Shown piece after piece: positions 1-64,000 of a DNA stretch of 64,000 nt. The notes beneath the pieces were generated by a model. That model saw only the letters and a program-made list of their open reading frames with translations. It ran no database searches and had not been told where the DNA came from. This DNA comes from Carposina sasakii (taxonomy: Eukaryota > Arthropoda > Insecta > Lepidoptera > Carposinidae). Each line of letters starts with the position of its first letter. Position 1 is the first letter of the stretch. The position numbers and the translations under genes are program-made. The stretch spans positions 5,332,001 to 5,396,000 of the forward strand of contig CP053169.1 in assembly GCA_014607495.2 (NCBI GenBank). Reading direction: 5' to 3'.

Positions 1-130
1 TAACTGATCTTGAGAGATTTTTTGCATATCTCAGATTTAATTTTCAATTGTTTTCATACAAAATTTTAAATTAGGAATAAAAGAATCCAAGATTCTTTTT
101 AATCTCGTATCGAAAGTATGCTATAATTAT
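1..130. repeat. MITE family M3, partial copy
   Basis: Shares the block with ttgcatatctcagatttaa and caattgttttcatacaaa seen at 15835-15975, 21159-21290 and 37778-37860. Confidence 0.55.
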
Positions 131-946
131 ATCTGTCAATCAGAATCAGAATCGTTTCAGTAATTTTTGTGTGAAGAAGTAAGAGATATAGAAAACATCT
201 TCCCATTTACATTAACTTCCACGTTAAATAAAAATATTCGTAGATAAGGTGTTTATTCATCCAGGTGGGGTGGTAGGTGTAATAAATAGTATAGTAATAA
301 TCCTACAGAACTCGCGTTTGCAAGAACATTTATTAACTTGCCGCTTTTCGTACCTAGTGTTTTCAGAGTTTTAAACCGTTAAACCCGCTATTTAGTGGAG
401 TCTGATTGTGTTATTAATATTTACAGGTTTTCATGTTTATTTAGTTTGGAAACAAGGTAATTTTAAGAAGGTAATAGCAACTAAATATACCGGCTGTTAA
501 ACCTTATTATAGGCTACCAGGGTAGTCAGACAATGTATCAATCGACGTTCGTTGTCAACTACACTCCCACCAATTAGTGGTTGAAATTAATTACGTGACT
601 TGACGAACTCGCGAAAAATCAGGCTTCCTATTAGAGCAACATGTCGATGTCAAGCTGGTGTCAAACCTCTATCGATTCGAAATGTTACTTTGTCTAAGGC
701 AACAGACCTTTTTTAGGAACGCTTTTCAGTAATTTGAGTTGATAAAGTCAGTTGGATTGGGACAACAAAAATAATAGAGTTTCAATATTGAATATTGTAT
801 TACAGCAAATAATAAAATGTAAACAGTGTTGTTAGCACGGTGGTTCAATGCACCTGATCTATTAGACTAGGAGATAACTGCACTTTTAGTAATCTATGAG
901 AAGGAAGATTCTGGTGTAGAGTTTGGGTACATAATGTGATATCAAT
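131..946. other. Intergenic, no gene seen
   Basis: Mixed AT-rich sequence with no recognisable coding frame or repeat beyond short simple stretches. Confidence 0.5.
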
Positions 947-959
947 TTGAGACGTAGAT

Positions 960-1117
960 ATCTGTTCAGCACGTGTCTACCAGCATATGCAGCGCGGGAA
1001 GGCTACCAGCGAGATGGATGGATGACTCAGGATCGCAGGTATCTGCTGGATGCAAGCCGCTTCCGTTCGCAGTGGAGGTCATTGGAGAGTTCAGCAGTGC
1101 ACTTCTTATGGCTGATG
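960..1117 (+). pseudogene. 3' end of an RTE-like LINE (C-terminal ORF remnant)
   Basis: The plus-strand frame ends ...V-Q-Q-C-T-S-Y-G followed by TGA at 1113-1115. It resembles the V-Q-Q-W-T-A-I-G stop seen in the LINE end at 49552. A frame change separates it from the W-R-S-L-E part upstream. It is short and decayed, with no reverse transcriptase left here. Confidence 0.45.
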
Positions 1118-1616
1118 AGTCAATTTACTAACCACATGCGAACAGACTTTCATTGTTATACAGATGATGATTTTTAACAGCGAAATACTAAATCAGCCTT
1201 GCTGGGAATAGTTACCAAAAATGCAGTAACCTCCTAGGCTATAGGTGCAATCAAAAATTTAAAACATAATTACGTTGATGTTCTACCCCAATGCGCTTTG
1301 AATGAAGTTCCTATGGGTTGTTATTGTTAATGTGGGAAATAAATTCGTTGGTATGGGACCTTGTAATATTAAGCACAGACATAATAATTAAAATGAACAA
1401 TGCTGGCCAAGTTTGGATAGGTACACAATCAATCAAATAGAGAACCCATTTTACTGTTAATTTTGCAAGTATTTCACTACAGAAATACCTATAAAAACAA
1501 CACAGATATCACATGAATGCAAATTAAACCACTTTTACACTACGATTTAGGACAGTTTATATTAGGAAGACTTAAATTTAAATTATTCACAATAATTTAT
1601 ACCATTACGAAATTTT

Positions 1617-1748
1617 TCAATATATAATATATTTCCTCAGATATTTCAGCACCACGAACCACACAAGTGATGAAAATGCAATTAATAACAGCTGTATTTC
1701 AAATTGCACTGGAGCTATTGGAAGTTGCATATTATTCATGTCTGCCAT
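1617..1748 (-). CDS. Small single-pass membrane protein ORF, 43 aa (group beta)
   Basis: ATG in context GAAAAAATGG (A at -3, G at +4), stop TGA. A short polar start (MADMNNMQLP) is followed by one hydrophobic helix (about 17-35) with a tryptophan near its end, then a basic tail K-Y-L-R-K-Y. The helix end matches the 3096-3215 ORF (W, four or so residues, K-x-L-x-K-Y) and the 3576-3764 ORF. It is the last member of the tandem set, 90 nt after the previous stop. Not a family I recognise. Expression is unproven. A viral or repeat origin cannot be excluded. Confidence 0.5.
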   Translation of the reverse strand: MADMNNMQLPIAPVQFEIQLLLIAFSSLVWFVVLKYLRKYIIY

Positions 1749-1838
1749 TTTTTCAAAAATGCTTTAGAAATAATTTAATAATTATACTGGCCTTTTACTA
1801 TGTATCAAATACTATAATATACGATAGCAAATTTGCTC

Positions 1839-1964
1839 CTAACACTGCTTTGAAACAATATTACAAACCATGCAATACAGTAAAGTTAATACAACTAATG
1901 AGCCAAAAACAGTCAAAAGTTCACCCAACGTGAAAACTAAAGGACAGTTCGTTTTCTTTGCCAT
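1839..1964 (-). CDS. Small single-pass membrane protein ORF, 41 aa (group alpha)
   Basis: ATG in context CCAATATGG (A at -3, G at +4), stop TAG. It starts M-A-K-K, has one Cys before the helix, then G-E-L-L-x3-G-S-L-V-x-L and ends V-C-N-I-V-S-K-Q-C. This matches the 2152-2286 ORF without gaps over E-L-L...G-S-L-V...V-C-x-I-V, so the two are paralogues. It lies 47 nt after the stop of the 2012-2146 ORF on the same strand. Function unknown; the predicted product is a membrane microprotein with a short lysine-rich N-terminus. The plus-strand frame over this site is a shadow. Confidence 0.55.
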   Translation of the reverse strand: MAKKTNCPLVFTLGELLTVFGSLVVLTLLYCMVCNIVSKQC

Positions 1965-2011
1965 ATTGGTACAAAAGAAAACTTTGCGAGTTTGCGAGCT
2001 CAAAAGTTTGT

Positions 2012-2146
2012 TCACTTGTAGTTCACATTCATGAAATATCTTCCCATCCAGCTGAAAACTAGAAGAAGAGTCACAAACCCAAATGTTATTATCAGAATGT
2101 GGACAACATCAACTCTGTAGGTGATTATTGAATCCTTTTTTCCCAT
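2012..2146 (-). CDS. Small single-pass membrane protein ORF, 44 aa
   Basis: ATG in context AAGAAATGGG (purine at -3, G at +4), stop TGA. It begins M-G-K-K-D-S, like the M-[SA]-K-K starts of its neighbours, then has one hydrophobic helix (about 16-33) with W34, and a tail ending MNVNYK. Its start lies only 5 nt after the TAG of the 2152-2286 ORF, so the two could be translated from one mRNA. No homologue recognised. Confidence 0.5.
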   Translation of the reverse strand: MGKKDSIITYRVDVVHILIITFGFVTLLLVFSWMGRYFMNVNYK

Positions 2147-2151
2147 TTCTT

Positions 2152-2286
2152 CTAATGATTGCAGTTCACAATATGGCATACCAGGAGGAATAACAGTATG
2201 AGTATCACCAGGGATCCTACTACCATCAACAGTTCATTCAAATCGAAACTTATACTGCATGGGTTTCGTTTATCCTTCTTTGACAT
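2152..2286 (-). CDS. Small single-pass membrane protein ORF, 44 aa (group alpha)
   Basis: ATG with A at -3, stop TAG. The start is M-S-K-K-D-K-R-N-P-C, then comes a helix carrying N-E-L-L-M-V-V-G-S-L-V, and the end reads V-C-H-I-V-N-C-N-H. It is clearly paralogous to the 1839-1964 ORF and more distantly to the 11875-12021 ORF (shared E-x-L-x-x-V-G-S). The N-terminus is lysine-rich, so a cytosolic N-terminus is likely by the positive-inside rule. Function unknown. Confidence 0.55.
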   Translation of the reverse strand: MSKKDKRNPCSISFDLNELLMVVGSLVILILLFLLVCHIVNCNH

Positions 2287-2807
2287 TCTTCAATTGGAGG
2301 CATGATCTTTATTGGGTCCTCCACGATACAACAGGATTATTTCTACATTCGTATGGCGTTTAAACTATTTCTTTCATGTTTGAGCAGGTAGGTACCTTTG
2401 TTTAGTCCATCTTTAATAATGACTTCTTTTTGCAATGATCATAAATTAATTATTATTTACTCGGTAAACATCATCATGCATGATGTTTTGACTTTTTCTG
2501 ATAGCTGACAACTGACACTGATAGACGTAAGTACACTTTTTTATTTTGAAAAAAGGTTTGAAAAAATCTAATTAAGCGCTCTGCTGATTACACACACAAT
2601 TTAACTCCATTTCTATGCTATATTTGGATATAATACCTAAGTACCCATAGTAAAATGTATGTTATTAAAAATATTAACTCTGAATTGAGGACTTGTGCAA
2701 ATGTGAAGTGGACCCTAAAGTTGAATAGGGTAAAGTCAGTTCAAAAGCAAGAAGCTGGTCAGCATTTTAGCCTACACTATTCCGGAGAGCTACCTAGTCA
2801 CTGTATG

Positions 2808-2857
2808 TATTGAATCGGTTATATACATTGTCATTATGTATAATAACCGATTCAATA
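2808..2857. repeat. Near-perfect 21-bp hairpin
   Basis: Arms 2808-2828 and 2836-2857 (core TATTGAATCGGTTAT) pair with a single-base bulge around a 7-nt loop. It lies between the two halves of the small-ORF cluster. It is shorter than usual animal pre-miRNA. Confidence 0.6.
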
Positions 2858-3067
2858 TATTGTCCATGTTTATTTCCTTTTATTCAAAAATATACAAGGA
2901 GTTTGAGAGGACACTGGAGAAAATCCTGGAGATAATTGCAGAATGTTCTACCCTTCCAGTAAGAAACTAAAGTACGGATTCGGAGAATAAATAATATCGT
3001 ACAATGACCCTTCTCATATAATTTGGTACTATAGACAGAAACTTCCTTTCTTTGTTTATATTTACAT

Positions 3068-3073
3068 TTTATT
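3068..3073 (-). terminator. Poly(A) signal AATAAA after the 39-aa ORF
   Basis: A canonical hexamer on the minus strand 23 nt past the TAG at 3096. It would end a transcript carrying the 3576-3764, 3300-3464 and 3096-3215 ORFs if they are co-transcribed. Confidence 0.4.
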
Positions 3074-3095
3074 ATACAGTTTTGGTAGGTATATT

Positions 3096-3215
3096 CTATT
3101 CCAGTTCATACAAATACTTTGTTAACAATTTCATAGCTAAAGCCCATATTACGAATGCAAAAGACAATAATACATACTGTCCAACTGTGTAACTATCTTC
3201 TTCAGTTTTCGCCAT
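3096..3215 (-). CDS. Small single-pass membrane protein ORF, 39 aa (group beta)
   Basis: ATG in context AAAATCATGG (A at -3, G at +4), stop TAG at 3098-3096, and an AATAAA signal 23 nt downstream at 3073-3068. An acidic start (MAKTEEDSYT) is followed by a helix and the end F-V-I-W-A-L-A-M-K-L-L-T-K-Y-L. That block aligns without gaps to F-I-L-W-Y-C-G-I-R-L-L-V-K-Y-I of the 3576-3764 ORF (6 of 15 identical, most others conservative). Unknown function. Confidence 0.55.
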   Translation of the reverse strand: MAKTEEDSYTVGQYVLLSFAFVIWALAMKLLTKYLYELE

Positions 3216-3299
3216 GATTTTAAACCAATTTAACACAACGTAGATTACTGCTTTTTAAAATTTTAATCCAAGGGTCTTCTGCGTTCTTTGCAATGTATT

Positions 3300-3464
3300 T
3301 CAAATTGTACTATCATAACTTATTATTTGTGGGAAAAGCTTATATTTCTGCACAATATTAGCCATATAATGGGTTATAACTGCAAGTCCAACAGAGATGA
3401 GTATAAGCAATACTATTGAATATGCTTCCGGCTCAAGAGATTGTAACACATCTTTGTCTAGCAT
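3300..3464 (-). CDS. Small single-pass membrane protein ORF, 54 aa
   Basis: ATG preceded by a run of A (A at -3), stop TGA. An acidic N-terminus (MLDKDVLQSLEPEA) leads into a long hydrophobic helix (about 15-32), then M-A-N-I-V-Q-K-Y-K and a polar tail. The N-I-V-x-K tail motif recalls C-N-I-V-S-K of the 1839-1964 ORF. It lies between two group-beta ORFs, 84 nt before one and 111 nt after the other. A longer frame exists upstream, but the A-rich context favours this ATG. Confidence 0.5.
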   Translation of the reverse strand: MLDKDVLQSLEPEAYSIVLLILISVGLAVITHYMANIVQKYKLFPQIISYDSTI

Positions 3465-3575
3465 TTTTTTTTCTTTTTCCCCTTTTGCTTGAGAGAGACT
3501 TATTGTATTTAGCAAGATTTATTCAAGTATTCTTTACAAACTCATGTACTTATTGAAAACTGGACCTGTACCTAA

Positions 3576-3764
3576 CTACTTAGACCTGGCTTGCGTAGGT
3601 ACTGTCCTATTTTCATGTTTATTGAAAAAGAAATTACGTATATATTTCACCAGCAATCTTATGCCGCAATACCACAATATAAATGTTAATCCAACATAGA
3701 ATAATTGCTCGGCATTAAATTTAACAAGAAAAATATTTTTGGTTTTCTTCTTGAAGAGCGTCAT
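3576..3764 (-). CDS. Small single-pass membrane protein ORF, 62 aa (group beta)
   Basis: ATG with G at -3, stop TAG. A basic N-terminus (MTLFKKKTKN) leads to a helix at about 20-40 with L-W-Y-C-G-I-R-L-L-V-K-Y, then a basic, glutamine/arginine tail. The helix matches the 3096-3215 ORF. A truncated SINE-A fragment (3786-3845) sits immediately upstream, so its promoter or leader has been invaded. Function unknown. Confidence 0.5.
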   Translation of the reverse strand: MTLFKKKTKNIFLVKFNAEQLFYVGLTFILWYCGIRLLVKYIRNFFFNKHENRTVPTQARSK

Positions 3765-3785
3765 GGCAGCCTTTTGCTATATTAA

Positions 3786-3845
3786 TCATTATAAAATTAT
3801 TAATAAAGAAATGGAAAAAAAATTCACCCGAGTGGGAATCGATTA
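3786..3845 (-). repeat. SINE-A, 3' fragment
   Basis: Carries the tail ttattaataaagaaa...ggaaaaa and the start of the antisense B-box region (cacccgagtgggaatcga). Truncated. Confidence 0.7.
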
Positions 3846-3971
3846 ATCATTATCAATATTTTTTACTTTTTATTTTAATCCAGTAAATAATTGATTAAAT
3901 TGTCAGCTAAACAAATTAATTATTAAGCCTATTCAGAGCGCAGCGAAGACTCATATATCATTAATTTAAGC

Positions 3972-4144
3972 TTATATATTTATTCTTTGCATTGACTTCA
4001 TTATCAGTTTAGCTAAAACCAAAACAATTATATAAATAAATCCAATGGATAAAAACAATACGGGCTTAGAAGTTCTTTGGTGGTAGTATTGTCGTCTGCT
4101 TGGACGAGGTGAAAAGCTCGCTTCTTAAACCTGCCTCTTAGCAT
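3972..4144 (-). pseudogene. Broken member of the small membrane protein set
   Basis: An ATG at 4144 opens a 38-codon frame to 4028 beginning MLRGRFKKRAF and running to LLSP. There the hydrophobic continuation is in another frame (about 4060-3972: V-L-F-L-S-I-G-F-I-Y-I-I-V-L-V-L-A-K-L). Together they resemble the polar-then-helix layout of the neighbours, so a single frameshift near 4060 is the simplest explanation. The 38-aa product might also be a genuine soluble peptide. Confidence 0.35.
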
Positions 4145-4195
4145 GTTTTTATCAATAGAAAGCAATGAGGTTATAGATAGAAAGTCATGTTTTTA

Positions 4196-4377
4196 CATTT
4201 CAAGGGATTTGTGAAGATATTGATAAACTGCCACGTAATGTACGACTTACCGAGGTAATTTACGTAAGTTAGGTATATCATTTCTTTTAGTTACATGTTC
4301 AGAAAACATCTTACGAGAATGTCAGCGGTCTTTACAAAGGGGAAGGTTTAATCAGTGATTTGTATGATAAAATTTTA
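4196..4377 (+). other. Coding-like AT-rich stretch, possible remnant exon(s)
   Basis: The plus strand reads F-Q-G-I-C-E-D-I-D-K-L-P to a GT, then after CTTTTAG at 4290 reads open again (Y-E-N-V-S-G-L-Y-K-G-E-G) to a TAA overlapped by AATAAA near 4388. The implied gap of about 36 nt is short for an intron, so this is weak. Confidence 0.15.
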
Positions 4378-4379
4378 TT

Positions 4380-4960
4380 TCATCACAAATAAAATTATAT
4401 ACAGTCTATTCATACATTTCTGTATTGATTGATTTTCGTTTGTAGTTTTCTATTTCATTAATTTATTTTATTAATATATCCAATTTTTTTTCCAAATTCT
4501 ACATTCACTGACATAATTTTGTTTTTTTATACCCGTATGACCAAATATGACACTATGCTTTTTATTAAAATCCTAGGTTATGGTTAGAAATTATTCGGTG
4601 TTCTACATGCACTGTTTATTATCGTAAAAATGATTGACCAAAAATGTGTTATTATGTTTATTGAATAAAAAATTTATAAATTATCTAAATAATAAAAAAA
4701 AAAAAAGACTATATACCCCTGCATTTTCTTTAGGTACACACGAGTTAAGCTTCCAGTTTTGTCGGCTTCGATTTCCTGTAAATAAAGATAAATAGACCTT
4801 CAGTTTTATTCACTTTAAACTCGCGGAAGTAAAAGGCAACATCTAGACTAAGAGATAGCTGTAGTCATGGAAGTTGATATCAAGGCTGATTCAGTTAATA
4901 AAAAGTGTAATGACCCTCTTCAGTATACTGAAGGTTGAAGTTTTGCGTGCATATGAGTAT
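4380..4960. other. Intergenic, AT-rich, no gene seen
   Basis: Low-complexity A/T runs, including an A run near 4693-4706. No motif or frame stands out. Confidence 0.5.
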
Positions 4961-4999
4961 ACCGGGTGATATTTGGTTGCCGCCGTTTTTTATGGGTAC

Positions 5000-5270
5000 A
5001 TATACATCAAATAAATTACTTATTTATGCAAAAAAAATCTTGGTAGGAAAAGATTTTAATTTTGTTAAAAAAAACAGAAATGTATCATACAGTAACCCAT
5101 AAGCTCATTTAATAACAGGATCACCCGATAAAATTGGCGCGTAAAACAAACATTGCGGATAATCAAATTTAAAATGCATTTTCTATTCTTGTATAACTCA
5201 ACCCAATGGTACTTGTTCGCCATTGGAATATTTGTCTGGCTGTTACTTACACTCTGTATAGTGCATTGCC
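5000..5270. repeat. MITE family M2, degraded copy
   Basis: Shares gataaaattggcgcg, caatggtacttgttc and ggctgttacttacac with copies at 11030-11347 and 50227-50570. The short hydrophobic frame at 5174-5284 is part of this repeat, not a gene. Confidence 0.6.
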
Positions 5271-5322
5271 TACGTACTAACTAATACTAAATCAGCCTTC
5301 CATCGATGACTGTGAAAGAGGA

Positions 5323-5637
5323 TTAAAATTTTGCTATCTCTTTTTTACTCCATTCTGGTAGCACATAGTGTCACCATGATAATATTTTACTATAATTCTC
5401 CCTTACAATATCGTAAACACCTTTACCGTTGCTTTCGCCTTCGTCGCCGTCCATACCAAGACAAATGGTTACTTTATAACTAATACGTTAATCTTCATCC
5501 TCATATTCTCCATCTTTTTTAGCATTCGCCTCTAATTTATACACATTTATAGTACAGTACGTTAGTTTGTCTACCAACTCCCGAGGTAAATAAAAGCCAC
5601 ATTTACAATTACTATTTATTGAGGAACCACAACACAT
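5323..5637 (-). pseudogene. Eroded coding-like frame, two in-frame stops, Cys-rich start
   Basis: One frame from ATG 5637 runs 104 codons to TAA 5323, broken by TAA at 5490-5488 and TGA at 5373-5371. It starts MCCGSSINSNCKCG (four Cys in 13 residues), passes an acidic stretch (KKDGEYEDED) and ends W-S-K-K-E-I-A-K-F. Amino-acid texture is protein-like across both stops. Upstream, 5690-5850 on the same strand also reads open with one stop (D-P-T-E-L-I-G-D-K-T-T-D). I do not recognise the family. A decayed viral or host gene are both possible. Confidence 0.35.
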
Positions 5638-6195
5638 ACTAAAATCACCTTGCTAAAATTTAATACGAATGTTGTTAAACTAAATGCAGATTGTACACAG
5701 CCGGCAATTTATTTACAATTTTTACGAATGAAACCATTCGGGAACCATAAGTATTAGGTAGTTATATAGCCTTTTCCACTTTAAAATTATTAAGAAGTAA
5801 GTCAGTTGTTTTATCCCCGATTAGTTCGGTTGGATCGGCAATATGGTAGGTAGTAATAGGTACCTATGAAATACGGAATACTAAGCAATAAATAGCATGT
5901 GAACTATAAGCTTTAGAAATGTTTGTGTTCAAAAGAGAATGAGAGTAAAAAAAATAGATTTTACTTTGCAATAGGTAATAATAATAAGGTGGTAACATCA
6001 TTATATCTAGTGTTTGTATTAGAGTTTCTCAGATACTTTTTATCAGCGGTTCTCTTGACAATTTTATCAATCTCAAAAGTACGAATGTTAAAATTAAGTA
6101 TATGTAAGTACTAATAAAACTTAGGTGCTTAAACTATATTGTTATGTGTAAACTTTCAATAAGCTGGAATCCTCTAACTCCCATAGATAATTTAG

Positions 6196-6489
6196 CCTCT
6201 CCGTATAACAAATATTGTAACAATATGGCAAGTGACAGAAATTAAAAACCCATTTCATTTACCTATAGATAAAATAATATCTGTTTTAGCTTTAGAAAAA
6301 GCCGTGAAAGAATAAACAGCAGACATGTTCCCGACCGGATCAGAAGAAGCAATTAATTGTATTTTTTGTAGAGAAACTAGTAAATTTAACCTTAAAGAAA
6401 CAAAAATAGCACTAGTAAATAAATATAAAGAAATTAAAGAATATTTACATAGATTGACAAACCAATTACCTCACAGCATAAAAAAATAA
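6196..6489 (+). pseudogene. Eroded lysine-rich coding-like frame with one stop
   Basis: An open frame from 6196 is interrupted only by TAA at 6313-6315. After it, an ATG at 6325 starts a 54-codon frame that begins MFPTGSEEA, holds C-I-F-C, and is charged and helical-looking (K-Y-K-E-I-K-E-Y-L). AT-rich codon use matches the nearby minus-strand fragment. Unknown origin; it may be chance in A-rich DNA. Confidence 0.25.
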
Positions 6490-6571
6490 TAAAGGTATTC
6501 TCTACATTTTCAAGAAAGAAATGTCTAAGTTTTCGTACGTTGTTATTTTTCTACTAATTTACCAGAAAGGA

Positions 6572-6817
6572 TCATGTCTTAAAATAGTTTTGATCCTTGC
6601 TTATATACATAGCAATTGTTAGTACACAATTATACCCTAAAATCTTTGGTGTTAAAGTAATGGCAATAAAGACCAGAAATAAGAATTTTATAAGAAACTC
6701 GTGAGAAATTATATTAGTCAATTTTGGCATAACATGAAATGTGTAATTAGCACTGATCAAAATGATCAAATAAATCAAATTATCTCTTAACAACTTAAAT
6801 ATTTTAACTAAATTCAC
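6572..6817 (-). other. Hydrophobic 81-codon ORF just downstream of the HSD17B12-like stop
   Basis: Starts 40 nt after the host gene's TAA on the same strand, so it would lie in its 3' UTR or be a separate small gene. It encodes two hydrophobic stretches and many Ile/Leu codons, as AT-rich DNA gives by chance. There is no link to the small membrane protein motifs. Confidence 0.2.
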
Positions 6818-6857
6818 AATAAATGACCACCGAATTAGTTAATAGGTAAATAAAAAG

Positions 6858-7187
6858 TTATTGTTTCTTATACTTTTTAAGGGCCTTCCTGCGGCTATTC
6901 TCCATGGAACGGATGACGAGCCAAGTCCCCAAGCTCTTGCTAACAAAGCTGATAGCATTGACGACGTTGGTGAACAAGGCGTGGGGCAGGTAACCGGTGG
7001 TGTGGGATGTGGTGCCAACCAAGGCGATGGCGGACTTGACGAAGTCCTTAGCGGTGGGAGCGAAGAGAGTACTCCGACGAATACCAGACATGTTGGAGCA
7101 AACGAAGCCTGGGAGGACGCATTGGACTATGATGCCTTTCTTGGCGTACTCCATACCGAGACCCTCGGAGAATTTGTCAACAAATGC
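6858..7187 (-). CDS. HSD17B12: HSD17B12-like exon 6 (C-terminal exon and stop)
   Basis: A 330-nt terminal exon from acceptor TTTCCTTGCAG. It encodes residues 205-313, including QCVLPGFV, the SAI..VGTT..TTGYLPHAL block seen in the family, a hydrophobic stretch and a lysine-rich tail, then TAA at 6860-6858. GC content is clearly higher than the flanks. An open frame on the opposite strand here is a shadow. No canonical AATAAA is evident in the 350 nt downstream; TATAAA near 6692-6687 is the nearest variant I see. Confidence 0.94.
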   Translation of the reverse strand, partial: AFVDKFSEGLGMEYAKKGIIVQCVLPGFVCSNMSGIRRSTLFAPTAKDFVKSAIALVGTTSHTTGYLPHALFTNVVNAISFVSKSLGTWLVIRSMENSRRKALKKYKKQ

Positions 7188-10100
7188 CTGCAAGGAAACA
7201 AGCGCTAGAGTGTTTTGCATACGATATCTAAAACAAAAACTAAGTTAACAGTGTTAAACAATTAATAAAAAAAATGTAATGCATGCATACCTTTGAGGCA
7301 GCGTATACAGTCAGTAGAGGGCTCGGAATGATCGAAGATGCTGAACCAATGTTGATGACCACGCCCTTCTTCCTCTCCACCATACCTGGCAGCACGAGAC
7401 TGGTGACTTTGGTTACGGAGACCATGTTCGCTCTAATCAAGTTTGTCACCAACTGCTCCCTGCGAAAAATAAAACTTGATTAGTTTTATTTACATTATTT
7501 CATACATACTCGTACATATACCTATACATTAGCCGCGTGGTGCCGGCAGAGTAGCCTTTGTACCACCCCATGCCTGCTCTTGGGTATCGTACGAGGCGAT
7601 TAAGGGTTTCCGGGAGGCGGGCAGCAGCGCCTCCCGTGCTGACAACATAGTCAGAAAATCACACTGCGGTCACCAACCTGCCTGCCCAGCGTGGTGACTA
7701 TGTGCAAAACCCCCCTGTGTCAGTAGCTTTGTGGCGTGCCCTGGGGGAGGCCTACGTCCAGCAGTGGACTGCAATAGGCAGAAGACGAAGACAAACATAT
7801 ACATACGGATGTGTTACCAAAATGGGGTAGCCAGAATTGTAAGATCATTTAGGAGATTCTAAAGCCACGTTTAGCATAGAATTTAATTACCTATCAATAT
7901 TTTTTACTATAATATTGTAAGTTACGATACGAAAGTTGTTTTATTTTCATGTTTCTAAAAGTGATATTGAAAAGTATACAATATACATGTACACAGTATC
8001 CATATAATAGTCTTGTCCCTATAATGCATAACAATTAACAGTTATGTCACTGTTTGTCGATCTTGTATCAAAGTGGTAATCAATCAAACGCCTGTCTTAT
8101 TTATAACGATCAATTAATTATCCATTACAGTAAGTGGAAATTTGTATGAATTTATGTAGGTAGGTGAATTGAACATCTAAACTGCATCTTCGCAAGTAAA
8201 AGAGGCTCGGTAATAAAATATACCTGTAGATTTTATATTCATTGTATAGATTTTCAACTTCTTTAGTATAAGAGTACCTACAACAACTTTTAGCACAGTG
8301 GTTGAACTAAATAAAAATTGTTAAGATATAAAAAATACATAACAAGTAATTTTATTCAGACGGCATGAAGTTCATTGAGTGAACAAAGATCCGGATTCAA
8401 GTAAGATTCTAAAGATTATCTCATACATAGTGTAACATAAGGGGTATATTAAGCGAAATGCTATAAAATATTGCCTACTACAGAAAACCTATCCATATGA
8501 GACATATTTAATTTTCCAGATAGCATAATGAATTTCTAAATACTTAGCTCAGGAATTTTAATTGAATACAATCATAAAAAAAAAAACATGAGATTTCGAA
8601 TTTTGTTACCTTTCGCCATAGTGGGCTCTTTTCATAGCATTGCTGTTAAGATACCTCTTTTGTTACACCCTGTAAATTTGTCATTAACACCATAGTTTAT
8701 TATCATGTACACTGATACAGTTTAAATTCCCTAACGACCCAAACTTGACCTTAAAACTAACTTAAATCTCCAATCTAAGTTAATCGAATACTAAAAGCAA
8801 GCCAGAACCTCATTTATGGGGCTCAGTGCGTGTGCAAGACCACTAACAGTTGGAAAGGATCATTAGGCAGAACGAGCTATTAGTGGTAATGTCGGGAACA
8901 GTGATTATATTAATTCCGGGGACAAACAGGTCACGTGGGATGACAAGAACATGCCTGAGATCCGAATAGTTCTGTCGGCCTGGAATTGTTTCGATCGGCT
9001 CTCCGTTTTCGCACCTAATCGTCGGCAATGATTGGACGGTGAAAATGGCGTTAGGGCACTGCTGTTAAAGTGTCGTTATTGATAAAGCGACAGGTTGAAA
9101 TCTAATTCTAGCCGCATAGTGGATGAAAATTTGCATCTGCCTACAGCCAAAATTTATTACGGAATAAGAAAGGTGAGATTTTTTAACATTATGCTTTCTA
9201 GTCGAATGTTATTTTAGAAAGAATTTGATGATCCGTAAACTGGAATCTAAACGTGTTTAATAACCAGCAACTTTGACCATAATACTAGGTAATAAAATCA
9301 ATATAACAGCAAAGTAAAAAAATACCTTACACCACCATCCAGCCTTTCATCTATATGAAGAATATCTCACACCTCAAACACGTCGTCGTCGCTCCAAACG
9401 CGACGATATCTATCTTCAAATAATATTTCAATCGAACACTTATTTCATACGGCAATACGCGAGCACCTGGGCTCTTTAGATTCGTTCCGAAACGTCTCGC
9501 GGTGTGCTCCGTTCAATTTCACCGCAGGGAACTTGCAGGATATTAGAAGGTAACAGCCATTGAGAAGCAATTCGGTTTTCGAATGAATTTCGGCTGATAT
9601 ATAGCTGAGCGCTTTGGTATAGGATTATATAAAGTTAGGGTTACCGAGATGAAATAGGTATCTACAAAATTTTCTAAACTTATATGTGTAACCCACAAGG
9701 AAACTAGGTACCCAAATTAAAGTGTGTCTCTTTATAATCATCTTAAAAATAAAAAAACATTGTGCTGAGGGATTCAGCTTTGTTTGCCGAGATTTGGCTA
9801 GTGTATAGCTATCGGAATGAAGAATAACGTTGCCAATATGTAATTTAGAAAAGAGATGGTAAAATTCGTCATCCGAGTAATTGACCCGGTGGCTTAGTGG
9901 TTATAGCGGCTGGCACGGTTTGCAGTGATCGTGGGTTCGATTCCCACTCGGGTGAAGAATTTTTTCCATTTTCTTTATTAATAATTTTATAATCATGATA
10001 ATGTCTAGGACGTGGTAATATAAAGTACAAATACCATATTTCTCTATAGACCCACAATTTTCCAAGTAGATGAAATGAAATGATTAGTTATTGCTCAAAA

Positions 10101-13100
10101 TATGACGCAATAACTTTATTATTACATTATTAGATCAGAGACATGTTTTATCAAAAAACGTGGCATGCAAACATTTTAATTTAAGTATTCAAAAATATCA
10201 CAATAGATAATTATGCCGCGTGGTGCCGGCAGAGTAGAATTCGTACCACCCCATGCCTGCCCGTGGGTATCGTACGAGGCGATTAAGGGTTTCCAGGAGG
10301 TGGGCAGCAGCGCCTCCCGTGTTGACAACATAGTCCAAAATACAAACTGCGGTCACCAACCCGCCTGCCCAGCGTGGTGACTATGGGCAAATACCCCCTA
10401 TGGCAGTCTTGTGGCGTGCCCTGGGGGAGGCCTACGTCCAGCAGTGGACTACAATAGGCTGATGATGATGACGATACTTTCGTATTTCTATGTTGAATAG
10501 AAAGAACAGAAACAGAATACAAAACGCAACTGCATACTACATACTAAAATAGATTCTAGATTTGTTTAAATTGCTGTTTTACTACAAAGGAAAATGTTTT
10601 CATGATATTTATATTTTCGATATCATTACATTCTTTGAGAGTAAATATTTTTTTTACTTAAGTATAATTTATTTTGTTAATCTTTTGGCGAGGCGAGATA
10701 ACATTAATATTACTTCTTAGAATAGAGGTAACAGACATTATTAAGAAGGACGACACCCAGAGCACCAGAAAGGTGACTTTAATTCTAAACTTACGTACAA
10801 GATGAATTAAAAAGATTTAGACATGAGATACCTCGTGAATTAACATCACTGTTTATGAATCAAACAAGAGTTAGTTAAAATTCAAATTACATTCATTTAC
10901 GACATCAAAGCACATCAAAGTGGTCTAGTGACGAAAACTTTGAGGGTGAATACCCAAGGTTCTAAGTTGATAAGAGTAATATCATTCGATCTAGGCAGAT
11001 AAAATAGTTTAGTTCGTTTAATTAGCCCTTAGATAATGACCTAAAAATAAAATTTCAACCAAAAGATGATTTAAAAAAAGTTGCCATCAAAAAAGTTCAA
11101 ATAATTGATCAACCCTAATGGAGAGTCGCAAGTGATCCAAAAAACAGAAATATGTCACACAATAACCAATAAGCCCATTTAATTAGTCATAGATGCGCCC
11201 GATACAATTGGCGCGGAGAGTAAAAAATACTGATAATCAAATCAAAAATATAATACATTTCCTGCGAGTAATAACACTGTCGTATAACTCTACACAATGG
11301 TACTTGTTCAGCATTTTAGTATTTGCCTGGCTGTCACCCACACCCTGTATAATACTTACTGAAACTTAATCGGCTGAAAAATCATCTTATGGTTTGACAA
11401 AGTTAAAACTGTGTAATATTTTTGACTTTATGAAATATGTTAACGTGGACGAGGGATCTCTTTCATGATCCTGCAGTTCTGGTTACCCCATTTTGGAAAC
11501 ACAGCCGTGAGTAATTTAATATCTTATTTAATATATTAAAACAAAGTCGCAATTTGGACGTTACACGTAAAGGAGAAGAATTGGCTGTACATCAAACATG
11601 TTTTTTTGGACTACAGAGAAAAGTCTGTCAAATAAAAAAAAATTAAAATGTCAACATAAAAACAGGCCAAGAATCAAAATAAAAAATTCTGTAATAAAAT
11701 CCATGTAATATGGTCTCTGAGGAAACCATAATCAAATAGAATGCAGTTTAACAATCTTAACAATTTATTGGCCAGCAATAACCGAATAAATCAATATATT
11801 CTAAATGTGAAATAAATACAAGCTTACAAAATGAACCTAAATAGTATCTGAATCAACACAATGTTCCTGAAATAATGGAGAAAATTTGCAAAGGTGCTAC
11901 TGAAAACTGCCAATTTAGAACCTCCATAGCTGAAATGCTGATAATAGTTGGATCGATATCACTGCTGGCATTTCTAGTATTTATGATATCTAACATTGCT
12001 GAGAACCGTCCGTGCGTTTAACTGCAACTAGGCTGGAAGACGAGATATCCTCGTTTCCAATAAAGTGTACACCCTAATCTATTGTGTTTCTTTACTCAAA
12101 TGTGTTAGTTTTCAATCCTGCAACCATATTCAGGTAAGTATAAGTTACCTTAAAATTTCTTTCGAAAAAAGTATAATATAGAAACATTATTAATAATTCT
12201 CTTCATATTCTGGTCAAAATGCATAAAGTCTACAACTAGAATTCTTTGAGCGCCGATTTTTTCAATGGACATAATATAGCCTATCTGAAGACACTATCTT
12301 GATCAACTTTCAGAAAAAGACAGCATTAACATTATTCTTCAGATAGGCTATAGCTGACCATTGGAATAATTGGTGCTGTGATGGTAGATCGTGCAATTTA
12401 ATGTAAAAACGTAAAAAATATTGATCACAAAACTATATTATTCCGACATTCACTGTTATCTCCCGGTCACCATGGTTACCGGTGGCAGGCTAAGCTCTAG
12501 TAACGCAAGCCAGCCGAAGGATGGGCGATATACATCCTACAGTGCTAAATATATAAGTTAAAATCTTGTGGTTATTCAAATATTTATATCTTTACATTAG
12601 CATAAAACATTATTGTAATACGAATGTAATCGACATTACAATACAGTCGGTTCAAAGTTTATTTTAACATGCTCACTCCACACAACAAGAAGTGGACTGA
12701 CGTAAGGTGTTGTCCCACATACTTTATAAAGATCCACATTTACTTTACAATACTTACATATATCATAATATCACGCCTTTATCCCTTACGGGGTAAGCAG
12801 AGCACCAAGGCGCGATAGTACCACATGGTGCCACTTCTGACCAAATTTGAGGGTATAGTTGAGATGTACACGTAAAAAATAGTTTAATTACTATGTAAAT
12901 TACATAGGCTATTAGGTACGAAAGCAGTTTTTATATATTTTAATGTGATCCTAATGTAAGCTAGCTTGCCTTAAATTCCGTAACTGATTATATAGTCCTT
13001 CACTGGAACTGGGTTACTGAATAGTCTTTCAATAAAAAAAATATATCGATAAAATTTATGCACACAATAATCGACGTACCTACCCATTTTATTAATTACT

Positions 13101-16100
13101 AGAGGTCGCCTACGACTTTGTCCGCGTGAACTTCGCAATTATCTTTCTTTACCGTTCCCGTCAGAATTTCGGGATTTTCTTAGAGGACATCTACCTTCGT
13201 ATTACCTACCTAATTTCATTTTCAGTACTCAATTAGTTTTCGAGATTTCGTGATGAAGTCACATTTCGCTCTTACAATATAGATTACAGACATCACATAT
13301 CATGTTACAAACACGTAATAAGTATAAACTATATTTGTTATATCTGTCACCATTTTATAACGTGTGAAGTGTGAATACATTGATTTTCAATTGGCAATAG
13401 AACAAATAGATTTTATACTACAATCATGTGATGTTAATAATATACATACGTACATTGAAGGATCAGACATTTTACTGTCCGGTAAACAAGTGAGTATGAG
13501 GTTCAGTCCAATCATTCTGAATCTTTTGTAGATATCTAATGTATCGCTCGGTGACCTAATAAGCAACTATAAAGTATTAAAACTAATAGAAATATCAAGC
13601 GAACATAATAAACTCACCGTTCGGGCATGTCCAGGTAGTACTCCGGGTAAGGATAGGATATACCGACATTGTTGACTAGTGTACCGATCTCAAGATCAGT
13701 GATGTCTTTGGAAATTTTCTCGTAGATGTGCTCCCCTTCACTGAAATCCGCTTGAATTATCTTTGTAGCTACTTTGTAGTCCTTTTCTGTTGAATAAAAT
13801 ATAATTGAATTGGTAAGAATGGTCTTTTCTTTAATTATGGCATAGTAAGTAAGTACAATAAATTGTAATATATTCATCTCTTAGACGATGAGCTAACAAG
13901 TAGTCATTTCTCTTTTGAATTGGGCTCCCTATGCTAAACGTGGCCTTGGGATTTTGGAAGCGCAGCCGTGTGCATTATGTGTGTAAATTCTAGTTTGCGG
14001 CTATAAAAAACGCCTCAACCAGGAATAGAACCAGGGTTATCTAGAAGACTGAGTCAAGCCTAAAGAAGCCTCGCATCGTGTCTCTGATTTTTGTGGTCAA
14101 GTCAATATACCAGTTTGATGATCTCCGACCGTATTTCGGCCAAGGCGACCAATCTCTACGGGGATTGGCCAGGTACGCAGGAGATATTATAGTGCACAAG
14201 CGTGTGCGCAAACACAGATGCACTCTCTATTCCGTTACTCTCATAGTCCGATGGGACGGAAAGCCGACACGACCGGAAAGAGATCAGGCGCAGGACCAAC
14301 GGTTTTACGTGCTTTCCGGCACAGGCCCGTGACTGGGATCGAACTTACGCCTCCCGCTTGGAAGGTGCACGTCTTAACCACTGGGCTATTACCGCTTATA
14401 TACCAGTACCGCACAATTATACCATTTCTTATAAAGTATCTAAGTAGTTTGTTATATTTAGTTAACCAGAGTAAGTAATCAAAATAAATGTCTGCATTTA
14501 AGGAACTTAAAAAAGTGTTAGGCACGAGAACCTTTGGTGGTCAGATGGCCCAGTTATTAGGTTAATAAACCCTAATTTTGAAATTAAAAGCACTTTTATA
14601 GTTCACGATCACAAGCCGTGAATTTCATGTCATAATGCCAAGGTACACTACAAATATTCAATTTAAGACCATAATTATTTCACATATGAGATAACCCGAG
14701 TTGACATTTAAGATAAATGTTATGCTTCCATACCGCATTTCCTCAGGTACAAATATATAATTATAATAAACTCAGACGGCGAATCGTGTCACAATCTAAT
14801 TTACGTAAGTTTTAAAGATGGAAACGACCTGTCAAACGTTCAGTTAAATGTGAGTTAAAAGGTACTCGTACTTTATGTACGGCGCTGAGTTAAAAATACA
14901 TACATACATATAATCACGCCTTTATCCCTTACGGGGTAGGCAGAGCACCAAGGGCCGATAGGACCACATAGTTAAAAATGTTTACTATAAAACATATCTA
15001 TATTGAGTCCATAATTATGGAGAACTTGTGGACGCCCGTGACTTCATCCGCGTGGACTGCAGAAAAAATAAAATGTCGAAATTATCCGGGATAAAAAGTA
15101 GCCTATGTGATCCAGGGTGTCAGCTAAATCCATACCAAATTTTATTAAAATCGCTCCAGCCGTTTTTACGTGAAAGAGTAACAAACATCCATCCATCCTC
15201 AATACTCACAAACTTTCACGTTTCTAATATTAATACGAGTAGGATATTTACTTACCTATTTCTTCGGCGGTAGTTTTAAGTTTGTCTATTGATCGGCTGA
15301 CTAGAACAATATCACAGCCGCGCGCAGCCAGCTAAAACAATAAAAATACAATAAATATTTCAAATCTTACATTTTCATGTATTTAGTTCTATCTATACAG
15401 GGTGTGTGTGATAGCCAGGCAAATACTGAAATACCGAACAAGTACCACTTTTGATTCTTTATTGGGCTTGATCAGTATTTTGAACTTTTTTGGAACCAAC
15501 TTTTTTTTTTAAATCATCCATAGGTTAAAATTTTGTTTTTAATCAGTACTTCTTAAATGAACCACACAATTATTTTCCTGAAAAAAGGTAGAAAATGTCG
15601 GAAAATTTTGGAATTCTCCTGCGAAAATTTTCAGTTATTTTCACCTCAGAATCATGGTCTGAACTCGCGCTATCACTTCCACCCTGTATATGAATTGATA
15701 TAATATTTTTTTATTAATTAATTTAATAAAACTTCAATCATAATATGCTCAACCAACGGAAAAACTACAGGCGCGATAATTAGGCACATATAATTAATAA
15801 TATTTTAATTATATTTATTTAGAGTAACGGCCAATTTCAATACTAGAGAGAGATTGAAAAGAAACTCGGATTTTTTATTCAAAATTTGAAATTTTGTATG
15901 AAAACAATTGAACATATAATCTGAAATAGGTACATATGCAAAAAATCTCTCGAGATCGTTATTGAAATTGGTTGTAAGTAGAACTAAAAACTATCCAATG
16001 GAACTAGTGGTATACGCTTCTATCGACTGGTATACCTTCGGAGTTAAAGTATAATATGATAATAAAACTGTTTCTATACCAATACACTGTCCGGTACTGA

Positions 16101-19100
16101 ACATAAAGTATAGAAAAGCTAGCTTTACTCCGAAGCCTATCGCCTGCATCGGGTATGTTGAAGGGATTTACTGTATATTTATGGTCTGTGATAAAATGCT
16201 GGCAGGACCATAGCGCAGATATTCTATAACTAGATATTTAAATATCTAGCGAGGCGCTGTAGTTAGATTTATACATACATTTACACGAGGTGTGGGGTAA
16301 GCACGAACCATTTTACGCGGCGCGGCATAACGCTAGCGACTCGCTAGCAAATTCTATGGGAATTGACAGTTTGACGCTAGCGTTACGGACTATCGAGAGG
16401 TTCGTGCTTACCCCTTTGTTTACACAATGGGGTGTCAAAACTGCAGGATCACGAATAAGATCCAAGAACCACGCAAAGCGAGGCTAGGTTTAAAAATTAA
16501 ACTAGGTACAGTTACTCATTGTCTGAGAGAACATCTCTGAGTTCCTTAGTTGACTCTTACGGCATGCACGGAAGGAGATGCAGCTGATGTATTCTAGTGA
16601 ATATTCAATACTTATGTAGCTTTGTCAGAAAGTCAATTTTAAACTTGATTTTGTTAATTACAGCCTTGTCAAGTAAAGTTTTAGTCAGGGGACCAAAGAA
16701 GAACTTTTAACCAGTTTTATTTATTACTAGTGGACGCCCGGGACTTCGTCCGCGTGGACTACAGAAACACAAAATGTCGAAATTATCCGAGATAAAAACA
16801 TTTTCCCAGAAAAATCGTATATGTTAAGTGGGACCTGTCACAATATATTCCTGAAAACTGCATTGAAATCGGTTCAGCAGATTAGCGTGCACAAACCGAC
16901 AAACAGACAAAAATTCCAAAAATTATTCTTTTGGGTACTATTGCGTTGATAAAGGTCTCCTATAATATTTTTATATCATATATCTTCCATGTACAGACAG
17001 CGATCCGTTATGTACACTTTATAATATGTTTAGATAGACTTTAGTTAAAAAATTATTTGTTGCACTGTCAGAAATAAAGCAAGTACTCTAAGATCATCAT
17101 CAGATGAGACACAGGAGATGAACATATTTTGTAATGTTTGAAGCAATAAAGTAAATATGAAGTATAAGTATGTATGTACATTATTTTCGGACTTTAAACG
17201 CAAAGTGTATTTATTCATTGCTCTCGAGGTTACATATTTCTGGCGTTGTTTCTATAGTATTGTATGGAAATTTATTTAAATAATCTGAAAATCTTGACAT
17301 GAATATTGGATGTATCATGCTACAAGCCAGTTAAAAATTATGTTTTTCTCGTTTTTTTTTAGTAACAAATAGGCTAGGTGATACAAGCCTTCGTCGCCGT
17401 ATAATTTTAATCAAAAGTTATGTAAATATATTACCTCTAGCTAAAAAGTAAGTATCATTGAGTTCATGATCATGATCTCTGATCGTATTTCGGTCAAGGC
17501 GACCAATCTCTACGGAGATCGGCCAGGTACGCAGGAGATATTATAGTACACAAGTGTGTGCAAAAACACAGATGCACCCTTTATTCCGTTACTCTCATAG
17601 TCCGATGGGACGGAAAGCCAAGACGACCGGAGAGAGATCAGGCGCAGGACCAACGGTTTTACGTGCATTCCGAGGCACGAGCTAAGTGACAAATTTGCAA
17701 CATTAAAATCTGTACAAGAAATAAATTCATTGGTACAGGCCCGAGAATGGGATCGAACTTACGCCTCCTGCTTAGAAGGGCTATCACCGCCCATAAATTC
17801 ATTAAGTGCATAAAGTACATCTGGCCTGCTATGCTGGATAGGATAGGTACCACATTTTGGGAATACATATGTGTGTATGTAGGTATTTTTCATACGGGTA
17901 CTTATTTATATTTTCTTACCTCTCTCGCGTATTGTTTTCCTATTCCATCCGTGCATCCAGTTATTACTGCAACAAAAATAAATCCATATTAATTATTGTA
18001 TTTTTAGCCGATTTAGACTGTCCAATACCGTTCCAATAGACAAATAAAGTAACTTTTATTCAAACATGGGCTTAAGGTTGTGCCGCTTAGTTTTGGGCGA
18101 AGCGTCAACTACTAAGGCTCAATTTACACTGCCGCGGAATGGAACGGAAGCTACTTTTTGCTACGTAATCGTATAGCATAAAGAACTTTATATCAATCGT
18201 GTAACACACAGATTAAATACGAGCCTAAATTGGACGCGCGTCTTCCGCGAAATCCTCGCGCATTCTTGTAAATACTCCGGTGATTTGACGTATCGGAATT
18301 TGGAAATTGACGCTGATGATATAAACTTCATTATGCTATATACGATTTCGTTGCAAAAATTAGCTTCCGTTACATTCAGCGATGTTGTAAATTGAGCCTA
18401 AGCGATAAATGAGCGGTAGTCGTAAGCTCGCTGACAGCAAGCTGTCTGCTGTGTTATTTCATAGAAATAAAAAAATTCTGATATCTTCTAGTAGTAAACT
18501 CAATAACAGAACATGTTACCTTTAATAAAACATAAAGTAAATGTAATATACGTCTTATTTTATCGTAAAAATCGTATCGTATCTTACAGGAATTAAAAAA
18601 AAGGTTATTTAGAATTTCTTTATGACTGTAAACTCTAAATCTATTAGGTAAAGTATATCTATTTTTGTATATAAATAAACACAAAACTAGAAATCCATGA
18701 GGCAACAGACACATTACTCTCGATCTCTAAAGCACGTGCGCTACCGCGAATTCGACCTTGTCCTAACGGTACTAAAGCGGTTTTCCTTGAACTTGCCCGA
18801 TCGAGGTGAAAGCGGCATCCATTGATGGTCACTGGTACTGTTTTGATGTAGGAATTTAAACTTTATTCATATTAGCTAAGGTTATATATGTGATTGTAAT
18901 GTGTTATGTTTATACTTTCAGTTTAAGGTAGTGTTTTATTTTTCTCTGGCTTAGATTTTTTATATGGACGTATACAGAGGCCGTATTCATTATCATTTAT
19001 GGTACCAAGTAAGCATTTACAGAATCTCAAGAGTAAACGGCCCCTTAGGCTATATATATTTCCAGAATAGCTGGGCCGTCATAGCGGCCGTACCTATGTA

Positions 19101-22100
19101 CTAAGCAACAGGGCTTTTTACGGTGCCGACATGTAAAAAATTCCTTAACAGCCGCTATATTACGCTGCTGCTATCCTGGGAAATCTAAGCTTACGGGGAA
19201 GTAATAAGTTTGCAGTGACAGTGGAAATTCCTTTGCGATTGCTGTAGCGTTTTTTACAAACGATCAGCAATAGTTAATTTCAAAAAATGCGTTCGTATTA
19301 AGTACTAAGCTCACGAGTCATCATTTAGTTTTAGTCAACTTAGCTGATGACATCGCAATAAAACATTATTTCGATAAATCTGCTTTCCAATAGAAAAATT
19401 GATGCGTCGACATGGACAAAAACAATCTGTATCTACTACACTAGTTTTAATGTTTGTGAATTTATTGGAGTTAAAAATGAAAATTCGATTGAGTTTGATT
19501 ATTTTAAATATACAAACCTCTCCATTTCCGCGTGAAATATAACTTATATCGTAGGACCTTTATAAGGACAAGACATTTTTTCAGCATTCTCGCATGTTCA
19601 GCTGCTATAAATTAATTTTATATCTGGTCGACGTCCATTAAAATTTTCTTTAGTACCAAATTAATTACTCTCTAAGATGTTAAATACTGGGCGGGAATTT
19701 TAGGAATTTCATTATCTTGAGACGTTTAATTTATTTTGAAAATATAGCCACATTTCGGTGACAAGGGGAAGAGAGGCATGGGTTAATGTCTCACTATAAT
19801 TATAATACATATATACATACATATAATCACACCTTTATCCCTTACGGGGTAGGCAGAGTATCAAGGGCCGATAGAACCACATGGTGCCACTTCTGACCAA
19901 TTTTGAGGGTATAGTTGAGATGTACAAGTTCGGTTATTATTATAATAGTGTTGTATTTATAAAGTAAATACCCACACAACCGAGCAAGGAGGTATTCTTC
20001 ACTTATCCACTAGTGCCTTGCCTTGATCTAATATCGCATTTTAATCAAACCATTATAAAAATTGGAGTATTGGTTATTAATAAAGAAAATGGAAAAAATT
20101 CTTCACCCGAGTGGGAATCGAACCCACGACCACTGCAAACCGTACCAGCCGCTATAACCACTAAGCCCCGGGTCAATTACTCGGATGACGAATTTTAGCA
20201 TCTCTTTTCTAAATTACATATTGGCAACGTTATTCTTCATCCCGATAGCTATACATTAGCCAAATCTCGGCAAACAAAGCTGAATCCCTCAGCACAATGT
20301 TTAAAGATGAAACGATCAACCATATCCTAGCGGATTATATTAACGGAGAAGTGTTTTTATAAATTTATCTTAGTTCGAGATATTATTATTTTTAGTTTGA
20401 AGTAACATAGGTAAGGTACATAATTTTATCCTATTTGTATTATGATACTGTAGGAATTTAATCAAAACTATTATTAAAGGACGATGACCATGGTAGTACC
20501 AAACATCACTTAAGAAATGTTATTGGTGTAGTATTTTGATTGATTGTCCATTATCTCCTGAACTCCCTTAAAAAGCTCTATAGAAATTTATTATCGTACT
20601 AGTGAACGCCCGCGACTCCGTCCGCGTGGACTACAGAGAAAGAAAATGTCAAAATTATCCGGGATAAAAAGTGGCCTATATGTTAAGTGGGACCTGTCAC
20701 AATATATTTCTGAAAACTGTATCGAAATCGGTTCAGCCGTTTCTAAGATTAGCGTGCACAGACAAACATACAAACAGACAAAAATTTAAAAATCATTCTT
20801 TTGCGTACTACTGCGTTGATAAAGGTCTCCTATAATATTTTTTCTCATATATCTTCCATGTACAGACAGCGATCCGTTACATTTTTATTATATGTATAGA
20901 TATGTAAAGGATATTGCACACTTGATAGTGGAATTGACTAGACTCTAGACTCTTAGAATGTGCGAATATCTGTTCAGAAACCTACGAAGTAAATTAACAG
21001 TGACAAATTAACTATTTTATCTTTAGTACACGTGTGCAAGCGTTCTGAATTTTACTGATATGAATTTAATGATCTGATCTGACTAATGCAATCTGAATAT
21101 TAATAGTAAAAATTATCCTGATACCTAAACGATGCCGATAGCATTTGGGACGTCTATCGGCCAATTTCTATACAAGAGATCAAATAGAATCTCGGATTCT
21201 TTTATTCATAATTTGAAAATTTGTATGAAAACAATTGAAGATTAAATCTATGATATGCAAAAAGTCTCTCAAGATCAGTTATAGAAATTGGCGGTATAAG
21301 AGTACCCAAACTTTGCTCCATTTGTCAGCTTGATACGCGAAAACTTTTCTTACTACTAGATGCTACTAGGCACTGTCAACAGACGAGAATTTCCTCCAGA
21401 GAGAGCTTAAAAACTTTAAATATTCTCAAAGTGTAAATAAAGCTAAGTCAAACGGCAAAGTTATAGTTACAAACTGTAACATTTCTTCATTTTCCAACTA
21501 TTTAAATAAGTACGAGTACGTTGCGAAGAAATGGTCTCTGGGGTGAAATGCTTAGTTGAAAATTACAGACTAAATAAGTTCTTTGCACTCTAATAAAGTA
21601 GCAGAACTTTTATATGGGGCAAGTTTTAAATTTCAAAGTGCAGTTAACTAGTGTCTGCCATTAGTTTAACTTGAAAATTATAAAATTATTAATAAAGAAA
21701 ATGGAAAAAAATCTTCACCCGAGTGGGAATCGAACCCACGACCGCTGCAAACCGTGCCAGCCGCTATAACCACTAAGCCACCGGGTCAATTACTCGGATG
21801 ACGAATTTTACCATCTCTATTATTCATATACAAACGGATGTGTTCCCGAAATGGGATGGCCAGCACTGTAGGATCATCATGGAGACCCCACAGCCACGTT
21901 TAGAACATTGCAGTTAGATGTAAATACTCAAGTAAATAGTAAATAGTAATCACAAGTAAATAACTTATCGCCTGAGAGAATGTCCAAGTTCCTTGGTCGA
22001 GTCAACATACACAGAAGAAGATGCAGCCGATGTGTTCTAGTATTACCCCGCATCAGCACAGGAGTTGAAGTCAGGATAAAAGATAGAAAGGCTCATTTAT

Positions 22101-25100
22101 CAAAAGACTTAATATTTCATCTGATTTCACGCATGTTTCAAGTACTCATGCAGGCTATATAGATACGTTCCTCCACTTCCTTATTATGACTGACGAACTC
22201 AAAAAGAAAGATAAAAGAGCAGAAATACTTTTAAAGGTCACTCGTTTTTGTAAAGGATAGTGAAGGGTTTTCATCCTCCAAGCTAAAAATACCAACCAAG
22301 CTAATACGAGACCTGAGTAGTATTAATTTTCATACCGGAAAGGTCTCAAGTTTTACTAGTTCCTGGTTATAAAGTAGGCTTATAAAATTACCTACGTTTA
22401 TTAGTCTTTAGTACCTACTATTTGTTATGGACTGGTTTGTCCAAGGCTAGAAGGTGATTAACCAAGAGATTCCGGGTTCGATTCCCGATGGAGGCAAGTA
22501 TTTTGCGAATGTTGCATCTTGTTTGAAGGCAAATTTCCTTGATAATCTGTTTCTTGTCAATGTTGCGATGACATCCGCAATATTGTTAATGAATATAGCC
22601 AGAGAGCCAGCCATAAAGTCAAAAACACTAAATATTTTTTAATCCTTAGGATGGTTTAAAACTAAAATCATCTAGAAAATCACTAAGAGAAACCACTTGG
22701 GTCCAATAATGTTTTTTAGATTTAACGACCGGGGATTCATTTTTATTGTGTAGATGTAGTGGTTTGGATGCTTAGGTGCTTATAAATTCCTTTGCTTTTC
22801 AGCGACTGTATCTTTCATACAAGTGAACAAACAACATTGTTCTCCGTAAATCTTGCATAGTATTAGAACACTGCTATGCTAAAAAGCTTAGCACCATTTA
22901 CTACGGTACAAACAATACATTTTATACCGGGAAAACTAACCCTTTTCCAGAAAAATAACAACGTCTATATTTTACATAGAATGAGCCTTAAATAGAGAGA
23001 GAAACTTAAATGTACAACGATGGTAACCCTCTTAAAGTAGTCGTGGTTGTGGATTACAGATCATCGTTACAAAAGCTTGGTGTTTTTTATTCTATTCTAT
23101 ATCATACTAAATTATAAATATGAAACAGTGAATGTTTATTATTACCCTTTCACGCAAAAACTATAGAGGGACTTTGATGAAAATTGGCAGTTACCTACAT
23201 AGCTTATGATGATGATGATCTCCGACCGTATTTCGGCCAAGACGACCAATCTCTACGGAGATTGGCCAGGTACGCAGAGATATTATAGTGCACAAGTGTG
23301 TGCGCAAACACAGATGCACTCTCTATTCCGTTAGTCTCACAGTCCGATGGGACTGAAAGCCGACACGACCGAAGAGAGATCAGGCGCAGGACCAACGGTT
23401 TTACGTGCTTTCCGAGGCACGAGCTAAGTGATAATTTTACAACATTAAAATCTGTACATGAAATAAATTCATTGGTACAGGCCCGTGACTGGGATGACAT
23501 AGCTTATACATAACACCTGAATAACACATAGGCTACTTCGTTCATGCGGAGTAGTTGCGGCCAAACATTACTTTACATATTTCGGCGTGAAATTTCTAGA
23601 GAAATAAAATAAAATAACAATTTACCTAACATGCTTAGCAATTTCTGTTTGTCTTTACACCAAAAAGTCTTGTTTTCCCAACCAATTTACATAGCACGTG
23701 AATTATCATCAAATCATGTATTGTTTGAACAACTCATCGAGTATGTGTGTATAGAGGTCACAAATCTACATGTCAGTCTTTTAACACGCCAAAGACAAGT
23801 AGGTAGGTATTTATTGAAACAAAGTGGAAAACAAGGTGATGATGGTATAATTTTAGCGGCAATGAAATTAATTTTTAGTCTATGATGTACAACATCATAT
23901 TTTTTTCATCGATATGACCCGATGATGTAGTTCATTAATAGTTATGTACTGACAATGCAGTACAGACGGTTTCTCGAAGACTGTATTTCAACCATAGAAG
24001 TGACTCGTTAATCTTAGCTGTGAACGACTAGGATAATCTGTCAAATGGATAATGACGGTCTATTCCATTTGATCACTCAGGTGATACCCCTCCCGTGTTT
24101 ACCACATAGTCAAGTTCACACTGCCTTTACCAACCCGCCTACCCAGCAGCGTGACTAAAGGCAATAGCCATCCTATGGCAATAAATAAATAACCTTGTGT
24201 CATGCCCTGGGGGAGGCCTAACGTCCAGAAGTGGACTTCAATAGGCTGATATGATGTGATTTGTATGTATATTGGAAGGAAGGTGACTTCTTAAGGTTTC
24301 CGATATATTATAGGGTAGTGTCTAAACTATAAAAATCCAGTTTTGGTAATTTGCTTCAAACGGACAAAGTCGAGGGCATGAACAAGATAACGAACTAGTG
24401 AACCATATTTATTTTCCAATACATACTTTACAACAAAGTAAATATCTAGCATTACTCACGACCATTAAAATCCCTTTTATTTGTAATCACACACCTGCTA
24501 ACGATGTAGGTATGTCATTAAATGTTTATTCTTTTATTTTAATATTAGTCTATGAAAATTGACTATTTTTTTACGTCAAAGTCACCTTTCTCTGCCCTTT
24601 TTATATAGGATCGAGGCACAATTTATTTTATTTTAAACTTCTTTGCAAAAAAAGATACTAAGACTGCTCTTCCACCAGAGGATGTGCTATGCTACTTTGG
24701 TACGTATGCGTGTGATATCCACCATTCAAATTCATTGGTCCGATGTCAATGAATTTAAGTTATAGGGAATTTATACTAGATGTCATTTTATCAGTGAATT
24801 AAAACAATAATGTCGATGGTATGAAAGAAGTAAAGGAGTTTACTTTAATAATATTAATGTTTGACCGGTAGCTAAGCATACTTACTATTAATCAATAACG
24901 TCACCCAATTCATAATATTTTGACGTATTTGAACTAATAGTGTGATTAACTAATGTTCAGACAGGTTCTTAATCTTAAAAGGCTGGAACTAAAACTATTT
25001 TCGTAAATTAATAAATCTTCTACTCGTATGAACAGATAAACCAATTCCAGCTAAATCTGCTCAGTCATAATAATCCATATAGATTAGTTTTAATATCGGA

Positions 25101-26180
25101 AAAATACCTACTTGTAGGGTTACCATGAACTCAAAGAAGGATTGTTGCTATTGTGGAAGAGGGACGGCGCTATAAGTAAGCAGTTTAGAGCGACATTTGC
25201 TTTTAAGATGGAAACAATCATGCTATAAAGAGTAAAGGTGGTCTATTACAAATAAATGAAAACCAATACTTTACACAAAGACGTTGCTATTTTCGTAATG
25301 TCATTTGATTAATAACTTAAATGTATTATAAATACGTCATTAACAATCACGTACGAGACAACTTTTACTTTGAATTTCACCAACACTCTTATGGGAAAAG
25401 ACTTCCCGTCTGTCTGGTGAGTGCATCGTGCTTTCTAAAATAAACTTCACTCGTATATCCAAGTCTTTACAATATAAATTTTTCTTCACTCGTATACCCA
25501 AGTCTTTACAAAATAAATTTTACATTTAGTTACATTTAAAATAAAATAATATGTAATTCAGTATGTAGTAAAGTAAGTAAGCACAAGAAATTCATATTAT
25601 AAAAATATAAATTTAACAATTTTAAGTTTTGGAACAACACTATTACTATTTTTTATTGTAACCTACTTGTAAATTTTAACATACTTTACTTTCATGCAAA
25701 CTTACATTAATTTAGCGATAACCTATGTCACTCTAGCTGTCAATTCAATGTCATTTACATAATGTAAAACGAGCGTAAACTGTTAGTGGTTAATTCCTGT
25801 ATGGAGTGTCAGGTGATTGACCTTTGACCGTGCGTGCCATGTGCGTGCATTAATAATAAAATTGTCAGCTGCATACCTAGCGCACAATATCATGTGCTAT
25901 GTACTAAAAATTTCACCTACATACAAAATGCTATAGAAGCATTAATTATTTCCCCTTAATAAGTAAAATACAATTAAGGTAGGTACTGCTTAGTTGTTAT
26001 TAAAAATTATTATAATATTATCGACTTACATGCCCATTTTCCTTTTGATTTGAAGTCAACTTTATTCACTGCAGGACCGATAGCGTAAGTATACACAACA
26101 CTAATTACAAACTTAACAACATATACTAGAATAGCCGCCAAAAAGACTAGCGCCCATTTTTCTAGCGATGTATACGCCAT
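6858..26180 (-). CDS. HSD17B12: Very-long-chain 3-oxoacyl-CoA reductase / 17-beta-HSD type 12 (whole gene, six coding exons)
   Basis: Six exons (26180-26030, 17966-17920, 15331-15256, 13786-13618, 7459-7291, 7187-6858) join with GT/AG splice sites and matching phase into 942 nt, 313 residues plus TAA. Family members are about 310 residues, so it is full length. Residues about 10-30 form an N-terminal membrane anchor. The Rossmann loop T-G-C-T-D-G-I-G is at 53-60, NNVG at 130-133, and the catalytic set reads N159, S187, Y200, K204. The C-terminus ends K-Y-K-K-Q, which fits a KxKxx ER-retrieval signal. Known family role: the NADPH-dependent 3-ketoacyl-CoA reduction step of fatty-acid elongation at the ER; insect relatives (Drosophila spidey) also act on hydrocarbons and ecdysteroids. 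Introns are full of SINEs and MITEs. The exact substrate cannot be told from sequence. Confidence 0.95.
7188..7290 (-). other. Intron 5 of the HSD17B12-like gene (103 nt)
   Basis: GTATGC donor and TTTCCTTGCAG acceptor. It is the only short intron of the gene and carries no repeat. Confidence 0.9.
7291..7459 (-). CDS. HSD17B12: HSD17B12-like exon 5 (active site)
   Basis: A 169-nt exon from acceptor TTTTTCGCAG to donor AAG|GTATGC, phase 2 in, phase 0 out. It encodes residues 148-204 with catalytic N159, then LPGMVERKKG, the serine S187 in N-I-G-S-A-S-S, and the Y200-A-A-S-K204 catalytic pair. The following intron is only 103 nt, unlike the other four. Confidence 0.94.
7532..7790 (+). repeat. 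SINE-D copy with LINE-like 3' tail
   Basis: Begins gccgcgtggtgccggcagag and ends ggcctacgtccagcagtgga then gcaatagg. Other copies: 10215, 42085 (minus), 55564, 63507. Lies in intron 4 of the host gene, antisense to it. Confidence 0.8.
8427..8673. repeat. MITE family M1 (mariner-type ends), degraded
   Basis: The left block gtaacataaggggtatatta and the right end tgttacaccctgta are inverted versions of each other, as in the better copies at 38863 and 52187. Confidence 0.6.
8840..9130 (-). other. Unassigned coding-like stretch in intron 4
   Basis: A 61-codon minus frame (MPTIRCENGE... to ILSNC) has mixed composition and GC higher than its flanks. No domain recognised; probably a repeat remnant. 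Confidence 0.2.
9755..10005 (+). repeat. SINE-A copy with tRNA-like core
   Basis: The core at 9885-9957 has an A box (ggcttagtggtta), a perfect T-arm GTGGG-TTCGATT-CCCAC and a partly paired acceptor. It is followed by a tail ending ttattaataattttataat. The anticodon arm is not intact, so it is a SINE, not a tRNA gene. Other copies: 20063, 21670 and 44391, all minus. Confidence 0.75.
10215..10475 (+). repeat. SINE-D copy, full length, (ATG)n tail
   Basis: Same start and end as the 7532 copy; ends aataggctgatgatgatg. Confidence 0.8.
11030..11347. repeat. MITE family M2 copy
   Basis: Ends ggctgtcacccacaccctg followed by TA, the inverted form of the start of the 50227 copy. Confidence 0.65.
11875..12021 (+). 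CDS. Isolated small membrane protein ORF, 48 aa, inside intron 4 of the HSD17B12-like gene
   Basis: ATG with A at -3 and G at +4, stop TAA, and AATAAA 38 nt after the stop (12060-12065). The start MEKICKGATENC leads to S-I-A-E-M-L-I-I-V-G-S-I then a hydrophobic helix and the tail NIAENRPCV. The E-x-L-x-x-V-G-S block and preceding Cys match the 2152-2286 and 1839-1964 ORFs. It is on the strand opposite the host gene and about 8 kb from the cluster. A consensus splice donor CAG|GTAAGTAT follows at 12132-12133, so the locus could have a spliced isoform. Function unknown. Confidence 0.5.
   Translation: MEKICKGATENCQFRTSIAEMLIIVGSISLLAFLVFMISNIAENRPCV
12275..12352. repeat. Perfect 17-bp hairpin, 44-nt loop
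   Basis: Arms TATAGCCTATCTGAAGA (12275-12291) and its exact complement (12336-12352). Lies 250 nt downstream of the isolated small membrane protein ORF, in intron 4. Confidence 0.7.
13097..13260 (+). repeat. 'Tccgcgtgga' repeat family, degraded copy
   Basis: Starts actttgtccgcgtgaac. Other copies: 15026, 16733, 20601, 27586, 42644, 47234. A common lepidopteran-style interspersed repeat of unknown class. Confidence 0.6.
13618..13786 (-). CDS. HSD17B12: HSD17B12-like exon 4 (NNVG motif)
   Basis: A 169-nt exon from acceptor TTCAACAG to donor ACG|GTGAGT. It encodes residues 92-147 and two bases of codon 148. It carries the D-F strand (Q-A-D-F-S), the structural N-N-V-G-I-S motif, and the YPYPEYYLDMPE segment typical of HSD17B12/ketoacyl reductases. 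Confidence 0.93.
14116..14398 (-). repeat. SINE-B copy, tRNA-like head, tail type 1
   Basis: On the minus strand the head is AGCGGTAATAGCCCAGTGG, then a B-box AGTTCGATCCC. The tail region ends in cggtcggagatcatca. Other tail-1 copies: 17466 and 23207. Confidence 0.75.
15026..15240 (+). repeat. 'Tccgcgtgga' repeat family copy
   Basis: Starts tggacgcccgtgacttcatc and contains aaattatccgggataaaaa and tcgctccagccgtttttac. Confidence 0.7.
15256..15331 (-). CDS. HSD17B12: HSD17B12-like exon 3
   Basis: A 76-nt exon from acceptor TTGTTTTAG to donor G|GTAAGT. It encodes residues 67-91 plus one base of codon 92: LAARGCDIVLVSRS then IDKLKTTAEEI. The R-G-x(4)-L-V-S-R-S part is the typical second beta strand and NADP(H)-specificity arginine region of this family. 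Confidence 0.92.
15398..15686. repeat. MITE family M2, complete, TA target site
   Basis: Inverted ends CAGGGTGTGTGTGATAGC and GCTATCACTTCCACCCTG, flanked by TA on both sides (15396-15397 and 15687-15688). TA duplication and CAGGG ends fit Tc1/mariner-driven MITEs. Confidence 0.8.
15835..15975. repeat. MITE family M3 copy
   Basis: Ends ggccaatttcaatac and ttattgaaattgg are inverted. Confidence 0.65.
16294..16414. repeat. 121-bp MITE with 16-bp perfect inverted ends
   Basis: GGGGTAAGCACGAACC at 16294-16309 and its exact complement at 16399-16414, with an inner inverted pair around cgctagcg. A 20-nt perfect palindrome CTAGATATTTAAATATCTAG lies just upstream at 16230-16249. Confidence 0.8.
16733..17036 (+). 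repeat. 'Tccgcgtgga' repeat family, long copy
   Basis: Runs from gtggacgcccgggacttcgt to acagacagcgatccgtta. Confidence 0.75.
17466..17795 (-). repeat. SINE-B copy, tail type 1
   Basis: Same body as 14116 (gtacgcaggagatattatag, gtccgatgggacggaaagcc), with a shortened head. Confidence 0.7.
17920..17966 (-). CDS. HSD17B12: HSD17B12-like exon 2 (cofactor-binding loop)
   Basis: A 47-nt exon between acceptor TTGTTGCAG and donor GAG|GTAAGA. With the split codon it encodes L-I-T-G-C-T-D-G-I-G-K-Q-Y-A-R-E, the glycine-rich NADP(H) loop of short-chain dehydrogenases. It is too short to be found by ORF length. It was placed by motif and splice phase (1 in, 0 out). Confidence 0.92.
18116..18398. repeat. 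Harbinger-type MITE, 283 bp, TAA target duplication
   Basis: Long inverted ends starting GGCTCAATTTACA and ending TGTAAATTGAGCC, pairing imperfectly for about 80 bp. Flanked by TAA at 18113-18115 and 18399-18401. TWA duplication and GGCTC ends fit PIF/Harbinger. Confidence 0.8.
19806..19935 (+). repeat. 'Ttatcccttacggggtaggc' repeat copy
   Basis: Same block at 12765, 14905, 29890, 39760 and 51060-51175 (minus). Class unknown. Confidence 0.6.
20063..20301 (-). repeat. SINE-A copy
   Basis: Antisense core cccgagtgggaatcgaaccc with the full 5' part ending cagcacaatgt. Confidence 0.75.
20601..20905 (+). repeat. 'Tccgcgtgga' repeat family copy
   Basis: From gtgaacgcccgcgactccgt to acagcgatccgttac. 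Confidence 0.75.
21159..21290. repeat. MITE family M3 copy
   Basis: Inverted ends GGCCAATTTCTATAC and GTTATAGAAATTGGC. Confidence 0.75.
21670..21825 (-). repeat. SINE-A copy, 5' truncated
   Basis: Contains the antisense tRNA-like core and the tail; ends acgaattttaccatctct. Confidence 0.75.
22441..22500 (+). repeat. tRNA-like SINE fragment
   Basis: B-box GGGTTCGATTCCCGATGG without a matching acceptor stem; the 62-codon frame reading through it is not a gene. Confidence 0.5.
23207..23494 (-). repeat. SINE-B copy, tail type 1, head truncated
   Basis: (gat)n then gatctccgaccgtatttcgg; the tRNA-like head is cut at gtgactggga. Confidence 0.75.
24260..26020. other. Intron 1 sequence, no feature beyond AT-rich DNA
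   Basis: I see no exon, RNA gene or clear repeat boundary. A degraded SINE-D 3' half lies at 24070-24258. Confidence 0.5.
26030..26180 (-). CDS. HSD17B12: HSD17B12-like exon 1 (start codon and membrane anchor)
   Basis: ATG at 26180-26178, preceded by an A-rich leader. The exon encodes residues 1-50: a short polar start (MAYTSLEKWA), then a hydrophobic span, then a basic stretch ending K-G-K-W-A just before the cofactor loop. It ends one base into codon 51 at donor T|GTAAGT (26029 onward). Confidence 0.93.
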
Positions 26181-26420
26181 TTTTTATACTTAAATCACTA
26201 AACAAATCACAAAATTATTGTACAAAATCGACAACGAGAGAGGTTATGTTGGAGAGAGCGGCTGACACAGTTCGCGCATGCGTACTGCGCTGGATAAAAG
26301 TGGGCATGCGCAGTGAATGAAAGATAAGCCGAATTTAACCGAGGACGGTATCGGTCATCGGGCGACGAATGACAATTGAAACGTCAACTGACGTGAGTGC
26401 GATCGAGATAGTGCGTTACA
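26181..26420 (-). promoter_or_regulatory. 5' leader and likely promoter of the HSD17B12-like gene, with two NRF-1-like sites
   Basis: This stretch is locally CpG-rich compared with the AT-rich surroundings. It holds GCGCATGCGTA at 26274-26284 and GGCATGCGCAG at 26303-26313. Both are close to the palindromic NRF-1 (insect erect wing) site and lie 29 bp apart. A CRE-like TGACGTGAG is near 26390. No TATA box is obvious, which would suit a housekeeping promoter. The transcription start is inferred, not seen. Confidence 0.5.
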
Positions 26421-27585
26421 AAATTTTCAGCGTCTCTTTCTATACTTGTGAGATGGTAACAATTTGAAAAGTTGGAAATAAATAAATGACCAAATAAAAT
26501 GAAATAATCATGAACTTTTTTAGTATGGGAATCTTAGTAAGAACCTAAGTCATTCACAAGAATGGCATACCTGCAAGCCAAGAAAGGCCAAGTATTAAAA
26601 AAAAACACTGCAAAAACTCATCAAAACATCGCCTGGTGGTACCGTAGAAACTAAGACAAAAAAAATCAGCTTCAAAGCTAACACTACGAATAACTAAATA
26701 ACGATCATAAGCAAGGATCCTTTGACAATATGAAAATGTAAAATCATCTAGGTACCTACCTACTGGGACATGTACTTCAATGACAGTGAATAAATTAAAT
26801 AAGTAAAGATAAACATAATAAAATTAACTGCCATACAAACAGCATGTGCTAATAGTTGTGCATCGCCAAAAGCTGCTAGTTTATCAATAAACAAATACCA
26901 TCGTGTACCTAAATTATGGCCATCCAATTCAAAATCCAGAACTTAAACCCCCTAATTTTGGTGAATTGTCCGCAAAAAAATATCAGAAATCCAGAACAGA
27001 TCTGTCTGTCGGAAGTACGGCAGAAACATTGCACTTTCTTTTCGCGTAGAACCAAGTGTCGTTCACACTGGCTGATTGTTATTGTTCTCTTTACAGCCGA
27101 GGTAATAAAATGTATAAAAGTAGACTGAAAACCGCCATACAAAATAAATATTTTTAGGCATACTAATGAAAAAAAAAGATATATAAGTAGGTAGAGCTTG
27201 AAATCCTTGAGAGCTGGATCTAAAAATGTTCAGCAGTAGGAATAATATTAATAAAGATATATGCAATTTAGCCAATATGCATGAACAAAACCTTAATTTC
27301 GCGGTCAACTTGTAACAATAAAATAAATAATATCCATTAAAGCTGTTGCTATCTATTAACTGAGTTCAACCAATAACTTCCCACAGTTTCTTTGAACTTA
27401 TTAAAATGAACATTTACAACGAACTTACAAATTACATTACTTATTACGAACAATTATGAAGTTCTTATAATTATATGAAATCAAAGTTAACCTCAAGCCT
27501 TTTTCGGAGTCTTAGCAATTTTACAGATAAGGGATCGCAGAAGTTCCATAACTTGTCAAATCATCTATGAAACCATAAACTAATA

Positions 27586-27810
27586 GTGGACGCCCGCGAC
27601 TCCGTCCGCGTAGACTGCAGAAAAAACAAAATGTCGAAATTATGCGGGATAAAAATATTTGCCCGGGATAAAAAGTAGCCTATGTGTTAATCCAGGGTTT
27701 CAGCTCACTCCATACCAAATTTTATTAAAATCGCTCCAGCCGTTTTTACGTGAAAGAGTAACAAACATCCATCCATCCATACTCATAAACTTTCGCGTTT
27801 ATAATATAAG
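27586..27810 (+). repeat. 'Tccgcgtgga' repeat family copy
   Basis: From agtggacgcccgcgactccg to ataatataagtagg. Confidence 0.7.
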
Positions 27811-30260
27811 TAGGATTTGTATTATTTTTAGGTATTTGTATAATTCCAATTAAAAAAAATATCATCCGAAGTGTGTTTTGATGTTTTGAATGAATTTGAT
27901 GTTTTTCAAACCGTAAGTATATAGCATTTGTAAAAATTGTAGGAATCGATTATGTATTTCGTTCAATATTCTAAAAAAGCGTGACACTAGCAAAGCACCT
28001 ATTAACTCTGCAAGAATTTAACCGCAGAGGCGTAATAGGCTGATGAAAAGAATTCTTTATTTAGCCGAGGCTACATTTTGATTTTCTAATCCATTCATCA
28101 AAATATAAATGTCACAACCAATTTTGTTATAATATTTATATTATATACGTTACAGGCTTCAAAGCTATTCAAAGCCAAGCCACGTATACAGTAACTTGTG
28201 TATTTTTGCGTCGTCATCCGCACCTTTGAGTATGATACGTGTACCGTGGCTCCTTTGACAAATCAGTCAGTCGCCAATCGAATTTCCTGGAGTCTTGCCA
28301 CTTGTTTCACAAATCCCGCCTACATTTTCCTGTACATCTTTCTTATGATCAGCTGACATAGTATTTGTAATATAGAATCACTCTTAAATTGTGGCCTTAA
28401 TTTTACATAATACGTGGAATATGTCTTGATAAGAGGTTAATACAATAATACAATTTCAGTCTATGGGTACTTACTCGTACATCCATAGTTTTCATGAAGC
28501 AGTCGTCAGTCAATCATCGGACTCTAAATCCCTGTATAATATTTCTTTTCGCTTTCTGCCATTCCGTATCGTTCAAATACCCACAATGAACCACATGGAT
28601 AGTGACGAACAAATTAATTTTGTGTAAAACAAGCTTTTTTTACTACGGACAATAACTTCTTGAAAAACTACAAAAATATTTCGAATGCAATTTCACACAT
28701 TAATCTCTTTTAACAGTAGAAGGTTCTAGATTAACTATGATTTTATCTCTTATATCCTTGCTTATAGGTAATTCTAAATCATTAGGTAATCAATAACAAT
28801 ACTTTTAGAAAAAAAACACCGATTTCTTTAAAACTTGACAAAGATAGATTCAGCATCAACTTTATCCTCCAGAAAGAGTATCTGACTATTGGAAAAATTT
28901 ACCCAATATGTTTAACCTTCGCCACATTTATAAGTTGACGAAGAGCATTGACAAGCTTTCTTTGTTAATTTAACAGAAGACGAATATTAGGCCCAGTGAT
29001 CACACTTTTACGACTGTATTTTTTACTTCAAAATGAAATAACTTTTAACGAATCCACTTCTTATTAAGTACACTCTTGAGAGGTCATCAAAACTTGGAGG
29101 CATCAAGTTAAATTACTTAAGAATTGTTAAAAACGCAATTTAAAACGATAACATTCGGACAGCTTTGAAATATCTAATAAATTGTAACTTTAATTGCACC
29201 ATTAATTGCTTTTCATTTTGTATGTACATCTTTTATATATAAATGAGAAAGAAAGGAAACATTGATACTCAAGATTTAGGTATATTGTTTGTTATTTAAT
29301 TGCAAAGGCCGCATATGTTTTAGTAACATTGTATTTAGATCAAGAAATAGAAACACATAAATAAAACTGTCCCTTCAATTATGTTGTATTTGAAACTTGT
29401 TAAATAAAGCTCTTTAGGCTCTCTCCAGGTTCTAACTATTCAACCAATCGCGTAGTGCCGTTGACTTAGATTAACGATAGGTCTTCGCTGGAGCGAATCA
29501 TTATTCTAAGGCCGTTTTAATTTTTTTTTTATAATTTCAATTATTTATATCACACGTTGGATGATCGTGTAGCGTTAACTTGATCGAGTTCTAAGCGAAA
29601 GCTCTAAGCCCTTTGAACGGAACGGTGACAATCAACCAAGTTACTAAATATCTATTCGAAGGGTGCGCCAAAGTTCACCTAAAATACATTTTTCATCCTA
29701 ACAATCGCAATTCCTAACTGCTTCTCGAATCATTCAATTTAATAATGTCAGTAGCAATAAACATCTAAGATACTATTATTTATTTACCTAATTATTTTCT
29801 CAACATAACCGTCTTTTACACTATTATTCAAAGTCATATTTTTTAATTTAGATTTGTTTATATTTATAATAATCAACATTACATATCTATTTGCCTACCC
29901 CATAAGGGATAAAGGCGTGATTATACATATGTATGTACGTACATATCTATATTAATTTAGAGTCACTTTTACAAATTTGGTATTTTTTTTTATAAGAAGA
30001 ACTAAATTCATTTAGGTTAGCGAGGAGCGAAGCGGGTTAGATTCATGTATAAATACAGCGACGCCAGAAGCGACTTTAGGGCGTTTCTCACATTAATTAA
30101 TATCATTTTCGACACAGAACAAACAAATGTTTACACTAAAAACCCGACTGCTTAAAAAAGAACCAAACTATGTATTAATAAAAATAATGAAAAGATGAAA
30201 ACAGGCACTTAGATGTCCGGTGGTCCAGAATTCTATAATATTATTATGGAATGAATACTG
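27811..30260. other. Intergenic, no gene seen
   Basis: AT-rich sequence with one short 'ttatccct' type repeat (29890-29935, minus). No supported coding frame. Confidence 0.5.
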
Positions 30261-30371
30261 AATGAATAATATAACAACTGAACAGCCAGGATCCATTGAA
30301 ATATTAGCTTGGCTGTCGTACAATGGATCCCACTTGATATCGTTTATTGACTTTAATTTTTTTCATTTTCA

Positions 30372-30400
30372 CAATATGGCGTCCAGTAGTCGCCATATTG
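30372..30400. promoter_or_regulatory. Inverted pair of YY1/Pho-like motifs
   Basis: CAATATGGCG and its exact complement CGCCATATTG flank a 9-nt spacer. Each matches the AAnATGGCG core of YY1 (fly Pho). The following 200 bp are unusually CpG-rich for the window. No associated gene is visible. Confidence 0.35.
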
Positions 30401-30969
30401 GATTTTCACTAACATCGTCTTTAGTGACACTCGCCGGAATAAGAGCTAGCGCGCACAAATTTTCGGTGACTTGCGGTGCGTTTTTATAACCGCAAGAAAA
30501 AATAACCGATGTTTGTTCAATACGCGCACAGCGGTGAAATATCTGCACGTTTTTATCATTCCAGTCTCCCACCCGCAGAAGACGCACGCCGAAAATGAAC
30601 TACCACATTAAAATCTGCGTCTGTGTATATTACTATCACGCAAAAAAGTTAACAAACAGTATTGGGTACATCCGCTCGTAGCATTGCGGCCTATGAAAGG
30701 ATTTTTTTTATTAGATGCAGCGACTTACGTTTGTACCCAAAAAAAAATTTTCGGCTATTATCGAATGAAACATTGCAACGTTTGACAATTTAATAAACAT
30801 TGTTGGCTCCGCAACACCGCAATAAATCTGTAGCAAATCACAGATTTTTAACCGCATGCGGATTATTTTCCGGTGTGCGCGCACGTCCAAGAAGTTCCAT
30901 ACTTCACATTTTTTGCGAAAAAAAAACGTACGGCAAAAAGTGGCAGTGCACGGTAGCTCTAAAGATGAA

Positions 30970-31085
30970 TCGATTGACGTATGAATGATAAAAATCGGCC
31001 CAGGCGTTTGGTCTGTATAGTGCTTCAAAGGAACATACATACATAGGCTGATAAACACATTACCACTCCTTTGCGTCACGCAGTC
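30970..31085 (-). repeat. Interspersed repeat, also at 62850-62990
   Basis: Blocks aaatcggcccaggcgtttgg and accactcctttgcgtc recur inverted at 62860-62970. Confidence 0.55.
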
Positions 31086-31099
31086 GGGTAATAACAATC

Positions 31100-34000
31100 A
31101 TAAAAGCAATAAATGTCATAATCTACTCGTTCACATATAATTTTTATTACACTGGTTAAATGATTATTTTCTTACTGCATATGAGAAAAAATAATGTGGA
31201 AATGATGTTTCGGGATAAAAACTTTATAAACAACAACAGAAGGAGTTTAAACAAATTATGAATTAAAAAAATTCGGAAAGATGAGTGTTATGAACATCAT
31301 CTGTAGTATGTACCTACTACAAAATATATGACTGAAAACTTTAGGAGTAAATTTTTTAGGAAAAGTGATCATTCGGATTACAAATCGGTAGGAATAGCAA
31401 TTTCGGGTGAAAAAATTTAGGTGAGCCAATATGGACCCCTATTCGAGACGTAAAGTACTCACAACTATCTAATAAACCAATAGAAACTTAATTTTTCCGC
31501 AAAACTATGATAAGATATTTTTCTAAAACTTACATAGTTGGAGCTGGAAATTTTAATCATCATAAAATATATTGTAAAATTGTAACAAAAGTTACGCATA
31601 AATTTCTTTTGAAGTTGGCACATCCCTTAACAGACGCATCCCTTGGGAATGAAATAGATTAGAGTTTTAAACAAGGGCAGAAACTTGCTCCCCTTATGCA
31701 ACCTATATAGTAAATCACACAAACTTATTTTGGTCTTTTGCCATGTTAAAATATACGGAGTAAGTATATCATTGCACATAGCTGATTTATCCCAATGGGA
31801 GGATCACGAGAGGTTCATAATAATAATTATTTGTTTTCAGACAAGTTGCTCATCGGACTACTATACTATAAATCGGATACATTCTAAAGCTTACTTCTCT
31901 TTTATGACTGAATAACATCGGATTCTTAATTTTAAAACAAGTAAATTATTTTCAAGCGCGCCGTTTAGCTTAGGAGTATTTCAAGCCAAAAAATACCATG
32001 TTGCAAATGTTGTAGTAGAATCTATAGAATTTTTTTTGGTTCAGCCATAAATGAGGAGTAAGCTTTAGAAAGAAGTAGGTACGAAATTTCTGGCATTGAC
32101 CGGGCCCCTACGATAGATTAACTTACAAGTCCGTATAAGACCATTCATGCATCTATGCATTTACCATTCCATCTACTATGGTTGTACGAGTATGTCTAAA
32201 TGTATATCAGAATCTCCATAGCGCTATAGAGTATGACTATACATAAGGCTGTATCCACACTACAGCATTAGTTCCGGATCATACGTTCAGATTACACACG
32301 CCTCCTCGAGCCGTTATGATAATGTCCATAATGAATATATAGCTTTAGTTAATCTTCCGTATTTGCATGGAGATAGTTTGATTCAAGATGGGATTACAAT
32401 GGCGGTAAGTTATTATGAGTAACTATCGGATAAAGGATAGAATAGTATAGAATGGGTTTTCATTTGAAGATTAAACAAACACAGATACATTTATTTATTA
32501 GTCATATAAAACAAGACGAACAGGGTAGAATAAGGTTTCTATAACCTTAAAAGCGAAGAGAGTGGAAAGCTTCCTTCCCTATCTAGTTGGGTTTACTTTA
32601 AAGAGAAAGTTACATGCAACTTATTTAATACTTTAAGCATAAAAATATACGTTAGTAATTTAATAAATCAGTTGATAAGCCGTGTATACTTTGATAAGAC
32701 AGATATTTTGATTTTCTTGCTCTAAGAGGATTGGAAACATCGATCCAGAAATATCAAAGGGCAAATTTGCATAAATATCAAAGGTCACCTTTAATTATAT
32801 TATATTTATGATAATGTTATATTCTTTACCTCCATATTCAGGAAAATCAGAATATACAGGCTATAAAGGTAGAGATATAATTTTTAAATTAAAATTATAT
32901 ATATTTTTTTTTTCTCTTTAATTTTCTTAGCGAAATGATAAGAAAATAGCCCACTATATAGGGAACCAAACCCCAAAATTTGGTTTTCGAAATTACATGT
33001 TTATTTTTCAAATTTGAGACTCAAAATCATAATGTTTATATTTTCAGATAGTACAGAGAATCATTAAACCCACTTAGTAATACAATCTTCATACAATACT
33101 TAAAAATGCATGTGTTTAATAGTTACCCTGGGCTCTGTTACACACTGTCTTTTATCTAACTTATAACTCGTAAAAAAGTAAGTTTACAGACATACCTAAA
33201 TATTGAATATCAGATTGATCAGTCCCGATACTCCAGTAATAGCATCGGAAGCTTCGCATCGACAATTTCACCTCATGAATTTTTAAATGGGAATATTCCC
33301 AAGGCTCACCTGTTGGAACCGGGTCAAGTGCACTTGTAGAATTACATAAATTCAAATTTTACTACCAGCAACTCTATATTTTTTCATTTGGATACAGTAC
33401 AGTACAATAATCTGTAAGATAATATATCTAAACTTATTGCTTATTTAAGTACTTACCTACAATTAATAATAATATTTTATTTATTTTCAATATTAACAAA
33501 TACACATAACATTAATATTATGTTACTATGCATAACATTAAGTTTTCAACCGCTGTTTTTCAACCTACACTGACAATTTAAGATCTCATTCATGTGCAAC
33601 TATAGCCGTGCTGAGATAACATATAATAGCTGCTACTCCAAAAATACTTATGTGTATCAATATTGGTATGTGGGTTAAATTATCAACTACCTACGCCAAC
33701 CCATTTTTCTTCAGTTAAGTACTGTTACAGTTAAATCATAGTTTAATTGATCGCACCTGAACGTCATTTTGTTAAGAGTTAGTAACATATTCAACTGAAT
33801 TCATCTAAATTTTACCAAATCTCTCCGTAATGAACTGACGTCGTATCGGTGGTACAATTCTCGAGTTTCTCGACATAAATTATTTGCAAGCTCGACATAT
33901 TTATCCATGAATAAGAATATATCAAAATATAATGAGGGCTATATCATTAGCTGGTTTTTAGGTAAGTATTATCGGCAGCATTTGGTGTCATTGTCAGCTG

Positions 34001-36620
34001 CTACCGGCTAATATCCGTGTCACCATAGTTTCGATGGTTGATAGCGCTGCCTATTCTCATTCACTGCATACAAAAATGTTAGTTCCGAAATCAGGCATAG
34101 GAATTATTCTACGAAACTGACTCTACCAACCATTCGAGATAGCTAAAACTATCCATGTTGTCTGTTAAAATACTATACGAAAGTGCTTTTGTTGCTATAA
34201 ATTTATCCGCCATCTTGTTTTTCATATATTTGTATTGAAATAAGTCGGGTTTAGAAACATGTCGAGTGACACAAAATTCCGGCTCCACGGCGATCACTCG
34301 CGCATCTCGAGTGATATCTTGCCTCATGAATTTTAAAGAAACCCTCCCCAGGGTTTTACCTGTTGGAGTCAGGTCAAGGGTACTTTAAGCCGACAGGCAC
34401 GGTTACTTTGGGAAATTTCGTGGAAAACAATTAGTGTAAACGCATTGTTTTTCGTTTTTAGCGCCTATTATGTTATGAATTTTAAAGTTATAGTAAGTTT
34501 GTAGTATATAGAAAGTTAAAGAAAGAGACAGATTGAATCTTTCGTATGATGTAGAGTGATGTTAATGTTGCCAAGATTTCAATAAACCTGTTAGTATATC
34601 TAAACATCTATAAAACAATTGTACAGGTATAACAGGTTTACATTTCATGCAGTTTTTACAGAGAAAAGCAGAATATGAAAGTAACTAATTCTTTTACAAC
34701 TTACTGTCTATGATTAAAATTTATGTGTACAATAAATAATACTAAGTAAAGGTTGCTGGACTACTAACATATTTACAAAATTTTGATAAAATGACATTTA
34801 TTTTAATATTAGGGATGGAGGTATCTTTTTTACATTTCGTGGATATAGACATGACTCTTCGCGTGGACTTTACAAATATTTTAATTAAATATATTTTATT
34901 ATAGGTATTTATACTAACTACGAACTATATCTACATGTTGCAAAAGTATGCCACTATGTCGCTGGCTGTCCCCGTTTCCTTCCTTATACAGCCCCTTCGG
35001 GCTAGGGGCAGTATAGTTTTATGAAATAAACAAAATTATGAAAAAATCATACTAAACATTTTGTCTTTATATATTGGACTACTGCTGAAATTACAGTTAA
35101 ACTCTTAACTGAGAGTATATTAAACTCGCACATTTTACTGACGCCTCGCGGACTTAAAATAGCAAATCGCGAGATGTGCAAGTATATCTTTATTTATTTG
35201 TACTAGTTAGAGTAAAGTCGCAGATAATATTACTGTTAATAAACGAATTATTTGACAATATGTGATAAATAAAGTATACAGGTACTCAACAATAAACTCT
35301 TAAGTACTCGCGCCAGTTTGTACTAATCGATCTTATTAACAAGTTAGTGAAGTATATTTAATTAGTGTTTATTAACTGTAAATAGCGTAAAACAGATCCA
35401 CTGAAGTCTTGTAATGCAATTTACATGGAAGTTAAGATGGAAAAATGGAAATGGTTAATAGTTAGTCTGTTAATACGATTTACAGCTTCAGCTCACAAAA
35501 GAGTATGAAAACCTAATTTTCAAGGAAATATAGTAGATCAAAATAAATGAGAACTCTAGAAATCTACAATTCATTAAAAGGTTTAAGCGCTTTGGGTGTT
35601 AGCTATACTCGTAGTAGGTATGAAGTAAAAATTAGCATTTATTTTAATTATGATAATATATAACCTTACGGAAAGACAAAGTACTATATATACTACATAG
35701 GTACATGTATAATTAAAAATATGAATAGAACCATAGTCACCCTACTGAACTCCAGCAGGACTGTAGGGCCCTCTACGTCCCAGCATTTTGCCTGAGCCCT
35801 ACTCAGTTTCTTTCTTTTTGAACTAGCCTCGTGAGAAATGACTTTTCTGATGCTTTATACAAGTTCTTATTAGTATATATTATCATAAAACATTCACTTA
35901 GCGTGATTGGCAACGCACACTAATAATGATGAGCTCGACGTAGGAGAAATTACAATTTCTAAGTACACTCTCTATTTCCTCTCATAATCTGATCTCTAAT
36001 ACGAGTACGTTAATCGAAACTTTTAAGTGTGAAAGGAAGAAATTTAGTATGTAAGTATATACTCCTATTATATTTTCTTAGGAAGGTAAGGGGTCAAAGA
36101 GAAAGGATTTCACAGGAACGGGTTTTTAAGATTTTCACACAGACGAAGTCACGAGCAGTCGCTAGTTCTAAAATAGAATCTTTGTCAAAGTAAGTTTGCT
36201 CCAATGTTACCTAAAAGGCAAACACATCACAGACATAGCGCCTAGAGCTAAATGCTTAATGCGAACTAGTACCTAAGGGTCCTTAGTTCTCATAATCATT
36301 CAAGTTCTATAATCTTATTACTTCAAAATTCCATCTAGGGTGTAATGGAGTGAACAGCGCTCTAAATTAATTTGCTATTAGCGCCTGAGTAAACGAGCTA
36401 TTTTTGGACGCTTGTAATGATCTTTTAAGTGAAATTTTATTTGGAAATTGTTGATCTTAGGAAGCAGGAGTAGGTAATGTCTTATTTGTAAAAATTATAT
36501 TTTAAATCATTGACCGTGACCAGGGATGTCGCGTAGTTTGACGAAGAATGGCTTTGAAGAGTTACGTTTACATTACATTTTGTATTAAGCAGTGACGAGA
36601 ACAACAGTGGATAAATCGCG
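31100..36620. other. Intergenic, no gene seen; decayed repeats
   Basis: Includes inverted blocks at 31885-31912 and 32040-32068, a partial M1 MITE near 32870-33010, and related segments at 33260-33330 and 34300-34380 (gttggaaccgggtcaag type). None supports a protein. Confidence 0.45.
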
Positions 36621-36639
36621 TTTTGTACTTTTTTTTTTT

Positions 36640-36885
36640 AAACTACTTTTTTTTTTTTTTTTTAAATACACAACACATTAACCTAGTCCCACATTAAGAT
36701 CCCTAAGGTCTTGTGTCGTGGGTACTAAGCAACGGTATATAAATACATAGATAAGTATAGAAACATCCATGACTCGGAAACAAACATCGATATTCATCAT
36801 ATCAATGTTTGCACCTACCGGGATTCGAACCCAGGACCTATGGCGTCGCAGGCAGGGTCACTACCTACTAGACCAATCGGCCGTC
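36640..36885 (-). repeat. SINE-C with tRNA-like head and poly(A) tail
   Basis: Minus-strand head GGCCGATTGGTCTAGTAGG and B-box GGGTTCGAATCCC (36811-36885), ending in a plus-strand T run at 36650-36663. The anticodon arm is poorly paired, so not a tRNA gene. Confidence 0.75.
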
Positions 36886-37163
36886 AAGTCGGCAGTGTAC
36901 TTGGTTATCACTACCATTATATGCACGGCTTTGTTACTGCCCGGTCTACTATCTTATTTGATACTACTGGTTTTTTTCCAACCATTATAAAATAACATAA
37001 AAACTGTTGAACGCACATTCTTCCAAATTCAGGGGGTTAGCGATTGTAAGATCTGTGGAATGGCAGACAACAGACGAATTCACTGAGGCCACTTGTTTGA
37101 TTATGTACTTATTAAGGTTGCTAGAAAGTAGTTTTAACAAATTCTCCTCCTCTTCTTCCTTGG

Positions 37164-37435
37164 GAGGGCAATAGCGCTACTTGTATTGTAGAACGTATTT
37201 ACCAAAACTAAACCACAACCAAATATCGTTTTGTTGTATGACAACATTTAAAGTCGAAAGAGAGGCGTTGAAATTATTTGAAACGCTGCCAGAACTAACC
37301 ATTTGACACAGCCAAATCAAAACTACTATTACCCAGGTACTTGGTAATAATACCTACTAAACCAAAACCAAAAATGTTACGTGGAAAGATAAAAATCTTC
37401 GAATAAAAACATTGTTATTTTGCGCGATTGCCCTC
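37164..37435. repeat. MITE with GAGGGCAAT ends
   Basis: GAGGGCAATAGCGC at the left and GCGCGATTGCCCTC at the right form 13 of 14 paired positions. Confidence 0.55.
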
Positions 37436-38223
37436 TTGTGTTGTGTTATGATAGCCAATCAACTTTGTCTCGTCTACACCAAATTTAAAGCGCTATTGTA
37501 GCGGCATCGTCAAAATAACTTCCGAACTAAGTAGACGCGTTTAATTAAAAGTAAGAGACGGTTTAATGAAGTTAGGGGTATTGTGTTGGTTATGCATTGT
37601 GTAGGAGAGTTGTGTGACCTAGTAGGTAATATATGGGTTATAGAATATTGAGGTGTCTTTCACGTGTCCGCTTATTGGATCTACAGTTTCGAGAATTCGC
37701 TAAACTCTTTCTGTAAATGAGTAAAATGTTCCCAATGGCAACTAAACCTAGAGTTTGCTTTAGCTGGTCTAACACCCATTTCAATAGCCGATCTTAAAAG
37801 ATTTTTTTGTAAATTTCAGATTTCATCTTCAATTGTTTTCATACAAATTTTAATTTCACTAGAAATACTAAAAATACTAATAGAAAATGGCTGTAAGTGA
37901 TCTGTATGTGATATGTATCTGCTACTTTTAATGGGATTAATTGGTTCCTTAAAATACATTATATAACTGCAAAGACGTATGTGCTTACGTATATAATTAG
38001 GAATTTACTAATTATCTTACGTAAGTTAATGACTTTAATTGCTATAGTTATTTAAATAATTAGATTAACAAAAAACGCTATACTATTGCAACGTAAGTAG
38101 TGGAATTTCCCATCAGGACTCTAATTTCTGGAAACTAACTTTTATGCTTGAGTTTTAATTCCGGTTGTTACTTGAATTTAGAATCATTTGATTAACAGTA
38201 TCTCATTTTAAATATATTTTAAC

Positions 38224-38680
38224 ATCATCATCTTCCTGCCCTGTTCCCATTTATTTGGGGTCGGCGCAATATGTTCTTTTCTTCCATTCATCCCTATTAT
38301 CCGTCATCTCATTGCTCACTCCCAGTACACGCCTATCCTCCCTCACACAGTCCATCCGATATCCTTCTTTGGGCTACCTCTTCTTTTATATCCATCATAC
38401 TCATGCACAATGCTCTCTGTAAAATATGCCTTTCATCCAGTCGCTTTACATGCTCGTACCAAAACAGACGGTTACTTCGTAACTTGTCTGTGATCGGCGC
38501 AACTTTCAAACTTCCTCTTATATACTCATTTCTTATTTTATCCATTCTTGTAACTCCACACATCCATCTCAACATTCTCATCTCGCTTACATGCAGTTGA
38601 TTTTCATCCTTCTTCTTTATGGCCCAGCATTCAGATTCAGATTTTAATATATTGCAACTATAATCAAATAACACTATTAA
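38224..38680 (-). pseudogene. RTE-like LINE 3' end with C-terminal ORF
   Basis: The minus-strand frame (38674-38333) includes E-C-W-A-I-K-K-K-D-E, E-M-R-M-L-R-W-M-C-G-V-T-R, N-E-Y-I-R-G-S-L-K-V and W-Y-E-H-V-K-R. This is the conserved block after the reverse transcriptase in RTE-type LINEs of moths. It then shifts frame and ends in a short 3' UTR with a gatgatgatg tail. It is 5'-truncated, as usual for LINE copies. Confidence 0.75.
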
Positions 38681-38862
38681 AAATATATGATGGGAATAGG
38701 AATCGCGCGTTCATAGAATAAAGAAATAATATTTTGTAATGTCTTTGAAAAATATTTATAAAAGTAAAGGTAAATGGCGAGGAAATAATTGACATAAGAA
38801 GAAGATAAAGGTATTTTTATATACCTACTTCCTGTAAAATAGAGGGCAAAACCAATATTATA

Positions 38863-39392
38863 CAGGGTGTAACAAAAGGGGTATGTTAAGCGAAAAGCTA
38901 TATAAATAGCCCACTAAAAGGAACCTATCCACAAAATTTCAGACTCGAAATCGCAAGTTTATTTTTCTAGATCATCATCTTCCTGCCCTTATCCCATTAT
39001 TTATGGTGTCGGCGCAATATGGTTTCATTCGAAACTCACATTGCCAAAGGTTTGGCATTTGTTTTTATGGTCGGCTGCCTGCCTGACGCCAACCCTTCTC
39101 GGGTATAGCTAAGTGACATAAAAAATCCGTACATGAAATATATTCAGTGGTACAGGCCCGTGACGGGTATCGAACTCACGCCTCCCGACTGAAAGGCGCA
39201 CGTCTTAACCATTGGGCTATCACCGCTTATTTATTTATTTTTCTAGATAGTATGGCGAATTCCTTAACAACTCAGGAATGTTCATACAATCTTGAAAAGT
39301 AAACATTTGATTTCGAGTCTCAAAATTTGGAACTAATATAGTGGGCTATTTACATAGCTTTTCGCTTAATATACCCTTTCTGTTACACCCTG
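38863..39392. repeat. MITE family M1 (mariner-type), interrupted by a SINE
   Basis: Inverted ends CAGGGTGTAACA and TGTTACACCCTG flanked by TA. The two halves pair for about 100 bp once the insert at 38973-39233 is removed. Confidence 0.85.
38973..39233 (-). repeat. SINE-B copy, tail type 2, with 15-bp target duplication
   Basis: tRNA-like head on the minus strand (AGCGGTGATAGCCCAATGG). The 3' tail catcatcttcctgccc...gtcggcgcaatatgg is shared with the LINE end at 38224. Flanked by TTTATTTTTCTAGAT at 38958-38972 and 39234-39248. Confidence 0.85.
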
Positions 39393-39659
39393 TATAATAT
39401 GAAAAATCTAAAGAATAATTTAAGGCATGATAAGCTCACCTTTTCGAAGACAAATAAACACCACCGCTGTAAAATTAAATTATGTTTCCATAACCACGAA
39501 GAAAACTTCGACGAAGTAATCAGTTAACGAGGCAGTTAAACTATGCTCAAGTTTTTCAGTTAAAGTTTTAACTTTTATTCCTCCTCCTCGCTAACTAGCC
39601 GAGCACTAGAATCTATTTTAGAAAAATGGTCTTACTACTATTATAAGTAGGATTAAAAA

Positions 39660-42050
39660 GTTTACATACTCGTACATGTATACCGGTAAAACAGAGGCAC
39701 AGTTGTCAAAAGTGTCATTATTCTACAGTAGTACAAGATCACACTTTTATTAGTATAGTTACGCCCATTATCCCCCAACGAAGTTGGTCAGAAGTGTTAA
39801 CCTATTAAGTCCCACGTGGTAAGGGGTGAGTCTAAAATACTATTGACCGTATCATTATCATATCACCGATTAAAATTATATGACCACAACATTCCAAATT
39901 CTATGTAGGAATTTTAAATTTATAAAATCCATTCGTCCGGTCATACATGAAATAAATTCAGTGGTAACCGTAACAGGGATTGAACCAATGCTGTTAAAAC
40001 TATCACCATATGAAATACTTGGCTAGTAGGTTATAAATACATTTTATTTATGCCATGACGCAATATTCTACTAGTCACTTTACTAGCACTGGAACACGTT
40101 ATTTGTGTGAATTCATGCACACATGGGATTTAGACATTGTTGCAAAATCTAAAATTGTGTATTCGTTGTAGCAATTTTAAAACAAATACAAGGTAATAAA
40201 ACTCTCGATCGCGTACGGTCCATAAAATGATTGATACTTTGTACCATTTGTATGTTGTTTTAGTACAAAAAGTTTAAGCCACACGTATTCGCTAGGGTTT
40301 CAAATGTACGACACACTAAAATAAGTTGAAGTAGAGTGAATTTGACTCCAAGCCAATATTCAAATGTATATTGTACTCTAGTGTTCAATGTATAATTTAT
40401 TGATATATTTTTAATTATTTGTATTGTGCGGGGTTTCACTAGCTGCATCCTCTTTCGCGCGTGTCGTTCGAGTCGTCTAAGGAATTTAGGGGCGTTCCCT
40501 GAGGTGATGAGCTGGCAACTTCTCACTAATGTACTTCTCGCAATATCACATAATAGTACATTTATAAGATTTTCGACGATACGTCAAAATACCAAACCCA
40601 CGTCAAATAATAATAAAAGTCTAGGTACAATAAACGCTGTAACTGCGCTTGATAGCTCAATATTATTTGGGCACCTCTCGTCCCATAGTTGACATGGGCC
40701 AAATTGAATATTATGCACAAATTGAAAACGGCCCGAGTGCGGCACCTGTCAACAAATTTCATATTAGTCTGCCCTTAGTCTGGGCCATGAAGCCTAGAGT
40801 ATAGAGGAACTCATTCTCGACACTGCAGCTCCTGTAAACTAGAATTAACAGAAATGCAAATAAATCATTGAAAATCTAAAGATTGAAGATTTTCAATGCT
40901 ATCAGTCTAAAAACTTTGATAGTCACTTGCTAGGTATATATTGACTTTATAATCCTCATCTAGGAGAAATTGACATAGCATGAAATTTTCACTTCCATAG
41001 GTAGTTATGATTGACGAGCTAATCTAATATATCGAACTTTTTGATATAACCTCCAGTACCTGTTAAGCAAAAGCCTTTTCACTACGCCCATTAATTACTC
41101 CACGATGTATAAAGCTCCATTATATAAACTGCTTCCAACCTTTGTGATATGCCCCCTACTAAGGAGCATCAGGAATTGATCAACGATTCACAATGATAAC
41201 TATGCAACTAAGATACAATTCTCATTATAAATTGCCTAACGAGTGTAGGTTTAAGAAGATGATGTATTCAATTTATTACAGATTTTTTTTCATATACCTA
41301 GATAACGATTGTTTAGTTAGATTTTGAATAATTAAAACATTACCATGTTTGTTCGCAATTTAATAAAAAAAAACGAGTTTTGTGTAACTTTATCGAAACA
41401 AGACATTAGTAGGGGATCTCACTTTACTTGCCACTGGTCTGAAGGTGGTTAAAGGTCCTTCTAGCTCAAATTGCATCTTGCATACATATACGTACCTATT
41501 GATAATTTTAAGAACATAAACTGTAGTTTACATTTCTAGGTATAGCTATCTATATGTAGAGCCTTTAGCGCCTTATCGATATCGGGCATAACCGCATAAC
41601 ACACATCGAAATACTATGAAAATAATCCAGAAAGAACCATGAATCGAAATCTAATACTTGTTTTTCCAGATACCTTTTGCTACACGTAATAATTATGATG
41701 AATGAATATAGATTTTAATTTTAGAATCATTAATGTAATCTAGTAAATAAATGTGAAAGTTTTCCATAATATATTGGGATATACAGGATTGACGACCATA
41801 AATCATCCTGTACCTATATTGGGATATATAATATGTTAGACTATTTTACGCAAAAGCTACCAATACGAATCATATGGAACTAAACATATGCTCAATAAAG
41901 TTGAGTATATTACTGATTCTATTGTACTTGAATGAATTTACAAAAATAACTATGTACATCATATGTTAAGTATACTTAAGTAAAACGTTGCTACTCTGTC
42001 ATGGTAGGTTAAACCTGTAAAGATAGCAGTAAGGTATGAAAATAAATAAA
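39660..42050. other. Intergenic, no gene seen
   Basis: Carries a decayed SINE-B near 39940-40010 and a fragment of the 'gctgcatcc' repeat near 40430-40530. Otherwise plain AT-rich DNA. Confidence 0.45.
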
Positions 42051-42084
42051 ATAAATGTTTAACAGAATACTCGTAATACATACT

Positions 42085-42287
42085 TCATCATCATCATCAT
42101 CATCATCAGCCTATTGCAGTCCACTGCTGAACGTAGGCCTCCCCCAGGGCACGCCACAAGACTGCCATGGGGGGTATTTGCCCATAGTCACCACGCTGGG
42201 CAGGCGGGTTGGTGACCGCAGTTTGTATTTTGGACTATGTTGTCAGACATGGGGTGGTACAAATTCCATTCTGCCGGCACCACGCTA
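42085..42287 (-). repeat. SINE-D copy with (CAT)n tail and internal deletion
   Basis: The tail (tca)n is at 42087-42107; the copy lacks the central part around gtatcgtacgaggcgatt. Confidence 0.75.
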
Positions 42288-42798
42288 AACGTGGCTGTAA
42301 GAATCTTCTTTGTGATCCTGCCATTCTAACTGCCACAATTTGCATTTTGAAAACACGGCCGTAATGTAATATAAATGTATGTATGTGAACACCTAACTTA
42401 TGAAGTTACAAAAATAGTTCAATTTACGTCCAGAATGCCATAACCACCATAACATTATAAGTAAAGTTACATTACAACGATGATAAATAACTTTTAAATC
42501 AAATCAACAAGCAATTTACCCTCCACCGCTGGATACGGGTTCCATAACTATACTCTAACTTTTAGTTAGAGTGGAAGGAGTGTAATGGACAAAGTGATTT
42601 TGTATTAAAATATAAAGTTTATAAGCTTTTTATGTTAAAACTAGTGGACGCCTGCGCCTTCATCCGAGTAAAACCGTAGGTATTTCTGCAAATCATTTCA
42701 TATCGGATATCTACACTCCAAGTTTCAAGTCTCTAAGATCAGTGGGGTATAAAATTTCCACACCGGAACGTACAACGGAAGTGCGACAATCAGTTGCC

Positions 42799-42940
42799 CG
42801 ACGGACATTTGACCGACAGAATTTTTGACCGATATTAATTTTAGAAGACATTACTTTTGCCCGAAGAATGTTTAACCGACCGGACATTTGATCGACAAGG
42901 CATTCGACCGACACTACTTTGGTCCGAAGCACTTTTAACT
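42799..42940. repeat. Nine degenerate 15-16-bp tandem units inside the MULE terminal repeat
   Basis: Units of the form CGACnGnACATTTGAC follow one another at 42799, 42814, 42830, 42846, 42862, 42877, 42893, 42909 and 42925. The inverted set is at 44960-45100. Confidence 0.6.
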
Positions 42941-43718
42941 CACAGCAGCTTTCAACGACGTAATTTCAAGTAATGGTATTATCTACGAGTATGTGAACAG
43001 TTCAAAAACTGACCATAGTTAACAAAGGAAAGAAACCATTATGCCCGACCCCATAAATCATGGTACAAGGGTAGGAAAATAATGATATTTTACAATAGAG
43101 CTTTTTATTCTGATAAAAAATATAGTCAACCCTACTATAACATAATATTTACAGGAAATTTCATAAATTCGCAATTTCGTTATTCTGTCTTCCGTCGAGC
43201 TACAGTTATTCGAGCTTCAGTTATGTCGATCTTTGATTAAACTAGAAATTTCGTGAATTCGTACTTTTATTCTATTCTATTCTATTCTTTATTGTACACA
43301 GACATTTTATATGGAAAAACATTTTACATTGACAATGTACAAAGGCGTGCTTATCCCTATAAGAGATTTCTTCCAGCAAACCACTTGTGATAGTGATACT
43401 TCCGCGATTCAATCTTTTTTATTTCTTACTGTAAATAAAAAATATATAAATATTTCGCAATTAAGTTGTGTGATCGATAAATTGACTCTAAACGTGCATG
43501 AAAGAGATGTATATCAAATCAACTCATGAGGTTTTGACATCAAACAAATAATAAACCACCTAGGCATTTATTTATTAAAAATAACAAGAATTAAATAAAC
43601 AGAAAATTAAAAATCTTTAATGTAATAAACCAAATCATTATCTGTATAAAAAACCATTTGTTCTTAATAAATAAAATATGTGAAAGTCCATTCAAAAAAG
43701 TGATAACAATCTTTCCTT

Positions 43719-44345
43719 ATTTCCATATGCCTTTTAGTCTCTCTTCCCCAGAATTCCTTTTCTTTTTTGTAGGTACTTCTTGCGCCAAGATACGTTGTAC
43801 TGCACATTCGGTGTTTTTTTGTTCTTTTATGAACTCTTCAATGGTGGTATAAATATTCCATTTTTTTCGCCCTAGTAAGATATTTCACCTATTAGGCCAA
43901 GATTCAAGGACGTTTTGGGTTCGTGAAATAGTTGTTTCCTGGCAATTTTGCACAGACCACATATGAGGTGGAAAAGAAGGTCCTTGTTTTTATCTAGAAA
44001 GTCGAAGCGACTTTTTAGATAGGCTTCTTTTACTCGTGTAACTTCCGGTTACATAGTATTTTTGGAACCATAGAATTACGTCTTTGGCTTCTTTCGGTAA
44101 AACCTTTTCCTTGAGCAAACTAAAAGTTGTTGGGATTTTTACCGCCTCTATGAAAGCTAAAGCCGCCAAATGTTTCTTATTGTAAGCAAATTGAAAGTCC
44201 TGTCCATATTTTGCATCCAGATTACATTTCTTTATATGCTTCTATATATTTTGTGTTAGATGAAAGTAACACAATTTTTATTCGCAATTGGGAAACGCTT
44301 TGGATACGGCGTTTATGACGGCCTTCTCAAAATCGGAAAGAATCG
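43719..44345 (-). pseudogene. MULE transposase remnant
   Basis: Minus-strand pieces in order: S-D-F-E-K-A-V-I-N-A-V (second catalytic Asp region) then C-Y-F-H-L-T-Q-N-I-Y-R (Cys/His motif of MULE domains), after a frame change K-H-L-A-A-L-A-F, and W-F-Q-K-Y-Y-V. After another frame change come P-P-H-M-W-S-V-Q-N and T-I-S-R-T-Q-N-V-L-E-S-W. The C-terminal K-E-Q-K-N-T-E-C-A-V-Q-R ends at TAA near 43719. Several stops and frameshifts make it non-functional. The N-terminal part is lost. Confidence 0.7.
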
Positions 44346-44390
44346 TACGTGGATTTAAATTTATGTGCAACTGACGGCCGCGTGCTTTTA

Positions 44391-44530
44391 ATTTTCGCCC
44401 GAGTGAGATTTGAACTCACGACCACTCGCATTCCGTGCATCTCTCTACCAACTGAGCTATCGGGTCACTTAACTAGGATGACGAATTTTACCATCTCTTT
44501 TGAATTACGTTTTTGGCAACGTTATTTTTT
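44391..44530 (-). repeat. SINE-A relative inserted in the MULE
   Basis: Antisense B-box gatttgaactcacgacc and the flank acgaattttaccatctct as in the other SINE-A copies; the core is diverged. Confidence 0.65.
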
Positions 44531-45229
44531 CATGTATATATTCCAATCAATGTGAGAAACTTGCATATTGTGTTCTAGGATTTTACATTCGATTGTGGTT
44601 CTCTCCTGCATCCGATAGATGGCTCCGCTACATACAAAGTCAGGGGGTTAAAAACCGCGGCGGTTTTGCGGCCTCAGACTAAAATGGTAAAGTAATCAGA
44701 AATATACTCATACTTACCAGCTCATAGAGCTCATACATATTAAAGAACCTGTCTACCCACCTTACAGAAAAATAACTAATAAATAGTTGATCCTTGTTTT
44801 GTCACCTGTCGTCGATCTTTTTTTTTTAGCTGAACCCACGAAGCAGCGAACCAGCTGGTTCGCTGCGTCATGGCTGAACTATAATGTCGTTATGAACATC
44901 GATTATATTTCCTGCATCTTGTTTTCGTTTAACTATAACGTCATTAAAAGCTACAGTGATTAAAAGTGCTTCGGACCAAAGTAGTGTCGGTCGAATGCCT
45001 TGTCGATAAAAAGTTCGGTCGGTTAAAGATTCTTCGGGCAAAAGTAATGTCGTCTAGAAGTAATATCGGTAAAAAATTCTGTCGACTAAATGAACGTCGG
45101 GCAACTGTTTGTCGCACATCCGTTATAATTTGATAATTTTATATGTATGTGTATTCGGTATTCCCTTCCACGCAATAAGCGACATCCACGCGAGCAGAGC
45201 CGCGGGCAACAGCTAGTGTATTATCCGGT

Positions 45230-47230
45230 ATTTATTGTGTGGGATTGTTATATGAGTGCAACTGAATTTGTTAGATTATTTCAATTTAGTAAATAAGACA
45301 CAATTCAAGCCAGTAGAAATACGAGTAAGATTTCAAATTAGATTACTTTCTAATCAATATCCAACCTTGCTTTACCAGCACATATTATAGTTAGATAGCA
45401 TCGTTCAACGTTTGTCGAATGGTTGTAGAATCACTCTTAACAGTTCAATTCAAACACTTGAAATGAACGTGACATCATGGGCCGTGGTCCCAGTTGATGT
45501 CCGAGATTTTGGGACGTTCAATCTGATTGTACGTTCACTAATTTGTGATTGGGTCATTCAAAGTGACCAGAGATGTGCTTGATTGCGTAACATTCAATCA
45601 GAAATTATATTAAAGAAGCAATTCTTTGCATTTTATTTGCATTACGTACCCGTAATGGGTTGTACTTGTAGATAAAATATAAATTTCGGCATCTATGAAT
45701 ATAACTATGTAAAATTTTTGAAATTTATAACAAAGGTATCATGCAAGGTATTAGATAGTAGCAATGGATGCGTAGTGGATGACATTCGGTCCTAAAAAAG
45801 TGGATACTATTTCATATACCAATATAAAAATCATCATTACTTCATTCCCATTACTTGCGTTCCCCATTACAACAGCCTAATAAAGTCATACGAAATTCCG
45901 TAACGAAATATCCCAACAAAAATTGCCCGAGCAAAACAGCGGAGTATTTGCCTCTGCATATTTTATGCGCACTAGCATAGTTCATTGTAGCTCTTGTAAT
46001 CCAATCTGAGGCGGTCGCTTCCCTATTTTTATATTCATACGTAAAATCACTTGGGAGAACTGACGGTGGAAAAATTGATGCCGTCTGTGTTTTGTTTTAT
46101 GCAATCATTTTGATGGCACCCGTGAGGTGGTATAAAAGAGGTCATAAACGAACCAATGTTTTCAGGGATTAGGTATTCCAGTTTCAGGGTATGAGTGCCC
46201 GAAGCCTACTTTGAAGCTTCTGGGGTGAATGCTCGGGAAAGGTTTTTGTATTTTTTACATTATGAAATTAACACTAGATATCTATGGTGTATTTAACACC
46301 ATTGCGATTAATATATTATATTACGCAAGTATGAAGACGTACCAACTTTTTATGTTTATTTCTCTTTCAAGATTGGTTTGCTGGAAGAAATCCCTCTAAG
46401 AGATAACGCCTTTGTACACCTTCCTTGTTATAAACTTTATTTGTGAAAACTTTACTGTGTACAATAAAGAATAACAATAAGAAAGATTAAGAAATTACTT
46501 TTTTATATGTAGAGGTCCGTACCCACGTACTGACTTTTATTTTATGTGAAATCATTGTAGGTTAATATTATTCATATTAATATTATTCATGCTAGTCCTA
46601 AAAACTATGAAGGATTATGATAGAGATCCAAAAGCAACATCATAAAAGAAGCCACGTTTACCACAAAAACTGCTTCCTAAATTTCAAAAAAATATAATAA
46701 TAATAATTAAGCAGTGCTTACAGTAGCTACCTAGTAGGTAGTAGTACCTACGTATGTTAATGGACAGTGTGTTAATAAAGCCAAACGTCGCCGTGAAAAC
46801 GCGAGTAACATACAATTTGTTATTTCGCATCGTTTCGACCGAGCCCCGCACAGCAATGACCCAGTGCATTAGCAAAACGGATGCTTACAGCGACTGTAGG
46901 CAGATGAGGCCCGAATAGTGAGGGGATAGTTGTCGATAAAATCATAAGGTAGGTACTATATTTTTTATTTCAATATCAATAGATAGTCTCAGATACTTAC
47001 ACTCTTTCGTCTAATGCGTAAAGTTATAATGATACTTTTAAAATCTGAAAAATAACGGTGTTATTACAAAAGAGCGCCTAAAGTTAGACTCGATTTAAAA
47101 ATGACATTTGACAGCGAAATATATAGCAGATCTGCCAAATTTAGGGCATGTTTAGTTGAAAAAATGTTTAAATTCTTTTGTGAAGACACGGTGAAGATTT
47201 ATCTTATGCTTGATTTGACTGCCATATTTA
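45230..47230. other. Intergenic, no gene seen
   Basis: Contains a CpG-richer patch at 46780-46910 with a 63-codon minus frame that I cannot assign. Otherwise AT-rich. Confidence 0.4.
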
Positions 47231-47233
47231 TGA

Positions 47234-47573
47234 CTAGTGGACGCCCGCGACTTCGTCCGCGTGGACTACAGAAAAAAAAACAAAATATCGAAATTATCCG
47301 GGATAAAAACATTTTCCCGGGATAAAAAGTAGTCTATATGTTAAGTGGGACCTGTCACAATATATTCCTGAAAACTGCATTGAAATCGGTTCAGCCGTTT
47401 CTGAGATTAGCGTGCACAAACGCACAGATAAACAGATAAACCGACAAACAGACAAAAATTCCAAAAATCATTTTTTTGGGTACTATTACGTTGATAAAGG
47501 TATTCTATAATATTTTTTCTTATATATCTTCCATGTGTACATGCGATCCGTTACATTTTTATTATATGTATAG
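47234..47573 (+). repeat. 'Tccgcgtgga' repeat family, near full length
   Basis: From agtggacgcccgcgacttcg to ttatatgtatagataac. Confidence 0.8.
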
Positions 47574-48317
47574 ATAACAATATACTAGGTACTATAAACA
47601 TTGATTTTTATTTTGTTTTAATGGCTGTTATAAAGTCTCCCATTTCTCTGTTTCTAAAAAAACTAAACTAGAGCCACATATTATTTCAAACAAAATTGTA
47701 ATAAAATATATTTTTAAGCAAAATGTAAATCTACAAGCATGAACTGGTAAATAAGCCAGGAATATTTTTATAGACTGGAAAACTAAACATTTAATTTTGA
47801 AATCAATTTCCTGAACACATTTATATAGGTACACTATTATCGTCGCGTTTTGTTTGAAAGAGCATCTGGCTGGTTTACATTAAAATCTCAATAAAAATAA
47901 TAAAATTATAATAGGAACTATCGATACACAACCGTCCATCACTATTTCACGTTGTGCTTGTGTTGTATTATCTCAGAGATTACCATTCCGACGACGTCAC
48001 GACGCCAAAATACTAAAAAGAGTTGCAAATCTGCAATGCTAAGACGCGGGACCATCGAGCCCGCCCCATTCGTCGTATGCCTTATTTTTCTTTCGACCTG
48101 CGCGTTTTAACATATTGGAATGTACTTTGCTTTTAAAAGTTTCGATACGGACTTTCTTGGTATGAGAGCGATGATGTGATCTATGCTCGTATTCTTAGTT
48201 GTTTTTCTATTGAGGGTATTTGGTTTAAGTTTAAGATGGTAGTATACAGGGTGTAACAGCAGGGTTAAGCGAAATGCACTGACCTTGTATATTATGTTAT
48301 CTTTGACATAAAAAAGT

Positions 48318-48666
48318 TCTATTGAGGGATCGCCCGCCACCGGGCCCTATACCCTCCGCTGACCCTCGGATCTGCCGACTCATGATCACGAACACAAGAC
48401 ACTACAGTCGCAACGAGAAGCCAGATCCAAGCACCTAGCATGCAACCATAAATACATAGCTGCTAATCCGAAAACCAATTAAAACTTAAATCGACATATG
48501 TTTCGCCAACACCCGTGGCATCATCAGGATTAGTTTTCCATGTTAGTTCTATCTACCGAACCAACTAACTCTTGCGACTGTAGTGTCTTGTGTTCGTGAT
48601 CATGAGTCGGCAGATCCGAGGGTCAGCGGAGGGTATAGGGCCCGGTAGCGGGCGATCCCTCAATAG
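48318..48666. repeat. Long foldback with about 95-bp near-identical arms
   Basis: Arm 48318-48412 starts TCTATTGAGGGATCGCCCGC. Arm 48572-48666 is its complement with about one mismatch (c/t near 48338). The spacer is about 160 nt. GC-rich arms are in contrast to the flanks. Candidate MITE; could give a long double-stranded RNA if transcribed. Confidence 0.8.
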
Positions 48667-48868
48667 AGATTTGAACTTTCGTATAGTGACGCCTGATACA
48701 ATTCAATAAAAAAGTTATTGTTTGTTAGTTGAGTGTGATTGAAGTTTGAGTGAACGACTTAATTTGGGCGATAATGTCGTCTGCACTATTCTTGCTTGCC
48801 AGGGTTGTAAATTACCCCCAATATTTATAGGAGTGTTAATTTTTTTTACATACCACTTCTTTGTATGT

Positions 48869-49131
48869 CATCATCATCTTCCTGCCCTTATTCCATTATT
48901 TATGGTGTCAGCGCAATATGATTTCTTTCGAAACTCATTTTGCCAAAGTTTTGGCATTAGTTTTTACGGCCGGCTGCCTGCCTGACGCCAACCCTTCTCG
49001 GGTAAAGCTAAGTGACTATTTTTTGGAAAAATCCATACATTAAATAAATTCAGTGGTACAGACCCGTGACTGGGATCGAACTCACGCCTCCCGACTGAAA
49101 GGCGCACGTCTTAACCATCGCTATCACCGCT
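48869..49131 (-). repeat. SINE-B copy, tail type 2
   Basis: tRNA-like head antisense at 49060-49131 and the tail catcatcttcctgccctta at 48880-48898. Confidence 0.75.
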
Positions 49132-49394
49132 TTCTTTGATTGCTGGCACTTCTTTGAATGTATCGGAAATATATCAGCTGCATCTCCTTCCGTGCATGTC
49201 GCAAGAGTCGGTCATTCTCTCAGGCGATAAGCTAGCAACTTGTCACTGATCATGTATATTGGTTCTCTTCTAAACGTGGTTTTCCTATATGATACTGTGT
49301 GCTGGCTACCCCATTTCAGGAACGTTTCGGAGCCGTGTGTACCTATATGTATCTATGTATGTTAGAACCGATGATTTAGGGACCTTACACATAA

Positions 49395-49560
49395 CTCGGC
49401 AAGCGTAGCGTTGGGCGCCCTTCGGCTAGATGGACCGATGACTTAAAGAGGACCGGACGGCTGGTAGTGACTGGATGGCAAAAACGGGAGATCGAGCCAT
49501 GTGGCGTACACTGGGGGAGGCCTACGTCCAGCAGTGGACTGCAATAGGCTGACGACGACA
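49395..49560 (+). pseudogene. RTE-like LINE 3' end
   Basis: The plus frame ends D-R-T-A-G-S-D-W-M-A-K, R-A-M-W-R-T-L-G-E-A-Y-V-Q-Q-W-T-A-I-G then TGA at 49550-49552 and a gac repeat tail. Two stops occur upstream in the same frame. The last 50 bases are shared with all SINE-D copies. Confidence 0.75.
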
Positions 49561-50226
49561 CATAACTTATTCTATTTACTCGTACTTATTACATGTGTTA
49601 TAAGCTTTCGAGAAACTAGAAGATGGCAATTTTGTTTTCCAAAGATATTAAATTGCGCCGATCTCATAAGTAATTTTAATAACTTTACTGAGGAACGGTA
49701 TCATAATGACTACGAGGAAGTAATTAAAAGCTATTATCTTCTCGTTTTTGTGTCTTCTTGACAATATGATAGAATTGTGTTAATTAATTTTGTACATAAA
49801 TTAAATCGATGTAGCTGGAGCAAGGTTTATTACAATAGAGTTAAGGTGTCGCTTGATCGATCTTAAAATTCACTTTACATGATATTCACCAGAGGGAAGT
49901 CATTATGATCTTATCGTGTACAAATAGGTAGTCTTTATTTAATACAGTGATTCTATTGCTTCAATATGCGAGAAATCTTTTGTTAAATTTTGTTATTAAG
50001 GCGCTCCAATAGACGAATTTTAGGTATTTGAGGGGGTTGAGGTAGACGTAACTGCGGGGCGCCCCCCGCAACCAGCGCAATCTGCCGCGGACGTCCTTAT
50101 TCTGTCGCCATCCGTATTCTGGTTGATTTCGGGATTAATTGCCGGGATTTTAATTTCTTTCCTGTATAATCAATTTTGTAACTGGGTTGCTTACTGCGTA
50201 AATTGTAAATATAATTAAAAAAATTA

Positions 50227-50570
50227 CAGGGTGTAGGTGACAGCCAGGCAAATACTGGAATGCTGAACAAGTACTATAGGGTTGAGTTACACGACAATAT
50301 TATAACTCGCAGGAAATGCATTTTTATTTTGATTATACGTACCTAATGTTTGTTTTCCGCGCCAATTGTATCGGGCGATATCGACTAGTTAAATGGGCTT
50401 ATTGGTTATTGTGTGATACATAGCTGTTTTTTGGATCACTTGTGACTCTCTATTAAGGTTGATCAGGTTTTTGAACTTTTTGAGCGTAACTAGTTTTTTT
50501 TTTAAATCGTCTATTGGTAACATTTTTGTTTTTAAGCCATTTTCTAAGGCCGAATTAAATAAACAAAACA
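50227..50570. repeat. MITE family M2, one-ended copy
   Basis: Starts CAGGGTGTAGGTGACAGCC after TA; the matching inverted end is not found. Confidence 0.65.
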
Positions 50571-51359
50571 TAACATAATGAGTGAGATCAACACTAAAAT
50601 ATCGTTTCATCAATTCGATTCTGAAACTTCGCCGGCAGTTCCGCTCGCTCGGCTCGTGCGTTGTTTGTCATACTCTAACCTAACCTAAATTATTATTTTT
50701 ATCATTGTATGAAAAGGGAACTGTCACACCGACAAAACGTCATTCGCCTTATACTAGTTGTGCGCTAAGGTTAATTTGATGTGCAGTCAGTATTTATGAT
50801 GAGATTGTAGTATTTTTGCACCAAAAGGTATTAATTTGTCTTGCATTCGAGGAAAACAGTTTATGTTGGGCTGATATTATGTATTTTCGAATTATCTGCT
50901 GTAATTGTTTTGTAAAACATTGAGTTTATTTGTACTAAAATAATTTAATTGCTGTAATAAAGTATATAAAGGGCATACTGTACAAGTCAGTAGAGGAACA
51001 AGAGGGTCTTGATGTTTCGTAGGCGATGGGCTGACCATCTGTCACTATTAACCGAACTTGTATATCTCAACTATACCCTCAAAATTGGTCAGAAGTGGCA
51101 CCATGTGGTTCTATCGACCCTTGGTACTCTGCCTATCCCGTAAGGGATAAAGGCGTAATTATATGTATGTATGTATGTAATAAAGTATATAAAAGATGAG
51201 ATTAAATTGATGGGCGATTATTTATTTGATGTGCAATTAAAAATATCTCCTAAACAAATAACTATGATCGGTAATAGGTTGCAGTTGCTGGATAATACAC
51301 ATTATTATTTATAACTCTTCTACACCAAAGTGGTATTAAAGTATGATCTTCAAATTCTT

Positions 51360-52090
51360 CCTTCGGATTATAAATGCGAAAGTAACTCTGTCTGTCTGTG
51401 TGTTACGCAATCACGCCTAAACTACTGAACCGATTTAAATGAAATTTGGTACAGAGATAGTCTAGAGCCTGAGAAAGGACATAGGCTACTTTTTAATGCA
51501 AAAAAGAGATGTAAGTGGTTGAAATAGTGGATGAAAGTTTGTATGGAAATTAAGTCATTTTTTAAGCTAGAAGCTTAAAACTTATTTTTTAGGCTTTTCA
51601 TTAGATATAAATAAATACGACATTCAAAGTTTGTAAAAGAATACCCTAAAGGAGCTAAAAATAGGGGGTGAAAAATTTTGTGTGATGACATCGGAAAAAA
51701 GCTTAGGGCTCAGAAAATAAAAATATAGAACAGAACAATACAGAGAATTAAGTAAGAAACTTGCCAAGCACTGCGCGCCATATGCAAAAAAGGGATGTAA
51801 GATGAAAGTTTGTATGGAAATTACGTCATTTTTAAAAGTTTTGTCTCACTACAAATATGCGAGTACAACTTCATAATGATTATCAAGTAGGACAATATGC
51901 AACAAACAGCTCTTTTAAAAATCGTAATAATCGTACTAAAAACGTCGCATATAAAAATGTACTTAAATAAGCTTAATAACTTATTTTAATGTACATGTGT
52001 TTTACTTGCAAAATAATTAGCCTAAAAAAATTAAAATGCTGCCGAAAGTCACTATTTCACGCGGACGAAGTCGCGGGACAGCTAGGGATT
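51360..52090. repeat. Lepidopteran-type interspersed repeats
   Basis: Contains gcgaaagtaactctgtctg, caatcacgcctaaactactg and, inverted, cacgcggacgaagtcgcggg. No coding frame. Confidence 0.55.
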
Positions 52091-52186
52091 CGCGGGCAAC
52101 TTAGGGATTAATGTTCGAAACAATTTGAAATCATATACATATATACATAATAGTCACGCCCATTATCCCCCAAAGTGGTGTATATA

Positions 52187-52449
52187 CAGGGTGTAACAAA
52201 AGGGGTATGTTAACCGAAAAGCTATGAATATAACCCACTATAAAGAACCTATCACCAAAATTTGAGACTAAAAATCACATATTTATTTGTCCAGTTAGTA
52301 TGGAGAACACCTAACCCACTCAGGAATATTATGAACATACAATCTTGAAAAATAAACATGCGATTACTAGTTTAAAAATTTCGGGATGTTATCTACAGTG
52401 GGTTGTTTTTATAGTATTTCGCTTACCAAACCCTTTTTGTTACACCCTG
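52187..52449. repeat. MITE family M1, complete, TA target site
   Basis: CAGGGTGTAACAAAAGGGG at the left and ctttttgttacaccctg at the right, each next to TA. Confidence 0.85.
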
Positions 52450-53351
52450 TATATACTGCTACTTGTTATATTTGCTATTGATACTAAGTTATTTGCAGTT
52501 TAATGTCATAAAGAGGACTATACTAACACACGTAAACTTTTGCACAAAATGTTCGGAAAAATCCCGGATCTAAAAAAAACTAAGTAGATAAATAAAATTA
52601 TACTAGGTAGAAATGGTCAAATAGACACGTAACATAATTACCTACTTATGAATATCATTTTTAAATACGAAATCACTACATATTATAAAACAAAGTCGCT
52701 TTCTGATGTCTGTCTCTATGTATAGGTATGCTTAGATCTTTCAAACTAGGGAACGGATTTTTTTGATGCGGTTTTTTAATAGATAAAGTGATTCACAAGG
52801 AAGGTTTATAATGTAACTAGGGACCCGCCTCGGCTTCGCACGGGAGTAATGCACTCTCACGCGGGCAAAGCCGTGGGCGGGCGTTAGTACAATTTAAAAC
52901 ATACTATAAAGTATCTATGTAGGTAGGTACTTAACGTTTTCTACGTAAGTCTTTTTTACGTAAGGTCTCTCTTTTTTGTAACTTTTGTTACACTACGATT
53001 TCCCAAGTCTACTTACTAAATAAATATGTATTTTATATTATGTATTTGCGCGCGAAAAAACAAGCACAGAACCGGCGTTGACAGTGGTCACGGCGGTACT
53101 GAATGTTCCGAGCGAGACTGGCCAGTGCAAGGATTAGAACACAGCGTAGTTGTAGATGTGTTTTTTGACGTGAAACGTCTTTAAAATCGCGCCGACACAT
53201 ACGGGTACCAGGTTTAAAAACTGGACCGTAACGAAAAGGTCTATATCATCGTACCTTAATAATTAAAAAACTATTGGTCTTAGAAACAAAAATGTGGTGT
53301 AAATATTTCACTTATATAGTCAGCTCGCTGTTATGACATTGAGTTCGTGTC

Positions 53352-53378
53352 GGGGTCAAGCGGGGGGGCGGGGGAGGG
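53352..53378 (+). other. G-quadruplex motif
   Basis: Four G runs in 27 nt: GGGG, six bases, then seven Gs, C, five Gs, A, three Gs. It stands out in AT-rich DNA. Confidence 0.6.
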
Positions 53379-53799
53379 ATACTGCGATAACTGTGCGAAA
53401 CCGGCGCTCACGCTTGTTTCTATTCAGTGTAACTCGTGACTCCGACTTTATAGCGTGGTGATTCTTTCGTGTGTTTGTCAAGTTTATTTGAACCGATTGA
53501 TTTATACAAAAATAAGTGTAATTTGGACAGTATTTATATCTATACTAATATTATAAAGCTGAAGAGTTTGTTTGTTTGTTTGTTTGAACGCGCTAATCTC
53601 AGGAACTACTGGTCTGATTTGAAAAATTCTTTCAGTGTTAGATAGCCCATTTACCAAGGAAGGCTACAGTCTATACAACAACCTGCCCGGCTTCGCACGG
53701 GTACAACGCCCCCTCACGCATATGAAGTCGTGGGCGGCTGCTATTTAAAATAACCAGAAAGTGACAATAAATATATAAACATTTGCTATGTATTTTATG

Positions 53800-54620
53800 T
53801 TTCTATTACGTACCTGTTCTTTTTTTATTAAAATACTTAAAACAGCGTCCATCTTGTTTTCATTTCAATCTTTTACTTTAAAAGCGATTCGCTAACATAG
53901 ACGTTTCACGTTAAAACCAACGGCCGTGTGCCCCGACACAGCCCCACCCGCTTTTTTATTAATTGTTAATTATCTACAAAATTTACAAAAAATGTACTTT
54001 GGCCATAAACTAGATCTGATAAAGCGCTATACAACTATGCAAGTTTCGTGTTGATATTCACAATAGTTTTCAAGATATATCGCTTATAAGAACGTAAAAA
54101 AGGTAATTTTCAAATCGGAATTCTATCGAGAATTTTTTAAGTAATTGAGTTTCCACGTTGGCCACAAACTTGATAAAGATTTAAATAATAACATATAAAA
54201 AAATTAGAACTGTGGTAATCGGACAAGTATTTAAAAAATCGATTCTAAAATGCCTCTTTTGTCTGATCACACCGCCTTAAATTCGTTATGTTGTAATTTT
54301 ACAATTCCTTACAATGACTCACTTGTAGTCATTTATTTAGGCACCTTAGTGAGATTTCTTTGAAGGGTTTTCGATTCGTATGTTTATTATATTTATTAGC
54401 TTTGATATAGATAATAAGTTAATACTTAGGTTACTTTGGTACTGATCTCCAGGTTCGATTTTTTAGCAACTCCGTTATATTTTTATTGATTATTCTGATT
54501 TTAGTTATGTAAATACTCCTTCCTGTATTTATACATCTGGTCTACAGGAATGCAGAATTAATTAATGGTGCCCGCCACATCTCACAGTGAGAGACCCTCT
54601 TCAATCTTGCCTGGTATAAA
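53800..54620. other. Intergenic, no gene seen
   Basis: AT-rich with no clear repeat ends. A fragment gacgtttcacgtt at 53900 recurs inverted near 53168. Confidence 0.4.
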
Positions 54621-54624
54621 TGCA

Positions 54625-55272
54625 GGTTTCCATTGTCCAAGCCGATTTGGTCGGATATACGATAATTTTACGAGGTGTTACTGTTATGTAGTATATCGTA
54701 TAGTATAGTATATCGTGTAGTATATAGTATATCGTCATCGATTTGGTTGAAAGTAAACAACAAAAAACCTGACTAACTATTAGGCGATATTCTGAAAGTT
54801 CATTATTTTTAATAACTATTTCATCGCCTCATTAGAGATTCGTGAGTGAGTTATAAAAATTCGGAATTACTAATAACTACTTACTTCTGCTATTATACAT
54901 TTCAGCTTACATACCGTAGTTGGGTCTAAAAAGGATCTTAGAACCTCAGGGAATAAAATAAACCAATTGCCCATAAAGTGCATTTGCATCGTGTTTACGA
55001 ATACTTACTTAGCATACATCTCGTGCTTCTAGTCAAATTTACCAATATTTCTAAAGAGTAATATAATTGAAAATCCTATAAAACTATTTAATTCGTAAGT
55101 AAAACATAATTACGTATTCTATAAGAAATGCTAGCATAATATATCTATACATTATTAGAGAAATAAGATTAACTGTTAGGATATGGTGTCAAACAACGTA
55201 GACGTCTGATTACATCCGACACGACACGGGAAAATGACGTCATGTGACGTCAGCTTAGGTATAATGGAAACC
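54625..55272. repeat. Possible TIR element with GGTTTCCATT ends
   Basis: GGTTTCCATT (54625) and AATGGAAACC (ending 55272) are inverted, 648 bp apart. The interior has an imperfect gtagtatatcgt tandem run at 54685-54735 and two TGACGTCA sites near the right end. No target duplication is clear. Confidence 0.35.
55235..55252. promoter_or_regulatory. Two perfect CRE octamers
   Basis: TGACGTCA at 55235-55242 and 55245-55252, exactly 10 bp apart, so on the same DNA face. No gene nearby. Confidence 0.4.
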
Positions 55273-55563
55273 AGTCTATAGGCTTCCACCTTAATATAGA
55301 ACAAGAATGCCTTTTAAGTGACTTTTATTACGTACAAGCTGGAAGTGAAGATAAACAAATTGGGAAGTGTTTTTAACGAGAGCCTAACCTGGAAGCTCGG
55401 AGTGTACTTGACATTTTACTTTAAAGTATTTTGAAGACAATAATCTTTTTCAAGTCATTGCACAAAGGCACTTAATAAAATTAACATGATGCTAAAAGTA
55501 GGCGATTAAAAATTTGATCATATATTAATATCATTATATTTTACAGGCAATATTAAAAAATGA

Positions 55564-55797
55564 TTGCCGCATGGTGCCGGCAGAGTAGAGTTTGTACCAC
55601 CCCCACCAAGGGTTTCCGGGAGATGGACAGCAGCACCTCCCATGCTGACAACATAGCCCGAAATACAAACTGCGGTCACCAACCCGCCTGCCCAGCGTGA
55701 GCGTGGTGACTATGGGCAAATACCCCCCATGGCAGTATAGTGGCGTGCCCTGGGGCAGGCCTACGTCCAGCAATGAACTGCAATAGGCTGATGATGA
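55564..55797 (+). repeat. SINE-D copy
   Basis: Standard start and (atg)n end; short internal deletion and a cgtgag duplication. Confidence 0.75.
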
Positions 55798-56392
55798 GTA
55801 TATTATAAAAATAGTTTTATTTAACGATCAGCGATCTCAATCTTTAAGGTGGGCATCTGAAATGGCGCTGTCACCACAAAAGGCGCGCCACCACTCCAAA
55901 ATTTGTGTTTAGTTTTAGTTGCGATTTGGAGCGAGCGACGGCGCTCCATTTAATTTTGGAATGATGCTACGCAAAACTAACCGGGCCATTTCCGGAACTG
56001 CCCAGTTTAATATTAGGTAACAACCAATAGTTTTTGGCAAAAAACATAGGGCATGACTTTCCTACGAGATTATAATTAAAAACGTATGATTGTCAAGCTC
56101 TTTACTTACCAGCTACCAAAGAACTCGTTCATGAATAGAATTAAAGCAAGTTTGAGTATGATTGAGTTCACGTCATCCATCATGCTTTCTTTACAATGTG
56201 ACACCCGAGATCGAAGGCTTAGCTTGCTTTTAAGCTTAACATTAAAATCGTGTATACAAATTATTATTCTGTAATGTGTAATGTGAAGTAATCGAATTAA
56301 TCCCTAGTTTAGTTATGTTAGCTGATTATGTGGAATAAAGAAGGCCGCTGATAGATTGAGATTGTATATTATGTATTGTATGATATTTTAAG

Positions 56393-56542
56393 CTAAGATT
56401 TACAATAGTAAAAAAAATGGCTATCCGCCAACTGTGTCTGACGAACGGTGAGTGATCGGTAGTGTTCGGCGAGGGCCCGGTTGCACTCCGTCCCCAGCGC
56501 CCCTGCGATCATAATGATCATGGCTAACATATACGTTGACAT
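56393..56542 (-). other. GC-rich 49-codon ORF with signal-like start
   Basis: From the ATG at 56539 the frame begins M-S-T-Y-M-L-A-M-I-I-M-I-A-G-A-L-G, signal-peptide-like, then E-C-N-R-A-L-A-E-H-Y-R, ending TAG or nearby. It is much more GC-rich than its flanks, as exons are. An interspersed repeat lies immediately upstream. It could be an orphan exon or a LINE fragment; I cannot assign it. Confidence 0.25.
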
Positions 56543-57247
56543 AATATCTATACATACATTTACACACAACTGCAGAATCATAAAGGAAATCCCACAGCCA
56601 CGTCTATCATAGCGGGGACAGATATCTATACCTATATAATGTACATTTTTAAGCAACAAAATGGTCAACTGGTTTGATTTTGTTACTAGGTATTTGTCAA
56701 CCTTCTTGTAAAAATTCACGGTGATGATAATAGTATTAGTCCTTACATAAAGTAGACTGATGACCGATTGGTGTAATACAAAGTATCTGAATGTGAATTA
56801 TGATCTAAGTCCTTAGAGAATAATCACTTATTCCCTGACTATCTTTGCTAACATCCATATTAGACCGTTTGGCTTTGTATGCCAGTGTATGTAGGTATAG
56901 TGATTTTAAGCCACATTTTGTCCGGCATTTGCTGACCCTAACGTATTTATAACCAGCTATGCAGCTTTTGTACCCCTACTGCAGTAGCTTCTAACAATCT
57001 AAAAATAAACCACCCGCATCATTATTCCAAAATAATTTGTATCAAAAGACGCGCCAACCTCCGGGGGCTCTGAAAAATCTAATATCACTCAACTGTAGCG
57101 AAACTCAACAATTGCTTCTCATGAATTTTAACGAGGCATTTTCTTTGCGAAGAACGCCTAAAGTGAGTCAGTCACTTAATCTCTCACCTGCGCTATAGTG
57201 GCGACGGCATATAGGCTGTTTACATATTTAGAGGGTGAATAGATTTT

Positions 57248-57331
57248 TTGCAAAAGACTGTGCAGAATCTGGCTGCTGATGGAATGATTTTATGTAGGTG
57301 CAAGATCTTGAGAACAGGTAATAAATATATA
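57248..57331. repeat. 84-bp flanking direct repeat, left copy (X)
   Basis: Identical to 62370-62453 over 84 bases (starts ttgcaaaagactgtgcag, ends taataaatatata). The sequence outside the two copies differs. Removing everything between them would leave one continuous site. Confidence 0.9.
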
Positions 57332-57712
57332 TGACGTAGATGGGTCGAGTGGCGTGCCGTTAGGTGTGTCCGACATCTTCCAAAATCCGAAATAAAGAAT
57401 GCGGCGTGTAGTAAACAAGCTTAATTAGGAATCACAAACACTTTCACTGTATCTACGCACAAGATTACTAGGATTCTAGCGGATAACGTAGAAACGTGGT
57501 AAGTACAAGACAGAGGCTGATTAGCACCCGTGCTTCGCTCGACAGACGCAACCAGAAGAACAGAATACCCTCCGGCTCAATTCAAACGACCCGGTGGTCG
57601 TTGTAAATCTACAGTGGCGCCCTCTCAGTACTCTGTCTTGTCTTTACCCAAGTGACAGCTGTCCTCAAGTCAGTGATAGCTGTCGACTTGACGTTTCTAA
57701 CTTCAACGATTG
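57331..57712 (-). repeat. 382-bp terminal direct repeat of the retroelement, 3' copy (Y)
   Basis: Same orientation and, as far as read, identical to 61991-62372. In the sense (minus) direction it starts CAATCGTTG, ends CTACGTCAT, and contains the gag start codon region. It behaves as an LTR, but ends are not the usual TG...CA and no purine tract precedes it. Confidence 0.8.
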
Positions 57713-57727
57713 AAAATAGATGGCGTT

Positions 57728-58306
57728 GGAGATCCGACTGTAGGATATGACATCTTGATCTCCGACACGGCCATTTTGACAACTCACGCGTCCTCGCGTG
57801 GGGTTTCTGGAAAGAAAGAGGATTTTGCAAAGTAACATGTATCACGCTCGGTCTTTCTGACCATTTTGACAGACTACCCGTCCTCGGGTAGAACCGATGA
57901 ATCTGTGAACAAGATAACTCAAGGAAGTATCTGCGCTCGGCCATTCTGCCTTAACTTAAATTTAAAGACTTCTTATTACAATAGTTCATGAAATCACAAA
58001 AATCGCTCATCGACCGTCAAGTTCCCAAAATCTTTACGTAAAGACATAAAAAATAAAAGATAAGCAGACTCGCACATACGTTTAAATCAGTCAGACCTTT
58101 CCTTCGGTCAACATTACAGTAACAGTTAGTCATATAGCCAGTCCTTCGGCTATCTACTATGGAAACACAGTCCTTCGGTTTCCAACACACACATGTAGCA
58201 CAGTCCATCGGCTACCTACTACGGAAACACGGTCCTTCGGTTTCCCACACACACACATGTAGCACTGTCCATCGGCTACAGCAGAAACTCGGTCCTTCGG
58301 TTCTGC
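57728..58306 (-). repeat. Hairpin array A: about ten hairpins with a tcct/gtcc(t/a)tcg loop
   Basis: Clear stems: 57728-57763 (GGAGATC), 57785-57800 (CACGCG, loop tcct), 57850-57862 (GGTC), 57874-57891 (CTACCCG, loop tcct), 58094-58109 (GACC), 58134-58153 (ATAGCC), 58161-58183 (GGAAAC), 58195-58215 (GTAGC), 58223-58245 (GGAAAC), 58258-58280 (TGTAGC) and 58281-58306 (GCAGAA). Most loops hold tcctcg, tccttcg or tccatcg. A tandem duplication covers 58161-58215 and 58223-58280. Confidence 0.75.
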
Positions 58307-58563
58307 CACAAATACATACTACTGTCTGTCAAGGGTTTGTCAAAGTCACAATTTAAAAAAACCGGTCAGTAACTTGTACATCGCATATGAAAATTCATTC
58401 ATTTAGACTCTGAGGTCACATTAATTTCGATATCAAAATTACTAGGAACTTGATGGTCTGGCACCCTACGGACCCGATCGTGCGAATATTTGTAGGTTCG
58501 ATTTGAAGACAAAGATTTTAGTCGGTATCTATCACCATCTAACAATTAAATTTTATACGGTCC

Positions 58564-58802
58564 TTAAAATTTAGGATCTAGTTTAACTTGATTACGTTTT
58601 TCATTCTTAATGAACACATCTAAGACACGTCGTAGACGTTCCAACCCCTGCTCTCCTGTAGAATACAATACCAGCAGGTCATCAATGTAAGAAACAATAT
58701 AACTATGAGCTAATTCACCTAAACCTTTTGCTATAGCCCGCTGATAAACTGAACTGGCGTTCTTTAAACCAAACGGCATGGCACACACAAGGTAAATAAT
58801 TC
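58564..58802 (-). pseudogene. Third retroelement fragment: reverse transcriptase active site piece
   Basis: The frame reads Y-L-V-C-A-M-P-F-G-L-K-N-A-S-S-V-Y-Q-R, then S-Y-I-D-D-L-L-V, and stops at K-L-D-P-K-F. Y-I-D-D replaces Y-M-D-D of the main copy. It is flanked on both sides by the hairpin arrays. Confidence 0.8.
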
Positions 58803-58859
58803 CAAAACAAGGCTACAGTATACACAATCCATATAGAGTAACGTCAGTCAAGTAAGTCT

Positions 58860-59018
58860 AGTTGCCTCAATCTAGCAACTCTTGGAAACTTCCATCCAGC
58901 TTCCGTAAACCAGTCTAGTCACTTCCATCCAGTGACTCTTAGAAACTTCCATCCAGCTTCCGTATACCAGTCTAGTCACTTCCATCCAGTGACTCTTGAA
59001 TACCTCTATCCGGTATCC
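58860..59018 (-). repeat. Hairpin array B: six 21-nt hairpins, 57-nt period
   Basis: Hairpins at 58860-58880, 58884-58904, 58917-58937, 58941-58961, 58974-58994 and 58998-59018. Each is about 7 bp stem, 7-nt loop, 7 bp stem. Spacers alternate ctt and a 12-mer (gtaaaccagtct type). The loop is tccatcc in four, tctatcc in one, diverged in the first. Stems differ between hairpins but stay complementary. Four plus-strand A/C mismatches become U-G wobble pairs in the element's sense RNA. Confidence 0.85.
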
Positions 59019-59048
59019 GTAAACCACTCTCAATCAGTCAACTCAACA

Positions 59049-59760
59049 TTAATTTGAACATGACGGTCCATCCCCGTCAAGTTCGCACAGATTATCATCA
59101 CGGTCACATGTCAGCATGTCATTGGTAATGTCATTCGCAGGCATTCGCCTAAGTCTGTCATGTGCGTACTTATAGGTTCTATTGGAATTAAGGGCTTTAA
59201 GAACATAACGATTACCTTCAAGTACCTCCGATACCCTAAAAGGACCTCTATACTTCGGATCAATTAATCGAATTTCGAGTTCACCTGTAGTTACACGAGT
59301 TTTTGGCAAACCTGTTGTAAAATAACTGGAATATTCACCTAAAATAGTTAAAAGATCTGACTTTTTACAAGAGGGTATATCTGTGTCAACATTACTAAAG
59401 TCGTTACTGATACTAGAATCGGTTAAAACGTCACAATTTAAAACTGTCAAATTATTTTGTTTTGAAATGCTAAAATTATTTGTTGACAAGTTAATAACGA
59501 AGCCTTGACTCAATATTTCACGACCTAGCATAATATCACTACGCATATACACATCGGGTAAAACATGTAATAAAAGTTCTAAACAATAATCATTAATTTC
59601 AACATTACACAGTATTTGCTGGGTGCTGAATACACTGGTTTGACCAATTCCCGTTAGAGAGACAGTTTTAGCAATTCTTTTACCATTGAAACTTGATGCA
59701 ACGCTTTCTTTTATTAGTGAACACTCAGCACCCGAATCAAAATGAAAATCATAAAATCTA
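59049..59760 (-). pseudogene. Second retroelement fragment: protease fused to integrase C-terminus
   Basis: Directly after the stop at 59763 the same frame reads F-D-S-G-A-E-C-S-L (a second protease active site), then V-Y-M-R-S-D-I-M-L-G-R-E-I-L and a linker to I-R-L-I-D-P. There it joins, still open, to K-Y-R-G-P-F-R-V-S-E-V-L and K-Y-A-H-D-R-L-R-R-M-P, the GPF/Y-type end of Gypsy integrases. RT, RNase H and integrase core are deleted at the D-P junction. Sequence differs clearly from the first protease, so it is another subfamily. Confidence 0.8.
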
Positions 59761-59762
59761 CC

Positions 59763-61283
59763 TTAATTATTAAGAGCGCCGGTCGGTGGTAAAGCGGTAA
59801 GTGCAACTATCTTTCGTGGATTCAGACGAATTTGACCTCGGCGCACCTCGAAGCCTAGGTACTCTACTTTTTCTTTCAGGAATGAGCACTTTTTAGGATT
59901 TAACGAAAATCCCTTCCCAGAAAGAACTTCTAATACTACCTTTAGTCTATCGAAAGCTTCGTCGATGTTACTGGCCACAACTAGCACGTCATCCATGTAC
60001 ACTACAACGTACTTGTTCACGAGATCGCCTAGAGCATGTATGAGAGCACGTTGAAACACTGCAGGAGCATTTTTCAAACCGAAGGGCATAGTAAGGTACT
60101 CATACTGACCTTCAGTTGTCACGAATGCTGTGCGCTCTATGGACTCCGACTCGATAGGGATCTGGTGAAATCCCGATGCTAAATCTAAAATTGTAAAAAA
60201 ATGTCCTCCATGCAACCTAGCAATCTGTTCAGATATGAGTGGTAAAGGAAAACGGTCAGCAACGGTGTTATCGTTCAACTCCCTATAATCGACACACATT
60301 CTATCTGAACCGTCTTTTTTTTTTACCAAAAGTATCGGGCTTGCGAACGGTGAAGAACTAGGTCTAATTACCTTAGCATTAAGCAGCTCGTTGATCTTGC
60401 CCCTCACAATCTGACGTTCATCTGGGGTCAGCCTGTATGGGCGACGATTTATCGTCTTGTGTGGGTCTACGAGCCGTATCTGCATAGGTTCAGTGTCAGC
60501 AGGAGAAGTAGGTGTACCGGTAATGAAACTAAGCTTGAACCGTTCTAAAATCTCAATCAACCTAGGTCTGTATTCATTACTAACGTCAGTATCTACCAAG
60601 TCAAGGTCTATACCATTATTTGCAACTACATCACATGATTCGACTATGTTAATTTTCTCGAAACGTACTTTATCTACCGACATATGTACAGTCAAACCGA
60701 TAGCTAGAATTTCACGTCCGATCATAATGTTGTATCGCAAACAATGGTCAGGTAAAACATGAAGGAGTATCTCAAAGTTAATATTGTCAATGTCAATTGT
60801 CGTTAAAATTTGCATGGTCGAGGCTATAGAAGTTTGTCCTATACCAGTCATAGAAACATTGTCATAAATTCGCTTACCACTAAATTTCAAAGCAATCGAT
60901 TCTTTAACTAAGGAACACTCTGAACCTGAGTCGTAAGTAAATGGGAATGACTCACCAGAGTGACGCAGAGAACCCGAAGGCGCATTCACAATGCACACGT
61001 CTACTCGCTTTTCCTTAGCTGGACCAGTTCCAGTGCCGCCGCCGGTACCGTTGTTCCCCTCCTTGATTTTCCTCTTCGGGCAGTCGGATGCATAGTGGCC
61101 TTGTTCCCGGCAGTTGAAGCAGGTGATGCGATCGGTTCTCCCTGTAGGTTGGTTGGTCGAATTATGGTCCCCGTGAAAGGACCTGTGTTTGGACCGGTCA
61201 TCTTGCTTCTTCGAATTGGCTTTGTTGCGACATTGAAGAGATTTGTGGCCTAGTTGTCCACAATTAAAGCACTTGATGGTCAC
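59763..61283 (-). pseudogene. Retroelement zinc knuckles, protease and partial reverse transcriptase
   Basis: A 506-codon open frame in phase with gag. It has CCHC knuckles at residues 5-18 and 55-68, and the protease catalytic D-S-G at 118-120. The reverse transcriptase follows: P-I-L-L-V-K-K-K-D-G near 316-325, L-D-L-A-S-G-F-H-Q-I at 366-375, M-P-F-G-L-K-N-A at 399-406 and the Y-M-D-D active site at 429-432. It ends abruptly after L-T-A-L-P-P-T, where an intact element would continue into the RT connection and RNase H. The next bases belong to a second protease. Confidence 0.9.
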
Positions 61284-61442
61284 AGCAGATCCATTAGGTC
61301 GGTTTCTTTTTAGGTCGGGTCCATCACGATAAATACTTGATGAATAACTTCTCTTCAGGAACGAGACAGCCTTCAGTTCCTTTTGTAAATGGTTACGCGT
61401 CTTGATGTCAGTCGTTATAGCAATCCTCTGAACACGTGGCTC

Positions 61443-62036
61443 TTATTTTGAAATATGAGCTAAGACAGTGGCTATTGCTATCTGTTCTGTAGTCAGTCCA
61501 TTCCACCTTGCCATTAAGGATGTTATGAGGGTAGCGGCGTATGAGGCCAGGCACTCGTTATCTCTCGGTTTCTTGTCGTGCATACTGATGAGAAAGGAAG
61601 CAGCAGTTTCAGGACAGTCATACCTTGCTACGAAAAGCTCCTTAAAATCGGCCCACGTCATATTAGGAAACGATATTGAAGACAGCCAAGATGATGCTTC
61701 GCCCTTGAGTGCGTGGCTTAACGCGATCATCAGAGAAGATCCATGGCGATGTCGATCTGTGATACACATGTCCGCGGTCGTTATCCAAGCTCGGGCGTCG
61801 ATGTCTCTTTTCTCTGGGTCGAAATCAGGAAGGCGAATAGAGTCCGAAGATGCAGGTAGTTTTATTGCTTGCACCAACGCCAGAAAATTTTGATTTTGTT
61901 GCTCGAAGAGAAGACGTCATTTTTCTTCGCTCGAGTCACTATTTGAAGCACGTGTTTCATGTGGGTGATCCGGGTTGCATCCCACGCCTGATGACGTAGA
62001 TGGGTCGAGTGGCGTGCCGTTAGGTGTGTCCGACAT
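61443..62036 (-). pseudogene. Retroelement gag, starting inside the terminal repeat
   Basis: The ATG at 62036 lies within repeat Y, 45 nt from its inner end. The frame runs MSDTPNGTPLDPSTSS and on to a TGA at 61919-61917 (codon 40), then reopens in the same frame (R-L-L-F-E-Q-Q-N-Q-N-F). It carries a retrotransposon capsid region (A-W-I-T-T-A-D-M, L-K-G-E-A-S-S-W-L, W-A-D-F-K-E-L-F) to TAA 61445-61443. Frame continuity with the next ORF shows one gag-pol frame with two point stops. Confidence 0.75.
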
Positions 62037-62372
62037 CTTCCAAAATCCGAAATAAAGAATGCGGCGTGTAGTAAACAAGCTTAATTAGGAATCACAAACA
62101 CTTTCACTGTATCTACGCACAAGATTACTAGGATTCTAGCGGATAACGTAGAAACGTGGTAAGTACAAGACAGAGGCTGATTAGCACCCGTGCTTCGCTC
62201 GACAGACGCAACCAGAAGAACAGAATACCCTCCGGCTCAATTCAAACGACCCGGTGGTCGTTGTAAATCTACAGTGGCGCCCTCTCAGTACTCTGTCTTG
62301 TCTTTACCCAAGTGACAGCTGTCCTCAAGTCAGTGATAGCTGTCGACTTGACGTTTCTAACTTCAACGATTG
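61991..62372 (-). repeat. 382-bp terminal direct repeat, 5' copy (Y)
   Basis: Same as 57331-57712. Holds an AAGTC...GACTT type inverted pair and a repeated AGCTGTC. Contains the gag ATG at 62036-62034. Confidence 0.85.
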
Positions 62373-62453
62373 CAAAAGACTGTGCAGAATCTGGCTGCTG
62401 ATGGAATGATTTTATGTAGGTGCAAGATCTTGAGAACAGGTAATAAATATATA
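62370..62453. repeat. 84-bp flanking direct repeat, right copy (X)
   Basis: Matches 57248-57331 base for base; shares ttg with the end of repeat Y. Confidence 0.9.
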
Positions 62454-62477
62454 GATCATTGGGTTTGATGCGAGGCT

Positions 62478-62690
62478 TTCAATCAAACGGCCCCCTTATT
62501 GCGTAACTAGCAAAAGCAAAGCAATAGCGAAAATTGTGCAAAAATCGCTGATCGCTTATCAAATTCATATCACGTACAATGAATTTTAAAGGAACTTTGA
62601 CATTTCAAGGCGAATATTGTACAATTTTCGCTATCGTTTTGCTTCGGCTTTGCTATTGCAAATTAGATAATCAGGGGGCGGATTGGGCTT
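62478..62690. repeat. MITE with GC-tipped inverted ends
   Basis: Left cccccttattgcgtaactag and agcaatagcgaaaattgt pair with the right acaattttcgctat...gctattgcaaattag...caggggg. About 210 bp, adjacent to the retroelement. Confidence 0.65.
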
Positions 62691-63506
62691 AATCTCAGCA
62701 CCAAGGGCCAGAGAGATTTTGTACTGTTTTAATACAAGCTAGCCTTGATATACCTCAGTTAGACTGATTGATTTCGGATAAAAATGGTCATCATTACTAG
62801 TCCTCTATGCAGTTACCGATTTAGGCAGCAGTGTAGCTAAGTCTTTTTACACGACTTCGCGACGCGAAGGAGTGGTAATATGTTTAACAGCATGTATGTT
62901 TGTATGTTCTTTGAAGTACTATACCGACCTATAATACCGACCAAACGCCTGGGCCGATTTTTAAGTTTCACACGTCAATCGATAACATAATAGACGTACA
63001 CCGCTGTGTTCCCGATATGGTTTAACCAGAACTGCAAGATCATGAGGGTGTTCCCGCCGCCACATTCAGCATGGTAGGGACAGATGTTAATGATCAGAGA
63101 CAAGATGCTAGCTTATTGAATATTGATTTTTATTTGAAAATTACATATACACGGACAGAAGTTATTGCTAGTTATCATCTTCTAGTTTATCTTCATAATC
63201 ACAGTAAAGAAATCGATTCTGATACTAATACGCCCTGCAGATGGCATGGGGTCGAATGAGAGACAATAGGGGGCAGTTTCAGCCCCTAGTGAGCCATAAT
63301 TCACACGCAACCACGCCCAGACAGTAGAGGGTTGATATTTATATTTTGACCAGATAGCCGTTTATATTTCTTACTATTCACATCAGCCATAATATAACCA
63401 ACTATAAGTATACCTATTTCATGTTAGATACTCGTAAGCTTGAACATATAATATAAAAAATTGATAGTGTGATCTTCAAACTTTCAGATTATTAATACTT
63501 AGGTAA

Positions 63507-63765
63507 CCGCGTGGTGCCGGCAGAGTAGAGTTCGTACCACCCCTGCCTGCCCGTGGGTATTGTACGAGACGATTAAGGGTTTCCGGCAGATGGGCAGCAG
63601 CGCCTCCCGTACTGACAAAATAGTCCGAAAATCACACTGCGGTCACCAACCCGCCTGTCCAGCGTGGTGACTATGGGCAAAACCCCCCTGTGGAAGTAGC
63701 CTTGTGGCGTACCCTGGGGGAGGCCTACGTCCATCAGTGGACTGCAATAGGCTGAAGAAGAAGAG
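63507..63765 (+). repeat. SINE-D copy
   Basis: Starts ccgcgtggtgccggcagag, ends gcaataggctgaagaagaag. Confidence 0.8.
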
Positions 63766-63965
63766 GGTAACTAATATTAAGTATATATTTAGATTATTAC
63801 CTAGGTACATATTTTATACATATAGAAACGGCTGTGTTTCCGTAACGGAGTAACCATGCCTACGTTTAGTATAGCGGGGACAGATATTAATGAGCAGTTT
63901 ATTAATATAGCTTGATATGTCAAGCCCTCGGTTCCTATTTATTGTCTTTTAAAGTACGGGAATCT

Positions 63966-64000
63966 TCTATACATATAATAAAAATGTAACGGATCGCTGT
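63966..64000 (-). repeat. End of a 'tccgcgtgga' family copy, cut by the window edge
   Basis: tatacatataataaaaatgt then aacggatcgctgt is the complement of the common 3' end of the family. Confidence 0.75.

Follow-up and report, generated by a model that had tools for sequence, protein, structure and literature searches.

The analyzed window comprises 64,000 nt of contig CP053169.1 of the lepidopteran Carposina sasakii, and near its start it contains a series of very short ORFs, all on the minus strand. A first-pass annotation had claimed seven intact ORFs of 39-62 codons and a broken one, and all of them were recovered, with intact products of 39-62 aa. In reading order, the broken ORF X (3972..4144) comes first; its ATG frame (4144-4028) and its hydrophobic frame, which runs to 3972, disagree, and the claimed break is therefore real. 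It is followed by G (3576..3764, 62 aa, containing KFNAEQLFYVGLTFILWYCGIRLLVKYIRN), F (3300..3464, 54 aa, with a single hydrophobic segment), E (3096..3215, 39 aa), D (2152..2286, 44 aa), C (2012..2146, 44 aa), B (1839..1964, 41 aa), and A (1617..1748, 43 aa; B ends 90 nt upstream). C had been annotated as 2012-2179; the ORF exists, but its better start is the second ATG, at 2146 (context agaagaaATGG). The resulting 44-aa product begins with MGKKDS, and its start codon is separated from the stop codon of D solely by the nucleotides AAGAA (2147..2151). As annotated, a purine was present at -3 in 7 of 7 intact ORFs, and a G at +4 in most M-[GSA] starts, the exception among the five being D, where a T follows the ATG; the other four are A, B, E, and C, the last read from its second ATG. 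An upstream ATG at 2303, also with a purine at -3, opens a 17-codon ORF that precedes and overlaps D. D and A were each modelled by AlphaFold2 as a single long helix, predicted to span residues 16-43 and 13-42, respectively.

The cluster starts about 2.7 kb downstream of an intact gene for an HSD17B12-like very-long-chain 3-oxoacyl-CoA reductase (6858..26180, minus strand), whose six coding exons were read by hand and whose sequence identifies the genome as lepidopteran. In a large intron of this gene, on the opposite strand and about 8 kb away from the cluster, lies the intact ORF H (11875..12021, plus strand, 48 aa). A hydrophobic ORF at 5174 on the plus strand was rejected as a member because it belongs to a dispersed repeat that occurs again at 11.1-11.4 kb. 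Comparison of the cluster DNA with the rest of the window and with three loci, each about 10 kb long, gave a single match, an element of about 57 nt, and no repeat pair of at least 40 nt flanked the cluster within positions 1-13000.

The region is AT-rich (32-34% GC), and random DNA of like composition yields 0.27 hydrophobic ATG-ORFs per 2.7 kb, when these are defined as 36-75 aa with an 18-residue Kyte-Doolittle mean of at least 1.8. The minus strand of 1501-4200 contains six; G was not counted because its value of 1.73 misses the cut-off. In 1000 dinucleotide-preserving shuffles, the number of such ORFs was zero in 761 cases, one in 218, two in 20, and three in a single case. The notion that hydrophobic ORFs arose here anyway from AT-rich DNA is also opposed by the family scores and by the duplication of the two-ORF unit described below, and is barely conceivable. 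Taken together, the alpha and beta ORFs are very unlikely to have arisen by chance; for F and X alone, chance is possible.

Paralogy had previously been claimed by eye, and pairwise, random-ORF, and profile tests revealed that the similarity groups are statistically real. Judged from their sequences, the ORFs form two families, alpha (B, D, H, and J) and beta (A, C, E, K, and, weakly, G); J and K are encoded on another chromosome. Membership was determined using leave-one-out profiles and 300 shuffles per ORF. The z values on the alpha profile were 14.4 for B, 12.0 for D, 9.3 for J, and 7.4 for H, and those on the beta profile were 7.0 for A, 6.2 for C, 7.6 for E, and 9.7 for K, all with 0/300 shuffles. 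G reached a z of 3.2 on the beta profile (1/300), and neither F (alpha 0.3, beta 1.4) nor X fitted either family. Among 40,087 pairs of random hydrophobic ORFs the maximum score was 54; the B-D score of 96 was reached by none of them, the A-E score of 54 by 2, the E-G score of 48 by 17, and the A-G score of 43 by 78. Pairwise shuffle tests yielded z values of 10.9 for B-D and 5.9 for E-G (both 0/600), and never more than 1.2 for F. Within the cluster, the best pairwise z of C was 2.3 (with A, 20/600). The closest relative found of C is K (z 7.5, 0/600), and it was because of this ORF on another chromosome that C was placed in the beta family. Of the group motifs noticed before, W-x4-K-L-L-x-K-Y is exact in E only, and A and G fit the looser form W-x4-[KR]-x-L-x-K-Y. 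Downstream of H, at 12154-12246, there is a beta-like segment that lacks an ATG (E 0.27, not significant).

A kinship between alpha and beta is tentative. An hhalign comparison of the families returned a probability of 20% (P 0.0012), and on the profile of the other family z was 6.4 for J, 4.4 for A (0/300), 2.7 for B, 1.6 for D, and 1.4 for E, and near zero for C (0.4), G (0.2), K (0.1), and H (-0.2). DNA alignments of paralogous coding and flanking pieces were mostly at shuffle level, the exceptions being the D-H coding regions (4/300) and the downstream flank of B versus H (12/300).

D and C constitute the best candidate for a bicistronic pair in the window, in the order alpha then beta, with a gap of 5 nt. 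The same arrangement recurs on another chromosome of this genome (C24, at 6523427-6523693), where the alpha ORF J is followed, after a gap of 6 nt, by the C-like ORF K. That the unit is found on a second chromosome as well suggests that the paired membrane microproteins form a genuine family. The earlier reading had overlooked H, the copy on C24, and both the order and the bicistronic spacing of the alpha and beta ORFs. A blastn comparison of the J-K locus with the cluster returned two words of 12 nt and nothing more, and this near-empty result points to an old duplication after which both ORFs were kept open. When the 399-Mb genome was searched with D, H was not recovered, and a search with K failed to recover C, even with an E limit of 10; because of these misses the copy numbers are lower bounds, and further units may exist elsewhere in the genome.

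In both D-C and J-K, the same-strand ORFs lie too close together for separate promoters, an arrangement expected of multicistronic smORF genes of the tal/Scl/sloth kind. An ordinary tandem cluster of monocistronic genes, each with its own promoter and poly(A) site, would represent a fast-evolving, lineage-specific family with incidental spacing. It would agree with the solitary position of H, which has an AATAAA at 12059, 37 nt past its stop, and with the AATAAA at 3073 on the minus strand, 22 nt after E and followed by the remainder of an 809-nt gap, AATAAA being so common (1.95 per kb as background) that its presence near stops is weak evidence. However, gaps of 5 nt and 6 nt leave no room for a terminator and a promoter, and the alpha-beta order recurs with tight spacing on another chromosome, which makes independent transcription units unlikely. 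The five short inter-ORF gaps, which were picked post hoc and total 337 nt, contain one ATG versus 6.3 expected (P 0.013), and the 809-nt gap between E and D contains 17, a normal density. Folding of four inter-ORF gaps gave a best z of -1.11, with 32 of 200 shuffles as good, and a scan for bacterial-type promoters, irrelevant here, remained at chance level.

Constraint on the proteins was assessed by comparing the amino-acid identity of each ORF pair with 2000 neutral simulations. The observed identity was reached by 0/2000 simulations for B-D, 1/2000 for J-B, and 4/2000 for K-C, with the reservation that the codons were aligned by amino-acid similarity, a choice that makes a positive outcome easier. 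B and D share 19 of 36 amino acids at a nucleotide identity of 0.53, and pN/pS was 0.39 for B-D, 0.45 for J-B, and 0.32 for K-C. These comparisons of coding sequences show protein-level constraint in three pairs. For J-D (179/2000), D-H (320), K-A (633), A-E (299), E-G (438), B-H (153), and A-G (999) the test was not significant. These seven comparisons are compatible with neutral drift and, like the broken ORF X and the ATG-less segment downstream of H, would fit a once functional family now consisting mostly of pseudogenes that are still open by chance. Against such decay stand the seven intact short frames of the cluster with their purines at -3, and the silent sites of B-D, J-B, and K-C, which have changed far more than the amino acids. 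For the locus as a whole we regard decay as distinctly unlikely; it was retained for E, F, and G because short frames survive some drift.

Database searches with peptides of about 40 residues are weak tests. In a collection of 5.8 billion proteins, profiles of B+D+H and of A+E+G+C+F, from which J and K were left out, retrieved 7 and 9 candidates, respectively, none at E up to 10, and an HSD17B12 control query returned many Lepidoptera from the same collection. In Pfam, the 10 members had below-cut-off matches to unrelated families only, the best being K to Nlp36 (E 0.0042, 17.4 bits versus a cut-off of 27.3). In PHROGs, the eight proteins queried had only weak matches (best E 0.024), and of the PDB profile searches, two came back empty and two yielded matches at chance level (E 1.7 and 0.67). 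No match to B+D+H was found in prokaryote genomes, and matches to phage DNA (9 records) were dismissed, all of them being one 62-base stretch at 84% identity. The literature searched, with most subscription journals outside its coverage, contained no account of such a microprotein family.

Another possibility considered was an origin of the proteins by capture from a virus or retrotransposon, as accessory proteins of the fusion-associated small transmembrane (FAST/sORF2) type. Such proteins of insect LTR retrotransposons are likewise small and single-TM, sORF2 elements are described in Lepidoptera, and the N-termini of C (MGKKDS) and J (MGKSQS) conform to the N-myristoylation motif MGxxxS/T given for sORF2 in PMC11952523. 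However, this motif occurs in only 2 of 10 intact members, and the sORF2/FAST-like proteins are longer (63-107 aa versus 39-62 aa here), reside within gag-pol elements, and have polybasic and amphipathic motifs (PMC11952523). The cluster has neither this length nor this element context: a six-frame Pfam search of 1-15002 found no gag/pol match at E up to 0.01, and three scans of viral contigs (with alignment A2, H, and G) revealed no relative. A capture of this kind is most improbable. Host genes rather than viral genes are favoured because the viral scans were empty, an intact host gene adjoins, and the DNA has almost no match in the rest of the window or in the three loci compared.

The first-pass annotation had raised a microprotein locus as a possibility, and this is now the best reading, with statistically real groups and three pairs under constraint. 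Specifically, with a probability of roughly 60%, the locus represents a lepidopteran family of tandemly duplicated, bicistronic genes for single-TM membrane microproteins that act as a pair in the membrane. Each unit would be transcribed into one mRNA with two short ORFs, alpha first and beta second, each encoding a peptide of about 40-60 aa that crosses the membrane once as a helix; the two may be ancient paralogues. The second ORF would be reached by leaky scanning or by termination-reinitiation over the very short gap. Both peptides would then enter the same membrane and work as a heteromeric pair, whose likeliest role would be to help a larger membrane protein complex assemble or to regulate it as a small partner. 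Tandem duplication would have generated D-C and B-A, G, F, E, and the broken X may be copies that are older or have decayed, and dispersal would have placed H, an alpha ORF, about 8 kb away and J-K on another chromosome. A bolder version, which we consider rather unlikely, is that the whole 2.1-kb array yields one or at most two multicistronic mRNAs (G-F-E and D-C-B-A) with up to seven microproteins in series. It would be an operon-like animal gene that arose by repeated alpha-beta duplication, its products would form a mixed helix bundle, and in Lepidoptera such proteins would make up an expanding family not described so far.

The proposed bicistronic pair, whose products would act together in a membrane as the Sloth peptides do, resembles sloth1/sloth2 of Drosophila (CG32736/CG42308; human SMIM4 and C12orf73), two distantly similar single-TM microproteins on one transcript, with 5 nt from stop to start, the second ORF in another frame, and reporter results that favour leaky scanning (PMC9681215). 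In contrast, the Sloth proteins are 79 and 61 aa long and are described as one conserved pair, whereas the ORFs here encode 39-62 aa and belong to a multi-copy family. There is no sign of orthology in the sequences: Pfam holds models of the SMIM4 and C12orf73 families, and none of the 10 members matched them at E up to 10, a weak test with such short peptides. The same holds for sarcolipin, phospholamban, and sarcolamban, to which no Pfam or PDB match was found at E up to 10. The tal peptides are not known to be transmembrane, and the alpha and beta ORFs are predicted to be single-TM. According to PMC9681215, paralogous smORFs share one mRNA in tal/pri (mlpt) and in the Drosophila Sarcolamban locus, which, like sarcolipin and phospholamban, encodes small single-helix membrane peptides, regulators of SERCA (PMC4807881).

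Eukaryotes have relatively few bicistronic genes; PMC9681215 gives 196 annotated ones for Drosophila, of which 44 contain two homologous ORFs. The paired bicistronic architecture has a precedent in Sloth1/Sloth2. The amplified pair and its copy on a second chromosome offer internal replicates for the coupling of two peptides on one mRNA, and the neighbouring HSD17B12 gene provides a synteny anchor that makes it easy to look for orthologues in other sequenced Lepidoptera. If our reading is true, it would show that gene families of very short membrane proteins, which are easily missed by annotation, can expand in insects.

The tandem locus of single-helix membrane microproteins that the first-pass annotation had proposed at 1617..4144 is a genuine finding, and it contains more order than was noticed there. 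All seven intact ORFs claimed are present. Read in the direction of the minus strand, they were lettered G (3764-3576), F (3464-3300), E (3215-3096), D (2286-2152), C (2146-2012), B (1964-1839) and A (1748-1617), with a broken ORF, X (4144-3972, minus), upstream of G. C was read from its second ATG because this one has a better context (agaagaaATGG) than the first and because translation would then start 5 nt past the stop codon of D. A 17-codon upstream ORF at 2250-2303 (minus) overlaps the start of D; it could be a regulator of D, or a sign that the D mRNA starts, or is spliced, closer to D. The view that AT-rich chance does not account for the cluster was borne out, with six hydrophobic ORFs observed versus a maximum of three in 1000 dinucleotide shuffles, a count made at a fixed cut-off of which G falls short. 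The paralogy groups recognized by eye are also real. Among 40,087 random hydrophobic ORF pairs of the same composition, the similarity was matched by none for B-D, 2 for A-E, 17 for E-G and 78 for A-G.

Leave-one-out profiles were used to assign the ORFs to two families. The alpha family comprises B, D, J and H, and the beta family A, C, E and K, with G as a weak fit; J and K are an ORF pair on another chromosome, and H is a plus-strand ORF. F and X fitted neither profile. Alpha proteins share the invariant residues M1, C10, L20, G24, S25, L29 and C42 (D numbering). The families weakly resemble each other as judged from their sequences: J scored z 6.4 on the beta profile and A z 4.4 on the alpha profile, H, K, C and G scored near zero on the profile of the other family, and comparison of the two profiles gave a P of 0.0012 at a probability of just 20%. 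The order alpha then beta holds for D-C, B-A and J-K. With G and E resembling beta and F assigned to neither family, the upper half can possibly be read as units X-G and F-E. An N-myristoylation-like start is found in C (MGKKDS) and J (MGKSQS) and is absent from the other eight intact members.

The strongest single result came from the 399-Mb, 31-contig assembly, in which the window is C22:5332001-5396000. A search with D retrieved D, B and a place on chromosome C24 (34% identity, E 4.4e-4), where two ORFs lie in tandem, J (MGKSQSCGLQFNLVQLLSVIGSVVLLMMMFVVISYMISCKSPP; L003 1489-1620) and, starting 6 nt past the J stop codon, K (MCDEQYKIDFFQLLIIGFAFIAFLMVVSFMCNYQRRARVCRNT). J matched D (z 11.1) and K matched C (z 7.5); in neither case did any of 600 shuffles score as high. 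Therefore, the D-C pair has a counterpart on a second chromosome, with the order unchanged and near-identical spacing, though the DNA is no longer alignable. Searches with J retrieved J, D and B, and with K only K itself; the numbers of members are lower bounds, because the D query missed H and the K query missed C. In the 10 kb left of the window no additional member was seen. A MADF DNA-binding domain near J-K (L006 ~3634-3840, minus, E 3.2e-12) was the sole Pfam match in the frames scanned within a few kb of the pair, which were all but one minus-strand frame per locus.

The alpha ORF H (11875-12021, plus) lies antisense within an intron of a reductase gene. At 12154-12246 (plus), 132 nt downstream, the segment NFFRKKYNIETLLIILFIFWSKCIKSTTRIL, which lacks an ATG, is possibly a decayed beta partner of H. 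Among 3502 six-frame segments, it gave the best non-family match to a beta profile built from five members (E 0.27); with a stricter profile (C, K, A) it was absent, and a segment at 46550 ranked higher. The reductase gene is a complete six-exon very-long-chain 3-oxoacyl-CoA reductase gene of the HSD17B12 type (26180 to 6858, minus, as the cluster), identified by Pfam matches with exons read by hand. The joined exons encode a 313-aa protein. Among the best 120 of 2069 database matches, the closest was 78% identical (unnamed) and the closest named one 76%, and all named ones in the best 65 were lepidopteran, which identifies the host as a member of the Lepidoptera. Counted from X, the cluster starts ~2.7 kb past the end of this gene, which is a good synteny anchor.

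A repeat consensus, named in the first-pass annotation as a refuting outcome, was not found as far as tested: cluster DNA matched nothing in the rest of the window and three fetched loci of ~10 kb except a ~57-nt element. This element (3788-3842) recurs at 9937-9996, 20074-20121 and 21677-21733; it adjoins Rfam tRNA matches and thus probably belongs to a tRNA-derived SINE that inserted between X and G. Separately, a dispersed repeat in two copies (5069-5260, 11139-11351) contains a hydrophobic ORF (YNSTQWYLF...), and similar peptides are encoded at 15471-15370 (minus) and, weakly, at 50273-50100 (minus). An LTR retroelement at 59049-61916 (minus), ~55 kb from the cluster, has three adjoining open frames with Pfam reverse transcriptase and zinc knuckle matches and a gag match below cut-off.

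Coding constraint was analyzed with codons aligned via amino-acid similarity, which biases the outcome towards a positive one. For B-D, 19 of 36 amino acids are identical at 53% nucleotide identity, 14 of the 19 being encoded by differing codons, and 0 of 2000 neutral simulations retained as many identical amino acids. The same test was passed by J-B (1 of 2000) and K-C (4), and not by J-D (179), D-H (320), K-A (633), A-E (299) and E-G (438) or, in an earlier run, B-H (153) and A-G (999). In several pairs the silent sites approach saturation, which makes the dS values numerically unusable. Five short inter-ORF gaps, picked post hoc, contain one ATG versus 6.3 expected (P 0.013), and the 809-nt E-D gap contains 17, a normal density. 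The scarcity in the short gaps fits ribosomes scanning or reinitiating across them.

No sequence relative of the microproteins was found in Pfam, PHROGs, a 5.8-billion-protein collection or the PDB. The 5-6-nt gap of the unit resembles that of Drosophila sloth1-sloth2, which is also 5 nt and for which reporter experiments favoured leaky scanning (PMC9681215). In architecture the locus is like sloth1/2 and also like Sarcolamban and tal, both cited in that paper. The retrotransposon protein sORF2 (PMC11952523) has the single-TM plan in common with the microproteins and the MGxxxS start in common with C and J, but differs in length and genomic context. The cluster would be best filed as a variant of multicistronic smORF genes. 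AlphaFold2 models, built from 3 (D) and 5 (A) sequences such that the helix alone is trustworthy, gave one helix each for D (mean pLDDT 80) and A (76), and alpha and beta products are predicted to be single helices. Most likely, each unit would be transcribed into one mRNA with the alpha ORF first and the beta ORF second, the 5-6-nt gap being too small to hold a promoter. That two membrane helices would be made in this coupled way suggests that alpha and beta may work together, as a pair, on one membrane target.
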